Source of the DNA: Terebella lapidaria | Taxonomy: Eukaryota > Annelida > Polychaeta > Terebellida > Terebellidae | Reading direction: 5' to 3' | Length of the DNA: 64,000 bases | Assembly (NCBI GenBank): GCA_949152475.1 | Contig: OX424566.1 | Coordinates: 10,129,177-10,193,176 of the forward strand | In this document: positions 1 to 64,000 of the stretch, piece after piece | Layout of the letters: the number at the start of each line of letters is the position of its first letter | Position numbering within the stretch: the first letter of the stretch is position 1 | The notes under the pieces: model-generated | Told to the model about the DNA's origin: nothing | Databases searched by the model: none | Seen by the model: only the letters and a program-made list of their open reading frames with translations | Position numbers and translations under genes: made by a program

Positions 1-1027
1 CTGGAATCAAAGGACTGGAAGAATACCTAATTCGCATCAATAAAAACAAGGGCCAAAGATAGGTTACCAGACAATGTTTAATATTTTAGATGTTAGCCAG
101 GTCACTGGTTGAATTCAAGGTCAAGAGAATATTCAGCATATATAACATTAAGCATATATCATGTCGACAGTTGATTGCTAAGCTGTAAATTCAATAATCA
201 GCGAGATATTAGCAATTTTGTGCTGTGGCCTTGAAAATGAAGGGGCAAAGGTCAAATTCAAGGTCATCAAAATATTCAGTGTATATCATTTCTATATCAT
301 GTCCACAATTGATTCCCAAGCCATACAGTCAATAGAGGAGCAAGATATGAGCCAGTTTGTCCTTGGACCTTGAGAATGAGGTCAGAGGTCAAATTCAAGG
401 TCCGAGAATATTCAGCATATATCATTTCCTACATGTCCACAATTGATTCCTAAGCTGTAAAATCGATAATAAGTGAGATATTAGCCATTTTGTCCGATGA
501 CCTTGAAAATGAGGTGAAAGGTCAAATTCAAGGTCATGACAATAATCTGCATATATCATTTCCTATATGTTCATAACTGATTCCTAAGCTGTGAAGTCGA
601 TAACAAGCGAGATATTAGCCATTTTGTCCTATGACCTTGAAAATGCCGTCAAAGGTCAAATTCAAGGTCATCAGAATATTCAGCATATATCATTTCCTAT
701 ATGTCCACAATTGATTCCTAAGCTGTAGAGTCGATAATAAGTGAGATATTAGCCATTTTGTAATGTGACCTTGAAAATGAGGTCAAAGGTCAAATTCAAG
801 GTCATGACAATAATCTGCATATATCATTTCCTATATGTTGATAACTGATTCCTAAGCTGTAAAGTCGATAACAAGCGAGATATTAGTCATTTTGTCCTAT
901 GACCTTGAAAATGGGGTCAAAGGTCAAATTCAAGGTCATCAGAATATTCAGCATATATCATTTCCTATATGTCCACAATTGATTCCTAAGCTGTAGAGTC
1001 GATGATAAGTAGGATATTAGCCATTTT
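1..1027. repeat. 134-bp satellite array, left part
   Basis: This is tandem sequence with a period near 134 bp; the block containing TTCAAGGTCA recurs about every 134 bases. Two alternating monomer variants can be told apart (one with 'cagaatattcagcatat', one with 'gacaataatctgcatat'), which gives a 268-bp higher-order unit. Each monomer starts with TGACCTTGAA and later carries TTCAAGGTCA, so it can fold into a 10-bp stem. The first few units are more diverged than the later ones. No coding capacity is seen. The array is interrupted at 1028 by a TIR element and resumes at 2847. Confidence 0.9.
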
Positions 1028-2846
1028 CACAGTGCCGAAACCGACTATGGTAACGCGCATTACCATAATCAAAAATGGCGGCAGGTATTTGTGGTTCGAA
1101 TTTGATCGAGCTTAACAACTTGAATGAGAGGGTATTTTGAAGCATTCAAAAGTCTGTGATATAAAGTTGATTGTGCTGCACATAATTAATCAGGCGGGTT
1201 ACGGAAAAATAGGCTTTTTCTACGAGATATCGGTGACTGAAAATCGTGGCTGACTATGGTAACGCCCGAGTCAAAGGATACATTGACTATGGTAACGCAT
1301 AGTGTCGACTATGGTAATGCATTCACCACTTCACTGCAAATAATATATATATAACACAAGAATTGAACTATAATTTATACGATATTCGTATATTTACTAC
1401 ATTGAATAGGTCTATTTCAGGTTACAGTGCATTTCTTTTCTTTAAACTGCATATACTGGGTGTAGTACCGTGCTGAAACCCATGCTGACATCGTGAGATG
1501 TAGAACCACCGAGTCGCATGTGATTAGTCCCGGTTATTAGCTGACACTTGGTAATTTGATGACAACAGGATCGATGGACTGAACACAGTTTGCGAATGAT
1601 CTTCCAATATATGAAAACACAGTCCGTCACTTTCCGACGTCACTGCCCTGAATACAGGAACAAGGACAAGGGTGCGTCGGACTAGTAAATATTAAAATAT
1701 TTGAATAAAATGGGACACTTCTTACCCCTCTCACATCAGTTGTAAGAAAATTGCCTCGAGCTAAGTTCTCTACTCCTCTTACTACTCTGTGTATTTATCA
1801 GAGATAAAAGTTGGCGGACGGATAGAATGGCATCCACATTTAAAATTGGGGTGCAAATTCCCAGAGGCCCAAAGAGCATGGTCCCAAACTCAGTGCCGAC
1901 ACACTGGTATTAATATTTACCCAGACAAACATGGTTTGTTCTCGATAGGATAAAAGGCCTAGATAAAAAAACAAGATGAACTTGCCACAGGTATGACCCA
2001 CAGGTCCAACACACTCCTTTTGTAACCTCTAGTTTGCCTTCTCTCGTATTTTAGGCAAGATTGTTGTCGTGAAAAGGCACAAATCACACTCAAAAATCAT
2101 CAATTTACATGCGACTCGAACGCACAGTGTGACCAGTGACGCCGCGACCAGATCGCATGCGATTGGCGTGCAACCGAGTTGCCGCAACTGACTCGCACAG
2201 TCTGAGGGCAAGCTTAAGTCAAACCTGCATATTCCCCCGTTTTTGAAATTCCTCAATATTTCTGACAATTTGATGGGGAAATGCACAGATTTGTGAAAAT
2301 TCAAATGGGGCTTTATGCCAGACCCTGCGTTTAATTGACAACTTGGTGTTTTTCATCATGTGTAGCATAGGTCTGAAATAACAACATTCATGGAGTTGCT
2401 GCCCTGTGTACAGTAATAAAGTCACATATAGTTTGTTTAACATGGATTTGTGATAAAATAACAGATGATTCGAGAGTCTTCAACACATATATTCTACCCC
2501 TCAAATCATTGTTATGTTGACAAAGAATTGCGTTTGTGTACGAAATCCCTATCGCATTACCATAGTCATTAATTTTCCTACAAATCACATTACCGTAGTC
2601 TGACATTCGCGTTACCCTAGTCAGGACACAATTGTCCACACTCCGTTTTCACTAATATATCACTAAGTGACTCATTGCACGTAATCGGGAATAAACTACA
2701 TGTATCGGTTTCGCTATATTTCGAAGATCCCCTCGATTTATGCACGTTATATGCATATAAATTCACAAACGAATTCGAACCACATGTGCCTGTCGCCATT
2801 GTTGACTATGGTAATGCGCGTTACCATAGTCGGTTTCGGCACTGTG
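1028..2846. mobile_element. TIR transposon with CACAGTG ends and 5-bp TSD
   Basis: Long terminal inverted repeats of about 75 bp start CACAGTGCCGAAACCGACTA and are mirrored at 2770-2846. The element lies inside a satellite monomer and is flanked by ATTTT on both sides (1023-1027 and 2847-2851). Intact neighbouring monomers read gccattttgtcc, which gives the empty site directly. Subterminal copies of gactatggtaacgc occur near 1251, 1284 and 1306, with inverted copies near 2555-2620. No convincing transposase ORF is seen (only ORFs under 100 codons), so it is non-autonomous. CACAGTG termini with a 5-bp duplication resemble Transib/RAG-type elements; that assignment is inference. Confidence 0.85.
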
Positions 2847-4180
2847 ATTTTGTCCTGTGACCTTGAAAATGGGGTCAAAGGTCAAATTCAAGGTCATCAG
2901 AATATTCAGCATATATCATTTCCTATATGTCCACAATTGATTCCTAAGCTGTAGAGTCGATAATAAGTGAGATATTAGCCATTTTGTTTTGTGACGTTGA
3001 AAATGAGGTCAAAGGTCAAATTCAAGGTCATGACAATAATCTGCATATATCATTTCCTATATGTTGATAACTGATTCCTAAGCTGTAAAGTCGATAACAA
3101 GCGAGATATTAGTCATTTTGTCCTATGACCTTGAAAATGGGGTCAAAGGTCAAATTCAAGGTCATCAGAATATTCAGCATATATCATTTCCTATATGTCC
3201 ACAATTGATTCCTAAGATGTAGAGTCGATAATAAGTGAGATATTAGCCATTTTGTTTTGTGACGTTGAAAATGAGGTCAAAGTCAAATTCAAGGTCATGA
3301 CAATAATCTGCATATATCATTTCCTATATGTTGATAACTGATTCCTAAGATGTAAAGTCGATAACAAGCGAGATATTAGTCATTTTGTCCTATGACCTTG
3401 AAAATGGGGTCAAAGGTCAAATTCAAGGTCATCAGAATATTCAGCATATATCATTTCCTATATGTCCACAATTGATTCCTAAGCTGTAGAGTCGATGATA
3501 AGTGAGATATTAGCCATTTTGTCCTGTGACCTTGAAAATGAGGTCAAAGGTCAAATTCAAGGTCATGACAATAATCTGCATATATCATTTCCTATATGTT
3601 GATAACTGATTCCTAAGCTGTAAAGTCGATAACAAGCGAGATATTAGTCATTTTGTCCTATGACCTTGAAAATGGGGTCAAAGGTCAAATTCAAGGTCAT
3701 CAGAATATTCAGCATATATCATTTCCTATATGTCCACAATCGATTCCTAAGCTGTAGAGTCGATAATAAGTGAGATATTAGCCATTTTGTTTTGTGACGT
3801 TGAAAATGAGGTCAAAGGTCAAATTCAAGGTCATGACAATAATCTGCATATATCATTTCCTATATGTTGATAACTGATTCCTAAGATGTAAAGTCGATAA
3901 CAAGCGAGATATTAGTCATTTTGTCCTATGACCTTGAAAATGGGGTCAAAGGTCAAATTCAAGGTCATCAGAATATTCAGCATATATCATTTCCTATATG
4001 TCCACAATTGATTCCTAAGCTGTAGAGTCGATAATAAGCGAGATATCAGCCATTTTGTGCTCTGACCTTGAAATTGAGGTCAGAGGTCAAATTCAAGGTC
4101 ACGAGAATATTCAGCATATATCATTTCCTATATGTCCACAATTGATTCCTAGTCTCTAATCTCAATATTAAGTGAGATAT
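2847..4180. repeat. 134-bp satellite array, right part
   Basis: About ten further monomers follow at a 134-bp spacing (TTCAAGGTCA blocks near 2884, 3018, 3152, 3285, 3419, 3553, 3687, 3821, 3955 and 4089). The dimeric A/B alternation is very regular here, and copies are nearly identical, which suggests recent amplification or gene conversion. Most monomers carry AGGTCAAAGGTCA (for example 3006-3018), a direct repeat of AGGTCA spaced by one base, plus two TCAAGGTCA-type half sites. Confidence 0.9.
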
Positions 4181-4639
4181 TAGGCATAATGTGTCCCATT
4201 ATAAAGCATATGAGAATTTAACATGGGAAAGTCCCATTTGGGCTGAGTTTGGGCCAAAATGGTCCACTTCGAGCGATTCAAGCGCAACGAAATTTATAGT
4301 CATCATAGGAGTACATATCAGGAGTGTTATGTATCAAAAAAAAAAAAGTTACTGAACAGATTTTGAGAAAATGGCCACCAAAGTCCAAAATCAGGCATTT
4401 TTTGTCGAAAACGGCCGCCATTTTGATAAAATGCGAAAATAAAAAAACTAAAAAATACCTCCTTCTTGAATTATTTTTAAGTATTTTTGTGCAAAATTTC
4501 AGAAGAATTCGCCCGTAAACAAAAAAGATAAAAATGTGGACGACGACGACGACGGACGACGACGGACGACGACGGACGACGACGGACGACGGACGCAACG
4601 CCATGCCAATAGGTTATCGGACCATAGGTCCGGTAACCT
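4181..4639. repeat. 3' tail of composite element with GAC microsatellite
   Basis: This is the unique tail shared with 7500-7920: gtgtcccattataaagcat, then AT-rich sequence with 'atggccgccat' motifs, then 'gcaaaatttcag'. It ends in a GACGACGGAC microsatellite at about 4538-4595 and 'gacgcaacgcca'. The small ORFs on both strands here are low-complexity artefacts. Confidence 0.75.
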
Positions 4640-4739
4640 AAAAATACCTCCTTCTTGAATTATTTTGTTGCAAAATTTCGGAAAGATTGGTCCGTAAACA
4701 AAAAAGATAAAAATGTGAACGCCGACCATAGGTCCGGTA
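4640..4739. repeat. Partial duplication of the element tail
   Basis: This repeats the last part of the preceding tail (aaaaatacctccttcttgaa ... ggtccggtaacct) without the microsatellite. The element end is therefore present twice in tandem. Confidence 0.7.
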
Positions 4740-4769
4740 ACCTAAAAAACGCCTCAAAATTGAATTTTT

Positions 4770-5170
4770 TTTTATTATTTTCAGGTTTTCATCATTTTTT
4801 TCTCCATACAGCTTGGTTTCTTTTCCTTTCAGTACATTCCAAGTTCTTTTCAAGTCATGACGACATTTTTCTAATTTTCGGCCATAGTGATTTCTTTCTG
4901 CTGATCTTAGTATTGATGTAATTTTTTTTTTTTTTTTTTTACTTTTTATATTTCTGTTCAGAATGTTCAGTTCTGTATTTGACAATTGATTGTATAACAA
5001 TTCTTCCGTTTATAAGCATTTCTTAGTCCACCACTACACCAGGGCTTTTTTCGATATGTTGTATACATTGTTTTATGGGACCAGATTCATTTTAAATATC
5101 TGTAAAGGTAGCTATGAATCTGTTATATGCTTCATCAACACTGTCACTGTTGTAAACAGTTAGTATTGTT
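4770..5170 (-). pseudogene. LINE ORF2 relic, endonuclease-RT linker
   Basis: Minus-strand translation gives residues typical of the stretch between endonuclease and reverse transcriptase in LINE ORF2 proteins. There is an 'SVDEAYNRF' segment near 5160, a 'KPW..GLRNAYKRKN' segment near 5050, and then an 'AERNHYGRKLEKCRHDLKRTW' type helix near 4850. The pieces are collinear but broken by at least one frameshift and by stop codons. No palm-domain motif follows, because the relic runs into the composite-element tail. The clade (CR1, L2 or RTE) cannot be fixed from this piece. Confidence 0.65.
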
Positions 5171-6550
5171 TTTCAACCTAGATGCAAAACTACACAGATT
5201 TGCGTCACTAAGTACCTTTTTAATATAGGTGCAAGTGCTATCAGATTTTACTTTTCCTATCTTCTTAAAATATTGTTGTGACGTCACTTTATTGTTCAGA
5301 AGCCTATAGGATCATATATTTTTACCTTTACAGCACTTAGGACATGAACTAGTGCTTATGAGTAATGCAAATTATATGATTGGACTCCGGAAGCTGTCAA
5401 GAATATTGACTTATTATTTTGGTGGCGGCCATATTGGATATATGCAAATTAGACACTCTTCCATCTCGTGGATTCAGGGGGAATTTATTTTAGAGGCTTT
5501 TTTATTCAAATGGTGTGGGAATAAATTCTTTCGCAATTTGTGGTGAGTTGATCACTATTTGGCGTAAAATGACTGGACTATAGACACTTCATCATCTACT
5601 CGTTGGTCGAGTTGCTCCTGCATAAAATATATTGCCATACTGTGCACTGCATGAGAAAATATCAAAGAATTCAGTTTTACACTGACACCTGAAACATCAT
5701 GTGGTGTAGTTATATATTTCTGAGCAATAAGACTTGTACAAAGCAATAAGCTGAGACTGTATTAAATATGATTTGTTTGCAGGTTTTGTTTGAAAATGAA
5801 TATGTTTCGAACATGATTCTATTACACTCTGCAATGTTCGCTGACTTTACCTCTTATGTAACTATGTAACTGTATCATTTTTAAGTGAATTGGTGGGGAA
5901 CTGTCAGTTATAGAAGATGGGGCTGATGTCTTCACGGTACCGTGAGATCGATCAGACAATGCTGATACAGTATACCATTGGCAATGCTTAGCATTCTGAC
6001 AAATCGGATGTTTATACAGCTTTCACTGGTCTTTCACTGGTCACCGATCACTGTAACACGGTTCCTCAGATCTTTTTGAGGTTACTTTTTGTTCCCTGAC
6101 TACTGGTTCGCCACTGAACGCATTTGCCCAGAATATCATGGGACATATTGATTGTTTCACTTGTCATGTCATCTGTGACGTCACACATAGCAATCCCAGG
6201 GGAGGTTCAGAAAAGAAGGGTCCGGGGCACCTATTGGCCCACAGACTGAGTGGGGTCTGAGGCTGAATGTTTGTTGGTGCTCTGTGGTAAAGTCTTCAGT
6301 CAATCTCAACATCTTACTAACGTAGCCACATGGTGAGAATAACTAGTGATGGCAGAAGTACTAACTTAGCTTCAAGGGCTATCATGTTCTAACAACCTAC
6401 CCAAACAAATGGGTTATTTAGAGAATTAAACAATTAAAATTTGCTCTCTACGTTGCAATATCCTGCGTGGCTTTATTCAGTATTAAACTAACTGTATGTT
6501 CTCGTTTTCCCATTATGCTCAAATTATAAAAAAATAATCCAAGGGCTAAG
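5171..6550. other. Intergenic, no feature recognised
   Basis: AT-rich sequence. I see no conserved protein segment, RNA gene, TIR or tandem repeat. The short ORFs here have no recognisable content. Confidence 0.6.
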
Positions 6551-7925
6551 AAAGGTTACCGGACAATATATATTTTAGATATTAACCTTTTTTTCCATGA
6601 TCTTGAAAATAAGGTCAATGGTCAATTCAATGTCAGCATATATCCTTTCTAGTATGTCTGCAATTAATTCATAATCTGTAAAGTCGATGATTAGAGATAT
6701 TAGCCATTTTGCGATCTGACCTTGAAAATGAGGTTTAAAGATCAAATTCAAGGTCACCAAAATATTTGGCATATATCATTCCCTATATGTTCACTATGGA
6801 TTCCTAACCTGTGAAGTCGATAATAAGGGAGATATTAGCCATTTTGTTCTCTGACCTTGAAATTAAGATTAAAGCTCAAGTTGAAAGTCATGAAAAATAG
6901 CATATATCATTTCCTATACGTTAACAATTGATTATCAAGCTGTAGAGTCGATAATAGGAGATAAATTACTCATTTTGTGCTTTGACCTTGAAAATGAGAT
7001 TGAAGGTCAAATTCAAGGTCATCAGAGTATTCGGGATATATCATTTTCTATATGATCACAAAAAATTCCTAAGCTTTAAAGTAGAAAATAAGTGAAATAT
7101 TAGCCGTTTTGTGCTCTGAGCTTCAAAATTAGGTCGAACGTCAAGTTCAAGATCATAAGAATATTCAGCATATATCATTACCTATATGTTCACAATTGAT
7201 TCCTAAGCTGTAAAATCAATATGCGAGATATCAGACATTTTTTGCTGTGACCTTGAAAATGAGGTCAGAGGTCAAATTCAAGGCCATAACAATATTCAGC
7301 ATATGTCATTCCCTATATGCCCACAATTGATTCCTAAGCTGTAAAGTCGAAAATAAGCGAGATATTAGCCATTTTTGTACTGTGACCTTGAAAATATGAT
7401 CAAAGGTAAAGTTCAAGATAATGAGAATATTCGGCGTATATAATTTCCTATATATCAACAATTAGCTGCTAATATCTCATTTCAATATTAAGTGAGTGAG
7501 GAATAATGTGTCCCATTATAAAGCATAGGAGAGTTTAACATGGGAAAGTGCCATTTGGGACACGTCGATGGCCACCACACACAGCAGGCCGATTGAAGGG
7601 CAACGAAACTTATACACATCATAGAGTTATATAACGAGAATCTTTTGAAACAAAAATCTCAAAAATTTCAAAACAGTTATTGAGAAAATGGCTGCCAAAT
7701 TCAGAAATTGGTCGTTTCACGTTGAAAATGGCCGCCATTCTGAGAAAAATGGGGAAATAAAAAAAAAACTAAAAATAGCACCCTCTTGAAATATTTTTAG
7801 GTATTTTTTTGCAAAATTTCAGAAAGATCTGATTGTAAATTTTGAAGATAAAAACGTGGACGGACGACACTGACAGACGATGGACGCAACGCCAACGCCA
7901 TTCCCAGTCATTAGTTGCGTGAGTA
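6551..7925. mobile_element. Second, degenerate copy of the composite element
   Basis: It begins with GGTTACCGGACAAT, the same end as at 61. About seven diverged 134-bp monomers follow (6600-7460), then the shared tail from 'gtgtcccattataaagcat' (about 7507) to 'gacgcaacgccaacgccatt' (about 7905). The terminal GGTAACCT is missing. Monomers are much more diverged than in the first copy and the microsatellite is short, so this copy is older or has escaped homogenisation. Confidence 0.7.
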
Positions 7926-8386
7926 TATCCGTGAAAATTTTGTTCTCATGCTGTGGTCGTATGGTACCTACATGCCAAGGCAACAATGTCTCTTGTAAGA
8001 ATAATTAGTACGTCATAGTGGTACTTTGTAGCACCGGGAATAGTCCCCTACCTAACGTTTAGGCATATTTCATAAAAGGCTACGAAATCGAGGCAATTAG
8101 ATGCAATTCTATTTCTTGTTTCACTCTTGTTAATTGTGTAACAATGAACTGTAATAAGTTCTCAACTATATTTTTTGGGGCCTATGATATGAGACATATC
8201 AGGAGCTTTGGTGCAAAAGAAAAATCTACCAAAAACACTGTGTCGAGCCAAATACCAGTAGGTCAATAAACATCATGGAAAGCCAACGAAACTCCCAAAC
8301 ACGCATCCGTGCTCCATGGAAAATCGCTCCCAGAGTGATACATCCCGAACACGATCGTGTACATGGAGCGGAGGTAAGAATGGTTG
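7926..8386. other. Region downstream of the cGLR-Schlafen gene
   Basis: This follows the predicted stop codon of the minus-strand gene. I could not find a clear AATAAA on the minus strand here, so the 3' end of the transcript is undefined. No other feature is seen. Confidence 0.4.
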
Positions 8387-8470
8387 TCAGGCCTTACATG
8401 ACAAGGATTTTTCAACAACACGGACATGCACCCGGACACGGACTCGGAGCATGGACGAATGGATGGATAG
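8387..8470 (-). CDS. Probable terminal exon of the cGLR-Schlafen gene
   Basis: An acceptor (cattttcttaaag) ends at 8471, and the phase-0 frame from the previous exon runs 27 codons to a TGA at 8389-8387. The peptide is rich in alternating Arg-Val because of a short gtccgtgtcc-type repeat, so coding character is weak. A GTAAGG donor near 8401 could instead splice onward. The 169-bp intron to the previous exon begins GTGAGT. Confidence 0.4.
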   Translation of the reverse strand, partial: LSIHSSMLRVRVRVHVRVVEKSLSCKA

Positions 8471-8639
8471 CTTTAAGAAAATGAAGTGAGTAGGTGATTT
8501 TGCTGATGTAGGTTGCTGTTGTATGTGTGCAATTTGTTGTGAGACATAGACAATATATTTGTGTCTGATTACCACTAATTCCTGATGTAATTTTACATAC
8601 TGGCCATTGAGCGGACTTAATGTAGGTAAAACTACTCAC

Positions 8640-11285
8640 AGGGTGTAGCAAATCCATCTTCATGTGGTGGGCGACTTCAACGCTGATTGGGACATCCACA
8701 ATGAAGATCACTCTGGACACGCCTCTTGATGCCACAAACGTTCTGTACTTTGGGTTCCGCAGGTGGTGTTTCGTTCTTTTGGGCAGCATGGCAGCAAGTC
8801 CAGCAAATTTTCCTTTAACATTTTGTTCTCTGGTGATGCAAATGCAAACTTTTCTGTCGAAACCCATGAAGTTGTCTAAGGTGTCTATTGTGATTCCTTC
8901 AATGGGAAATTTTCCAGCAGAGTGGATTGAATATGTTGAATAGGCCTTGAAGATTGTTTGCAAGCGATCTACATCATGTTTGGCGTCTTTGGTGTCGACT
9001 AGTATTGCTATGTCTCGCGCAGTGTACACATTATCTTGTCTGGTCACCGACCCTGATAGCTGTGACTGTGTCAGCTGTAACAACTGGTTAGTGTTACTCT
9101 CCTCCCAGACGTTGTCGATATGCTGTACTTCCACGTCATGACCTTCATGTAATGACGAACAACCTATCTTATCCCGAGACCCGGCTCGTTTGTCGCTGTC
9201 TGATGCTGATGCCACTAAAAAAGATGATACTCTTCTACTGTTTCTGTGGATGTCATGCAGATGGTGTTCAGAGGCAAGGTCTTTCCTTTTCATTTCTTCA
9301 ATGCACTTCTTCAGACCTCTAAGATCGGCATCGATGAAGTTCTGATAGTGACTGTCAACAAATATGTACACTTGGCATGATTTCTCTTTGGCCATCAATA
9401 GGAATCTTTTCCAGACTCTGTATGAGCAAGCAAGTTGGTGTCCATCGTCGATGATGATACATCTACAGTTTTCTAGATTGACACTCTTGACAAGTCTCTC
9501 CATATCAGTCTGGTTGCGAACCAGTTCTGGTATGCAATTATCTTGGAAGCGCAAATAGCTTTGGAATGTCGTAGTAGAGCATATGTACAGTACCTGGTTG
9601 TGGCTGTACTTGGAGCAGATGTGGAATGCCATGTATGTTTTCCCTGAACCGGGAGGTCCCTCTATCATGACAAACCATGCAGATGCTGACTGCAAAATAA
9701 CCTCCAGTTGATTTGCAGTCAAGTAGACGCCAACATCTTCGCCAAAGCAATTCCGATGGTATGATTTCTTGTGGATTAACAATTGAGCTAATGTTTGCAG
9801 CATCCTCTTCCCAGTAGTGCATTCTTGAATGACTGCTTTCGAGTAACGATGAACTTCATGATGTGATAAAGCATATACATTACACTGAATGTGCATATCA
9901 CCACAGAATGCTGTCTTCGTCAACTTCCCTATCGTCACTGCATAATGCCACATCTCGTCTGAGTTATTACCATCGATGTCGTTGGCCACGCACCACAGAC
10001 CTATTGTGTCAGTCTCATCAAAGATCACGATATCCATCACATGGTGATTTGGGACAGGCATTACCATTCCAATATCTGCTTGTCTTGGCCAAGACTCGCA
10101 CACGAATATGAGAGCATTTTTGGAATGGTTTTTGCTCTCGATGCTTTCGAACAGTGCATCCATATTAGGATGTCGGAGAATGATGGATTCCTTGGAAGGG
10201 ATAAATGTCCACGGAGATGTCAGCTTGAGGATGGTGTTCTCACTTTCTATCAGTTCTGCAACAGTATTATCGACATCAATCGCAGTGTGTCGCAAATGTC
10301 TCTCCCAGTCCTGCTTGTTGGTTGTCCATCCGAGCAATTTTTGTTTCTGTAGATTCTTGTTGGCTTCTGAAATTGGTACACTATCTATCTTGACAGATGT
10401 TTGGGCGTTGGGTTGAACAGCTCTTTCACCGGTAATACCAGTAGACATGACATCATCCTGCCTCGACATACTGGCTTCATTTGCGCCCTCCTGAGTAATA
10501 CCAGTCAGTTCCGTGGACCTGGCTCCATCTTGACTTACGATACTAGTTTCCTCATCTTCTCCATGGCCAAGATCTGTCGGCTTTGTGGGTGTGGCTGCAT
10601 CTTGCCTTGTCCATACCTGTCCTCTGCTTTTGTTTGCAGGATCTGTCTTTGGTATGTTTCCGTCATCTTCATTCATTTTTCCTTCCTGCTTTAAGTCTTG
10701 TTTGTCTATTGCACACTCTAAAGTTGTCAAATGTCTTGCGTCTGATCTTCTGGTTGCATAAGTATCTTTTGATTCAATCCGTCCTTTCTCCATGATGTAG
10801 TATGTGTGGAGTGTCATGTGGTGCTGATGCTTCTTGCCAGTTACAATATTTCTGATGTCATCATCTTCATGCAGTGCAACCTCAGAATCACCATCGACAT
10901 AAGGCAACTGGATTTGTGATGTTGTAAGTGACATTTTCTGTGAGAATTTTGGTACGTGTAGAACAATTTTGTAAGGCACCTTTTCGTCATCCAGAAAATT
11001 GATTTTCTCTACAATATCACAGTATGTAGCGAACTCCATGAAGGCTGACTTCCAAAGTGTTTGTTCCCTGGTATCAGTTGTGTCTGGATCATACACCTGG
11101 AGTACTCCACCCAATGTGTTTCCCAGAGCATAGACAAGCTTCAGCATAACACAGAACGTCTGGTTACAACCCTGTCCACTGAAGTGAGCTGGCACACGGA
11201 ATGTGTCTTCTATGTAATCCAGCTCCTTGTCTGGTACCTCTTCTATGCACTGGTTCACATCTTGATCAAGTTCACTGATACTCCA
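8640..11285 (-). CDS. Schlafen-like exon: AlbA_2-like core plus SF1 helicase
   Basis: This single 2,646-bp exon encodes 882 residues. Numbering below is from the open frame at 11303. Residues 30-70 resemble the Schlafen/AlbA_2 core, with the ALGNTLGG turn at 59-66. Residues about 180-315 are a polar, repetitive, probably disordered linker. ESWPRQADIG near 403 resembles the SWADL motif. The helicase has Walker A GPPGSGKT at 549-556, VLYIC at 571, a Walker B-like IIIDDGHQ at 616-623 (Asp where SF1 enzymes usually have Glu), IFVDS at 647, an arginine-bearing HDIHRNS near 683, TLDNFMGFDRK at 808 and a C-terminal FVASRGVSR at 856. This order matches long, helicase-bearing Schlafens. These act on tRNA, rRNA or stalled replication forks in vertebrates. 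It is flanked by a 'ttctattgtacag' acceptor and a CCT|GTGAGT donor. There is no ATG before the core domain, so it is an internal exon. Confidence 0.8.
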
Positions 11286-11423
11286 CTGTACAATAGAAAC
11301 CACAAAAAATGGTAAAATTGTGTGTTAAACATAACATATAATCTGAAATATATCTATAATCCACAAATATCTATATACATTTATACTTCACAAAAGTGAT
11401 TAGGTTAAGGCCAATATACTGAC

Positions 11424-12754
11424 ATGAGACAGCAAGTGGGCCGTCAGTAAGCACTGAGTCTTTACGTTGTCCACCAGCTGCGGGACGTGGTATATTTGCC
11501 GAGCCCAGGTTGCGACAGAAACTAGACTGATTCGGGACTCCAAGAAAAAGTGTTGGACGTCATGTTTTCCTGATGACAGGTACCAGAAAATATCAGCGAC
11601 CAGTTGCAGTGTGATCTTCTGTTTTTTTTCTGGACCATGAGAAGATGTGAAGGTCCCATGCATCTTACTGGCTAGGGCCAGTGCAATGTGCGTTATGGCA
11701 GCAGTGTTCACCGATATTGCTTTCTTGGTCATCTCCTTGTAGTTGTCGCCAGTAGTGGGTGTGAGAAATGCATGGCCATATTTCATCACTTCGGTTGTTT
11801 GCTTGCTTGGTTTACCCAGTGCATCAACGATTCGCTTCATGATCTTTGTCTCTTGTGGCGTTGATGTCAAAGAGGAATTTACGGCAGATGCCATCAAACT
11901 TGCCATAGTTTTACACATAACAATGCAGCTTTTGAAAGGCGTGTCATGTGAAAGATGAGGCATCAAGTTTGTAGCTTCATAGCAGGCTGTGGTTAATTCC
12001 CACTGATTCGAAATCGGATTGGGAAACAGATATATGCCTTCAAATCGAAATATTTCTCGTGGCATCGCATCTCGTATTTGCTGATATTTCTGGGTGATCT
12101 TTCTCTTCATGACCTGCTCATCTTTTGGTGGCAGCTGGAACATAGGTGTGATATCTACTGAGATCTCACGTGCTTCACCCTCCGGGTCCCAGGTGAGTAG
12201 CATTGTTGTTGCTGGGCCATTGTACCGTATCCCGCTGAACTTCGGCGAACAGTAGCCACTATGTGCCAGTCGAGATGGCAGTTTTATTTTGCTGAGGATC
12301 TCATGGACATCTTGGCCAAATTCCTCTCGGAATTCTCTGGCATTTAGGGTCTTGTTTTCTTTCTCGACATGGTAGATATGTGACTTTGAGGCGACATTGA
12401 TGACATTTGACTTGTCTCGATCAAGCAAATATGCCAAGTCTAATTCATTTAATGATTGGATTTTTAATTGACTCTTGGATGATCCTATGGAGATGAATTT
12501 ACCACGGTATTCTTTCGCCTCCAACCCGTCATGGATATCTGCTTGTAGCTGTTCCAGGTCTATGACCAAGTCCTGGTCAGAATCTTTGAATATCAGCACG
12601 GAATCATGAAGGTATACGGGACTCAATTTAGACAAGTAATCGTGAAAAGGCGTGTGCTTAAGTTGTTGGTCCACTTTATATGTGACACCATCCTTCCCAT
12701 TCCCTCTTTGTTGGATCTCATAAAATGATCTCTCCACGTCATTTGCTGATAGAG
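11424..12754 (-). CDS. cGAS-like receptor (cGLR/Mab-21) nucleotidyltransferase exon
   Basis: The exon encodes about 444 residues. In the open frame from 12851 the nucleotidyltransferase signature is GSS at 123-125 followed by NELDL at 135-139, so E136 and D138 are the first metal ligands. ISVDIT at 230-235 supplies the third, D233; this last motif closely matches the one in animal cGAS. A helical C-lobe follows (about 285-465). The Zn-thumb of vertebrate cGAS (H-x5-CC) is not seen, as in many invertebrate RNA-sensing cGLRs. The expected activity is synthesis of a cyclic dinucleotide or related messenger on binding a nucleic-acid ligand. The acceptor 'caatttcttcacag' is strong. A GTCAGT donor at 11423 joins in phase to the Schlafen exon; if it is unused, the frame ends at TAA (11402-11400). 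Confidence 0.85.
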
Positions 12755-12924
12755 CTGTGAAGAAATTGTGAACATCCAACAATACCATGAAACACCATTT
12801 TGAAATCGTCATATATCTCAGCACTATACGCCTCAGATTAGTGGAACTCATATTGTCAAAAGTATGTATAAAATGATGTACTGGTAAATGGGAAAGTTAC
12901 AATTTATGCATCTTGGAGCCTTAC

Positions 12925-12991
12925 AATGGGACGCCATTCCAAGTCCATTCAATGCTGTTTCTTTTTGATTGAGAAACCGTGTTGCTTCATC
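12925..12991 (-). CDS. Small internal exon upstream of the cGLR exon
   Basis: This 67-bp exon lies between the acceptor 'ttcttgtacag' and the donor CATT|GTAAGG. It encodes 22 residues plus one base (begins DEATRFLNQKE) and ends in phase 1, exactly the phase required by the acceptor of the cGLR exon at 12754. It starts in phase 0, matching the exon at 13894-13796. It probably forms part of the helical N-lobe leading into the nucleotidyltransferase core. Confidence 0.7.
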
Positions 12992-13795
12992 CTGTACAAG
13001 AACATATATTTATTCATTTTGAGATGTAATTGTTTTCATTACATTCGTCATATTTACTGAATGGTTAGGTATTTTTGTACACACGATAATTTTAATTCTG
13101 CAGCTTGTCTCTGGACGATCTACCTTGTCAGTTCTGAAATGCCTCGATTGAGCAAATGAGGATCATAATGTTACACATAAGTTGACATCATAACGAGTTT
13201 ACCAGCTATGCACGGGTGAGTTGGGTCTGATATTGGATATTAAAACATGTACAATTATACCTGTAAATGATGCTCATGGAATTTGGGCACAATTGGCAGT
13301 GGACATATTTCGAGTAAATGAAAAAATGAACAGTGCAAATTATGCACACTATTTTCGGTTTAAATTTGTAAGGTAACCGCATAAATTTGTATTGAGTACA
13401 ATATTACATGGGTTTTATAAATATTCAAAATCCATGTTCTCTGGCTCAGATGATGGTATAAATTTGAAGATTTATTTTCAAAAATAACTTCAGAAAGTGC
13501 TTAATTTCACACCCCTTACGTTAATCATTTTAGACTATGGGGTATTTTAGATTTTGTTGCTAGAATAACAAATGTCCACTTAAGTGAAGTAGCCTGGGAG
13601 TGCAAACATGCTTCGTTTGATATACTGGCAACAACGGCAATCAGTCTGGTTAATTATAGTTGGCCGTCAGTACAAGGAATTCAACTACTTTCTTATAATC
13701 AAAATTGGAAATGTATATCAACACAGCCCACACATGGCTTGTTCCCTTTAATATATTCGCAACTTGAATATAGCAGAACAAGCAGCATGACTTAC

Positions 13796-13894
13796 TGGGT
13801 CCAATAACAGGATGGTGACCCGAGACTTGACAAAACGCTCGTGATAGTCAAGAATGGCAGTGTAGTGGGTGACATGACCGGGTGCAACATTCCA
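13796..13894 (-). CDS. Internal 33-codon exon of the cGLR-Schlafen gene
   Basis: This 99-bp exon is flanked by a pyrimidine-rich acceptor (ttctgcctttccag) and a consensus donor CCA|GTAAGT. It encodes 33 residues in phase 0 (begins WNVAPGHVTHY, ends ILLLDP). The signals at both ends are the best in the gene. No domain is recognised in the peptide. Confidence 0.7.
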
Positions 13895-14177
13895 CTGGAA
13901 AGGCAGAATCTTGATTTTGTTATCAAAATGCAAGTAAACCGGAAATATATATTATACAAGTTCAGCTGTGTTTGTGCTTAGGGATGGTGGATTAATTCCA
14001 GAGAGTAAATTGCCTTCCATGCGATGTAGATGATTCCCCTTGAGAGGGGAACAAGTTATTCCTTAAACCTAACCATAATAAATTTATAGCTGAATTGTAC
14101 AACAATTGAACTATCCCAAACGGCACCAAAAGTTGTCCGAGTTTCACAAATTACGTCAACAAACTTAAAGTACTCAC

Positions 14178-14238
14178 CAGAATGAAGGATTTTGAAGATG
14201 ATGAGAGGAATGAGGAATAGCAGATGAACACACTTCAA
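14178..14238 (-). other. Candidate 61-bp exon of uncertain status
   Basis: It has a good acceptor (gttgttgttttgcag) and donor (CTG|GTGAGT), and its open frame is strongly hydrophobic (LLFLIPLIIF). Its 61-bp length breaks phase: including it between the 15631-15497 and 13894-13796 exons creates a stop in the latter. It could be an alternative exon that would truncate the protein, or a chance match. Confidence 0.3.
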
Positions 14239-14283
14239 CTGCAAAACAACAACATCAATATTCTACTCAGATCAATATGTGAG

Positions 14284-15214
14284 TACCGTATTTCCTCGAT
14301 TAAGGGCCCGGGCGCTTATTTTTTTGAGCACCTTTTACCCCGGCGCTCATACGAGGCAGGCTCTCATTCGAGGCCCGGCGCACATTGTTATATCATATGT
14401 TATCAGTGCGCGAAAAATTTTGGGCCAAACAGACGTTGCCCATCGGAGGTATGAAGCAAGAAATTGATGCACAGTTTTCACGCAAATTAAATGGAACAAC
14501 TGTGATGTATTGATTACGATGTACATGTAGTATTATCATAAATGCAATCGATACAACAAGATATCTATGACGATAATAAAAGAAATCTTCGGCAAACGTG
14601 AAATAATATGAAGGCAAAGAAATGTTCAAAAGAAAATATCGCATCAGTACTGAGCAAAACCATTACAATATTCGAGCGCTTTAAACGGTGACACACTGAT
14701 CTGAAGTAGTAAATCTGCTCAAGGAAGAGAGCTGACATGACTGTTTGGAAATCGATTTGTTAATTGTGTAAACTTTCATGTGTATGTTTTCACAACAGCT
14801 TCCCAACATGTTGATTGGTGACGTGATGGCGGTCATTATCAAGATCCTGTGCATTCAGACATTTTATGATGTGCCGCTTGTGGCTGAAACGGGGAAGGGT
14901 GGTGTATAGAAGGAAATGTCTAGGTTTGTTTGGGTAATCTATGTTCTTTTGTATATGTTCTTTTGTAATCACAGTACACGTTTCACACAAAATTATCAAC
15001 CTTTACCATTTAATAAGTGTTAATTCCAATCAAGAATTTGCTTGCCGGCAATTGCCACCGATATACTTTGGATTCACAAGACCAAATTCAGTTGAGAAAT
15101 CTTTGTTCTCCAGCCATACCCGGCGCTTATTGTTTTAAATCACTGGTAACCCCCAGCGTTCATACGAGACAGGCGCTCTTTCGAGGCCCAGGGCTCAATC
15201 GAGGGTATACGGTA
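14284..15214. mobile_element. Intronic TIR element (about 0.93 kb), TA target
   Basis: The ends are TACCGTATTTCCTCGATTA and, inverted, TACCGTATACCCTCGATT. Subterminal blocks of 'gggcgctta ... cgaggc' occur at both ends (14300-14380 and 15120-15200). If the outer TA is the target duplication, the TIR begins CCGTAT, as in Tc1/mariner-like MITEs. No transposase is present. It lies in the first intron of the cGLR-Schlafen gene. Confidence 0.7.
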
Positions 15215-15496
15215 ATAATTTTTCATCATCATAGAACACACTCAACAACAATCAACACTGAATGAATAATCCTAATTAAAGCAATTTCACATCCATTTTT
15301 CATTGCCTGTTCTTTATACATTTTTGGCCCACACTGCAATTGTTAAATTGAGGTGCACAGAAAAGCTATCGAGGATTGAGCAAAGAATGCCAGAATGTAA
15401 AGAAATTGTGTGCCGGCCCGTGTTTGTTTGTGTGCAATAACTGAATGACTATGTATGATTATATTCTGAATCCCATCCATATGAATGAACACTCAC

Positions 15497-15631
15497 AGCA
15501 ATATTGATCAACATGAAAGTGTCAGATGATTTACAAGCAGCTCGTAAAACTTCTCCGTGGTTTTCAATGAAAATCTTGATAAATCGCTCACGTAAATTTA
15601 TTACAGGCATACCACCAATTATCCCCATCAT
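15497..15631 (-). CDS. Probable first coding exon of the cGLR-Schlafen gene
   Basis: It encodes 45 residues (begins MMGIIGGMP) and ends at a good GCT|GTGAGT donor in phase 0, which joins in frame to the exon at 13894. A TGA stop lies immediately 5' of the first ATG in frame. The second ATG has A at -3 and G at +4, a strong Kozak context. The peptide is predicted helical (RERFIKIFIENHGEVL). No signal peptide is apparent, so the product is probably cytosolic or nuclear. Its link to the downstream exons rests only on phase and order. Confidence 0.5.
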
Positions 15632-16789
15632 TCATAGTGATCTGAGTGATCTATCGAGGTCCTATACAAACGTTCATAACCATTGTCAACAACATTTCAG
15701 TGGCAACATGTGGAGCTATTTATGTGTGCTTGTGGCAATGTAAATATCTCATCAGAACTGCTCCGATGCGATCAATGGCAACTACCTGGTATCGCATCAA
15801 CTATGATCACACCAGCGAAACCGACTAACGGAACACGCGTTCCCTCGATCAAAGATGGTGAGCAGTAGGTTTTGCTTCGATAAATTTTCCGGCCGATGCA
15901 GCGAATTAGGGCAATAATTGCATGTGATCTATACATAAAACAAAATTATAGATTGGTTAGTCAGGTAAAGCATCTGCTGTAGATAATACTATGGGTGTAT
16001 CGCGTCAATAATGACCTGATAAGAAAACACAAAGATCAGCGGAACGCGAAGATCAACTTTTCAAACGATTAACGGAACGCAAGGAAATGACCTACGGAAC
16101 GCGAAGTCATGAACATGAAATTTCCAGCTGAGAATTTATTTTCCAAACTGTATCCATGTTTGTTCACTGAAGTGTTGAGGGTATTTTGATATATTTCAGA
16201 CATGACGACAGTGTTATCCACCAGGTGGGCCTATATTACATGAAAATCAAATTTAAGACGAATATAATAATGAGGTGTTCCGTGCATGACTATGAAATGC
16301 AGGCCTATGTAATCGTATGCAAACATCACTGACATGAGCATGAATGAGTTTTTGTCATGTATAGCTTGGGGATTCAGATGGTGAACAATTGTATGCAATT
16401 CATCATGCTATAATCTTGTAATGTTATCTATGTTCATTTGATACCATACCACACATGGTCACAATATCCTAACTGGACCTTACAAACAGATATGTACAAT
16501 CAGAATATTATGTCCAGAGTGTGCTTTGATGTACACTGAGAAATGGAATAAGACAACTAGACGCTTCCGGTCGACTACGACCGCTTGGGTGTATCCCTCG
16601 TAGCCCTATCATTCCTTTTGCCCCAAATATATTACTGATAATTGTGAAAAAAAAAATTAGAGCAAAGGCTAAAAAAGATTACCACAGAAATATAAAATCT
16701 TGAGCCACAACTGTTTTGTTTTCCTCCTGCATTGATGCTGCTGCGTTGATCTTCCAAGGTTATTGCAGGTCGAATTCAAGATCCCCACT

Positions 16790-17275
16790 GAAATCACTGC
16801 ATAATAAATTTCCAGTTCGACATGTTCGATAAAATAACGAAATTACAGCCAGATCAAACTTTTTACCTGAAGTTATATTTCAACTCAGAATATTTGACAA
16901 ACTTGATTCCAAGTTGAAATTCAAAGTTAAAATTGACCAAAACTGCATTCAAATTTGAAGAAACTGGAGCCAGATCGAACTTTTCACCATAAGTTATATA
17001 TTAACACATAATATGTGCCATACTTAGTTTCAAATTGAAATTCAAAGTGAAAGTTGGCCAAAACTGCATTTCAAGATGACGAAATTTGAGCCAGGTCAAA
17101 TTTTTCACCATAAGTTATATTTTAACTCATAATATGTGCCAAACGTGGTTTCAAGTTGAAATTCAAAGTAAAAGTTGACCAAAACTGTGTTTCAAGATGA
17201 CAAAGTTGGAGCCAGATCAATGTTTTCACAAAAAGGTCTATTTTCACCCCAAATACAGGTATGTTCCAAGTTAGA
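16790..17275. repeat. 121-bp tandem repeat, about 4 copies
   Basis: 'gccagatcaa'-type anchors lie at 16848, 16969, 17090 and 17211, exactly 121 bp apart. The units share 'caaaactgcatttcaagatga' and 'ataatatgtgcca' blocks with about 10-15% divergence. It is internal to the 15808-18680 element. Confidence 0.85.
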
Positions 17276-17339
17276 TTCGAATGTGAAATCTCTCCTGGCC
17301 AAAACCTTGAGCTCAATAACAGAGGTTTCTCGTCTTGAC

Positions 17340-17660
17340 AATTTTTGTTGAGGTCAATAATATATTTAAATAGCAGAAATAATGTTACCTTATTTGGTTA
17401 AAGCCACAAACTCTCTACTGGACAGAACCTTTACCTTGTTGAGCCCAATAATAATAAATATTTCTTGTCTTAACTATTCTTTTTGTGGTCAATAATAAAC
17501 TTAACTAGTAAATATAATGTTACCGTATTGGGTTACAGCCATGAAATCTGTACTGACGAAACCTTTACCTTGTTGAGCTTAATAATAAATGTTTCTCACT
17601 TAACTATTTTTATTGTGGTCAATAATAGACTTATATAGTAAAACTAATGTTATGTTATTC
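17340..17660. repeat. About 130-bp tandem repeat, 2-3 copies
   Basis: The block 'aatgttacc(t/g)tatt', then 'acctttaccttgttgagc', then 'ttgtggtcaataata' recurs near 17381, 17516 and 17645 with spacings of about 135 and 129 bp. It is a second minisatellite inside the same TIR element. Confidence 0.75.
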
Positions 17661-18680
17661 GATAATATTGTTTTGTTTTCACCATCAACATCTCTACTAG
17701 TATTCTCTACTAGTATCCTGAACAAGAATCCAGTTCCATTTGCTTATACAGTAAGGGGTATTGGAGTGATCACAGATGTCAAAGTGGGGGTATTTTAATG
17801 GTCGTAATAAGTCATTCCACAGTGACTGTCCATACGTTCATAATACTTATTTAGTGCTGATCTGGAAACCATTCTGGTTATTTTATGCTCTTTTCGGTCT
17901 ATATTCAAGAGTGATACAAACCATATACCATTTCGAAACTTAAGGCATATAGGGATATTAGTGATTGAGAAAATAATTTCCGAAGGTGGAAATTTCTCGG
18001 CTTAAAATTGACCAGCATGACGTCAAAAACAAAACAAAAACGAACACCCAAATTAAATATTACTAGGAACAGAAAAATTTTTGGTGGGGCCTACTTGTAC
18101 TATTGATACTAGTATATTACATAATCTGGCACATTTTATTGGGAATTTTGGGCCTGCAATATTTGTATTTCAGGGGGGAATTGGTATTCGTGTTGGAATC
18201 GAACACAATACATTTCCTAAATTGAGAAATGAGTAAAACACCATAATTATCCTAATTTTATAGTGAGAATCATCTTTGACATTATGAAAGAAACACATGT
18301 GTGTATAACAGTAATTTCCACCTATTTGTTAGTCACACATGGTTCATTCATTTATTTCAAGCAACATGGTTTTGCACGTTCCGTTCATCAGGACATAAAT
18401 TGTCTGCCGCTTTCCGTAAATCATTGTATTGCGTTCCGTTAATCAGTGCGGGTTTTCAGCGATAAGAAATATTCATTGTTTATGCGATTTTAAGTGGCCT
18501 ACAACCTGTTTATGATGTCTGCTGTCCAGAGCAATATGTGCTTCATCTACATACAACATAAACCATACAAATAACGCGAAATATTCCATGTTCCTCGCCA
18601 AAACAAATCGAAGCCAAACCTACCGCTCGCCATCTTTGATCGAGGGAACGCGCATTCCGCTAATCGGTTTCGCTGGTGTG

Positions 18681-19154
18681 AGGATGATGAGCAAATTATA
18701 CAATACAATGTACCTCCCAGTACAATGTTATAGCTCTATGGTGTGATGATGTATGTGGATTTTGTAGGCACAACCATATTTGATGATGTTGGCTACCGAG
18801 GAAAGTAATGACATTCAAGGATTTTTTCGAGCATTCATATCCCGGAATCGTAAGTCTTCAAGTTAACCTATTTTTAGGTTTAAAAAGTCTGCAATTTGCC
18901 ACGGACCTGTCGAGTATACCGAAATAAAAAAGTCATGGAAATATCATCTAAAAGCAGTTAAAATTGTAAGTAATGTAACATTTGGCGTCCGTTTTCCTGG
19001 ATCTTTGTTGGTGGGCCACTCACCTGGGGTCATTGCAGACGTATGTAATTACTTTAGTAAGAACGTTAGCCACATAGCAGTCCGCCGAGCAAGCCCGAAC
19101 GAAAACACCACTCAGATAATAGCGTCATCATCGTAGTGTTAGTTGTAGCTGGCC
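18681..19154. other. Intergenic, no feature recognised
   Basis: I see no coding segment, repeat or RNA gene in this stretch. Confidence 0.5.
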
Positions 19155-19676
19155 GGTCCGCCACGGGAATAGACTCCAGAACAGCCCGACGGTCTGCCAG
19201 AGCCTGTGTCGCACCATCCCAGGGCGAGAGACTGGTGATCACATTACAAGCCCCGAATCAGCACAGTCCCCCTCCTGGGCCCCCGATTGGAAATCGTCCC
19301 TGGGGCATGACTGGGGCACTCCTAGCCAAACAAGAGGGACATGGAGCCCTTGACCGAGCTCAACCATAGTTCTCTCACTTCGTCAGCTCTGAGACAACTC
19401 CGAGTAGACAAAGCGGGCTGGCTGTATTTATGCCAGCACACGAGAAACAAGGGATGACGTAAGATCATTGTTCAGTATAGTGGAGCGAGAGAAGGGCGGC
19501 GAGTCGCCATGACAACTCGCGAGCTTCGAACAGAAGCGGCCAAAACAAGTTAGTAATAAATCTGCTGCAATCTTCAAGCCCCGTGTCCGCAGAGTCCCCT
19601 CCTGGGCCCCCAATTGAAAATCGTCCCCGGGGCCTGACTGGCCCACTTCTAGCCGAACAAGAGCACGGTGGGGAGA
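19155..19676. repeat. GC-rich direct-repeat block (LTR-like)
   Basis: Two levels of repetition are visible. The block around 'cctcctgggcccc(c)gattg ... gaacaagag' at 19242-19345 recurs at 19573-19673. The segment 19330-19556, which contains 'ggctggctgtatttatgccagcac', recurs in the same orientation at 22637-22777 and 23206-23287. The pair flanks about 3 kb and could be terminal repeats of a decayed retroelement, but no coding region or primer site is seen. Confidence 0.55.
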
Positions 19677-19738
19677 CGTACCGACTTCTTACATGATTAC
19701 CGCTTTCTATATGATGCAAAACCCTTTCTACATGATTG
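19677..19738. repeat. 62-bp inverted repeat, left arm
   Basis: This arm (starts CGTACCGACTTCTTACATGA) is a perfect reverse complement of 22562-22623, and the similarity extends outward a further 15 bp or so (ccaccgtg). A second, inner pair lies at 20405-20453 and 21965-22014, so the region is a nested palindrome of about 3 kb. Confidence 0.85.
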
Positions 19739-20404
19739 GTATAGGCGGTAAGCACAAGGGGCTCTATGGAATACACAATATTGTGGCATCATTTTACACA
19801 CAGAGAAATAATCTGCACTTGCACGGAACATTAGATATACTTTATTATCCAACACATTATTCATGTTGATGCACGGGCTTATGACTTTGTCACAATAGTC
19901 AATACAGATCGAGAATGACGCAACGAAAACAGACATGTCGTTTTGCGGTACATGAAATAGTGTCAATATATCTGAAGTTATACACGTACTTATGCGTAGT
20001 TAGTCCAGTGGCGGTTAGTTGATGATGAATTGTTCAAATTGGACACCAAAAACTCATTAAAAACACCAAAAAGCAGGAACAAATTCAATGTCGCTTTCTT
20101 GCATAATCCCCCAAACAAATCTTGCATGATTCATGTTCCTGATATACCTGAATATTGAATAACATTTGACATTTTGACAGTTCATCTAATAAATTGTTGA
20201 GTATATGGTGGCTTTAATCTGCCAGGTATTCTTTTCGTCAGAGGGCTTTCTTTGCGTGAAATAAAATGTAATATTATTTTCACGTAATAAATAATTGTTT
20301 GCACGCAAACGAATATTCTCTATGCGCAAACAATACCCTTGACGTAAAGAATGTCTGACAGATATAAGCCACCGCAGTATTTTGATTCTTTCAAAAATGT
20401 TCTT

Positions 20405-20453
20405 GTGGGGACACCCGAAAACGAGCTCCAAGTTCCACATTTAAAGTTCCAAG
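20405..20453. repeat. Inner inverted repeat, left arm
   Basis: It contains 'gacacccgaaaacgagctcc' and 'aagttccaaga', and matches the reverse complement of 21965-22014 with several mismatches. Confidence 0.6.
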
Positions 20454-20859
20454 AACAAGGTGTCGTCGGTGTCCAGTCAATGTTTCTGCACATGCCACGC
20501 TTTTTCCAGAGCTCGCATTGAGTCTAAAAGTTGCAGAGACAAGGGATGATGGCGTCATGAGCTTCTCAAAGACTTGGCCATCGGGCATAAGACCTCATAT
20601 TGTGCAATAACCCTATAATATGAACTTCTTTTATTAAAAATTCGTTCAGTCATCAACAGTATAGATATGGTTCGTTGGTGATGCCTGAGTAATTATTTAA
20701 TAAAAAAATATTGACAAGATCCGATTTCTATTCCAATTCTGTCATAATGCATAAGTATTATTTTCATTCCCCTTTGTTTCACTTTTCCCATCATTTGTAT
20801 TTAATTTTGTGAATGTAAAAGTATTGAATGATGATATGAATAAATTTGAATTAAATAGA

Positions 20860-21347
20860 TGTAGGGTTCGGCGACCCCACGATAAAGAGGTATACCCCCC
20901 ATTACTGGAGTGTCGCCGAATGTCTTATAAACCTGTCCGCACGCTCACGCTATAACCGTGGTGTCACTACTAGGTATAGCGTCATAACGCTACAGTGATT
21001 TCCCCTTTCGGAGAGACCTCGTCCCCGAGGTCAGCTATATCCCACTGCCCAGTCACATCACAGCACTGAAGATGAAGGGCGCCGCAGCTACCCGATTATG
21101 TACACATACTTGGCTGCGATGTGAATCTCAGTGAGAGGCTGACCCCAGGAACGACGCCGAGAGAACCCAGTGGTTCGAAAGGTACTGCACCAATGTAGGG
21201 TTCGGTGACTCCACGATAAAGAGGTATACCCCATTACTGGAGTGTCGCCGAATGTCTTATAAACCTGTCCGCACGTTCACGCTATAACCGTGGTGTCTAG
21301 CCGTGGTGTCTAGCCGTGGTGACTAGCCTCCACGTCATAACGCTACA
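20860..21347 (-). mobile_element. TRIM-like miniature LTR retrotransposon
   Basis: Two terminal direct repeats, 20860-20994 (135 bp) and 21194-21347 (154 bp, with a small internal duplication of 'tagccgtggtgtc'), both begin TGTAGGGTTCGG and end CGCTACA. The flanks are TAGA on both sides (20856-20859 and 21348-21351). Read on the minus strand, the right repeat is followed by TTGGTGCAGTACC, which looks like a primer-binding site starting TGG. The left repeat is preceded by the purine run GAAAGGGGAAA, a polypurine tract. The internal part is about 200 bp with no ORF. It has all the marks of a TRIM and must be mobilised in trans. Confidence 0.8.
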
Positions 21348-21964
21348 TAGAATTGAACAAAAAAAACATCTGATTCTGCAAACTATACAAAATTTTTATC
21401 ATACCCGCGTGCCAATCTGAGGACTATATAGTATTAATTGAATTGGCCATTCAACTCAATGTTAAATGATCTCACTTTGACGGTCCATAGCATCTCAATA
21501 CAAAAAAAATCCCAGCCTAACCACTATGCTAGTTTTATCAATTGACGTATTGGACACACATGGGATAATTTTGCTATTCTGCCTTGAATGGACCCAGGGT
21601 AACAACGAAATTTATGATTGGGTGATGATTGATGGCCATGCAAAACCCCTTTGCTTCCCCAGCTCCTGAGAAGAACGACAACAAGAAATTGCCTTGAAAA
21701 CCGGGTCATCATTTCCCAGCAGTGTATTCTTTCCGATGAATATACACCCGTCCAGAAATCTGGCATGAAAAATACGAGGTGATGTTTCACAGAAGTTTCC
21801 CTTTAAATTGCCAGGTGAATGATTGATTTGGATCAGTACACTGTGTCCTGAGGTCCGCCCGTACCAGGCATCAGGTTTTCGACTTCGTGACATTGGAAGG
21901 TGGCACAAGAAAGTGATTAAATAAGATGGGGACACCCGATGCAGAAGTATACAAAAGATAACTA

Positions 21965-22014
21965 CACTTTCTTGGAGCTTTAAACTTGGAACTCGAAACT
22001 CCTTTTCGGATGTC
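21965..22014. repeat. Inner inverted repeat, right arm
   Basis: Partner of 20405-20453 in opposite orientation. Confidence 0.6.
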
Positions 22015-22561
22015 CCATTTTTGTGTTATATGGTCACCAGCTTGATTAGGTCTCCTATTCTGGTGTCCTATTCCTTACATGCACGTTGTATTTTCATTTT
22101 ATATTAAATAGATGAATATGGATCTCCGTTTCCGTCTTTTGACAGAGAAAGAAAAAAAATCATGTAAGACGTGGGAAACAACAGCCTACAGATCATGCAA
22201 GAAGGATGAAAAATTTAAATATGCATGTATGACAATAAATAGGCGTTACCGGTGCTCCATTTAGACGGAATATGCTATATGATATGAATATTTATCTTTC
22301 TTTCCCTTTATTCCTTGGATTTTTCCGTGAAATCCATGAGTTTTCATAGAAAACGAAGTTATCAGAAAATTTCGCGACTCAATCATGCCAAGCTGTAAAG
22401 GGATTTACAGATGAACGGATGGATTAAATATTAATCACAATTGGTCATTGCAAGGATGGATCACTTAGATGTTCCGTGGTGTGGCTGTTTCCATGAAATC
22501 CAACCTAGAGTTGACAGATTTTGGATTTTCAGTGACAGCCCCCTAGTCGACACCCATCTTT

Positions 22562-22623
22562 CAATCATGTAGAAAGGGTTTTGCATCATATAGAAAGCGG
22601 TAATCATGTAAGAAGTCGGTACG
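22562..22623. repeat. 62-bp inverted repeat, right arm
   Basis: Exact inverted partner of 19677-19738. It is followed by 'tttccccaccgtg', which extends the arm. Confidence 0.85.
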
Positions 22624-22636
22624 TTTCCCCACCGTG

Positions 22637-23287
22637 AAGAGGGACGTGGAACCCATGGTCGAGCTTACCCATCCTCCTCTCGTTTCGTCAACTCTGACAA
22701 AATTCTGAGCAGATAAAGCGGGCTGGCTGTATTTATGCCAGCACATGAGGAACATGGAATGACATAAGACCATTGTTGTCCGGGCCCCGGGCCCGGATAT
22801 ACTAAAAACGCACTAATTTCAGCTGGTTCCGTTTTGCGAGGTCTCCCGCAGTGACGGGCAGGGAGTGATTCCACGGTGTCGCCCATTTACTATGCTGTGA
22901 ACTGTAGTTCACAATGTCAGATGTCAGGGATGTTTGTGTGGTACAGCGGGGGTCGCAAATATTGTCACTCTGTTTGCCCAGGCAGTGATTTTATGCACTC
23001 GCTAATATAACGCTGATGTAATAGAATCATATTAGAATCGCACTTAGAATAGCATATAGGCATATACGCATAAAATACCTGGAGTGAAGCCTCGAGTACT
23101 GGGGAATAATAGGCGAGATATTAATTTAATTCATAAATAAAAAAAACAGCAAAACATTTCCTCCGGACATATTCTCAACACTTTCCATTCCTACTATTAC
23201 GTAGCTTGTTCCGTATAGTGGAGCGAGACAAGGACGGTGAGTCGCCATGACAACTCACGAGCTTCGAACAGAAGCGACCAAAACAAG
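22637..23287. repeat. Right direct-repeat block, interrupted
   Basis: This is the same-orientation copy of 19330-19556. It is split by a 428-bp insertion at 22778-23205. It contains the 'ctgtatttatgccagcac' block and the 'gagtcgccatgacaactc' block. Confidence 0.65.
22778..23205. mobile_element. 428-bp insertion with TTGTT duplication
   Basis: The uninterrupted copy at 19330-19556 reads cattgttcagtatagtgg. Here TTGTT occurs on both sides (22773-22777 and 23206-23210) of extra sequence that starts with a GC-rich palindrome (ccgggccccgggcccgg). The 5-bp duplication marks an insertion. No ORF or long TIR is visible, so the class is unknown. Confidence 0.6.
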
Positions 23288-23745
23288 AACAGTGTTAATA
23301 TCAAATTTCCTCCCACGATCTTTGGGCAAAATCGCTAAAATAATACACCCTAATAGCTAACTATTAAAAAAATTAATAACTAAAAAAAAACACGAATCAA
23401 GTAGCAAATCGTACAAACCTGAAACTTTTACAATCATTTGAACATCAACTTCGGAATCATAAAAAATGTGGTCAACTTGTCTAGCATATACTCTTCTGGT
23501 TATTCACATTACCGCATTCCATATTATATATGACTTCGCATGCCTGCAATCTATTGTTTTTTAGCAGTACCCCCCCCCCCCCCCCCTTGAGTCTGAATAC
23601 CTTGGTCCTAGTACTCATACTGTCTGCTGTCCAGATATTATTTGTAGCAATATCAAAAACAACTTACACGAAAAACATATAAGATAAGAATGAAAGCTGT
23701 ATTTCTCATGGACATAAACTGCAAATTTGTGAGCAAAATATTCCT
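23288..23745. other. Intergenic with poly-C run
   Basis: AT-rich sequence with a run of about 17 C at 23571-23587. Nothing else is recognised. Confidence 0.6.
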
Positions 23746-24360
23746 ATGGTATGGTGGCCGATAGCGTCCATTCGTCAATCTCGCTCCCTCGCGGCGAGAG
23801 AGCGAAGCGAGGCAGCGAAAGAGCGATGCGAGGGAACGAGGAAGCGATGCGAGGGAACGAGAGAGCGATGCGAGGTAGCGAGAGAGCGATGCGAGAGAAC
23901 GAGTGAGCGATACGATATTCACATAGATCAACCTCGCTTCCTCGCATCGCTCTCTCGCTCTCTCACTCCCTCGTTCTCTCACTCTCTCGCTCTCTCACTC
24001 TCTCGCTCCCTCGTTCTCTCGCTCCCTCGCTGTCTCGTATACAGAAACTAGTTTTCATGTACCAGGTATGCAGTATCAGAAACTAACTGAAGATTTCAGC
24101 ATACAGATAAAACGCACTTTTGAGAACTCGCACGATGATTTTTTTTTGTTCTAATATAATCATACATACGACCATGTATGTACATGTACATTCATCTACG
24201 AAGCTAACTTTTATATTTATATTCTAATGATATTGATAAAGGTTTCGACATGGTCAGTGCTATTACAATGCTCATGGGCGAGTACAGAAATAATGGAAGG
24301 GAAGCAGCACGTACGGACTGTACCCAACCTTCCCTGGACACGCCCACCATACCACCATAC
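23746..24360. repeat. Left arm of a large foldback
   Basis: This unit contains gagcgatgcgag-type simple repeats followed by unique sequence (24050-24345). It is found again in opposite orientation at 25915-26480. Both outer edges carry 'gatagcgtccatt(c/t)gtcaatctcgctccctcgcgg' or its relative. The Ser-Leu-Ala-rich ORFs on both strands are products of the simple repeat and not genes. Confidence 0.8.
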
Positions 24361-24849
24361 TGATAGCGTCCATCTGACAATCTCGCTCCCTCGCGGCGAG
24401 AGCGCGAAGCGAGGTAGCGAAAGAGCGATACGAACGCACGAGACAGCGATGCGAGGGTGCGAGAGAGCGATGCGAGGGAGCGATGCGAGGGAGCGAGTGA
24501 GCGATACGATATTGACATAAATCCACCTCGCTTCCTTGCATCGTTCTCTCACTCCCTTGCTATCTCGCATCGCTCTCTCGCTCTATTGCATCGCTATCTC
24601 GCTATCTCGCATCGCTCTCTCGTTCTCTCGCTCCCTTGCTCTCTCGCTACCTCGCATCGCGCTCTTGCTTTCTCGCTCTCTCGTTCCCTCGCTCTCTCAC
24701 AATCTCGTTCTCTCGCTACCTCACATTGCTCTCTTGCTCTCTCGCTCTCTCGTTCTCTTGCTCCCTCGCAATCTCACTCTCTCGTTCCCTCATTCACTCG
24801 CTCTCTCATTCCCTCGTTCTCTTGCTCCCTCGTTCAACGTGCAACGTTT
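24360..24849. repeat. CTCGCTCT/GAGCGATGC simple-sequence tract
   Basis: A degenerate minisatellite built on 'tcgctctc', with a strand-symmetry switch near 24520 from gagcgatgcgag to cgctctctcgct. It has long open frames in several phases on both strands, as expected for a 9-mer repeat. Confidence 0.85.
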
Positions 24850-25914
24850 GATATAGAGTATACCTGTATACCTACCAGTGAATATGGTCAAATATTATTT
24901 ATTGCATATGGTCAAATATGATCAGTTGATCCTTTACGGCAAAACTAATTTCCCTTTACACATTCAAGCGCAAAACATATGATGTTCAATACCAAAATAA
25001 CGATTTACATAAATACCTTTATTAACATGAATAGATGTTGTTTTTTTGTACCATCTATTTACCTATATACCCCGCCCCTTCCCTTCGCACAACGCGCACA
25101 ATAACCGATGTCAACAAATTATAATTCGTGTTTTCAAGAAAAAAATAAAATTATTTATTGAACGGTAATCGTACAACAATATTGTGTCAATTGTGACAAA
25201 AAAAAAGTTGTAACTGAAGGGAAAGAATATATCTCTGTTCGAATAACATTCTGACATCGGAACTTACATGATATTTCTGTAACTACTGATATTTAATGAA
25301 TATTCTCAATCTGAATAAAATGTGTGAGGATTTTATGGTTAATTCTTATGTATTAATATTATAATTTCGTCGGATTACATGTGTATTTTACAGGCCTTAT
25401 ATATCATATTTGTACATGGTTCAAGCATTTAGATTTTGCTAACGGCATCTACAACACATACATATAATTTGCACATGCTCCGATCCTACAGCCCAGAAGA
25501 TTGGGTATGAGAGTCTGGTGAGTGGATAAGGCTCGCTACCACGTGACAGTGATATAACCAATGAGGTGACTTGCAGCGGATGAAGGTGTAGACTGGGTGG
25601 AGGGGGGTGAGAGTAAGGCGGCTAGGTGGGAGGTGGTGGTTCACGGATGAGCATATAATACTCGTACTTCAAATAACACGATAATTATCACCGTTTATTG
25701 TGATATTATATCATAATAGAGCACGATATGGAATTGTAATTTTCGAAACAATATGGGACTCATATTGCATAATTTTACAACTTAATCGCCTATGCATACA
25801 TTGGTATTTCAAAGAATACACTGATAAGTAGAAACTATGATGTAAATTTCATCTATTTTCAAAAACATCTATTTTATATGTCCTATTTTTATATGTCCTA
25901 CAAGGAAACTGGTA
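24850..25914. other. AT-rich spacer, no feature recognised
   Basis: AT-rich sequence between the foldback arms. No coding segment or RNA gene is seen. Confidence 0.6.
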
Positions 25915-26480
25915 TGACCGGGGCGTGTCCAGGGAAGGGTGGGCACAGTCCGTACGTGCTCCTTCCCTTCCGTTATTTCTGTACACGCCCATGAGCATTG
26001 TAATAGCACTGACTACGTCGAAACCTTTATCAATATCATCAAAATATACATATAAAAGTTAGCTTTGTAGATGAATGTACATGTACATACATGGTCGTGT
26101 GTATGGTTATATTAGAACAAAAAAAAATCATCGTGCGAGTCCTCAAAAATGCGTTTTATTTGTCTGCTGAAATCTTTGGTTAGTTTCTGATACTGCATAC
26201 CTAGTATATGAAAATTAGTTTCTGCATACGAGACAGCGAGAGAACGAGGGAGCGAGAGCGAGAGAACGAGGGAGCGAGAGAGCGAGAGAGCGATGCGAGG
26301 AAGCGAAGTTGATCTATGTGAATATCGTATCACTCACTCGTTCTCTCGCTACCTCGCATCGCTCTCTCGTTCCCTCGCATCGCTCTCTCGTGCACTCGCA
26401 TTGCTCTTTCGCTGCCTCGCTTTGCTCTCCCGTCGTGAGGGAGCGAGATTGACAAATGGACGCTATCACCCACCATACTG
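25915..26480. repeat. Right arm of the large foldback
   Basis: Inverted copy of 23746-24360. It contains 'gggcgtgtccagggaaggg', 'acacgcccatgagcattgta' and the gagcgatgcgag tract in reversed order. Divergence is a few per cent in the unique part. Confidence 0.8.
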
Positions 26481-26595
26481 AACAGATGGGTGTTTTCATG
26501 ATGGTGATCATTGTCGGAGCACATTAATGCAGATGTACACATTTTGCCATGTAGCACTCGGCAGTTGCCACCAGGCTATAATCCAAGCATATTAC

Positions 26596-27348
26596 TGTGA
26601 TAAATATCGTTCTATGGCCGATATCAGGCCGAAATGTCTGTGATCGCTGTGCTAAATCACAAGGCCGGCAGTAGCAGTTCAATAATTTATTTGGGCGACA
26701 ATGTCCAATGATCCAGACAGTCACATCAAGGCCGCAAATACACCTACGTCCGGTGATTCCCCGTCAATAAGGTAGCCGAAAACTATGGTCCTTCTTTATC
26801 ACAATTCACGTATAAATAGTCCACAATTATTCCAAGTATTCCACACGAGCACGGCCAAACTTCTTAACAATACTTCAACACGTCTATACTCTATGACCGT
26901 TTCTACTCAACTCTTAGAAAAACTGCGGGGCCGGCAACATGTGGTGTAGACTTTCCCGCCAAATGCATGCGGTGTTGTGATTGGTCATGTATGTGCTGAT
27001 GTGTGCTGATCTCACCGGGAAAGTGGGTTTCCCCGGCGCGTGAACGAGACTTGTTATGCTTATATCTGTGCACGTGATGTGAGCGGTGGGTGTGTCATGT
27101 TCTATGTTTAGAAGTTGGTGCTTGTGAAGGTCAAGGCCGAAACTAACTGGGTCGATGTACTGAGTGAATGGGGCCGCAAGTGCATGTGGATTGACCTGTG
27201 TATGTAACCATGACTACATGGAGTTTATGCTTGTGATCGTATAGTCTGTACCTGTCCTGTATGTAAGTCATGTAGAATGAATGTTTGTTGTGAAATATGT
27301 ATGCGCGGGAGGGACGGGGGTTACAGTCGCTAAAATTACTACATTACA
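26596..27348 (-). repeat. 3' LTR of the Gypsy element
   Basis: On the plus strand it starts TGTGATAAATATC and ends CTACATTACA. It aligns without gaps to 39099-39850. The single visible difference is T at 26768 against G at 39271. A minus-strand AATAAA (26686-26691) lies about 120 bp downstream of a TATTTATA box (26811-26818), which defines a plausible U3-R-U5 layout. Confidence 0.95.
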
Positions 27349-27886
27349 CCCCTTCATTAATTCTACGCCCTCGGAATTACCCTACCCGGACCCTACCGTC
27401 GCCAAAAACTAACAATAAAAAGCTAAGAAGTCCTACAGGGTCAAACCCCAACACTCACACACACACGCCGCGCGACAATGGTAAAACACTTCATACAATA
27501 AAAATTTCTAGCCGTCAAAATAAACGTCATCAGTCAGTCCGTCAATAGTCGCTACGATGATACATTTACACATACATGCACAACAACGAATGATGAGATA
27601 TGAATGGAATGTATGAACAAAACTCCTCGACGCTTCAGAGTGAAACGGAAACTAATTTAGAGTCTATAAACTGAAAAAGAATTGTCTGGATTAACCTTAA
27701 CTAAATTACATGAATAACAACGTGACCAGGATGATATTATTATTTACAACTATTTACATATATATGCTATTTATGGCCGACATAATAAGAGGCCGACATG
27801 TCAATAGGCCATCGTGACCAGGATTTTCAGAGGCCGACACAATCGAGGCCGGCAATTGTCTGTTTGTCACCACTGGGCCGAAACGT
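27349..27886 (-). other. Gypsy 3' untranslated region and polypurine tract
   Basis: Directly before the 3' LTR the minus strand reads AATGAAGGGG, a polypurine tract. The next 70 bp are strongly conserved in the second element at 63930-64000. Near 27776-27853 the plus strand carries four ggccg copies plus a variant ggcc within about 80 bp. No ORF of note is present. Confidence 0.75.
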
Positions 27887-30565
27887 TCACTCCTTCTGGC
27901 CACGCTTACTGGCAGGAGGTGGTGGTGGTGCCGGTGACGCCTGCCGCATCAGTTGTTGTTGCTCCTCTGGTGGCAGACGGGGCAAAATCGACACAATAGT
28001 GGCGAGCAGGTCGCCCGGGATAGTGGTACCCGAGTCGCTCTGTGTCGCGGCCGTATCCGTCGAGGTCGAAACTGGGGCCGACTGTTCCAGGTGTGTCACC
28101 CGGGCACGTAGCTGTACATTTTCCTGCCGCAAATCCTCATTTTCGTCCTCGAGACGATGCAACTGCCGACGTAAGTGGTCGGTCTCTTCCTCGAGCCGAT
28201 CAGGGAAGGTCGGGAGATGCCGTTCGTGAAGGACTCCCATCCCGAATCCCACAGAGAGGCCGTTATATTCAGCCTGCCGAATATGCTGGTCCATGGCTTC
28301 TAAATAGAAGCGCCGGATCTCCCGAAAATGTTGGTGCGCCATGTCGTCGGCGCGGGCCAAATATAAAGTCGGAAGATGCTCGCTCTTCCGGGCCGGCAAG
28401 ATCAACGGGTCAGCGTTGTGGGCCGCCTGGGCGATATGGGACTCCCAGTGCTCCTCGTGGACACGGGGAAGATTCGGAAGCTGGTTCGCTTCCCGACTCC
28501 TGAGTGGGTTGGCCAGATCCGGGTTCTGCCCTGGCAGGGCCTGTAGGCCGGGAATCATACGAGTGGACAACCGAGTCCCGTGTTGCTGCACGAACTGGAT
28601 ATCAGCCGAAAATTCTCCTGAGCCGTGAAACGGCAGCCGTTCATCTAAGTCTCTGTGGAGAGGTTCTAGCGACTCAGGTTCGTCGTACTGTAGTCGCGGC
28701 CGATCAGCAGCCGAATCCTTGGTGACGACCGTTTGAACGATCTCCATGCTGCCGTCCAGATATGGAGGTTCGTCCGTCTGGAGGACCGTTCGCCTGGACG
28801 GAAGGGGCGAATCCTCACGGTCGCTGACCGAGGCCGAAATCGATTCGTGGTGGGCTTCCTCCGCAGCCGGCTGTAGAGGTGGAGGAGAGTCCCGCGACTG
28901 GGCCGTAACTTCTTTCCGGTCGGTCTCCTGACCTGTCGGAGGCGTTGCCGACAAAGGAGGGAATTCCTCCGGTGGGGGAACCAATCCTCCCCTCACGCGA
29001 TAGTCTGTTACATTCGTCGCCGTAGGCCGCTCTACCACAAGTTTCCGTGGGATAATATCCGAAGGCCGAGTCTGCATCTGAGCCGTCACAGGAGTGGACT
29101 GAGCCGATGGCTCCGAAACCACGGAGCTGGGAGGCTTGAGTGCGTCCGTTTGGTAGGCGACTGGCCGAGTAAAGAATATCGTGCTAGGCCGACGTACGGT
29201 CACCCAGCGATTCATCGCCATGATGTCGTTCACCATCCGAGCTAGGCGATCCTCCTCCGCTCGGGTTGAAGGCCGAAGGTATTCAAGGCGTCGGAGCACT
29301 TGATGAATTTCCGGGGCCGAATTCGGGGGATACTGGTCGAACAGTGGAGGCGCCATGTGCCAAATCCCGAAAGTCAATACTCTGTTGACATCCCGTCGGA
29401 AAATTGGAATGTCGGCCGGAACACGTGGGGGCCGATAATTTGGGCTGGGCTGCATGTCTACGCGGCAGCGTAGCGCGAACCGTTGTAGCATAGGGCCGGA
29501 AGCGTTGAGCTGTCCCTGCTCAAACAGCAGGAGAAGGCCGACGTGAGTCTGAGTCGCCTCACTCAGGTGCCGGATCATGTCCTCCGACGTAAGCGTGACG
29601 AAATTGTCTTTGGCCGGACAGACGAAAAATCGCAGGAGCGGAAAATGGTACGCCAGGACGTGGGCGTCCAAATCCGAGGCCGAACGGAACGGTCCACGTC
29701 GAGGTACTGTTGGCCATATCCTCCCTGCCTCTCCATCCTCCTCTCCGATGCAGAAAGGACACAGATAACGGCCGTCGTCTCTCCTTAATGGTTCCAAGGT
29801 CGCCAAATTACCCTCCGTCAGCCGTGAGGGTGCGCCGAAATTATGTTCATGGCCGTAACCATCATGCCGATTCCGAAGATGGAACGGAACGTCATTCCAA
29901 TCAATCGGCCGAGCTTCGTACGGGGTGATTGGGGCCGGAACTAGAGCCATGAGCTCCGATATCTGGCGACGATAAGCCGAAGCACGCGTCACAGGGCCGG
30001 AACTAGCGCGTCGTGAATTTCGCGCCGACGGGTGAAGATTTCTGCCGGACGATGAACTTGCTGACGAGGCCGAAGACTGTGCCGGTGACGTGACGGCACG
30101 GGGCCGAACTACCGGCGTTGTTGAGGCCGAAGATACTGGGGCAGGTTCGATTGGTGTTATCGCCTGCCGAGCGGGAGCCGATTTTGCCGAGCTGGCGGCT
30201 TCCGTCGCGCGTTGAGCCTCCAAGGCTCGACGTACAATTTCTCCACCTTCCTCTAACTGCCGAAAACGATCCGGGTCGTCCTCTGAGGTCGGACTCGGGG
30301 TGTGCCGGGAGCCGCGTTGCGCCAGCCTTGCCATGATTTGGTATCGTGGCTGTTTCTTTGAGCCGGAAGCCGTAACTGCTTGTTCCGAACTAGGTTCGGG
30401 GCCGATAGCGGACATTTCATCGTCCGTCAACACGATGGGGTTGTCTTGCTCGTCTCCTCGTTCAACAACCTCGACCGTTAACTTAGTGCCGTCAAATTTG
30501 ATAGATCGGGGCCGACTATCAGCGGAGCCGTCACTGTCTTTATCATTACTCGGCTTATCCGCCAT
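27887..30565 (-). CDS. Gypsy third ORF, 892 residues, env position, unknown function
   Basis: This is an intact 892-codon ORF downstream of integrase on the same strand. The ATG is in a strong context (ccgccATGG). There is no signal peptide or membrane segment, so it is not a typical envelope. The N-terminal 200 residues are Ser/Ala/Pro-rich and charged. C269-x2-C272 with H302-x4-H307 forms a candidate Zn-binding site with an unusually long spacer. The middle is Pro/Ser-rich. Residues about 790-828 are a leucine-zipper coiled coil, followed by a short helix and a PPPPP run with a basic tail. This suggests an oligomeric, nucleic-acid or protein-binding accessory protein. A spliced subgenomic mRNA would be needed; an 'aaaattacag' acceptor-like site lies about 50 bp upstream. 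I do not recognise the family. Confidence 0.8.
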   Translation of the reverse strand: MADKPSNDKDSDGSADSRPRSIKFDGTKLTVEVVERGDEQDNPIVLTDDEMSAIGPEPSSEQAVTASGSKKQPRYQIMARLAQRGSRHTPSPTSEDDPDRFRQLEEGGEIVRRALEAQRATEAASSAKSAPARQAITPIEPAPVSSASTTPVVRPRAVTSPAQSSASSASSSSGRNLHPSARNSRRASSGPVTRASAYRRQISELMALVPAPITPYEARPIDWNDVPFHLRNRHDGYGHEHNFGAPSRLTEGNLATLEPLRRDDGRYLCPFCIGEEDGEAGRIWPTVPRRGPFRSASDLDAHVLAYHFPLLRFFVCPAKDNFVTLTSEDMIRHLSEATQTHVGLLLLFEQGQLNASGPMLQRFALRCRVDMQPSPNYRPPRVPADIPIFRRDVNRVLTFGIWHMAPPLFDQYPPNSAPEIHQVLRRLEYLRPSTRAEEDRLARMVNDIMAMNRWVTVRRPSTIFFTRPVAYQTDALKPPSSVVSEPSAQSTPVTAQMQTRPSDIIPRKLVVERPTATNVTDYRVRGGLVPPPEEFPPLSATPPTGQETDRKEVTAQSRDSPPPLQPAAEEAHHESISASVSDREDSPLPSRRTVLQTDEPPYLDGSMEIVQTVVTKDSAADRPRLQYDEPESLEPLHRDLDERLPFHGSGEFSADIQFVQQHGTRLSTRMIPGLQALPGQNPDLANPLRSREANQLPNLPRVHEEHWESHIAQAAHNADPLILPARKSEHLPTLYLARADDMAHQHFREIRRFYLEAMDQHIRQAEYNGLSVGFGMGVLHERHLPTFPDRLEEETDHLRRQLHRLEDENEDLRQENVQLRARVTHLEQSAPVSTSTDTAATQSDSGTTIPGDLLATIVSILPRLPPEEQQQLMRQASPAPPPPPASKRGQKE

Positions 30566-31942
30566 GGCGGAAGCCGCAAACCAATGTCACTTCACACAGC
30601 TAGGCCGACTGTAATTTTTATCCCAAATATCCGACAACTATTCACAAACTTCACCAGTTCAATGTCATTAAATGCCACGTAAATATCTGATAAATGTTCC
30701 GAATCAATACAAAGTTTTTCTCCGTACTAATCGAGCTCCTGCTACTTCAGAAGTTCAGGCGCAAATGACCTACTTGCCGTTAATTTCCACTGCCGTACAC
30801 TGAGATACTTATCTGTATCCCAATTCCACGAATCGGGCCGGGGGGCGCTCTCTGCCGATATACAAAAACGTCTTTACGCTGTATCCCATTGTTCCAAGTG
30901 TATCTGCAACAAGGCGGGCCGTCGTCAAGGAAACGCTGGTCGATCTCTCTCTGACCTATTTGGGTCAGTCCATTACGACAGTAGGGGGATCCTCACACTG
31001 TCCATTTTTCCGAATGTCCGTCTGCCGTCCCCTGGATTACACATTCCTATACATTGTCTATTTGTGCTAATCGACTGTTCAAATTACTGGGCTCTTTTTG
31101 CCCGACGACTCACTATTGTCTTTATCAGGGGAGATTTCATGTGGGTGCTGTAAACAGCTTAAATGTTTATCTGCGCTCGTGCGAACCTTGTGAACTGATT
31201 CTTTGATCGTTCCTTTTCTCCCTAAGTTAGCGCACAATAAACTAACGGCCGAATTGCTGTTTCACAGACGACACACAGTTATTAAAGGCTGAGACATTAA
31301 TGTCAATCACTCACAGGGGCGGACTTCGTTCCATTCATTTTCAGCCAGTTCACAAGACAACGGGGCCGCTAATATTGTCGGGGTCGAAATTGCAATGATC
31401 AGGGTCGGTCACACCGTGGCGCTTTGGATATTTTTGGGTGATGAATTTGATGACAGGCCGCATCTTGGTATGATAGCTATTTAGTGACTGGTTCCCGTAC
31501 CACTGGGCCGTTCCTCCGAATACTACATGGAGTGGGTAGAGGCTCGGTCGACGCATACCGAACGAATCACACTACCACCTCTTCGACAAATAAGTGGCCT
31601 TACTCACGGCGTGACATGAATTATTATCCTCTTCGGCTGGCACATGGATAGAATCTGACATGATAATCTTAGTTAGTGCGTAACACACGCGGAACAATAG
31701 CATACGTTATACGGGGTCGAAACACATATCATAATGCAATCAATTTTTCACCAGCATCGTAATTATGAAATCATATCAAGTGTATATATGTCGAATTCGC
31801 CTCACTGACATCTTGTACATATTAAATGCATATATATTGTTATTGTAATATATTATATTATTATGGGAAAGACATGATATCATAGTCCGTTAGACATGCA
31901 TAATTCATCATCAATAGCATCAATCAGATAACAAGGCCGGGG
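30566..31942 (-). other. Gypsy spacer between integrase and third ORF
   Basis: About 1.4 kb without a convincing ORF; the part next to the integrase stop (31780-31930) is very AT-rich. It may hold the splice acceptor for the third ORF. A 68-codon minus-strand frame near 31350-31556 has no recognisable content. Confidence 0.5.
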
Positions 31943-33883
31943 TTATCTGTAGCGGGCCGGTCTGCGTGCGTTGCGTTTGGGTCGACTTGGTCGTGCAGGC
32001 GGGGGCGTAGCCTCGCTTGTCTCGGGGTCGGATGATATCACAGGCTTTTGCCTGCGTGTCTTGCGTGCCGGTTTTGGTGTGTCGAAACTTGATCTGCGTG
32101 ATCTTTTCCGTTGCCGATGACGACTTGAGCCGGATGAAGTTGGAGATCGCGATTTACGATCTTGGGCCGCTGACGAGTCAGACTCAGCTGTTTGGTCTGT
32201 ATCTGTATGCCGATCTTGCACTGTGACCTCCCAGGGGTAGTAGAACTCCTTGAGGAGCCCCAGGGGGTCGGCCGATTGCTCTGAGCCGGATTTGCTTGAC
32301 GATGTCGAAGGTCGTACAGGGTCGGAATAGATGTGAGCCGCTTGGTTGTCACCTTCGTACGGTTTGAGTACGTCCAGATGAACAACACGAGTGTTCCGAG
32401 GGTTGGAAACCAAGGCGATCCGGTAATCTACCTCAGTCACACGGTCGACGATCCTCCAGGGACCAGTCCAAGGCCGAGCGAACTTATTATTCTGCGTGAG
32501 GGGCAGATAATAATATCGGACCAGTTCTCCTGGTTGGAACTGTGGTCGAGGCTTGGCGTGGGCGTCATAACCCATCTTCTGCCGAATTGCCGCTTTCTCA
32601 AGATGGTCTTGAGCGAATCCGTGGGCCGTCCTGATCGCTTGCCGCAAGTACTCCACATACTCTGGGCCGCACGGGGGTAGAGGCTCAGGGTCGTAGGTCG
32701 GAAACATGAGGTCGACTGGCAAGTTACACTCGTGTCCATACACCATCAGATGCGGGGTGCATCCCGTGGACGAGTGTACCGAGGTTCGATAGGCCATTAA
32801 CACATATGGCAGGTGCACGTCCCAGTCGTTCGCACGATCGCTGACGAATGCACTCAGCATGTTGAGCAATGTCCTGTTGAATCGCTCAACCTGGCCGTCG
32901 CTCTGAGGTCGATATGGGGCCGTGCGGATCTTCTTAGCGCCCAGAAGACGCACGACATGCCGAAATAGAGCCGACTCGAACTCGGTGCCCTGGTCGCTAT
33001 GGATTGCCTTGGGGACGCCATGATAAACTATCCATCTGTTTACCAGGATGTCGGCAACATTTTTGGCGGTATGTCGCCGCAGCAGGAAGGTGTCCGTATA
33101 TTTCGTGAAATAGTCCGACACAACAAGGATATACCGATGGCCTCTTCCCGTGACTTTGTGGGTGTCGAGAATGTCCATCGCGATCCGGTCGAAAGGCGCT
33201 CCTGTCGGCAACTGTGTCAGAGGCGATCGTTTTGGGACCGGTTTTCCTTTGCGGGTGACACATTGCGAGCAGCGGGCACACCAGCGGGCGACATCCAGTG
33301 CCAGGCCGGGCCAGTAGAATCGGCGCCTGACTCTCTCGATGGTTCGCTGAATGCCGAGATGTCCGACAATCTTCAGGTCGTGAAGTTGGTGCAAAACCTG
33401 CGTTCTGAGTGCTACGGGGAGCACGGTTTGCACCACAGGCCGTCCAGCGGGGTCGGGTTTTACGTGCCGAACTAGTACCCCGTCTTGTAGCGCCAGGAGG
33501 CTCCATCTGGAAACAAGTGTTTTTACCTCCTCCCCATGGCGCGCTACCTCCTTAGAGTCTGGTTTAGTGCCGATCAACATCCACTGTCGCACTTTTCCGA
33601 CGCTCGGGTCGGCTTGCTGTGCCGCGACAATGTCCTGAGCCGAATAGTCCGAAAGCCACTTTTGCCCATCAAGTGTGGCGTCCAAAGCACGGACTCGAAC
33701 AACTTGGCGTGCCGAAACTAGTTGGGGCAAGACCGGTGATGTTATGGAATCACTGTTCAGGAGGTCTGCCCTTGTCTTAGCCGAAACAACAGTGATCCGA
33801 CGAACTGGAAGTTCTCCGAAACTTGTCTCTGGGTCGGTCGGAGGTGTGTCGAGTCGTCCGGGACAGTCTTGGTGTTTGCAACT
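31943..33883 (-). CDS. Gypsy pol, C-terminal part: integrase
   Basis: The frame encodes a Zn-binding HH-CC domain (H117-x6-H124 and C154-x2-C157, numbered from codon 33730). The DDE core is D186, D246 and E282, with exactly 35 residues between the last two. A GPW/GPY-type segment follows (GPWRIVDRV). The tail is basic and Ser-rich; no chromodomain is seen. The frame is open upstream to 33883, where it abuts the RNaseH end in another frame. The ORF has no ATG near its start, so it is the continuation of pol and not a separate gene. Confidence 0.9.
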   Translation of the reverse strand, partial: SCKHQDCPGRLDTPPTDPETSFGELPVRRITVVSAKTRADLLNSDSITSPVLPQLVSARQVVRVRALDATLDGQKWLSDYSAQDIVAAQQADPSVGKVRQWMLIGTKPDSKEVARHGEEVKTLVSRWSLLALQDGVLVRHVKPDPAGRPVVQTVLPVALRTQVLHQLHDLKIVGHLGIQRTIERVRRRFYWPGLALDVARWCARCSQCVTRKGKPVPKRSPLTQLPTGAPFDRIAMDILDTHKVTGRGHRYILVVSDYFTKYTDTFLLRRHTAKNVADILVNRWIVYHGVPKAIHSDQGTEFESALFRHVVRLLGAKKIRTAPYRPQSDGQVERFNRTLLNMLSAFVSDRANDWDVHLPYVLMAYRTSVHSSTGCTPHLMVYGHECNLPVDLMFPTYDPEPLPPCGPEYVEYLRQAIRTAHGFAQDHLEKAAIRQKMGYDAHAKPRPQFQPGELVRYYYLPLTQNNKFARPWTGPWRIVDRVTEVDYRIALVSNPRNTRVVHLDVLKPYEGDNQAAHIYSDPVRPSTSSSKSGSEQSADPLGLLKEFYYPWEVTVQDRHTDTDQTAESDSSAAQDRKSRSPTSSGSSRHRQRKRSRRSSFDTPKPARKTRRQKPVISSDPETSEATPPPARPSRPKRNARRPARYR

Positions 33884-36527
33884 GTGACAAGCCGTCTGCG
33901 TTGCCGTGAAGTTTGCCGGGCCGATGCTCTATCTTGAAGTCGTACTGCTGCAACTTAGCGAGCCACCTGGCGAGCATGCCGTCCGCGTCGCTGTAGTTCT
34001 TGAGCCACCTCAAGGAGCTGTGGTCGGTCCAGAGGAGGAACTTCCTACCCCAAAGATAATGCCGATAATGTTGAACCATTTCTACCACTGCCAGCAGTTC
34101 TCGGTACGTGGTACAATAGTTCCGTTGGGTCCGGGATAGGGTTTTGCTGGCAAACCCGATGGGGATTTCTTTCCCGTTGACCCTCTGTGAGAGTGCGCCT
34201 CCCACAGCGTAGCCGCTAGCGTCCGTGTCGAGGATGAAGTAATCATCCGGACTCTGGGTCGGATGCGCGAGCTTAGGCGCCTGGATGAGAGCGTCGCGGA
34301 GCCGCCGAAAAGCGCGTCGCTGAGCCGGTCCCCAAGTGAAATGACATTCACCTCGGGTGAGTGCTACGAGAGGTTCGGCGATCTCAGCATAGTCCCTGAT
34401 GAATCGCCTGTGGTAATTGGCGAAACCAAGGAAAGATCTGACATCGGAGATCTCGCACGGGGTCGGCCATTCTCTGATGGCTTTGACCTTGTTGGGGTCG
34501 ACACGAATTCCTTGGCCGCTCACTATAAACCCCAAGTACAAAATTTCCCTCTGGAACAGTTCGCACTTCTTGGGTTGAAGCTTCAGGCCTGCCGATCTAA
34601 TCCGATCCAGGACCGCCTCCAGGTTTGCGAGTGCCTGATCGAATGTTCTGCCGTAAGCGATGACGTCATCCAGATAACACATACACCGTGTCCACAAGTA
34701 TCCACGGAGTATGGTTTCCATCAGCCGTTCAAATGTTGCCGGTGCATTGCTGAGGCCGAATGGCATAACCTTAAACTGATATAGTCCTTTCCTTGTCGCA
34801 AAGGCAGTTTTCGGTCTGTCTGTAGGGTCGACTTCGACTTGCCAGTAGCCGGAAGCCAAGTCCAAGGCCGAAAAGTATGTAGCGCCCGCCAGGGCGTCAT
34901 GAGTGTCCTGAATGTTGGGCAACGGATATGAATCCTTGCGGGTGACGTCATTCAGGAGCCGATAATCGACGCAAAATCTTACTTGGCCGTTCTTTTTACG
35001 CACGAGCACCACCTGTGCGCTCCAGGGCGAATCTGACGGCTCAATGCACCCCAAGCGAAGCATCTTGTCGACCTCCTCGTCTATGATGCTCTGTTGCGCC
35101 TGAGGGACGCGTCGTTGACGTTGCCGAATCGGGGCCGAATTGCCGGTGTCGATCTTGTGTTGGACGACTTGGGTCCGTCCCAACTGTCCATCCGGGTGCA
35201 TGAAGGTGCCCTGATATTGATGGATCAGGTTAGCGCAACGCCGGTGTTGTTCTGGCGCTAGTCCGGCGCGATCCACCATCTCTTGTAGATGTGGCGGCAG
35301 GTCGCGGTAGTGACTGGCGTCGGCTGTGGACAGGTCGGGCTCCTCTCCGGGTCTTGGTAGAGCTCCGACAACACTCTCGATCGGACTGGCTATGGCGACA
35401 GGGTCGGATCGAGTAAGTGTAATACCGGTATCTGCCGTGTTGACTACAGACACCTTTACACATTGTCGGTCCAAGGTCGTTAATGTTCTTCCCATGATGA
35501 GGTCAGTGTCCTCGGGAAAAGCCGTCAGTGGTTGAATCATCCGTGGATGCTGCCGAACTCGAATTCTGGAGGTCGGGATTAGCTCTACGATCGCCTCGCT
35601 ACGTGCGGGGACGGTGACGGCTCGGCGCACTGCCATTCTAACAACATTGGCTTCAATGTCCTTGTGCGCAAACAGGATTTCTTTGTGTACCTGTATTGTT
35701 CCTGCGCCGTAATTCACTACAGCGTGAGCTTGCCGGAAAAAGTTCATGCCGAGTATCATGGCGTCGTGGATGTCAGCTACACAAAATGTCACAATCATGT
35801 GGTTGGTCCCGACCTGAATTGGGAGGTCGATCAGTCCATCGATTGGGCTTGACTGTCCGTTGACGTCACGAATCGTGGCCGAAGTAGGCTGTAGCTGTTG
35901 TTGATCGGCGGGGACGTGTCGGAGCTGATCGCGTCGGAGCAAAGAGATTTGCGCTCCGGAGTCGAGTACAGCTTGTATTGTCTTATCCCCGACGCGTACC
36001 GATAACTTCCAGCACTCATGTGCCGCTCTCGAATTGTCTATGACGGCCGGAATTGCGGGGTCGTCCGGCGGTGGCTTGAAGAGTGTGTGCAGCGGCGGCA
36101 ATCTGGATTCCGGTCCAAATGGGAACGCGTAGAACCCTCCGTCATCGGAGATCCACTCCACCTCAGACATACTATCTGTTCCGGTGCCGTTGGCGGTCGG
36201 GGGCGACACCCCTTCAGGACGACGATTTTCCCGTGGAGGCCGTTGTGGAAGTGGCGCGGACACCCCTTCATGAGGGCGAGCCGGCTTTGGGGTCGGAGTC
36301 CGACACTTGGTACACACCCCTTCAAGGAGCTGAGGTGTGGGCTGGGCCGGCTGTGGGATCGTAACTGTTGGTACTGTTGGTTTGGTAGTTACGACAACCG
36401 CAGGTGTGGAGCATGTAACATTGTTCTGTTGCCCGGAAGGTCCTTGCTCCGCAGCACCTTCCACTACTGGTTTAACGACTGAGCCGTTGGCTCTGTCGGG
36501 GCCGACTTGGTTTGGTTGCCGATTTGG
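33777..36527 (-). CDS. Gypsy pol, N-terminal part: protease, RT, RNaseH
   Basis: Numbered from codon 36464: aspartic protease DSGA at 168-171 with flap partner MILGMNFF at 236; reverse transcriptase FCVDYRLLND at 497 and catalytic YLDD at 597-600; RNaseH DTDASG at 746 and a terminal NADGLS. The frame is -1 relative to gag and is open from 36527, so it overlaps the gag end by about 60 bp and is reached through the GTTAAAC heptamer. There is no ATG start. The last 35 or so codons after NADGLS are out of frame with the integrase part. Confidence 0.92.
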   Translation of the reverse strand, partial: PNRQPNQVGPDRANGSVVKPVVEGAAEQGPSGQQNNVTCSTPAVVVTTKPTVPTVTIPQPAQPTPQLLEGVCTKCRTPTPKPARPHEGVSAPLPQRPPRENRRPEGVSPPTANGTGTDSMSEVEWISDDGGFYAFPFGPESRLPPLHTLFKPPPDDPAIPAVIDNSRAAHECWKLSVRVGDKTIQAVLDSGAQISLLRRDQLRHVPADQQQLQPTSATIRDVNGQSSPIDGLIDLPIQVGTNHMIVTFCVADIHDAMILGMNFFRQAHAVVNYGAGTIQVHKEILFAHKDIEANVVRMAVRRAVTVPARSEAIVELIPTSRIRVRQHPRMIQPLTAFPEDTDLIMGRTLTTLDRQCVKVSVVNTADTGITLTRSDPVAIASPIESVVGALPRPGEEPDLSTADASHYRDLPPHLQEMVDRAGLAPEQHRRCANLIHQYQGTFMHPDGQLGRTQVVQHKIDTGNSAPIRQRQRRVPQAQQSIIDEEVDKMLRLGCIEPSDSPWSAQVVLVRKKNGQVRFCVDYRLLNDVTRKDSYPLPNIQDTHDALAGATYFSALDLASGYWQVEVDPTDRPKTAFATRKGLYQFKVMPFGLSNAPATFERLMETILRGYLWTRCMCYLDDVIAYGRTFDQALANLEAVLDRIRSAGLKLQPKKCELFQREILYLGFIVSGQGIRVDPNKVKAIREWPTPCEISDVRSFLGFANYHRRFIRDYAEIAEPLVALTRGECHFTWGPAQRRAFRRLRDALIQAPKLAHPTQSPDDYFILDTDASGYAVGGALSQRVNGKEIPIGFASKTLSRTQRNYCTTYRELLAVVEMVQHYRHYLWGRKFLLWTDHSSLRWLKNYSDADGMLARWLAKLQQYDFKIEHRPGKLHGNADGLSQLQTPRLSRTTRHTSDRPRDKFRRTSSSSDHCCFG

Positions 36528-39040
36528 TTAGGTACTGACAATACTTGATCTGTCCTTCGGTCAGTACCAGCACCTTTAGGTCGAAAAGTTAGTGGCTTCA
36601 TGCCATTGCGCACTAAGACGTCTTTAAGTCGGAAACACAGCATCCAGCGATGGCCGGGCTTCTTGCAGAAGAAGCATACGGCTGGTCGTCCGGGCTGTGG
36701 AGGCCGATCACCTTTAGTCGGGGCCGTAGTTCGTAGGACGGAATAGATAGCTGTCTCCTCACAGAGTCCATTCTCGTCGCTAAGGACGCTCTGGAAAGCT
36801 TCCGCCACCCATTCGCGTGAACAGGCTGGCACAGAATGTTCTTCACATCCTTGAAGGCCGGTCATGTCACTGTCGGCAGGGTCGTAATAAGCCGCAACCT
36901 GTTCAGGGGTCGGCGTTCCTCCCTGATTGATCTGTCCCATAGCACAAGACAGTTCTTGGTCGACACAATCATCATCCGGGTATCCGCTCACGGAGATGTC
37001 GGCACGTCGTGTGCCCCTCTGACGATCTCTGTTGGTCCGTTGCTGACGACTTTCAGCTTTGAGGACGGCCGTCAGCGCTTCACCGTAACTATGGAAAGTG
37101 AACACGCACAGTTTGTCGGCAATGTGGTCGGGTTGGCCGTTGACGAACTGGGAGATTACTGTCGGTTGCCGGGACTCTGGCGTGACATCGTCAAACACTT
37201 GCTCAGCCAGAGCTTGAAGCCGCTCTAAGTAATGTTCCGCATTCTCCTTCCGTTCCCTTTTTAGAAACGGAAAATCGTCCCGTTTGGACTGCCGACGAGG
37301 TGCGGGTTCCCAGCCCTCCAAGAGCTGACAACGAAACTCCTCCCAGGGAGTCTCGACCGGAATGTTCAGAGCTAACGCTTCGGCGCGGCCGCGCAGCGTA
37401 CTCCGGAAGGTCGTTGTTTTATTGAGGTCGGAATATGTGAAGGCCGCAGTGAATTGCTCGAAGCTCCGTATGTACTGTGTGAGATTGCCCTCCTTGAAGG
37501 TCGCACGCCATTGAGCCGTTTTAGCCATTGCTAACGGTTGGGGCTCAGACGTGAGTCTCTGGGGCGTGGGCGTGTCGACGCTCACCACAGTCGGCGTTGT
37601 TGTGACGGGAGCCGTCGTTGGCGTGACAGCCGGAGCAGTTGAAGTCGTAACAATCGGAGCTGCCGAGGTCGTGTTAGCGGGTGCGGTCGGTGCTGTTGTC
37701 GCGGAGACGGCGGGCGAAGTAGCGGGTGGTGCCGGAATGCTGTTGGGGTCGTACGCTATTGGTGCGACAGGGGCCGTTTGACTGTATGGTGGCGTCACCC
37801 ATGGTATCCCGACTGAGGGTGGGATTACAGCCGGCGGTGGATATCGGTATGTCGATCCGTCTGGGCCTACACCATGGTACACTAATCCGGTTTGTGCACC
37901 ATGATAGCCGGTGTCAGCCATCACACTTGGAACGCCACCGTATCCGGGTGGTGGGTTCATATAGCCGACAGGTGGTTGGTAGTATCCGACAGCTACTCCA
38001 TTTGAAACACCGCTTGTTGCGCCAGGGTATCCGACTGGCGATACACCGTATCCAGTGGTGTAGCCGATTGGCTGAGAGATCGGAGGTCCGATCATGGGCA
38101 CAACACTTTCTGCCGGAGCAGACACAACTGGGTCTTGCGGCGAAGCGAAGCGCGGCTGTTCTCCGTCGGTCGGCGATGGTCGGGAAGCGGTCGGCGCGAG
38201 GGGGCGCGAGTCGGAGGCCGGCATGTCGGAGTCGTGAGGTCGGCGACTCGATGTCGGTGGTGGTTGCCGAAGTCGCGCTTGCCGTGTGGTGGCGCGAAAT
38301 TCCGTCGTCGGGTCGCTGGGTCGTTGCGGTCGTAGAGGTGTCACGATCGGGGCATCGGTCGTCGCCGGGATGTTCTCTTTCGTTACTCTTGCCTGGCCGG
38401 GTTGTGTGTACTCTACCACCGTTGGCTCGGTCGGTATGCGCGAGTACGTCTCAGTCGCAGGGTCGTGTCGTCTCGGCGTCGTTGACGGCGCCAGTGGCCG
38501 ATCTACCGAATAAGCGCTTGGCGGGACCGATTCCGGAACATTGTCAGACTGACAAACCCACTATCGTATCCGAGAGTCACTCGGTGGGTGTGTAACCATT
38601 GATGTGTCTATGGTTACCGGCCGAACGTTCACTGATAACTGTTCTGGGTCGGTAGCACGATATACGCTCGCTCTTTGACGTGAGCGCGTATAGTTTCTGT
38701 CGGCAGAGTTCAATAGTCTCTGGATTGTTCTGGCCGACGTTGCCGAATACGCCCTAGCGTGTGCACTCAAAATGTCACTTACTGTGTGTTGAGGTGCGAG
38801 CGGGTCTTCGTCGAGGAACTCCTGTATCAGGTCGACGGGCGGCGAAGACGATCTCAGGGTCGAATGTTCGTCCATGGAGTCGAACAGGCCGGTCGGTTGT
38901 TGTTCCTGTGACAACGGAACTGTGTCGCTCATAACAACTGAGCGGGGGCCGGAAGGTCGGAAGGTCGGGTTGAACGTGACTTCTTCATCCGTCTGGTCGG
39001 CCGACTCACCTCGGAACGCTCCCGGGGTCAATGCCATCAC
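36464..39040 (-). CDS. Gypsy gag with zinc knuckle and in-frame amber codon
   Basis: The reading frame runs from ATG at 39040, about 40 bp inside the PBS, to TAG at 36466-36464, 858 codons in all. It is broken by one TAG at 38563-38561 (context CGA TAG TGG). I checked the codons from the amber to 38417 and found no other stop; downstream the frame is a continuous ORF. After the amber there is no ATG for a long way, so the two parts belong together. Features: a disordered N-terminus, a Gly/Tyr/Pro-rich stretch with repeated GY(G/P), a retrotransposon-gag capsid-like region (near 37.2-37.5 kb) and a CCHC knuckle C-x2-C-x4-H-x4-C about 70 residues from the end. Confidence 0.85.
36470..36476 (-). 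promoter_or_regulatory. -1 ribosomal frameshift heptamer GTTAAAC
   Basis: In the gag frame the minus strand reads G TTA AAC CAG TAG. The heptamer has the form used by known -1 sites (GUUAAAC serves in equine arteritis virus), and slipping back one base enters the open pol frame. It lies one codon before the gag stop. Confidence 0.75.
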
Positions 39041-39080
39041 TGCCGGTAAGTTAGGGTCGGTAATCCGAGACTAGCTCAGA

Positions 39081-39097
39081 TCCTGGTCACGGCACCA
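39081..39097 (-). promoter_or_regulatory. Primer-binding site, tRNA-His-like
   Basis: One base after the 5' LTR the minus strand reads TGGTGCCGTGAC, then CAGGAT. The first 12 bases match the complement of the 3' end of animal tRNA-His (...GTCACGGCACCA). Confidence 0.8.
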
Positions 39098-39098
39098 A

Positions 39099-39850
39099 TG
39101 TGATAAATATCGTTCTATGGCCGATATCAGGCCGAAATGTCTGTGATCGCTGTGCTAAATCACAAGGCCGGCAGTAGCAGTTCAATAATTTATTTGGGCG
39201 ACAATGTCCAATGATCCAGACAGTCACATCAAGGCCGCAAATACACCTACGTCCGGTGATTCCCCGTCAAGAAGGTAGCCGAAAACTATGGTCCTTCTTT
39301 ATCACAATTCACGTATAAATAGTCCACAATTATTCCAAGTATTCCACACGAGCACGGCCAAACTTCTTAACAATACTTCAACACGTCTATACTCTATGAC
39401 CGTTTCTACTCAACTCTTAGAAAAACTGCGGGGCCGGCAACATGTGGTGTAGACTTTCCCGCCAAATGCATGCGGTGTTGTGATTGGTCATGTATGTGCT
39501 GATGTGTGCTGATCTCACCGGGAAAGTGGGTTTCCCCGGCGCGTGAACGAGACTTGTTATGCTTATATCTGTGCACGTGATGTGAGCGGTGGGTGTGTCA
39601 TGTTCTATGTTTAGAAGTTGGTGCTTGTGAAGGTCAAGGCCGAAACTAACTGGGTCGATGTACTGAGTGAATGGGGCCGCAAGTGCATGTGGATTGACCT
39701 GTGTATGTAACCATGACTACATGGAGTTTATGCTTGTGATCGTATAGTCTGTACCTGTCCTGTATGTAAGTCATGTAGAATGAATGTTTGTTGTGAAATA
39801 TGTATGCGCGGGAGGGACGGGGGTTACAGTCGCTAAAATTACTACATTAC
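39099..39850 (-). repeat. 5' LTR of the Gypsy element
   Basis: 752 bp, collinear with 26596-27347 at a constant offset of 12,503. The outer end reads CTACATTACG, where the 3' LTR has CTACATTACA. The ATTAC here doubles as the apparent target duplication. Confidence 0.95.
39314..39321 (-). promoter_or_regulatory. Putative TATA box in the 5' LTR
   Basis: The minus strand reads TATTTATA. It lies upstream of the AATAAA at about 39189-39194 and would drive transcription toward gag. Confidence 0.55.
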
Positions 39851-41090
39851 GATTCATTATAGCTAAACAAATCACTGTGCCAATACATGGACAGTTGCTG
39901 TATTCTTATCCTGAAGTGATTGTTTTGCGTGATAATTTTTTGGGAAGATGTTTACTAGTTTTTTTTAACGTCATTCTACACCAATATTTCACATGCTGTT
40001 TATCCAATATCATTGAGTTAAACATATCCAATTTCTCATTCTTTTGTATAAAGCATGGTGTTTTTCACGTATTTTTTTCGCGTATTTTTTGCATTCTCAC
40101 TTATGTACCGCGGTGACGCTATTACCGTGGCCAATAATCAATTTCTATATCCCCCGTTTCCAACACAGATAAAATTGAACATGCCAATTGGAGTACCAAG
40201 CTAACATTTTATAGATGGTGTGTATATTTCCCGGCCTGGATCTACTGATATATGAGTATCGTCTTGTCTTCGGTTTGGGAGAGTTGAGTTGATCCAGGGG
40301 ACAAACGTAAATGTGGAGTGTCTGTATGGTCCTATGGACGAAATCTGTGACAATCAATGCATATTCTCCATGATCCCAACATGTCTTGATCCGGACTGTT
40401 CCTGGATGGTCTGTACATAGAATCCGGCTTCGACTGGACTGGATTTATACCCACGGGTATAATCAGAGTGAACAAGGAGCATGGTGACGCCGCTGCTGCT
40501 CATTTGATGTCGCCAACCTAAGTTCGTTTTATAATTGCCTTTTTGTCTGCTTTATATAATGGGAGTGCCCAGTATATGACTTCACACATGCTCATAATAC
40601 AAGGTAAGCTCTACCTACAATCATTTTGTCTGAACGAAATTTACACATTTCAGGTTGGGTGTGACCTTGAGACTTAGTCTTCAGTTCAAGGTCACCGCAA
40701 AATTTGTCATATATGGCTTGCTGCTTATAAAACAAACCCAAGTCCTATGTATGAGAATCTTCGCCTCATAGGTTATTTGAAGGCTACTTTGAAGACCTGT
40801 CAATCAATTTAAGGCAGTCCATCTTTCTGCTCAATGTCGAAGACCACAATTAGCGTGTATTGTAACAAAAATTTCAACACTGATCAGGCTGCATTTGGGA
40901 TCTCTTAGGCTTTTTTGAGCAAAAGTTTCAGCCTTTTCAGCAATTCAATCACTCCTTCTTTATAAACAATCTGAAGGATCCCAAATAACATGTTGCACGA
41001 TGATGTTGTTGGCCACCATGTTTATTTCCGGTCAAGTGACGGCGGCCCAGTTCTGCAGGGCTGCCGTCATTTAACCAGAAGTGAATGAAC
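39851..41090. other. Intergenic, no feature recognised
   Basis: Flank of the Gypsy insertion. AT-rich, with no protein segment, RNA gene or clear repeat. Confidence 0.55.
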
Positions 41091-41164
41091 ATGCTGGTTG
41101 GGAGTCAACATTAACAGCAACAATATTATCAAATACGACGACGAAATAGGTGGCAAGTCTGAAG

Positions 41165-41470
41165 ATGTGGCGGTGCCTGAGGCTGCGGCTATGGCTGAGA
41201 CTGAACTTGTGACTGAACCTGTGGCAGAGGCTGTGGTTGAGCCTGATACTGAAACTGCTGCCATGTATGCTGCTGTTGTGTATTCATGTGGTGTAATCAG
41301 GGTGTAATTGTTTGTGTTCTTGTGTAAAACTCTTCAAGAAAATGACTTGAAAAGGTGTTATATGAATATTCCACATACGTACATATACACATGCACACTT
41401 GTGCACTCCTGCTGTGTCTGCTGCTGTAGTGTCTGCTGCTGTTGTGCCTACTTCTGTGTCTGCTCTCTAT
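41165..41470. repeat. Degenerate gctgtggctgag / tgtctgctg microrepeats
   Basis: The tract 41165-41265 is built on 'gaggctgtggctgagactgaa' variants and gives Ala/Glu/Val-rich ORFs on both strands. A separate 'tgctgtgtctgctgctg' tract lies at 41405-41465. I do not regard these as genes. Confidence 0.5.
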
Positions 41471-42223
41471 GATGGATGAAAACTGGAAATTTTTCAAAAA
41501 AATTATTTGAAAACAATAATCAATGAAGATAAATTATAAACATATCACAACAAATTTGAAGTAAATAATGCAATTCTGAGGAAAAATTTGTAAACATATA
41601 AATCATATTGTTCAAAACTTTTATGGATGCATTATGATATACAAGACAATTATAGGTGTGTTATGGATTTCAAATCATTTATGGGGCATTATGATATTCA
41701 AACATTCATTGGTGCATTATGGCACCCAGTTCAGCATAAATGTGGAAATTAAAAACCTGTTTTTGCCTCAATTGTGGATTTTGTTATGTATCTGCAGAAA
41801 TACATAATGAGATCTCTCATTATGTATTTCTGGCATCAGTGAGTACTTTCAAAAACATTTATGGATAAATTATGATATTCAAAACATTTTTGGGACCACA
41901 CTGACATTTCCCGGTGCCCCTCAGTCACCGTAACTATAGATCTTACAACCATGTGATACTGATAATCCGAATTAACTGGGCTGTAACAATTCTCATCAAC
42001 TTAATTATTTCACCATTAAAATTTATCGAAATTATATGTACCAAACTTACAAGTTACTGCAATCCACGACTGAGAAGTATCCAGATAAATCTGTAGGCAT
42101 CAATCTTGTGTATCTATAAATAAATAGTCACCATCAGACAAATGTAATACTCCCCAGATTTACACCAATTCGTTCAAGTTATCAAAGTAACAATTTGGGT
42201 TCTATGAACAATATTTACCTTGC
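41471..42223. other. AT-rich spacer
   Basis: The phrase 'gcattatgatattcaaaac' recurs loosely near 41630, 41690 and 41870. Nothing else is recognised. Confidence 0.5.
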
Positions 42224-43460
42224 TTGAGTTTCAATCAGAGAAGCATGTTTCGGGGTCTCGACCCAGGGCGGTCGATCCCCGAAGAAGCATCTGGCAAATG
42301 TGGAGTGATTCTCGTCATTTCAACCCACAACCACTGGAGCGTGCTATTACCTGACGGAGGCGGGCGAGATTTGTACCCTCGCTCACACCACTGTGGCATA
42401 TACTGTATGCTATATATGTTAGATGACAATTGTATACGTGTATGTCACATTCCATTGACGTGATGTCAGCCACAAGACGGTACAGCGCCGAGGGTGTGAC
42501 TTGTTTACGTGTTTTGTCAGCCATCAAGACATTTTTTTTTTATTTGCCCTGTCTTCCAGAAAAAAAATCCTTAATTGACCAAACTTTTTCAAAATGTCAT
42601 CGAAATATTTGGGGTTAAACATCAAGTCAAGTTTGACAATAGCATAAAGTAAAATGACAAGGTCATCACATATATTTAGTACACGTGTAGCCAATGTGTA
42701 GACAATAAAACTTGAATTAATTCAGCTTGGTACTCTTTTATATACCATGCCTTGACATATACACATTGAACATACAAATTGTCAACCCTTGCGTTATGAG
42801 CGAAACTGCGATGCGTTTTAAACTAATTTGACGTGGGTCCAAAACTGACCCGCAATCGGGTCAATGTATCCATTAATATGGGAGTCACGATAATTTATCT
42901 GATATTATTGAGCACGTTTTGCATGATCATAATCTTCGCCTGAATTACCAGGGGATAACATCAGGGCAAATAAAAGAAGAAAAGAAAAAAAAAGAATAAA
43001 AGAAGTAAAAATGTCCCTAATATACATATCAAACACATTACAGATTCCTAGAAAAAATCCCCAGCGACAGAACAGTAGGAAATACCAAATCAACCCTTTG
43101 TGACATTTACGTTGTGCAATGTGCTACGTGTGAAATAATACACTGTTACTGAGGCGATATACACGATATCATGCCGAGCGTTAGCGAGGCGTGATGATCG
43201 TGTATATCGCCGAGGGGATTTTTCATAGAACACACTCTCTCTAGGTATGTATATACAAATAGCCTGGTAATCAACTTTTTAAAATAGAGTTAGTCCCCCC
43301 CCCCCCCCCCCCGCATCCCTACCCCCTCCACCTCCGTCTACCAGCCACCACTGAGTTACACGTGCATTGTCCATAAATGATTGATATGGACCTTGTAGCT
43401 TTCGTGCCAGCAGGTCTTGTGAATCGGCTACCCAAAGCACTGAGCCATTGGTAAATTTCA
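42224..43460 (-). repeat. Dispersed repeat, copy 1
   Basis: This is collinear with 57393-59430. Shared blocks in order are a 5' segment with 'cattccattga(c/t)gtgatgtcagcca', then 'aacatcaagt', then 'cctgcgttatgagc', then an A/G-rich tract, then a 'tgtga..tacgttgt' block, a poly-C run and 'ccactga'. On the minus strand both copies encode a peptide of the form MADxTRKxVTPSxLYR, followed by ADITSMECD. The class is unknown. Confidence 0.6.
43153..43213. repeat. Strong hairpin
   Basis: The arms GGCGATATACACGAT and ATCGTGTATATCGCC enclose a shorter ATCATGCC/GGCGTGAT stem and a small loop. Both arms are nearly perfect. Confidence 0.8.
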
Positions 43461-43936
43461 TATTGGTTGGTAGTTGCCAAATTTTTCAATTTTATTCTAA
43501 CGTTAGAGAAAAGTCTGATTTATTTTGACAGAAAGCGTTCATTTCACCCCGGTAAGTGTGTCAAGTCATGTTACGTGACAACTTGACATGTATCAGCGCT
43601 GGTCTACGAGCATACACGTAAGCAAACAGGTGAAAGATATATACCTTTGTATATTGGGTATATTGCTGCACCAGCGCAAAACACACGTAAGTTAGATGCG
43701 GATGGCCCAGCGCAAAACTCCAGTAACTGCATATTCTAACATGGTGACATCAGATGGCTTTTAGCATTTCAGTCATTCAAAGGTGTTAGGCCTTTATCAG
43801 TTGATATACGGCCCTAGGGCCTATATCGGATTTCGTTTCCAGGAGCAACGGCCTACAAAAACGTCATGACTGCAACAAAGGGGTGTAGCCATGGTAACGT
43901 TTATTTCCAAACAATCATTTACCATGTTAGAATAGA
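43461..43936. other. Intergenic, no feature recognised
   Basis: No coding or repeat structure is recognised. Confidence 0.4.
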
Positions 43937-44085
43937 AATAATGTATAGATTTGTCGTAATTGTCTGCAAAATAAACTTCTCGGGACAGGTGATATAGCCC
44001 TCGACACCTTCGTCGTCTCGGGACCTTATCACCTTGCCCTCGGAGTTTATTTTGCAGACAATTACTACAAATCTATACATTATTC
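43937..44085. repeat. Foldback MITE, about 40-bp arms
   Basis: The left arm starts aataatgtatagatttgt and the right arm is its inverse, ending acaaatctatacattatt, with one or two mismatches. The loop contains a second short palindrome around 'cctcgacaccttcgtcgtc'. Confidence 0.8.
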
Positions 44086-45282
44086 CTTAAGCATTATAGT
44101 GACACCAAAGGCGAAATATTGTCTTGCTGGTTATGACCGCGTTTTTAATTCTTCAAAACTACGTTAAAAAAAAAGAGACTTCACATTGGTGGCACTGTCC
44201 CCATATTCATAAAATAATAAACACATCATTTCGCAGCAGTTCCACGTGCACAACCAGATAACTCCAAGTATGTTGAGTCTCAAGTAGCACTCATCGATAT
44301 GTATGCCCATCGTCTATGTCACTTTCATTATGTGTCTATGTGTGTGTGTGGGGGGGGGGGGATGACGATAGGAGGGATGATATGGTGCTGGGACCCCTGG
44401 TGTTAATATTGAAAGCCACAATTGTGGCGGAATAGCGTTCTACCGGCGGCTATTATGCCGACGAGATCGTATAGTACGATGTAGGTCGTGCGTTAAACAC
44501 AAGACAGGAAGTCCACTGGCAGATTTAGGTATGTGCACGGCGCATTCAATTTTTTTTTTACTAGAAATCAAGCAAAAAAAATATTAAAAACCGACTTTCA
44601 AGATCATTGTGTTTTAAATTTTGACGAAAATCCGTTATGATGATTTCCGAAATTTAGTTTGTGCTGCAAAACACGTCTGGTCATAGGAATTTCCACATTT
44701 TAGTTTCTTTTCATACATCCGGTTTCTGTGAGAGTTTTCTCGCATTTCTTCTTGGATTGGAAAGTTTTAGACCTTGAAAGGTATACTATCCATGGCATGC
44801 AGAACCCATGTGAATCACTAATGAACAGTAAACTGTAGTTTGTAGGGCACACATTCATGTTGATGTGCGCCTTAGTAATCTGGTAATGACAAAGCTGCTG
44901 TTGAGTTGAACGTCGGCCGAGTTGATTGAGCGATAATACATGTTATGTTTGAGATATTGGGGCCTTATCGTGAAATAGGTCCCGTTATTTCATACGTTAT
45001 GATTTTAGTGTGTACCTCCATTCACCCCCACCACCACCCTCCAGGATTCTCCAAGATATAGGAGTTGATTGAAAACATTAAAATGGTGTTACTGTTTTAA
45101 CTGAATAAGCCTTGTCATAATTTAACGGGACCTATTTCACGAGAATGCCGATATTGGAATCAATGCACGGTAGACCCTACTACCCAATCATACATGCCCC
45201 AAGTCCTATCATGTAAATGTACTCCATCCTAGAATGTTCACAGTCAATTCACTGATGGTCGTCTTTTTCTTGAATTATTCAG
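44086..45282. other. Intergenic with poly-G run
   Basis: A G10 run lies at about 44351-44360. No coding segment is seen. Confidence 0.5.
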
Positions 45283-45515
45283 ATGGCTGATGTCTTGAAA
45301 GAAGTGTCGCATCACATCAAGTTAATGAACTTTGAAGCATTGGAAGGTATCTTGACAAATCTTGAGGCCTGCTTCTCGACAGTCCAACCGATACGAACAA
45401 AGAATCTTGTCAAAGATAAGCTGTCACAGGAATTTGTTCCCGATGAGCATCCCAATAAAGTTGCCATAAGGATACGAGGTGATGGGAATTGCTTATACAA
45501 CGCCGCATCAGTTGC
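45283..45515 (+). pseudogene. OTU-family cysteine protease exon, interrupted
   Basis: The frame starts at ATG 45283, directly after an acceptor-like 'tgaattattcag', and encodes about 77 residues. It has a helical N-terminus and ends in RGDGNCLYNAASVAV, the catalytic Asp-Gly-Asn-Cys signature that opens the OTU deubiquitinase domain. The OTU fold should continue for another 100 residues or more with a C-terminal catalytic His, but an LTR begins at 45516, right after the motif. Either the gene is dead or the exon ends here in an unusual way. Similar motif-bearing proteins occur in invertebrate gene families and in some transposons, so host status is unsure. Confidence 0.65.
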
Positions 45516-46050
45516 TGTTTAGTCCGACGTAAATTCCACAATAATCCGGAGTTTATTGGGATGATTAAAGTTCAATGACGATCACGGTCACTCACACACT
45601 CACTCGTGATCCCACAATATAGTCCGATATATATAATAGTCCGATTTTAGTTAACTTCTTCTGGATATTCAATGTTCTTTAATTGTACCTCTCAATATTA
45701 ATATCCATCTTCATTCATGGGAGCCATTTTCCAAAACTGTGGGAAAGCGGGGTTAAGTGCTGAATGTCTGTATTTTCCCGCGTCGTGAAGCAGGAACTCA
45801 TGTGATTTGTCAATTGTGAGGTAATGTCTGGGTGGGCGTGTTTATATGTCTGGAAATGTGCTGATTGGAGGGAATGAGGGGTGTGTCATCGTGAGCAGAG
45901 TTGTTTACATGTAGGTGCGGTGCGAGGACGGTGTGTGCCGGTGACGTAAGGTAAGTATGAAGTCATGTGATGAATCTGTGTCTTGTATGTCGAGTGGGAG
46001 AATGTGTCAGGGAGGGGTTTCGGGCTGATAACTGTCATAAATATTCTACA
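45516..46050 (-). repeat. Solo or truncated LTR of a Gypsy relative
   Basis: The plus-strand start is TGTTTAGTCCG and the end AATATTCTACA, like the other LTRs here (CTAAATATTCTACATTACA at 63911). It shares the 'gtttattgggatga' and 'ttcaatga' blocks with the LTR at 63224, and has a similar 'gtgctgattgg' and 'gtgtgtcat' order. No matching flank duplication was found. It inserts into the OTU exon. Confidence 0.6.
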
Positions 46051-46620
46051 CGAATAATATAACTCATCAGTGGACTCCCTCCAATGCAATGACGTGCTAC
46101 ACTTAACACTACAGCCCAGTTCACGTACACAGCTCTTCATATTGCTATTTAAATATCTCTACACTTGTGTAACAGAATCAATGCAACTGGCCACGCCAAA
46201 CCGAACGTTTGTCAGGAACGAGTCCCATTGGCGGAAGAACCGTTCGCAGAAGAACCCTTCGCGGATCGACCATTCGTGGATGACGAAGGAAGAACTCGAA
46301 GATGCGCGCGAAGATGCGCGCGCAGCCACCCAGGCTACAAAAGAGCGAGCGGACGGCCGCTCAGGGAGCACTGCAACAGTGACATCGACTGTGGGGAGAT
46401 CGTCACCACCACGACCAAGGGCCAGACGAACTCTGCGTGGCCGACTCCTTCTTCAGGACCTTTGGTCACCGGGATTCGACCACTTACCTGAGCAACTGGG
46501 CGACGCTAGGGAGGGAAACGTTACCGGGACGAAACGGAGAGAAGCCTTCGGTGCCCTAGTGCACTATTATTTTCAATGTGATTTTAAAGTGCTTTATGTC
46601 TGACCCATTCATCTGTATGT
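46051..46620 (+). pseudogene. Possible remainder of the OTU gene or retroelement fragment
   Basis: A 177-codon plus-strand frame (46070-46603) contains a long basic, Arg/Thr/Glu-rich stretch, GC-rich compared with its surroundings. Another frame begins with residues that could fit the segment after an OTU catalytic Cys but stops soon after. The two frames overlap and neither is convincing. Confidence 0.25.
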
Positions 46621-47458
46621 CACTTAGGTGACCGACAATTCAATTGTAAGTTGATGATTTCATGTATATAAATCTTCATTTATTTACGTTCGAGTCGATC
46701 ACTGCTTGCGCAAGCCGGTAGGCTACTGATTGATGAACAGAAAATAGTGAAAACACCTTTTGTGGCCGCTCTCGAATCACAACGAGCGGGAGTTACGAAA
46801 TTCTATGCGATCTGAAAGAAGTTTTTGGGTTGATAAAAACAAAACGACCAAGAGCTACACACAAAAACCCCACACTTATAATGTGAATGAACACATGGCA
46901 CGAAACAGGGTAGTCACACCTCCTTATCTCATTCAAATATCCATGCCATCAATACTGCTGTACGCCTTATGCATATATTATTGTACGGCCCCTTAATCAT
47001 ATCATGTCTAACTACCAACTCTGTGCATCATGGCAGAACTACAACTCTCGTTATATATTTCTGACCCTAGTAAATATCATGGTATATTTCCCTAACCATT
47101 GTCACACATAGTTTCCTAGTAAATATCATTGTATATCTCCCTAACCACTGTAACACACCGCTTACAAACAGACTCATTACTAACATATACAGTGGGGTCC
47201 TTGGTCCTTGGTCACCTTTTACATAACCTATCACTAAAATTTATTTTACTTTATCTGATATTTCTTTTTTCTCATCCACTGTGTATGTATGCATAAATAA
47301 AATTGGAAACTCAGAAAGCCAAATTGTGCAACTTCGTAATCAAGTAGTTTTGGACAACTGCGTTTCAGCATCATTTGTTTGGGGAAAATTTGCAAACACT
47401 ACTGTACATGTGCTCCAAACTTTAACGTAGTCTGCTACAAACATAGAGGTAATGAAAA
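46621..47458. other. AT-rich intergenic
   Basis: A short duplicate phrase, 'cctagtaaatatcat', occurs near 47067 and 47112. The segment 47356-47430 resembles 47868-47945 in the following duplication. No gene is seen. Confidence 0.5.
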
Positions 47459-48628
47459 GTCAAAATTTAAAAGTTATATCTTGAATATTATCTCTTTAAA
47501 ATAACATATTTTATAGAGTAACTGATCAGCATTCTGATACTGAAAGAAAATAGGAGGTCACCATGCTGGTTTCTTCGACATATTCGATCAAAAATCACAA
47601 ACTTTTACTAAAATGACTCAATTTATGGTATTTGTACACATTTTTTTGCCCATATTCACATCTTGCATCTTGTTTTCCAAGAGAACGGATACGGTGACCC
47701 CCTATTTTCTTTTCAGTTTTAGGATGCTGATCAGTTACTCTATGAAATATGTCATTTTGAAGCTCTAGATTTTGTTGATACAGTCATTTATTTTGAAAAA
47801 CTCTTTGACGCCTTCCCCTCACTGTTAGGAGCGGACTACCTTGAACAAGTTTTGAATGGAATGCGTTATGCCACTGCGTTTTAGCATCATTTGTTTTGGG
47901 AAAAAAATTACCAATACAACTGTACATGTGCTCCAAACTTTAAACTTTGCCACTGCGATTTAGCATCATTTTTTCGTAATTTTTTCAAGCCCATACAAAT
48001 ATTTTGCACTTGACATAATTAATTATATCATGACACAAATCACTTGTGCTGTGACAAAACTATTTGCACGATTGATTTCTGTCGTGACTTAAAAAATTGT
48101 GGGATGACAGAAATTATTCGTGCTGCATCAAATTATGCATTCATCAACTTCAAATCCAATTCGTAACTCATTTGCGTAAAACTCATTTGCGTGAATTGCT
48201 TTTGATGAATGTGGCTAAATTTAAAAGTAATGAAATTTAAAATCACATGTATTTTGGTCGAAGTATACATTAAATATCAGGACAAAAATATTTCTTTCAT
48301 GGTACAAATATTTCTACGATTTCTGTCTCAGCAGAAATATTTGATTTGACTTGAATATTTGTCGAAACTAAAATGATTTTTGTTGCAGCAGAAATACTGG
48401 GTCATGATATGAATAATTGAGTCGCAGCACAAATGATTTCTTAAATATTTCTGAATGCTGCGTGGGAATTTCATCATTTTTGTTTTTCGTACTGCTACTT
48501 CCAAAACGCGAAAATATCTGCATGCTGCTTGTTTTTTTTATTTCCATCAGGTGTACAGTAGAAACAACTAATTCCATCACGTGTACAGTAGAAACAACTA
48601 CATCTAACACACTGTCTGCCCCTGATGA
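47459..48628. repeat. 1.17-kb tandem duplication, copy 1
   Basis: Copy 1 of a direct duplication with a 1,169-bp offset and only scattered substitutions. It contains an imperfect inverted repeat: 47505-47565 with 47690-47750, arms 'gagtaactgatcagcat ... ggtcacc'. It also has AT-rich phrases such as 'gcagcagaaata' that recur every 25-30 bp in degenerate form. Confidence 0.9.
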
Positions 48629-49798
48629 GTCAAAACCTAAAAGTTATATCGTGAATATTATCTCTTTAAAATAACATATTTTATAGAGTAACTGATCAGC
48701 ATTCTGATACTGAAAGAAAATAGGGGGTCACCGTGCTGGTTTTTTCGACATATTCGATCAAAAATCACAAACTTTTACTAAAATGACTCAATTTATGGTA
48801 TTTTTACACATTTTTTTGCCCATATTCACATCTTCCATCTTGTTTTCCAAGAGAACGGATACGGTGACCCTCTATTTTCTTTTCAGTTTTAGGATGCTGA
48901 TCAGTTACTCTATGAAATATGTCATTTTGAAGCTCTAGATTTTGTTGATACAGTCATTTATTTTGAAAAACTCTTTGACGCCTTCCTCTCACTGTAAGGA
49001 GCGGACTACCTTGAACAAGTTTTGAACGGAATGCGTTATGCCACTGCGTTTTAGCATCATTTGTTTTGGGAAAAAAATTGCCAATACAACTGTACATGTG
49101 CTCCAAACTTTAAACTTTGCCACTGCGATTTAGCATCATTTTTTCGTAATTTTTTCAAGCACATACAAATATTTTGCACTTGACATAATTAATTATATCA
49201 TGACACAAATCACTTGTGCTGTGACAAAACTATTTGCACGATTGATTTCTGTCGTGACTTAAAAAATTGTGGGATGACAGAAATTATTCATGCTGCATCG
49301 AATTATACAATCATCAACTTCAAATCCATATTCGTAACTCATTTGCGTAAACTCATTTGCGTGAATTGCTTTTGATGAATGTGGCTAAATTTAAAAGTAA
49401 TGAAATTTAAAATCACATGTATTTTGGTCGCAGCATACATTAAATATCAGGACAAAAATATTTCTTTCATGGTACAAATATTTGTACGATTTCTGTCTCA
49501 GCAGAAATATTTGATTTGACTTGAATATTTGTCGAAACTAAAATGATTTTTGTTGCAGCAGAAATACTGGGTCATGATATGAATAATTGAGTGGAAGCAC
49601 AAATGATTTCTTAAATATTTCTGAATGCTGCGTGGGAATTTCATCATTTTTGTTTTTCGTACTGCTACTTCCAAAACGCGAAAATATCTGCATGCTGCTT
49701 GGTTTTTTATTTCCATCAGATGTACAGTAGAAACAACTAATTCCATCACGTGTACAGTAGAAACAACTACATCTAACACACTGTCTGCCCCTGATGAC
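48629..49798. repeat. 1.17-kb tandem duplication, copy 2
   Basis: Aligns along its whole length with copy 1, up to 'ctgtctgcccctgatga' at its end. Small indels distinguish the copies (for example near 49330 and 49710). Confidence 0.9.
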
Positions 49799-50381
49799 GC
49801 CAGTGTGTCGTTTGATAAACTATTCGGTTGGGCTTTGTTTCTGTTGCAAAATGTTGTATTTACGTTTGTTACCGGAATCATTAAAATTTGGCTGTATTGG
49901 TGGTAATAGATTGATACTTACTTTCATCATTTTTCATTTTCGTCCTGTTACTGCCAAAAAGCGAGAATATCTGCATGCTGCGTATGATTTCAACATTCAT
50001 TCTCGTACTGTTATTTCTAAAATGCGAAGGAGATATTCATGTAGGCTCTGTAGTTTCATTGCAAAATTTGATGGAGTTCTCAATATATATTCTGCATATG
50101 AAATATGATATTGATATAGGAATATGATACTGATGATGTCACCAGCAAACCAGTTTGATTGTCATTACAAATTAAATGTTTTTTTAATAAATATAACATT
50201 CATGACACACTCGAAGCAATATAAGGTGTGGATTCTCAAGACTGGTAGTAAGAATTAGAGAACCCTGTGTCATTTTTGTGTGGGATCTTTTTTCACATAC
50301 ATTGTACAATCATAAAATACTGTATAATATGATATGTCATAAATGTTCCACTTATTTCAAGTGTGGTCCAAAATGAAGGCT
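49799..50381. other. Intergenic, no feature recognised
   Basis: It carries short partial echoes of the preceding unit ('catcatttttcattttcgt', 'gcatgctgcgt'). No gene is seen. Confidence 0.5.
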
Positions 50382-50533
50382 GTTTACATCCATTAACTAA
50401 TATATTTTCCATTGTGTTACTTTCTATTGTGTTATTTTCTCTGGTTACTCTGGATTTGATTAAAATAGAACCAGAGTAAATAACACAATAGAAACTAACA
50501 CAAGAGATAATATATTAGTAAATGAATGTAAAT
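50382..50533. repeat. Foldback MITE, about 65-bp arms
   Basis: The arms 'ctaatatattttccattgtgt ... ctctggtt' and their inverse flank a loop of about 15 bases. Internal 'attgtgttatttt' copies make the arms themselves repetitive. There is no coding capacity. Confidence 0.85.
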
Positions 50534-50932
50534 ACTAATTAAAAGATAAAAAAAGAAAAACAAAAGAATACTAACAATAATCATAGTGGTAAAAAAAACT
50601 GAGAATAGGTAATATTACAAAACGTAACGGGCATAAAACCAAGTGAAAGGTAGACTATTATGACCTAAAACAGATATACAAGGTAACAATGAGTGGTATA
50701 AGAGTAAACAACGCTTTGTATTAGCTTTGTATTAGAGTAAAAATCGCTTGGTGCAAATCACTTTGTTCACTGATGGTAGCCATTCGTTTGATTCACATAC
50801 GTTGAACTTGAAAACATGTTTGTTAGACAGTGATGTATTTGTTACAGGGATACCATTCCAGATTTTAGTACCATGAACAGCACATCATTTTGTATACAGC
50901 ACAGCCTTGAACTAGTGGAGCGTTAAAGCAAC
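50534..50932. other. Intergenic, no feature recognised
   Basis: AT-rich sequence without recognisable features. Confidence 0.5.
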
Positions 50933-51471
50933 TGCCTTCGAAACCAGTCAATAATTTTTGCAAACTCTAGATATTTCTTATTAAACATGCTAAATTAACT
51001 GAATGAGACATTCTCACATCAAATGTAATGAAAATAACCAGTCCTCATGCAGATTGCTCATTTGAACAGGCGATTCTCGCGTAAATACAGGGACTTTATC
51101 CATCACATGCAGATGTAAACAAAGCATATAATTGCGAGATGAACTGATAATTCCACGTACATCATGGTATTTCACTAATTATTTTCTCATAACTACACTA
51201 TATATGCACAGACGAACTGGAAAATGTAATCGATGTAGACTTTTGAGCGTGATTTGGACATTTGTTTACATTCGGGTTTGATGGATTCCCTTTGTTTGTT
51301 TATTTACAAAAACGGTACAAAATGGGCACTAAAACGGACGAAAAGACAACTCAGACGGACTGTATTCGTCAAAATCATTGAGCACACCTTTTGTTATATT
51401 GCATTAGATGTGTTTCACAAAAATTTGGTTTTGAAAAAAATATTGCATACATTCGAAGGCAGTAGCTTTAA
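50933..51471. mobile_element. TTAA-type MITE, copy 1
   Basis: The ends are TTAAAGCAACTGCCTTCGAA and, inverted, TTAAAGCTACTGCCTTCGAA. With TTAA as the target duplication the TIR starts AGC, as in piggyBac- or Kolobok-type MITEs. It is about 540 bp and is the inverted homologue of 55344-55890. Confidence 0.8.
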
Positions 51472-53016
51472 AGTTCATATTATATTACGAGCTTGATAAG
51501 GAATGTAGTCGCGGATCTTGGTGAACATATCTTGGAGATAATGTGGTGCACTACCTTTATTGTCTCCCCGCAGGGGAGACTTCTTAAACGCTCTCTGAGA
51601 TTCTCATGGGGGAAATGCTCTTCGACTGCGGGAAAAACCTGGTTTCCAAGAGAAAAATATCTTTGAACGTGAGTTCTACAGAGCTCGACGAAAATAATTC
51701 AGCTAATTAATATAATCTGACGAATATTTTCGTCGACTGGAGCAAAAATTAAGTCACTATCCCCGATTTACGTGAACATCAGCGTGTCAGCTGGATTTGA
51801 GAATAAATACATAACTATGGTGTGCATTCAGTCAACTGGGTATCACTTTTGTCCCTACTGTCGAGCCATCGCTCACTTCTCGCGCTTATACTTTCTGTCA
51901 ACTTCTGGTGCTTATACTTTCTGCCTAATTGTCTTTGTTTCGGAGCATTAACATTAGCCCATTTGTTTCGTTTTATTTTCTGACTGGATCTTTGCTTCTA
52001 ACAATCGTTTGCATTTATTTTATCGCTGTCCCACAACGAGCTAATTTTTCGCTAGGAAAGTGCGGAATGTTGGGAGCCGTGGTACAGATCGTTGGCAATG
52101 TGTAAAAGTCAGAATGGGTTCCGAGTTCAACACCACCGACTTCCACATTGATATTACGTTGATTATCCGACGGTACTCAAATTTTGTATACACTTCTCAT
52201 ATGGGCATTTATTGTCGTCTATGTGTACACTATTGACCAAGAACAACTTTACGAGTATATTGAATTTTTGGCCAGATTGAAAACGGTGCTGAATTTTACA
52301 CCTTGCTATTTTTGTTGGGCGTACTCGATGACGAACAATTGGTAGTTCATACGAACTACCAATTGTATTCGTTCTGCATGGTACTCGTATGTGCACACGA
52401 AATTGAATTGAAAACAGTACGTGCTGGAAATGAGCGCACTGTTAACTTCTTTTATCCGGGGAGATCTGGTGCTTTGCACCAGTTATGATTCTTGTTGACA
52501 TTATATCAATGGTTAAGCTGTAGTGTTCCGCCATTGAGATTCAAGACACCAACTGGGTTGAGCTGTCCTTGACCGATATGACACCTTGGACCTGAACAGT
52601 GAATTAAATGAAAAACTATTCTGGACAACCTGGAGCTGATGTTTCTTTTACTCATTTTAGGAACTAAAATGATACAGCATAGTCAAAATGACATTTTATT
52701 AAAGTAGATATTAAAAATTGTGTGACCTTTTGTTAAGAGTTTTGTCTTGGATGTACATAAATTTTAGGCGTGATGTAAATTTTCTTATGATAATATTTAT
52801 AGTGGCTAGAACAAGGTATTGTACAGTTCTGCTTGACTTGGCTTGTAATGGTCACAGATTATGTGACCACTACACTCGATTAAAGTGAGGTGTTGTTCAC
52901 GCTCGGAAGACGACAATTGCCTTTGTTTTATCCATATGTATGGATAATGTTTTGTTAACTAGCCACTGATGACAGTTGGTAGTTTGTCAGATACAGTTTG
53001 TATAGTCTTTCCTCTT
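51472..53016. other. Intergenic with a perfect small hairpin
   Basis: No gene is recognised. At 52335-52366 a perfect 14-bp inverted repeat (ACAATTGGTAGTTC and its complement) is separated by a 4-base loop. Confidence 0.55.
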
Positions 53017-53804
53017 ACTGACTGTATGGTGTCATCTGCATACACGATCATCTCGCACGAGACAACTAGGCGTATCATTGCTGTACAGGAGATAGCATCG
53101 AGGTCCTAGTATGCTCCTCTGGGAAACACCACACTTGAATATGTGTCTCAATGGCATGTCACAATTGATACATACAGTCTGTTTTTTACCTCATAAATAA
53201 GAGGCAAACCATGCAGGCTCAGTTCCAGCAGGATTTTTTTTAGTGATCCACGCTGTCAAACGCTTTTTGAACATCAAGCATTGCCAATCCAACAAACTGA
53301 CCTTGGCTGATTCTTGACCTGACATAACCATGGAGGTAAATAAGACAGTGGAATAGTGCCCCCCGAATCCAGACTGTGGTGAGCATATTATTTGATTTCC
53401 ATAAAATACAACCCTACCTGCAGGTTGGGACCCTTTTCCGATATCTTAGACAGTCTATGGATCTGTCAGAATCCTTGGTTTTATGTCATCCAGGGCTGTG
53501 TTTTTGCTACATCTTGGTTTTTTGGGGAGATTCCTTAAGAACAATCATTCTGTCAACGATTTTAAGCTTGTACGCACATTCCAGACATTCCCTTATTACA
53601 GTAGAACTGTTTACAATTTTCAGAGTATGCACTGAACACAACAAGTAGTTTACGTAAAAAATCCAGCAACCTATGAGCTATATTGTCAAAGAAGTTAATG
53701 ACATATCCAGCCACTGTAACCGGGTCATAATAAATAGTTTCATCAATTTGAACTACCATGGGTTCTACATTTTGAACTTCTCTGCTGTAACCAATATCTT
53801 TCAA
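53017..53804 (-). pseudogene. LINE reverse-transcriptase relic
   Basis: Minus-strand motifs lie in the correct order for non-LTR reverse transcriptases: a linker segment 'LKDIGYSREV ... FFDNIAHRL' near 53800-53660, palm motif 'LDVQKAFDSVDH' near 53285, 'CGVSQRSILGPRCYLLYSND' near 53130, and catalytic 'VYADDT' near 53040. Stops and frameshifts separate them and the finger region between linker and palm is mostly lost. The strand matches the LINE relic at 4770-5170, but too little overlaps to say whether the family is the same. Confidence 0.8.
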
Positions 53805-54057
53805 GGATCAATACTGTATACATGATGTTTCCTGACAGAAGTGAGAAACTTTGATCATTGTCTTTTTCATACCGCAGAATGATTATGGCAAATGGACATT
53901 GACATGTGTCGTGATTAACACGATCTTTGCCAAGAAGTCTTCACACACATTCCCATGGCAATACGCTTCCATTAATTGACACAGCTTTGAGCATCGCAGT
54001 GCAAGTCTCAAGTGCATCAACGATTCTATAGCTGCACTGTGAAGCTATATGATTATT
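53805..54057. other. Short intergenic gap
   Basis: Nothing is recognised. Confidence 0.4.
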
Positions 54058-55077
54058 ACCCTCGCCCCGTAGGGGTCGAGGGTATTGCAATTGGGTCTGT
54101 CCGTCTGTCCGTTTGTTTGTCTGTCCGCGCGCATATCTCAAAGGAGAATGGTCCGATCAACATGAAACTGATGGGGATGAAGCAGTATCTCAGTGGAGAG
54201 GTCAAAATCGGACAAGAACTGTTGCCATGGCAATGGAAAATGTAAAAATCAATAATTGACCATAACTTCGGTTCTAATCAAGATAATTTTGTATTTTTTT
54301 TATGGCCGATTCCTGATCGTCTGATATATGGCCCGTGGTCGTTTCGAACTTTTCGAACTTTTTCACGGTTTCGAACTTTTTTGGCAAGCGACGTTTCAGT
54401 GCAAATGTCTGCGCTCATAACTCAAAGGCAAATGGTCCGATCAATTTGAAATTTACAGGGCAAAGGTACTATGGTGGTGGCTCAGTCTCTCTGAAATTTT
54501 GCCAAAATCGGATGGCAACGGTTGCCATGGCAACGGAAAAATAATTGGCTCTATATTGGCACATAATTGGCACATAATTGGCTCTAACTCTGGTTCTACC
54601 TGATATTAATTTTTCCAACTATTTTTGTATTTTTCTTTGGCCAATTCCCAATCGTTTGGTGTACGACGGACGGTCGTACGACGAAAATTCTCCATTATCG
54701 CCCGATGTCCAAAAATTGGGGGTCACGATTTCGGTTATTTTTGGCCAGCGACGTTTCAGTGCAAGTGTCTGCGCTCATAACTCAAAGGCAAACCGACCGA
54801 TCGATTTGAGATTTATAGGGCTATGGTACTGGCTATGGTACTGGCTCATTCCCTTTCAAATTCTGCCAAAATCGGGTTAAAATGCTTGCCATGGCAACGG
54901 GAAAAAGTAAATCACATAATTGGCTATAACTCCGGTTCTAATCAATATCAAATTTTCAACTTATTTTTGTATTTTTCTTTGGCCAATTCCCAATCGTATG
55001 GCGTACAACCGATGGTCTTTAGACCAAAACTCTCAATTATCGCCTAATTTAAGTTACTAAATCTGAAGGGCGAGGGT
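54058..55077. mobile_element. TIR element with RFX-like palindromes in tandem units
   Basis: The ends ACCCTCGCCC and GGGCGAGGGT form a 10-bp inverted pair. The interior consists of three related units of about 280-360 bp, anchored by 'gcgctcataactcaaagg' (54408 and 54768, a more diverged one at 54122). Each carries the palindrome TTGCCATGGCAA (near 54222, 54521 and 54887). Small plus-strand ORFs are repeat artefacts. Confidence 0.6.
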
Positions 55078-55343
55078 CTGCAATCTCTGATTGTCTCGTT
55101 TAGTGTACGTTGTTGTCCGTGTCTCATGTATATTTTACACAATAATCTCTGAGTCACACGTTTCAATACCGTTTGATATATGAAGCTGTCTGAATAATAG
55201 AACATATCTGCTAATCAGTGCCTAAAATGTCTGTTGGTTGTCTGGTAACTTCACTCAATCAGACAACATGCCTGCAATACCATACGAAACACACGTGATC
55301 CTCCGTTGTGGAAGGACATGTACGACACTATTGGTCATGCCTA
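55078..55343. other. Short intergenic gap
   Basis: Nothing is recognised. Confidence 0.4.
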
Positions 55344-55890
55344 TTAAAGCTGCTGCCTTCGAATGTATGCAATATTATGTTCAAAACCAATTTTTTGTTA
55401 GGCACATCTAATGCAATCTAACAAAAGGTGTGCTCAATGATTTTGTCGATTACAGTCAGTCCGAGTTGTATTTTCATCCGTTTTAGTGCACATTCTGTAC
55501 CGGTTTTGTAAATAAACAAACGAAGTATATGCATCAAACCCGAATGTAAACACGTGCCCAAATCGCACTTTAAAGTTCACATCAAGTACATTTTACAGTT
55601 CGTATGTGCATATATAGTGTAGTTGTGAGAAAATAATCAGTGATATGGCATGATGTGCATGGAATTGTCAGTCTATCTCGCACTTCTATGCTTTGTTTAC
55701 ATATGCGTGTGATGAATACAGTTCCTGTATTTATGCGAGAACCGCCTGTTCAAACGAGCAAAATTTCGCTGAGAACTGGTTATTTACATTACATTTAATG
55801 TGAGAATGTTTCATTCAGTTTGTTCAGCATGTTTAATATGAAAAATAGCTTTAAAGAAACATTGGATGGATTCGAAGGCAGCTGCTTTAA
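55344..55890. mobile_element. TTAA-type MITE, copy 2 (inverted)
   Basis: 547 bp. TTAAAGCTGCTGCCTTCGAA at the left end and its inverse at the right end. It aligns to 50933-51471 in opposite orientation with moderate divergence. Confidence 0.8.
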
Positions 55891-57392
55891 ACGTGTGTGG
55901 TTGTCCTTAACTATTGAAAAAAATGTGATATAATTGTTTATTTTCGTGGAAATTTGAAATTAAGTTTGATGACAACAATGAAGTTGTAATATGCCTACAT
56001 GAATGATGCTTTGAATATGGACTCCAGAAACTAGGAACTGCACGGAGTCAAAATATTGCCTGATCAAAAAATATTACAACAGGAAAAAGTACAACAGGAC
56101 TAGCAAAGTTTGTATATATCTGATCAAAGACAATACCGCGGCCTACTTTGCAATGATTAAGTCTAGAAAGATCATTGAACATATATGAGTGCAGTTAACA
56201 TTTTTAGGTAGTTTTGCTCCTATGTGTTGGGGAGTCAAATGCGCTGGCGGATCCAGGCCGGAGTGACCCCGGTTTGTAACACCAACCACCCTTACGCTAT
56301 GGCAGAAGTGACAATTGTGTGTGGAAAGCTTTGGATTAAAGAGGTGCCGCAGAACATATTTCGTTGGAACAATATGTACCAATACAGTTGAAAAACCGCC
56401 ACAAATTCTCTGAAATACTACAAATCCCAAAAATTTCTCAGGGTCTCTTCAGCTCCCAAATCCCCAGACCGGAATATCCATAGATTTCAGAATATTCACA
56501 CTGCACAAATGTTTTTTTTTTTGACATTAGAGCGTTGGGGGCTAAGCCCCCAACCCTCTACATGTCTATGTGCTGACTTTTTCATGGAGGTTTCATGTCA
56601 ACCTATCGACGCACGTTTTGACATGTAAACGTTTAGATACCTACTTCAAATGAGGATTTTCTTTGTCCTTGACATAAAATCTCTCGAATTGATGGGAAAC
56701 TTTGACTATTCCACAGATATATGAGGCATGAATCGATGTGCTAGGTTTGAGAAAATAACGTAAATGTTCAAATTATCTAGAAACGTCCCAAAATGGCGGA
56801 GCCGATGGAAATTGACGTTCCCAGAATGCAAAGCAAATTTTACCACAATGACGCGTATTTTGAAACACAATTTCTGTTCAGCAATTCGTGTATGCATACA
56901 TGCATGTGTTTATTGTGGGCATCTGCGTGTGGACTTTTTTTGGCGTTATGAAGTAAACACAGCGATTCGTCTGCGATGCCACGGCTACATTTACCGTAAT
57001 TTGACGTATTTTATAACATGACAATTAAGCTGGTGTTCTGTTCTGGATTGCGAAGTCTTTTTATTCTTAACTGGTATTTTAATTTGCCCAGTGAAGGCAT
57101 GTGTTAGGCTATATCTGATGTTATCAGATGCAGATATTCCTCATAGTTTCCAATGTTTTGAGGATATTTTAATGAGGTTCCGTATCATTTTAGCAGGCAT
57201 ATCTGTTCCATTGATCGATTTTAAAATAAATGTTTACTTATTAGTAATATGAATGAAGTAGGCCATGTTTTTCATCCTAGTATACGGAAATGAATTGGAA
57301 TCACATAGGGGATGAAATTATGGCTTCTTCTTTCTTTTGGGGGGGGGGGGGTGGGGGTAGGCCTAACGTTGTGTTAGATATATTCAGCTGTC
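55891..57392. other. Intergenic with a small hairpin and poly-G run
   Basis: 56534-56554 is a perfect GTTGGGGGCT palindrome. A G12-type run lies near 57340. No coding segment is seen. Confidence 0.5.
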
Positions 57393-59430
57393 GTGGTGCT
57401 GATGATGCGCTCGAGCTCTAATGTCGTCTTCAGCAGTTTGCTGCATTTTCTTGTTTGTTGTAAACTATACCTTACATATCTTCCAAATCCTACGGAATCT
57501 CGAATCTCAATCCACAACCCGGGTGGAATGTGTCATCGCCTGACAACGGCAGGCAGGAATTGTACCCCCACTGCCCTGTGGCATATATGTTTCATATACA
57601 TGTTTTAGATATATATTGTACATGTCACATTCCATTGATGTGATGTCAGCCATATAACGGTAAAGCGTCGAGGGTGTGACTCGTTTACGTGTTTCATCAG
57701 CCATAAATTTTATGAATAGTGTTCACGGACGGTGAACAAACTCAAATGGGCATATTGTCAATATATTTTGTAGAAATGGGGAAAAACATATCTGAATTCG
57801 GCCTATAACACATGTATCAGTAACCAACTCAAATGATTTTTATTTTGAAGTTCGCCCTTTATTCGAGAGAAAATTCTTCATTTACAAAACTGTTTGAAGT
57901 ACCATTGGCATATATTGGGTTTTCAACATCAAGTTAGGGTGCATTCATATGTACCCGGCGGCTGTTTTCTTGAGGAGCGCAGTGAATGAACAGAAAATAA
58001 AAGTCTCAGTGGCTTGGCTGCTGGGAATTCTGTTATAGAATAAAAGGTAAATTATCACAATGCATACGAAATCGTGTCGCTCAGTGACTCTCACAGCAGA
58101 TTGAGAGGGGGCCTCGATATCAATTCTTTCGGCCTGGCGCTCATTTATTTACCTAGTCTTGATCTAAACACCTTGGCTATATGAATGATCAAACCCTGCG
58201 TTATGAGCAACATTGCAGTGCGTTGTATATCATGTGTTGTGCAGTTTTGTTTTTGCTTGTAATCTAGTACCTTTCTATTAGATTATATTCTAAAATATGC
58301 AGTCTCGCTATTTTATCCAACAAGAGAGGGAGAAAAAGGGGTAAAAATTAACAGATTAAGAAAAACAATCACTCTGGGATTCATACCTGGATGCCTAACA
58401 ACAACGGTGCAGAACAAAACACATAAACATTGGCATAATGGAAAATGTTGACAGCCTCATAACTAACATAAAACACTGCATATAGCATAAAGAAAAAAAA
58501 ACTATTCATTCAATAGATTCTAGAGAATAAATAACAATCAACAATGCCGTCTGGAGTTTTGACACAAAACCCCCACCGTATTTTTAATATCAAGTGATCC
58601 CGGTCCAAAAATGATTAAAAATCCTATGCCACCTAGAGTTGCGTTTTGTTTTTACCTCTGGTCATCTAAAATTGCTTTTTGTTTGTGTTTTTGAGATGTG
58701 TGTATTCGTCGTGGCATTGTTCACATCTTCGCAAATATTTGTAGCACTTCCAATTATAATATACCGTCAGAAAGACGAGAACATTCTGATTCACATACAG
58801 CAAAAATCTTCGCTGAGTTCGAAAAATTCTTTACTGTGGAAAATGCCAAATTCAAAGACATCTAAATATTCCCAAATTAATTCAGATTGCCATGGGTGGC
58901 TCTGAAAATACCTCAGGTAGCATAGGGTTAAAAATATTATTTCTCTATATATACACATGTACGTGAAAATATGTATGATATGTCGCTGAATACGTTCTCG
59001 ATCCTGTTCGAAATGATCATGTTTTCTATTCAGTTGCTTAAATGATCAAGGTACAACACCAGGGGACACTGTCCAGTGTGCATAAATGAAAGAAGTCAAA
59101 ACCAAAACACGTTACTGAATTAAAAAAAAGTCTGAACGATAGAAGGGGTGGGAGCTTCCAGGTCACCCCTCTGTGATGCCTACGTTGTAAAATGTATGTA
59201 ACGAACATATTCCCCTAAAAATGCTAAAGAGAGTTCTATATTTTTGTGTGTATATATTATTCATACTGAGCCAGCACCCAACCGCCCGCCCCCCCACCCC
59301 CCCCCCCCCCCTCCAACTCCCCTTGTCCATCAGCAACCACTGATTTAAGGTCAAGTCACAATGACACACTGGCGATACCACCTTGCAGCGACTGGAATTT
59401 TTTGTAATCGTGAACAACTTGTGGCACAAA
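57393..59430 (-). repeat. Dispersed repeat, copy 2
   Basis: Collinear with 42224-43460 but longer, so one copy has gained or lost about 0.8 kb. The MADxTRKxVTPSxLYR reading frame is open in both copies (minus strand, about 57704 here). The 3' part again has a poly-C run (about 59290-59312) and 'ccactga'. Confidence 0.6.
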
Positions 59431-60079
59431 CGTACGACTGGTCGTAGAAGTCTTGAATGGCCACAAACAATAAACTTGTCACAGTAAGGTCAATGGAAAT
59501 GTTCAAAAGTTCAAAGCTACGATTTCTAGTTGCACGATGGTCTTGCACGATCATGCCACCAGTTAGGAAATGTGGCACCAAGAATTGGAGCTTGTCGTAC
59601 CTTATTGACTAACCATACTGGTTATAAAACTGATAATATTTCATTTGACAGGTCGGTGGTTGCTACGACTGAAGATACGACAGGTCGATAGTTGCTACCA
59701 CTGGTCGTATCACTGCCTGCGATCAATCTTTTCAATTGCACAAAACCAAGCTCACCACCAAACGTGCGTTCGCTTGTTACCTGTCATATCGAAAGTCACC
59801 ACTTGCGATTGTAGTGGCGATCACTGGTGATCGATGATAACTGAGCACAACTGAAATTATTCATGTGACCATAAAATCGTACGACTCAGTGTGACTGAGC
59901 CTTTACAGCATGCCCGTGAAGACACAGGCACAAATCTGCACATATCGACCATGCCAGCATGTCTGTTGTTTGGCTACACCAGTAGTTCTGAACCATAGAG
60001 AAAGCCCTGCAATCATTCCACATATATTCGCTATTCAATTCCCAAGTGCAAAAACTTGTATCGTAGCTGAGTTACGAAT
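59431..60079. other. Intergenic, no feature recognised
   Basis: Nothing is recognised beyond weak 'ggtcgta' repetitions. Confidence 0.4.
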
Positions 60080-60087
60080 GTGAATAG

Positions 60088-61471
60088 CAGTGGCGGATTC
60101 AGGATTTCTCATTGGAGGGGACACATTCCACAATTTATGCACATATTTTCTCCAACCCATATGTAATGTGCTGATAATCAGGGTTGCCTTTGTCCGAAGG
60201 CGAGGCCGTACAGCCCACTATGACTCAGCCTCGTTATTCACCATATTTTAGATTGATTGTTAACTTCAATCAATTATACTCAAAGCTATCTTCATACCGT
60301 TGGGAGTATTTGCCAAACAAAATCTCGCCTAAAACCAAATAGCGCTAGGATATTATAGCATGTGCAAATTTGGAAACTGATGACTTTAGGATATTGTGCC
60401 ATGTGTAATGATGGAAACCACAAGACTTTAGTGTATTATATTATGTGTGATGTTGAAAACCACAAAGCGTTAATTTATTATAACATGTGCAATTTTGGAA
60501 ACCACATATCGTTATGGTATTATAGCATGTGTAATGATGGAAACCACATATCCTTGGGGTAATATAACACGAGTACTGTTAAAAACCACATAACGGTAGG
60601 GTATGATAACATGTGTAATTTTGAAAACCAAATATTTGAAAACCAAATATTGTTAAGGTATTACAACTTGTGTAATGTTGGAAACCACATAGCATTGCGG
60701 TATTATAATGCACGTAATGTTGGGAACCACATATTGATAGGATATCATAACATGTGCAATGATGGAAAACACAAAACCTTAGTGTATTATAACATGTGTA
60801 ATGTTGGAAACCACATATCATTTGGTTATTATAGCATGTCTAATGCTGGAAAGCACATATCGTTATTGTATTATTACATGTGTAATGTTAGGAACCACAT
60901 AACGTTAGGGTATTATAAAATATGTAATGTTGGAAAAAAATAACGTTAGAGTATTATGAAAAAAAACTGGATCTATGTGAGGGTCATATCCATTTTTAGA
61001 AATCTAACAATCAACACCAGTACAGTCCTAAGCAAGCATTGGACCATAAAATAAATATCAAGCACATGAGAGGACAACGCTCAAACACAATACAACTAGG
61101 CATGTGGCTCGAAAACAAACTGGCCAGTCAAACTGGCATGAAATTCAAAGCACTTTCAATCGTTCTGCAGTGATTATGCTTTGTAGTGCACTCATGGTAT
61201 CGCTTACACGTACAACGTGCCATTGGGATAGCAGGTCGTTAAACTCACAGCCACCTGATAAGATTCGAAAGATAAAGACCTCCAAATTTTCCATTTGAAT
61301 CATGTAGTGGTCAAGTACTCATTTCTGAAATATATTACTCACTGGTATGTACTTTATGCGACATAAAAGCTGCGCATTAGTTTGTATTTTTTACGCGTAT
61401 ACGGTCCAATTTCAGATGACGTTTAGAGGGGGCACTTGCTGCTAGTGCCCCCTCCTCTGGATCCGCCACTG
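60088..61471. mobile_element. hAT-type non-autonomous element
   Basis: The ends are CAGTGGCGGATTCAG and, inverted, CAGTGGCGGATCCAG. The 8-bp flanks GTGAATAG (60080-60087) and GTGAACAG (61472-61479) match at seven positions, as expected for an aged hAT target duplication. It is 1,384 bp with no transposase. The interior is dominated by a 42-bp minisatellite. Confidence 0.85.
60340..60960 (+). repeat. 42-bp minisatellite encoding a 14-residue repeat
   Basis: 'catgtgtaatg(a/t)tggaaacca' anchors lie at about 60360, 60401, 60443, 60484, 60525, 60568 and 60610 and continue to about 60940. Because 42 is a multiple of three, plus-strand frames encode repeated MCNVGNHISLxYY units (60362-60562 and 60611-60943) and the minus strand is open as well. 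I see no evidence of expression. Confidence 0.8.
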
Positions 61472-61479
61472 GTGAACAG

Positions 61480-63223
61480 GTAAAACAAATTTGACTAAAT
61501 TTGAAAAAAAATACATGTACAGAGGTCTCATTGTTGAAAATATTTTAAAACCCTTTCAAATGGAACGGGTTTTGCTGCTTCTTCTCGTCATGTTTGTGTT
61601 GTAAATAATCAAAGCACACAGATGAATGAAAAAGCGAAAAAATCAGCCTGAATACATATTATCCGGAGGCGTATGCTTTACAGAGAGCGGTTTTAACCAT
61701 GACCAGTAATGTATGTCAATTGTGCGCCTGATGAAAAGTGTTTATAGGGTTGGCTTTAAGGTGGCATATCAAGTAGCATTTTGTAAATTGAATGGTTTAC
61801 GATGTATATACGATTTACATCTTTATCTCGGTCGTTTCTTAACAAAATGTCATGAAATATAAATTCTGCATAGTCAGAAAGTGACATGATCAAATATCAA
61901 TATTATATTGATAATTTTATCAACAAATTCGTGTATATCTCAGCGTAATGCTGATTAATATTTAATGCAAGTTGGCGGGGGGAAACAAAATTATGTGTTC
62001 CCTCTAGCAACCAGCCATATTTTTTAAGATAACAAACTACTTTGAGTTTTTCTCAAATATGCAGCTTAATCTGAGCATTCCTATTGTTCTTCTTATATTG
62101 ACAACAAACGCCTCAACAGAAAGGCCAGGTATTAATGTAAAACTATCAAAATTAAAACTTGTTTGCCATATTCAATGTACCAGCACTGAGCGACGTTTAA
62201 CAACATGTGACAGAACCAAACATGCAAATTAATTATATACGGCTAATTTTATTTCACCAAAGAGTATCACATGATTTATCATGTGCTACCATCATACAAA
62301 GTGCACATGTCTTTTCAGTGAGTTGGAGTACAATATGATAAATTATGTAATATATTGATAGCCTCCACAAAGGTTAAGATTGACAAATGACGCAGTGTTT
62401 AGTAATTCTGTCACTGACGCGATTTGCATCTGAATAGGCAGCGAATTTCGTTACGTTGACTATAAAGCTACCCGTCTTTTCTATCCGGCCCCATTAAATG
62501 AACATAACCGGAGCCTTTTCAGTCGAACTTCATGAAATATTACTCCCAATTTTATGGCATAGCCCTTCAGTGTCAATTCACCATTGAATATTCACTAATT
62601 GCGAAATTTTGGATGATTTCATGCCCTCTTCCGGCGTGAAAATGTCCACCAACCCATAAAAATTTCGGGCATATATTATCTTCAATATTATTTATGATGT
62701 CACAATTATTATATAAATGTATTTACATGTTGCATAAATATATGCATGCCTCCAACAACTGGATTGTTTTTTTATCTATGTTGAAAACTTTTCAGAAAAC
62801 TAGATATATTATTATCCTGTTGGTGGAGTTTGTGAGCACACCTTCTATTTTTCATACACATTAGAATAAAACATTGCTCCATCAAAGTTTATTCATATTT
62901 TTGTTTCGCTCATCCCATTTCTCGTGTGCTGTATTGTAACAAACAATTTGCGAACATCTTTTACAATTATTGCAATATAATTGTACACACCGATACTTAT
63001 ATTGACCAATTTGTTGTGAATACATTAGACTCTATACAGGACATGTATACAATTTATATTTAATTTGTATAGCTTTTTGAAATCATATAGCTTCTGTACA
63101 CTGTATACTATATGGGTCAATATCAAGTTGGAGGCAAATTTCTGTCCGCAATATTCACAGCTGCTTTCTTGCATCTTGCGTTGTTTTCATTAAGTTATAC
63201 ATTGTAGATATGGAATAACAATA
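61480..63223. other. AT-rich intergenic
   Basis: No coding segment, RNA gene or repeat structure is recognised. Confidence 0.55.
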
Positions 63224-63929
63224 TGTTAAGAATACCGTTCACTGGCCGGTATCAGGCCGAAGACAGGAATTGTACCTCAGTGTCGTGTGGAATCAAAGTC
63301 GGCAGTAATGTTCAATACTGTTTATTGGGATGATAGCGCCCAATGTACCTTCCACGCAAGCCGATCACACTCTAATATCGGGTGATATTCCGGGGTCGTA
63401 TATATCCTGATTTAGTCTTAATTATTCTGCTAGTTGTCACAGAGTTCTTTTTATATGCGATTTTCTATACGATCACAGCCAATTATTCCTGAGACTTCTA
63501 TTCAGCTGTAATACATCTCTTCACCTCGAAGACATTTTCTAGACTGCGCGGGGCCGAGGACCATGTGGGTGGATTTTCCCGCCTAGAGCATACGGGGTTG
63601 TGTGATTGGCTGTATATGTGCTGATCTCACCGAGAATGTGGGTTTTTCTGTGTTCATAGTCTGGTCACGTGATCTGAGATCAGTGCATGTAATTTTCCAT
63701 GTGTTGAAGTATAGGCTTGTATGTGTCAGTGCCGGCAGTGCTGGGTCGCGTGAGCGGGTATTGATCGGGGTCATGGTTGTACGTGGTTTTGCATGTATGT
63801 ATTGATCGTGTATTGATCGAGTAGTGGCCGTGTATTGTGTGTCAAATCATGTAGAGAGTGAGAGTTGTCATGGGAATGTGGTGTGCGGGAGGGACGGGCC
63901 GTTACAGTCGCTAAATATTCTACATTACA
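63224..63929 (-). repeat. 3' LTR of a second Gypsy relative
   Basis: The plus strand starts TGTTAAGAATACCGTTC and ends TACATTACA, 706 bp. It shares the 'ggccg(g/a)tatcaggccgaa', 'gtttatt', 'gggaggga' and 'gttacagtcgctaaa' blocks with the LTRs at 26596 and 39099 but is clearly diverged and shorter. Confidence 0.85.
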
Positions 63930-64000
63930 CCCCTCCATTAATTCTACGCCCTCGGAGATTACCCTCCCAGGACCCTACCGTCGCGAAAACTAAACACGAA
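63930..64000 (-). mobile_element. Start of a second Gypsy element's internal region, cut by window
   Basis: Directly inside the LTR the polypurine tract (minus strand AATGGAGGGG) and the next 60 bp match 27349-27415 with few changes. The element must continue beyond the window with its third ORF and pol on the minus strand. Confidence 0.85.

Follow-up and report, generated by a model that had tools for sequence, protein, structure and literature searches.

Both the cGLRs and the Schlafens are antiviral protein families that have been studied in detail. In bacteria, CBASS links a CD-NTase to an effector, the two being encoded by separate genes and communicating through a diffusible messenger. 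SLFN11 belongs to group III of the Schlafens (SLFN5, SLFN11, SLFN13 and SLFN14), and its nuclease residues sit in the AlbA_2 lobe of that protein. PMC11615386 gives these residues as E209, E214 and D252. According to PMC9980059, 87% of cGLRs stand alone and the named fusions are with TPR, ankyrin or death-domain modules or with other cGLRs, rare architectures being pooled as 'Other'. The orthopoxvirus poxin–Schlafen, as described in PMC7688311, joins cyclic-dinucleotide biochemistry to a Schlafen domain.

The window analysed here is a stretch of 64,000 nt from the annelid Terebella lapidaria (GCA_949152475.1, contig OX424566.1, positions 10,129,177-10,193,176 of the forward strand). Coordinates below are positions within the window, and the gene lies on its minus strand. 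Sequence comparison and structure modelling make it very probable that one spliced gene at this locus encodes a cGLR–Schlafen fusion protein, belonging to a family with at least 27 copies in this genome that are intact in their first half. Compared with cGLRs and other Mab-21 nucleotidyltransferases (PF03281), the predicted protein has an additional C-terminal Schlafen. It shares with group III Schlafens the N-lobe, the linker with its Ser-Trp motif and the helicase, but differs from them in having no recognisable AlbA_2 lobe and a nucleotidyltransferase in front. Like poxin–Schlafen (PMC7688311), it would couple a cyclic-dinucleotide-type enzyme to a Schlafen; there, however, a viral nuclease destroys cGAMP, whereas here the Schlafen is cellular and follows a cGAS-type enzyme. 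The resemblance to CBASS noted in an earlier, sequence-only reading of this DNA, a nucleotidyltransferase linked to a second immune enzyme, is only an analogy, since both parts are here exons of one reading frame and would form one chain.

Among the papers listed by literature searches, none reported a cGLR–Schlafen fusion in animals. Protein database searches, which require shared 5-residue words, revealed no fused gene outside this genome: there were no matches to the Schlafen exon at E ≤ 0.001 or to the first half at E ≤ 0.01, and the joined protein had a single match at E ≤ 10 among the best 7991 candidates by shared words that were scored. This match, P0001, is a Schlafen with AlbA_2 and without a nucleotidyltransferase. 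Viral contigs gave 111 and 21 pattern matches, with no relative among them.

Gene model and 5' end

The sequence-only reading held in part, in its observations as in its interpretation: the two head-to-tail open frames of the minus strand (498 and 970 codons from stop to stop), and their junction were confirmed, the single protein is strongly supported, and the upstream exons were not confirmed. Comparison with the other copies places the gene at about 8640-12937 (-), with a last exon predicted below 8639. Counted to the end of the Schlafen exon, the fusion protein has 1330 residues, in the order cGAS-type nucleotidyltransferase, Schlafen N-lobe, linker and helicase (Table 1). In all 20 loci compared, intron 3 opens with a phase-0 GTGAGT or GTAAGT donor, either at that codon or two codons further along; no shared exon was found within 1.5 kb.

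Table 1. Predicted features of the fusion gene, in window coordinates
Feature	Position	Strand	Details
Exon 1, coding part	12925..12937	-	ATG GCG TCC CAT T, donor GTAAGG, phase 1
Intron 1, 170 bp, GTAAGG...TTCACAG	12755..12924	-	CAG acceptor across copies
Exon M, Mab-21/cGAS-type nucleotidyltransferase domain	11424..12754	-	443 codons + 2 nt
Catalytic motif GSSKSQLKIQSLNELD (Gly, Ser, Glu, first Asp)	12438..12485	-	alignment of fused exons
Third catalytic Asp, motif ISVDIT	12147..12164	-	alignment
Fusion intron of 138 bp in phase 0; its codon 8 is an in-frame stop	11286..11423	-	same junction in copies
Exon S, Schlafen part, 882 codons, open	8640..11285	-	SLFN11 and PF09848 matches
Schlafen core N-lobe	10740..11243	-	profile against unfused Schlafens
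Variable stretch, site of AlbA_2 lobe in unfused Schlafens	10386..10739	-	dN/dS, profile
Schlafen linker domain; CESWPRQADIG motif at 10100-10068	9846..10385	-	profile
Schlafen helicase/ATPase domain	8640..9818	-	Walker A GPPGSGKT 9659-9636, Walker B IIIDDGH 9458-9438
Donor GTGAGT of intron 3	8634..8639	-	conserved across loci

Four further exons had been proposed up to 15631; the comparison places the real 5' end at exon 1 instead. Its pattern of start codon and donor is present upstream of 14 of the 27 copies of exon M, window included, and manual inspection added L022 as well as L033, whose exon 1 was recognized in L055, which brings the total to 16; it was not found for the other 11. Of the 27 copies, 24 (L021-L044) have a CAG acceptor of intron 1 either at the same position or shifted by three bases, coding similarity among the copies begins at this acceptor, and the 12851-12755 portion of the first open frame is intron.

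Of 17 matched loci, 13 have in-frame stops upstream of exon 1, on which ground 12991-12924 was rejected as a coding exon. The four stop-free loci are the window, its close copies L022 and L024, and L038, where the match is weak (E 0.39) and located elsewhere. Convincing matches to the proposed exon at 14237 are confined, among the 27 copies, to L021, L022 and L024; the one at 13892 is matched whole only in the same three and partially in L026, L028 and L031. The exon at 15631-15449 lies outside the loci compared for the others and was checked against the upstream stretches of five copies, where it had no nucleotide match. Coding potential is close to nil in the exons at 15631 and 14237 and weak in the one at 13892, and a Pfam scan of the joined peptides from the proposed upstream exons gave no matches.

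The two halves and their possible action

A structure model predicts a cGAS-type nucleotidyltransferase fold for the first half, and its GS motif with Glu-x-Asp and distal Asp aligns with cGAS; AF2 on the single sequence gave no usable model (pLDDT 34). Against PF03281, the window exon scores 17.2 bits, below the curated cut-off of 24.1, which is passed by the unfused relative L058 (27.6). At E ≤ 0.01, 25 of the 42 aligned members match this model; there is no match in L047, which is fused, or in the unfused L056 and L073. We take the low score as a limit of the Pfam model and call the protein cGLR-type from its predicted fold and active site. The first half of the window protein had no match in a PDB sequence search, and a profile of fused exons alone reached no cGAS there. 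A 42-row profile including 20 unfused relatives matched 39 different sequences of the PDB, all of them carrying the name cGAS or cGLR except for two labelled 'Uncharacterized protein' (4jlx and 4kb6, the latter titled porcine cGAS). The family link runs through the unfused relatives and the predicted fold. A zinc-binding thumb insert is a feature of cGAS proper; the Cys-rich insert of human cGAS stands opposite a gap in the profile alignment, so that the enzyme is of cGLR type and no cGAS orthologue. The median pI of exon M over the 27 copies is 6.3 (8.1 in the window), which is not strongly basic, and nucleic-acid binding by this half is thus not evident.

Exon S matches SLFN11 by sequence (E 1.3e-06) and by profile (E 3.4e-10). 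The helicase domain PF09848 was found at E ≤ 0.01 in 17 of 17 scanned fused copies, with scores above the cut-off of 24 bits in L018 (32.0) and below it in the window and L009 (20.6 each). A profile of the fused copies was compared with a set of five unfused Schlafens (L076-L079 and P0001). In this set the N-lobe match is clear in L078 (E 5.9e-7), weak in L077 (0.0012) and L079 (0.0045), and not significant in P0001 (0.026) and the 5'-cut L076 (0.35), with an hhalign probability of 91%; that of the linker is clear in L076-L079 (E 4.6e-16 to 1.3e-25) and reaches 6.6e-4 in P0001. Searched against the PDB, the N-terminal half of the Schlafen part had only a chance-level match (E 0.38). The AlbA_2 nuclease lobe (PF04326) was detected in none of the 17 scanned fused copies at E ≤ 0.01, nor by profile against the unfused Schlafens, of which L078 and L079 carry it above the cut-off and L077 below. 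The stretch at its expected place has a pooled dN/dS of 0.82. The fused Schlafen part is therefore regarded as a nuclease-less derivative in which the known Schlafen nuclease activity is expected to be absent, and the suggested sensor-effector, understood as a sensor plus a nuclease effector, becomes unlikely.

As a tentative mechanism, which we find about as easy to doubt as to accept, the Schlafen helicase would bind or scan foreign nucleic acid, its movement would free the nucleotidyltransferase joined to it for the synthesis of a cyclic dinucleotide or a related messenger, and the messenger would activate STING or some other receptor. As the nuclease lobe is missing, the proposed output would be signalling rather than tRNA cutting. 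The protein could then, with rather more reserve, represent a pattern-recognition receptor of a new class in animals, namely a second-messenger synthase gated by a helicase, in which a Schlafen that lost its nuclease lobe came to read nucleic acid for a cGLR and whose gene the lineage expanded to about 27 copies.

The same gene might instead encode an effector: the nucleotidyltransferase would sense, and its product or movement would switch on the attached helicase, which would act directly on viral RNA or DNA or on translation and make an outside receptor unnecessary. The helicase motifs are kept (Walker A in 19 of 20 exons) and the bacterial defence helicase profiles AbiO (4.7e-11) and Nhi (1.9e-09) give matches, but the missing nuclease lobe speaks against this possibility, which we judge somewhat unlikely.

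The junction and the alternatives

As the sequence-only reading had it, the interval between the halves begins with GTCAGT, ends with TTCTATTGTACAG and has phase 0 on both sides, and the Schlafen half has no ATG ahead of its core domain, the first Met of its exon (residue 47) lying inside that domain. Scored with consensus tables, the donor and acceptor of the window are only moderate, each being in the best 7% of the GTs or AGs of the strand. The junction is nevertheless more than a chance occurrence, because all 25 short-interval copies, which include the window and lie on seven contigs, share its position and phase, with intervals of 89-189 bp. In 15 of these copies the interval is not a multiple of three, and in the other 10 it holds in-frame stops. 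A GT donor follows codon 443 in all 27 intact exons M (19 GTGAGT, 4 GTAAGT, 3 GTCAGT and 1 GTATGT). Conservation in these copies and the cGAS-fold model strongly support the union of a cGAS-like enzyme and a Schlafen in one protein.

The locus might yield two products if the interval were often retained, namely a stand-alone nucleotidyltransferase that terminates at the stop 11402-11400 and the fusion, which would then be one isoform. The GTCAGT donor of the window, which recurs only in L022 and L023 while 23 of the 27 copies have GTGAGT or GTAAGT, is in keeping with this, as is a TATAAA polyadenylation-like hexamer at 11385, directly past the stop. The tail past the donor is, however, not conserved: in 20 copies its first stop lies anywhere from codon 4 to codon 24, and L044 and L045 have no stop inside the interval; we hold such a dual output to be improbable.

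The Mab-21 half might also be structural or ligand-binding and make no second messenger, as may be the case for vertebrate MAB21L proteins. Its enzymatic activity is a prediction and exon M is not basic, but the active-site Gly-Ser, Glu and first Asp are invariant in 22 of 22 aligned fused exons and the third catalytic Asp in all 42 aligned exons, so we consider a non-enzymatic half quite improbable.

That the halves are two independent adjacent genes, the Schlafen having a distant 5' exon and the in-phase junction being coincidental, is scarcely credible: the splice signals alone are moderate and the halves lie 20-21 kb apart in two copies (L024 and L025), but the junction is kept as described and the halves co-diverge, their distances being correlated (r 0.88 for the 17 short-intron pairs, reached in 0 of 5000 shuffles, near-copies contributing).

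Family history and significance

In the genome, 29 of 86 nucleotidyltransferase places have a same-strand Schlafen place downstream within 30 kb, and 29 of the 51 Schlafen places are used in such pairs. Both exons are under purifying selection: median dN/dS is 0.25 across the 249 of 351 exon M pairs that were in range and 0.34 across 169 of 171 exon S pairs from 19 copies, and pooled values around the junction are 0.14 for the last 30 codons before it and 0.22 for the first 20 after it. In a tree of 42 exons built by a quick method, the 22 fused exons lie on one side of a branch with SH-aLRT 100. The family probably arose from one fusion and then spread by duplication. In L024 and L025 the nucleotidyltransferase is of the window type but the Schlafen belongs to a different subfamily, possibly through re-pairing of halves between copies.

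Several copies are near-identical. Others are damaged: C9:30008763-30010517 (L048/L049) contains stops, and exon M of L050 is not readable as one open exon. Exon S carries a frame shift in L011 and a single stop in L014.

Since poxviruses fuse a cGAMP nuclease to a Schlafen, a host fusion suggests that evolution has coupled the two pathways more than once. The joining of a cGAS-type enzyme to a Schlafen also suggests a new wiring of virus sensing in animals, and a large family with near-identical copies offers a natural test of nuclease-less Schlafen helicases as sensors.

Junction between the two halves

The sequence-only reading had suggested that the cGAS-like and Schlafen helicase frames on the minus strand (8387-15631) encode one protein; the fusion is borne out by a junction conserved among copies of the gene, and the proposed 5' end is not. 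The 138-bp interval between the two exons runs from GTCAGT to TTGTACAG, phase 0 to phase 0, just as had been described, and the open frames measure 498 and 970 codons from stop to stop. No ATG precedes the Schlafen core domain, again as observed earlier, the first methionine of this exon being residue 47. The donor and acceptor in the window each rank among the best 7% on the strand when scored against general splice-site consensus tables, a result that is weak evidence by itself.

Comparison within the same genome settles the predicted structure of the junction. A GT donor follows the same codon, and no stop occurs, in all 27 intact first-half exons (L021-L047, L021 being the window copy). 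An AG acceptor in phase 0 and the first Schlafen codon come after 107-189 bp in 20 of these copies. In a further five (L038, L044-L047), whose first halves share as little as 47% identity with that of the window, the distance to that codon is 89-172 bp. None of the 25 short intervals can be translated through, because 15 are not a multiple of three in length and the remaining ten carry in-frame stops. In L024 and L025 the Schlafen exon lies 20-21 kb from the first-half exon. Intron retention yielding a stand-alone isoform is possible in the window's subgroup, and the GTCAGT donor of L021-L023 would suit it. For the locus as a whole, these comparisons make a strong case for a spliced cGAS-like/Schlafen fusion gene.

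Coordinates of the gene and of neighbouring features in the window
Position	Strand	Feature	Remarks
112-1027		134-bp satellite array	same satellite in three arrays, just downstream of the fusion gene
2847-4187		134-bp satellite array	middle array; 268 bp fits better as period
6633-7463		134-bp satellite array	
8639	minus	donor	
8640-11285	minus	Schlafen exon	
11423-11286	minus	interval between exons	
11424-12754	minus	nucleotidyltransferase exon	
12755/12754	minus	acceptor	TTCTTCACAG/CT
14260-14470, 15020-15260		short GC-rich palindrome-like elements	identified by eye, of GGCGCTCATACGAGGC type; within the exon region proposed earlier
26596-39707		LTR retrotransposon	LTRs nearly identical (a perfect match over 172 bp, few mismatches after that); motifs of reverse transcriptase and integrase recognised by eye
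27887-30586		extra 899-codon open frame of the retrotransposon	between integrase frame and one LTR
60331-60957		42-bp minisatellite	126-codon open frame running through

Ends of the gene

The conserved coding region starts at the upstream acceptor, where a CAG lies at the site or three bases away in 24 of 27 copies. About 160-200 bp further upstream, a strict pattern (ATG GCN TCC CA. N, then a GT donor of matching phase) was found in 14 of 27 copies; a start exon was located by hand in L022 (a variant) and L033 (~5.8 kb upstream), and for 11 of 27 neither approach found one. In-frame stops lie 5' of this ATG in 13 of 17 matched loci. A longer N-terminus may exist in the window copy and in L022 and L024, which closely resemble it, since in this subgroup the sequence 5' of the ATG is open. 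The modelled protein begins MASHSLSANDVERSF, and through the last codon of the Schlafen exon it counts 1330 residues. A donor follows there in all 20 loci compared, either at the identical codon or two codons further along; a search for a last exon within 1.5 kb beyond it found none.

A family of fused genes

Searches of the assembly (761.6 Mb, 438 contigs) gave at least 69 matches to the Schlafen exon and at least 97 to the first half; these are lower bounds, since 51 of 225 candidates were scored in the Schlafen search and 88 of 109 in the first-half search. Rows that were a second piece of a gene already counted (18 for the Schlafen exon, 11 for the first half) were set aside. Of the 86 first-half places left, at least 29 were followed by a Schlafen place on their own strand, no more than 30 kb downstream, and at least 29 of 51 Schlafen places were paired in this way. 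Two further loci, L048/L049 and L050, are damaged.

The coding sequence on either side of the junction is under selection: pooled dN/dS is 0.14 for the 30 codons that lead up to it, in 23 copies, and 0.22 for the 20 codons that follow, in 19 copies. Taken over the exons, the median is 0.25 in the first half, where 249 of 351 pairs were in range, and 0.34 in the Schlafen half (169 of 171 pairs, the frame-shifted L011 excluded). Pairwise distances in the two halves are correlated (r 0.88 for 17 short-intron pairs and 0.80 for all 19 pairs, each with 0 of 5000 shuffles), near-identical copies adding to r in both cases. When 42 first-half proteins of the genome were placed in a tree, built by a quick method with a long-branch warning and with five near-duplicates excluded, a branch with SH-aLRT 100 set the 22 fused ones apart from the rest. 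The simplest history is one fusion event followed by duplication. Protein database searches, which depend on shared 5-residue words, brought up no such fusion from another species.

L024 (C13:8203365) and L025 (C2:58148277), paired with the Schlafen loci L016 and L009, combine a nucleotidyltransferase exon near the window's subfamily with a Schlafen exon of another subfamily. Such loci could have arisen when recombination re-paired the halves, or they could be pairs of neighbouring genes, each half-deleted. Unfused Mab-21/cGAS-like genes cluster on contigs C5 (~6.4-15.8 Mb) and C1 (84.41 Mb) of the assembly (G000), the latter with four tandem copies at 2.2 kb spacing and nearly equal scores.

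The Schlafen half and a possible function

The second half matches SLFN11 (1.3e-06 by sequence, 3.4e-10 by profile) and models of the bacterial defence helicases AbiO and Nhi; all 17 copies scanned contain PF09848 (E<=0.01), and of 20 exons only the frame-shifted L011 lacks an intact Walker A. Profiles of the Schlafen parts were set against a panel of unfused Schlafens: L076-L079 from the same genome and P0001, which has AlbA_2, from the protein database; E-values are for five sequences. The helicase and linker profiles clearly match the four genomic ones, and P0001 too is matched by the fused copies (helicase 1.4e-27, linker 6.6e-4). The N-lobe profile matches L078 (5.9e-7), L077 (0.0012) and L079 (0.0045); for P0001 (0.026) and for L076, a sequence truncated at the 5' end, it falls short of significance. 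By eye, the open frame of L079 (1107-4640) seems to hold two AlbA_2-like segments in tandem.

The AlbA_2 lobe (PF04326), which contains E209, E214 and D252 of SLFN11, was detected in 0 of 17 fused copies; among three unfused Schlafens scanned, two score above the cut-off and the third just under. A fast-changing stretch (dN/dS 0.82) takes its place. According to PMC11615386, these three residues are the nuclease residues of SLFN11, and SLFN11 is reported as a single-stranded DNA receptor with its binding site in the helicase part.

Searches of the open-access literature showed no cGLR-Schlafen fusion among the papers listed. According to a cGLR survey (PMC9980059), 87% of these proteins are stand-alone, and the fusions named there are of the TPR, ankyrin, death-domain and multi-cGLR kinds; its main text has neither 'helicase' nor 'Schlafen', rare architectures being placed in its Table S2. 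Both terms are likewise absent from the accessible text of a eukaryotic CD-NTase study (PMC10732462), as is helicase from that of a choanoflagellate cGLR-STING study (PMC12424679). The known converse is the viral poxin-Schlafen fusion (PMC7688311).

That the fusion gene and its family are as explained here seems to us highly probable, a judgement with which the rival mechanisms overlap. Compared with SLFN11, the fused protein retains the helicase part, lacks the nuclease lobe and adds a nucleotidyltransferase with its active-site residues. The main rival, in which the enzyme would sense and the helicase act, we think rather unlikely. From the DNA binding of SLFN11, the retained helicase part, the missing nuclease lobe and the preserved active-site residues, we tentatively propose, at a little under even chances, that the Schlafen part would serve as the sensor and the nucleotidyltransferase as the signalling part.
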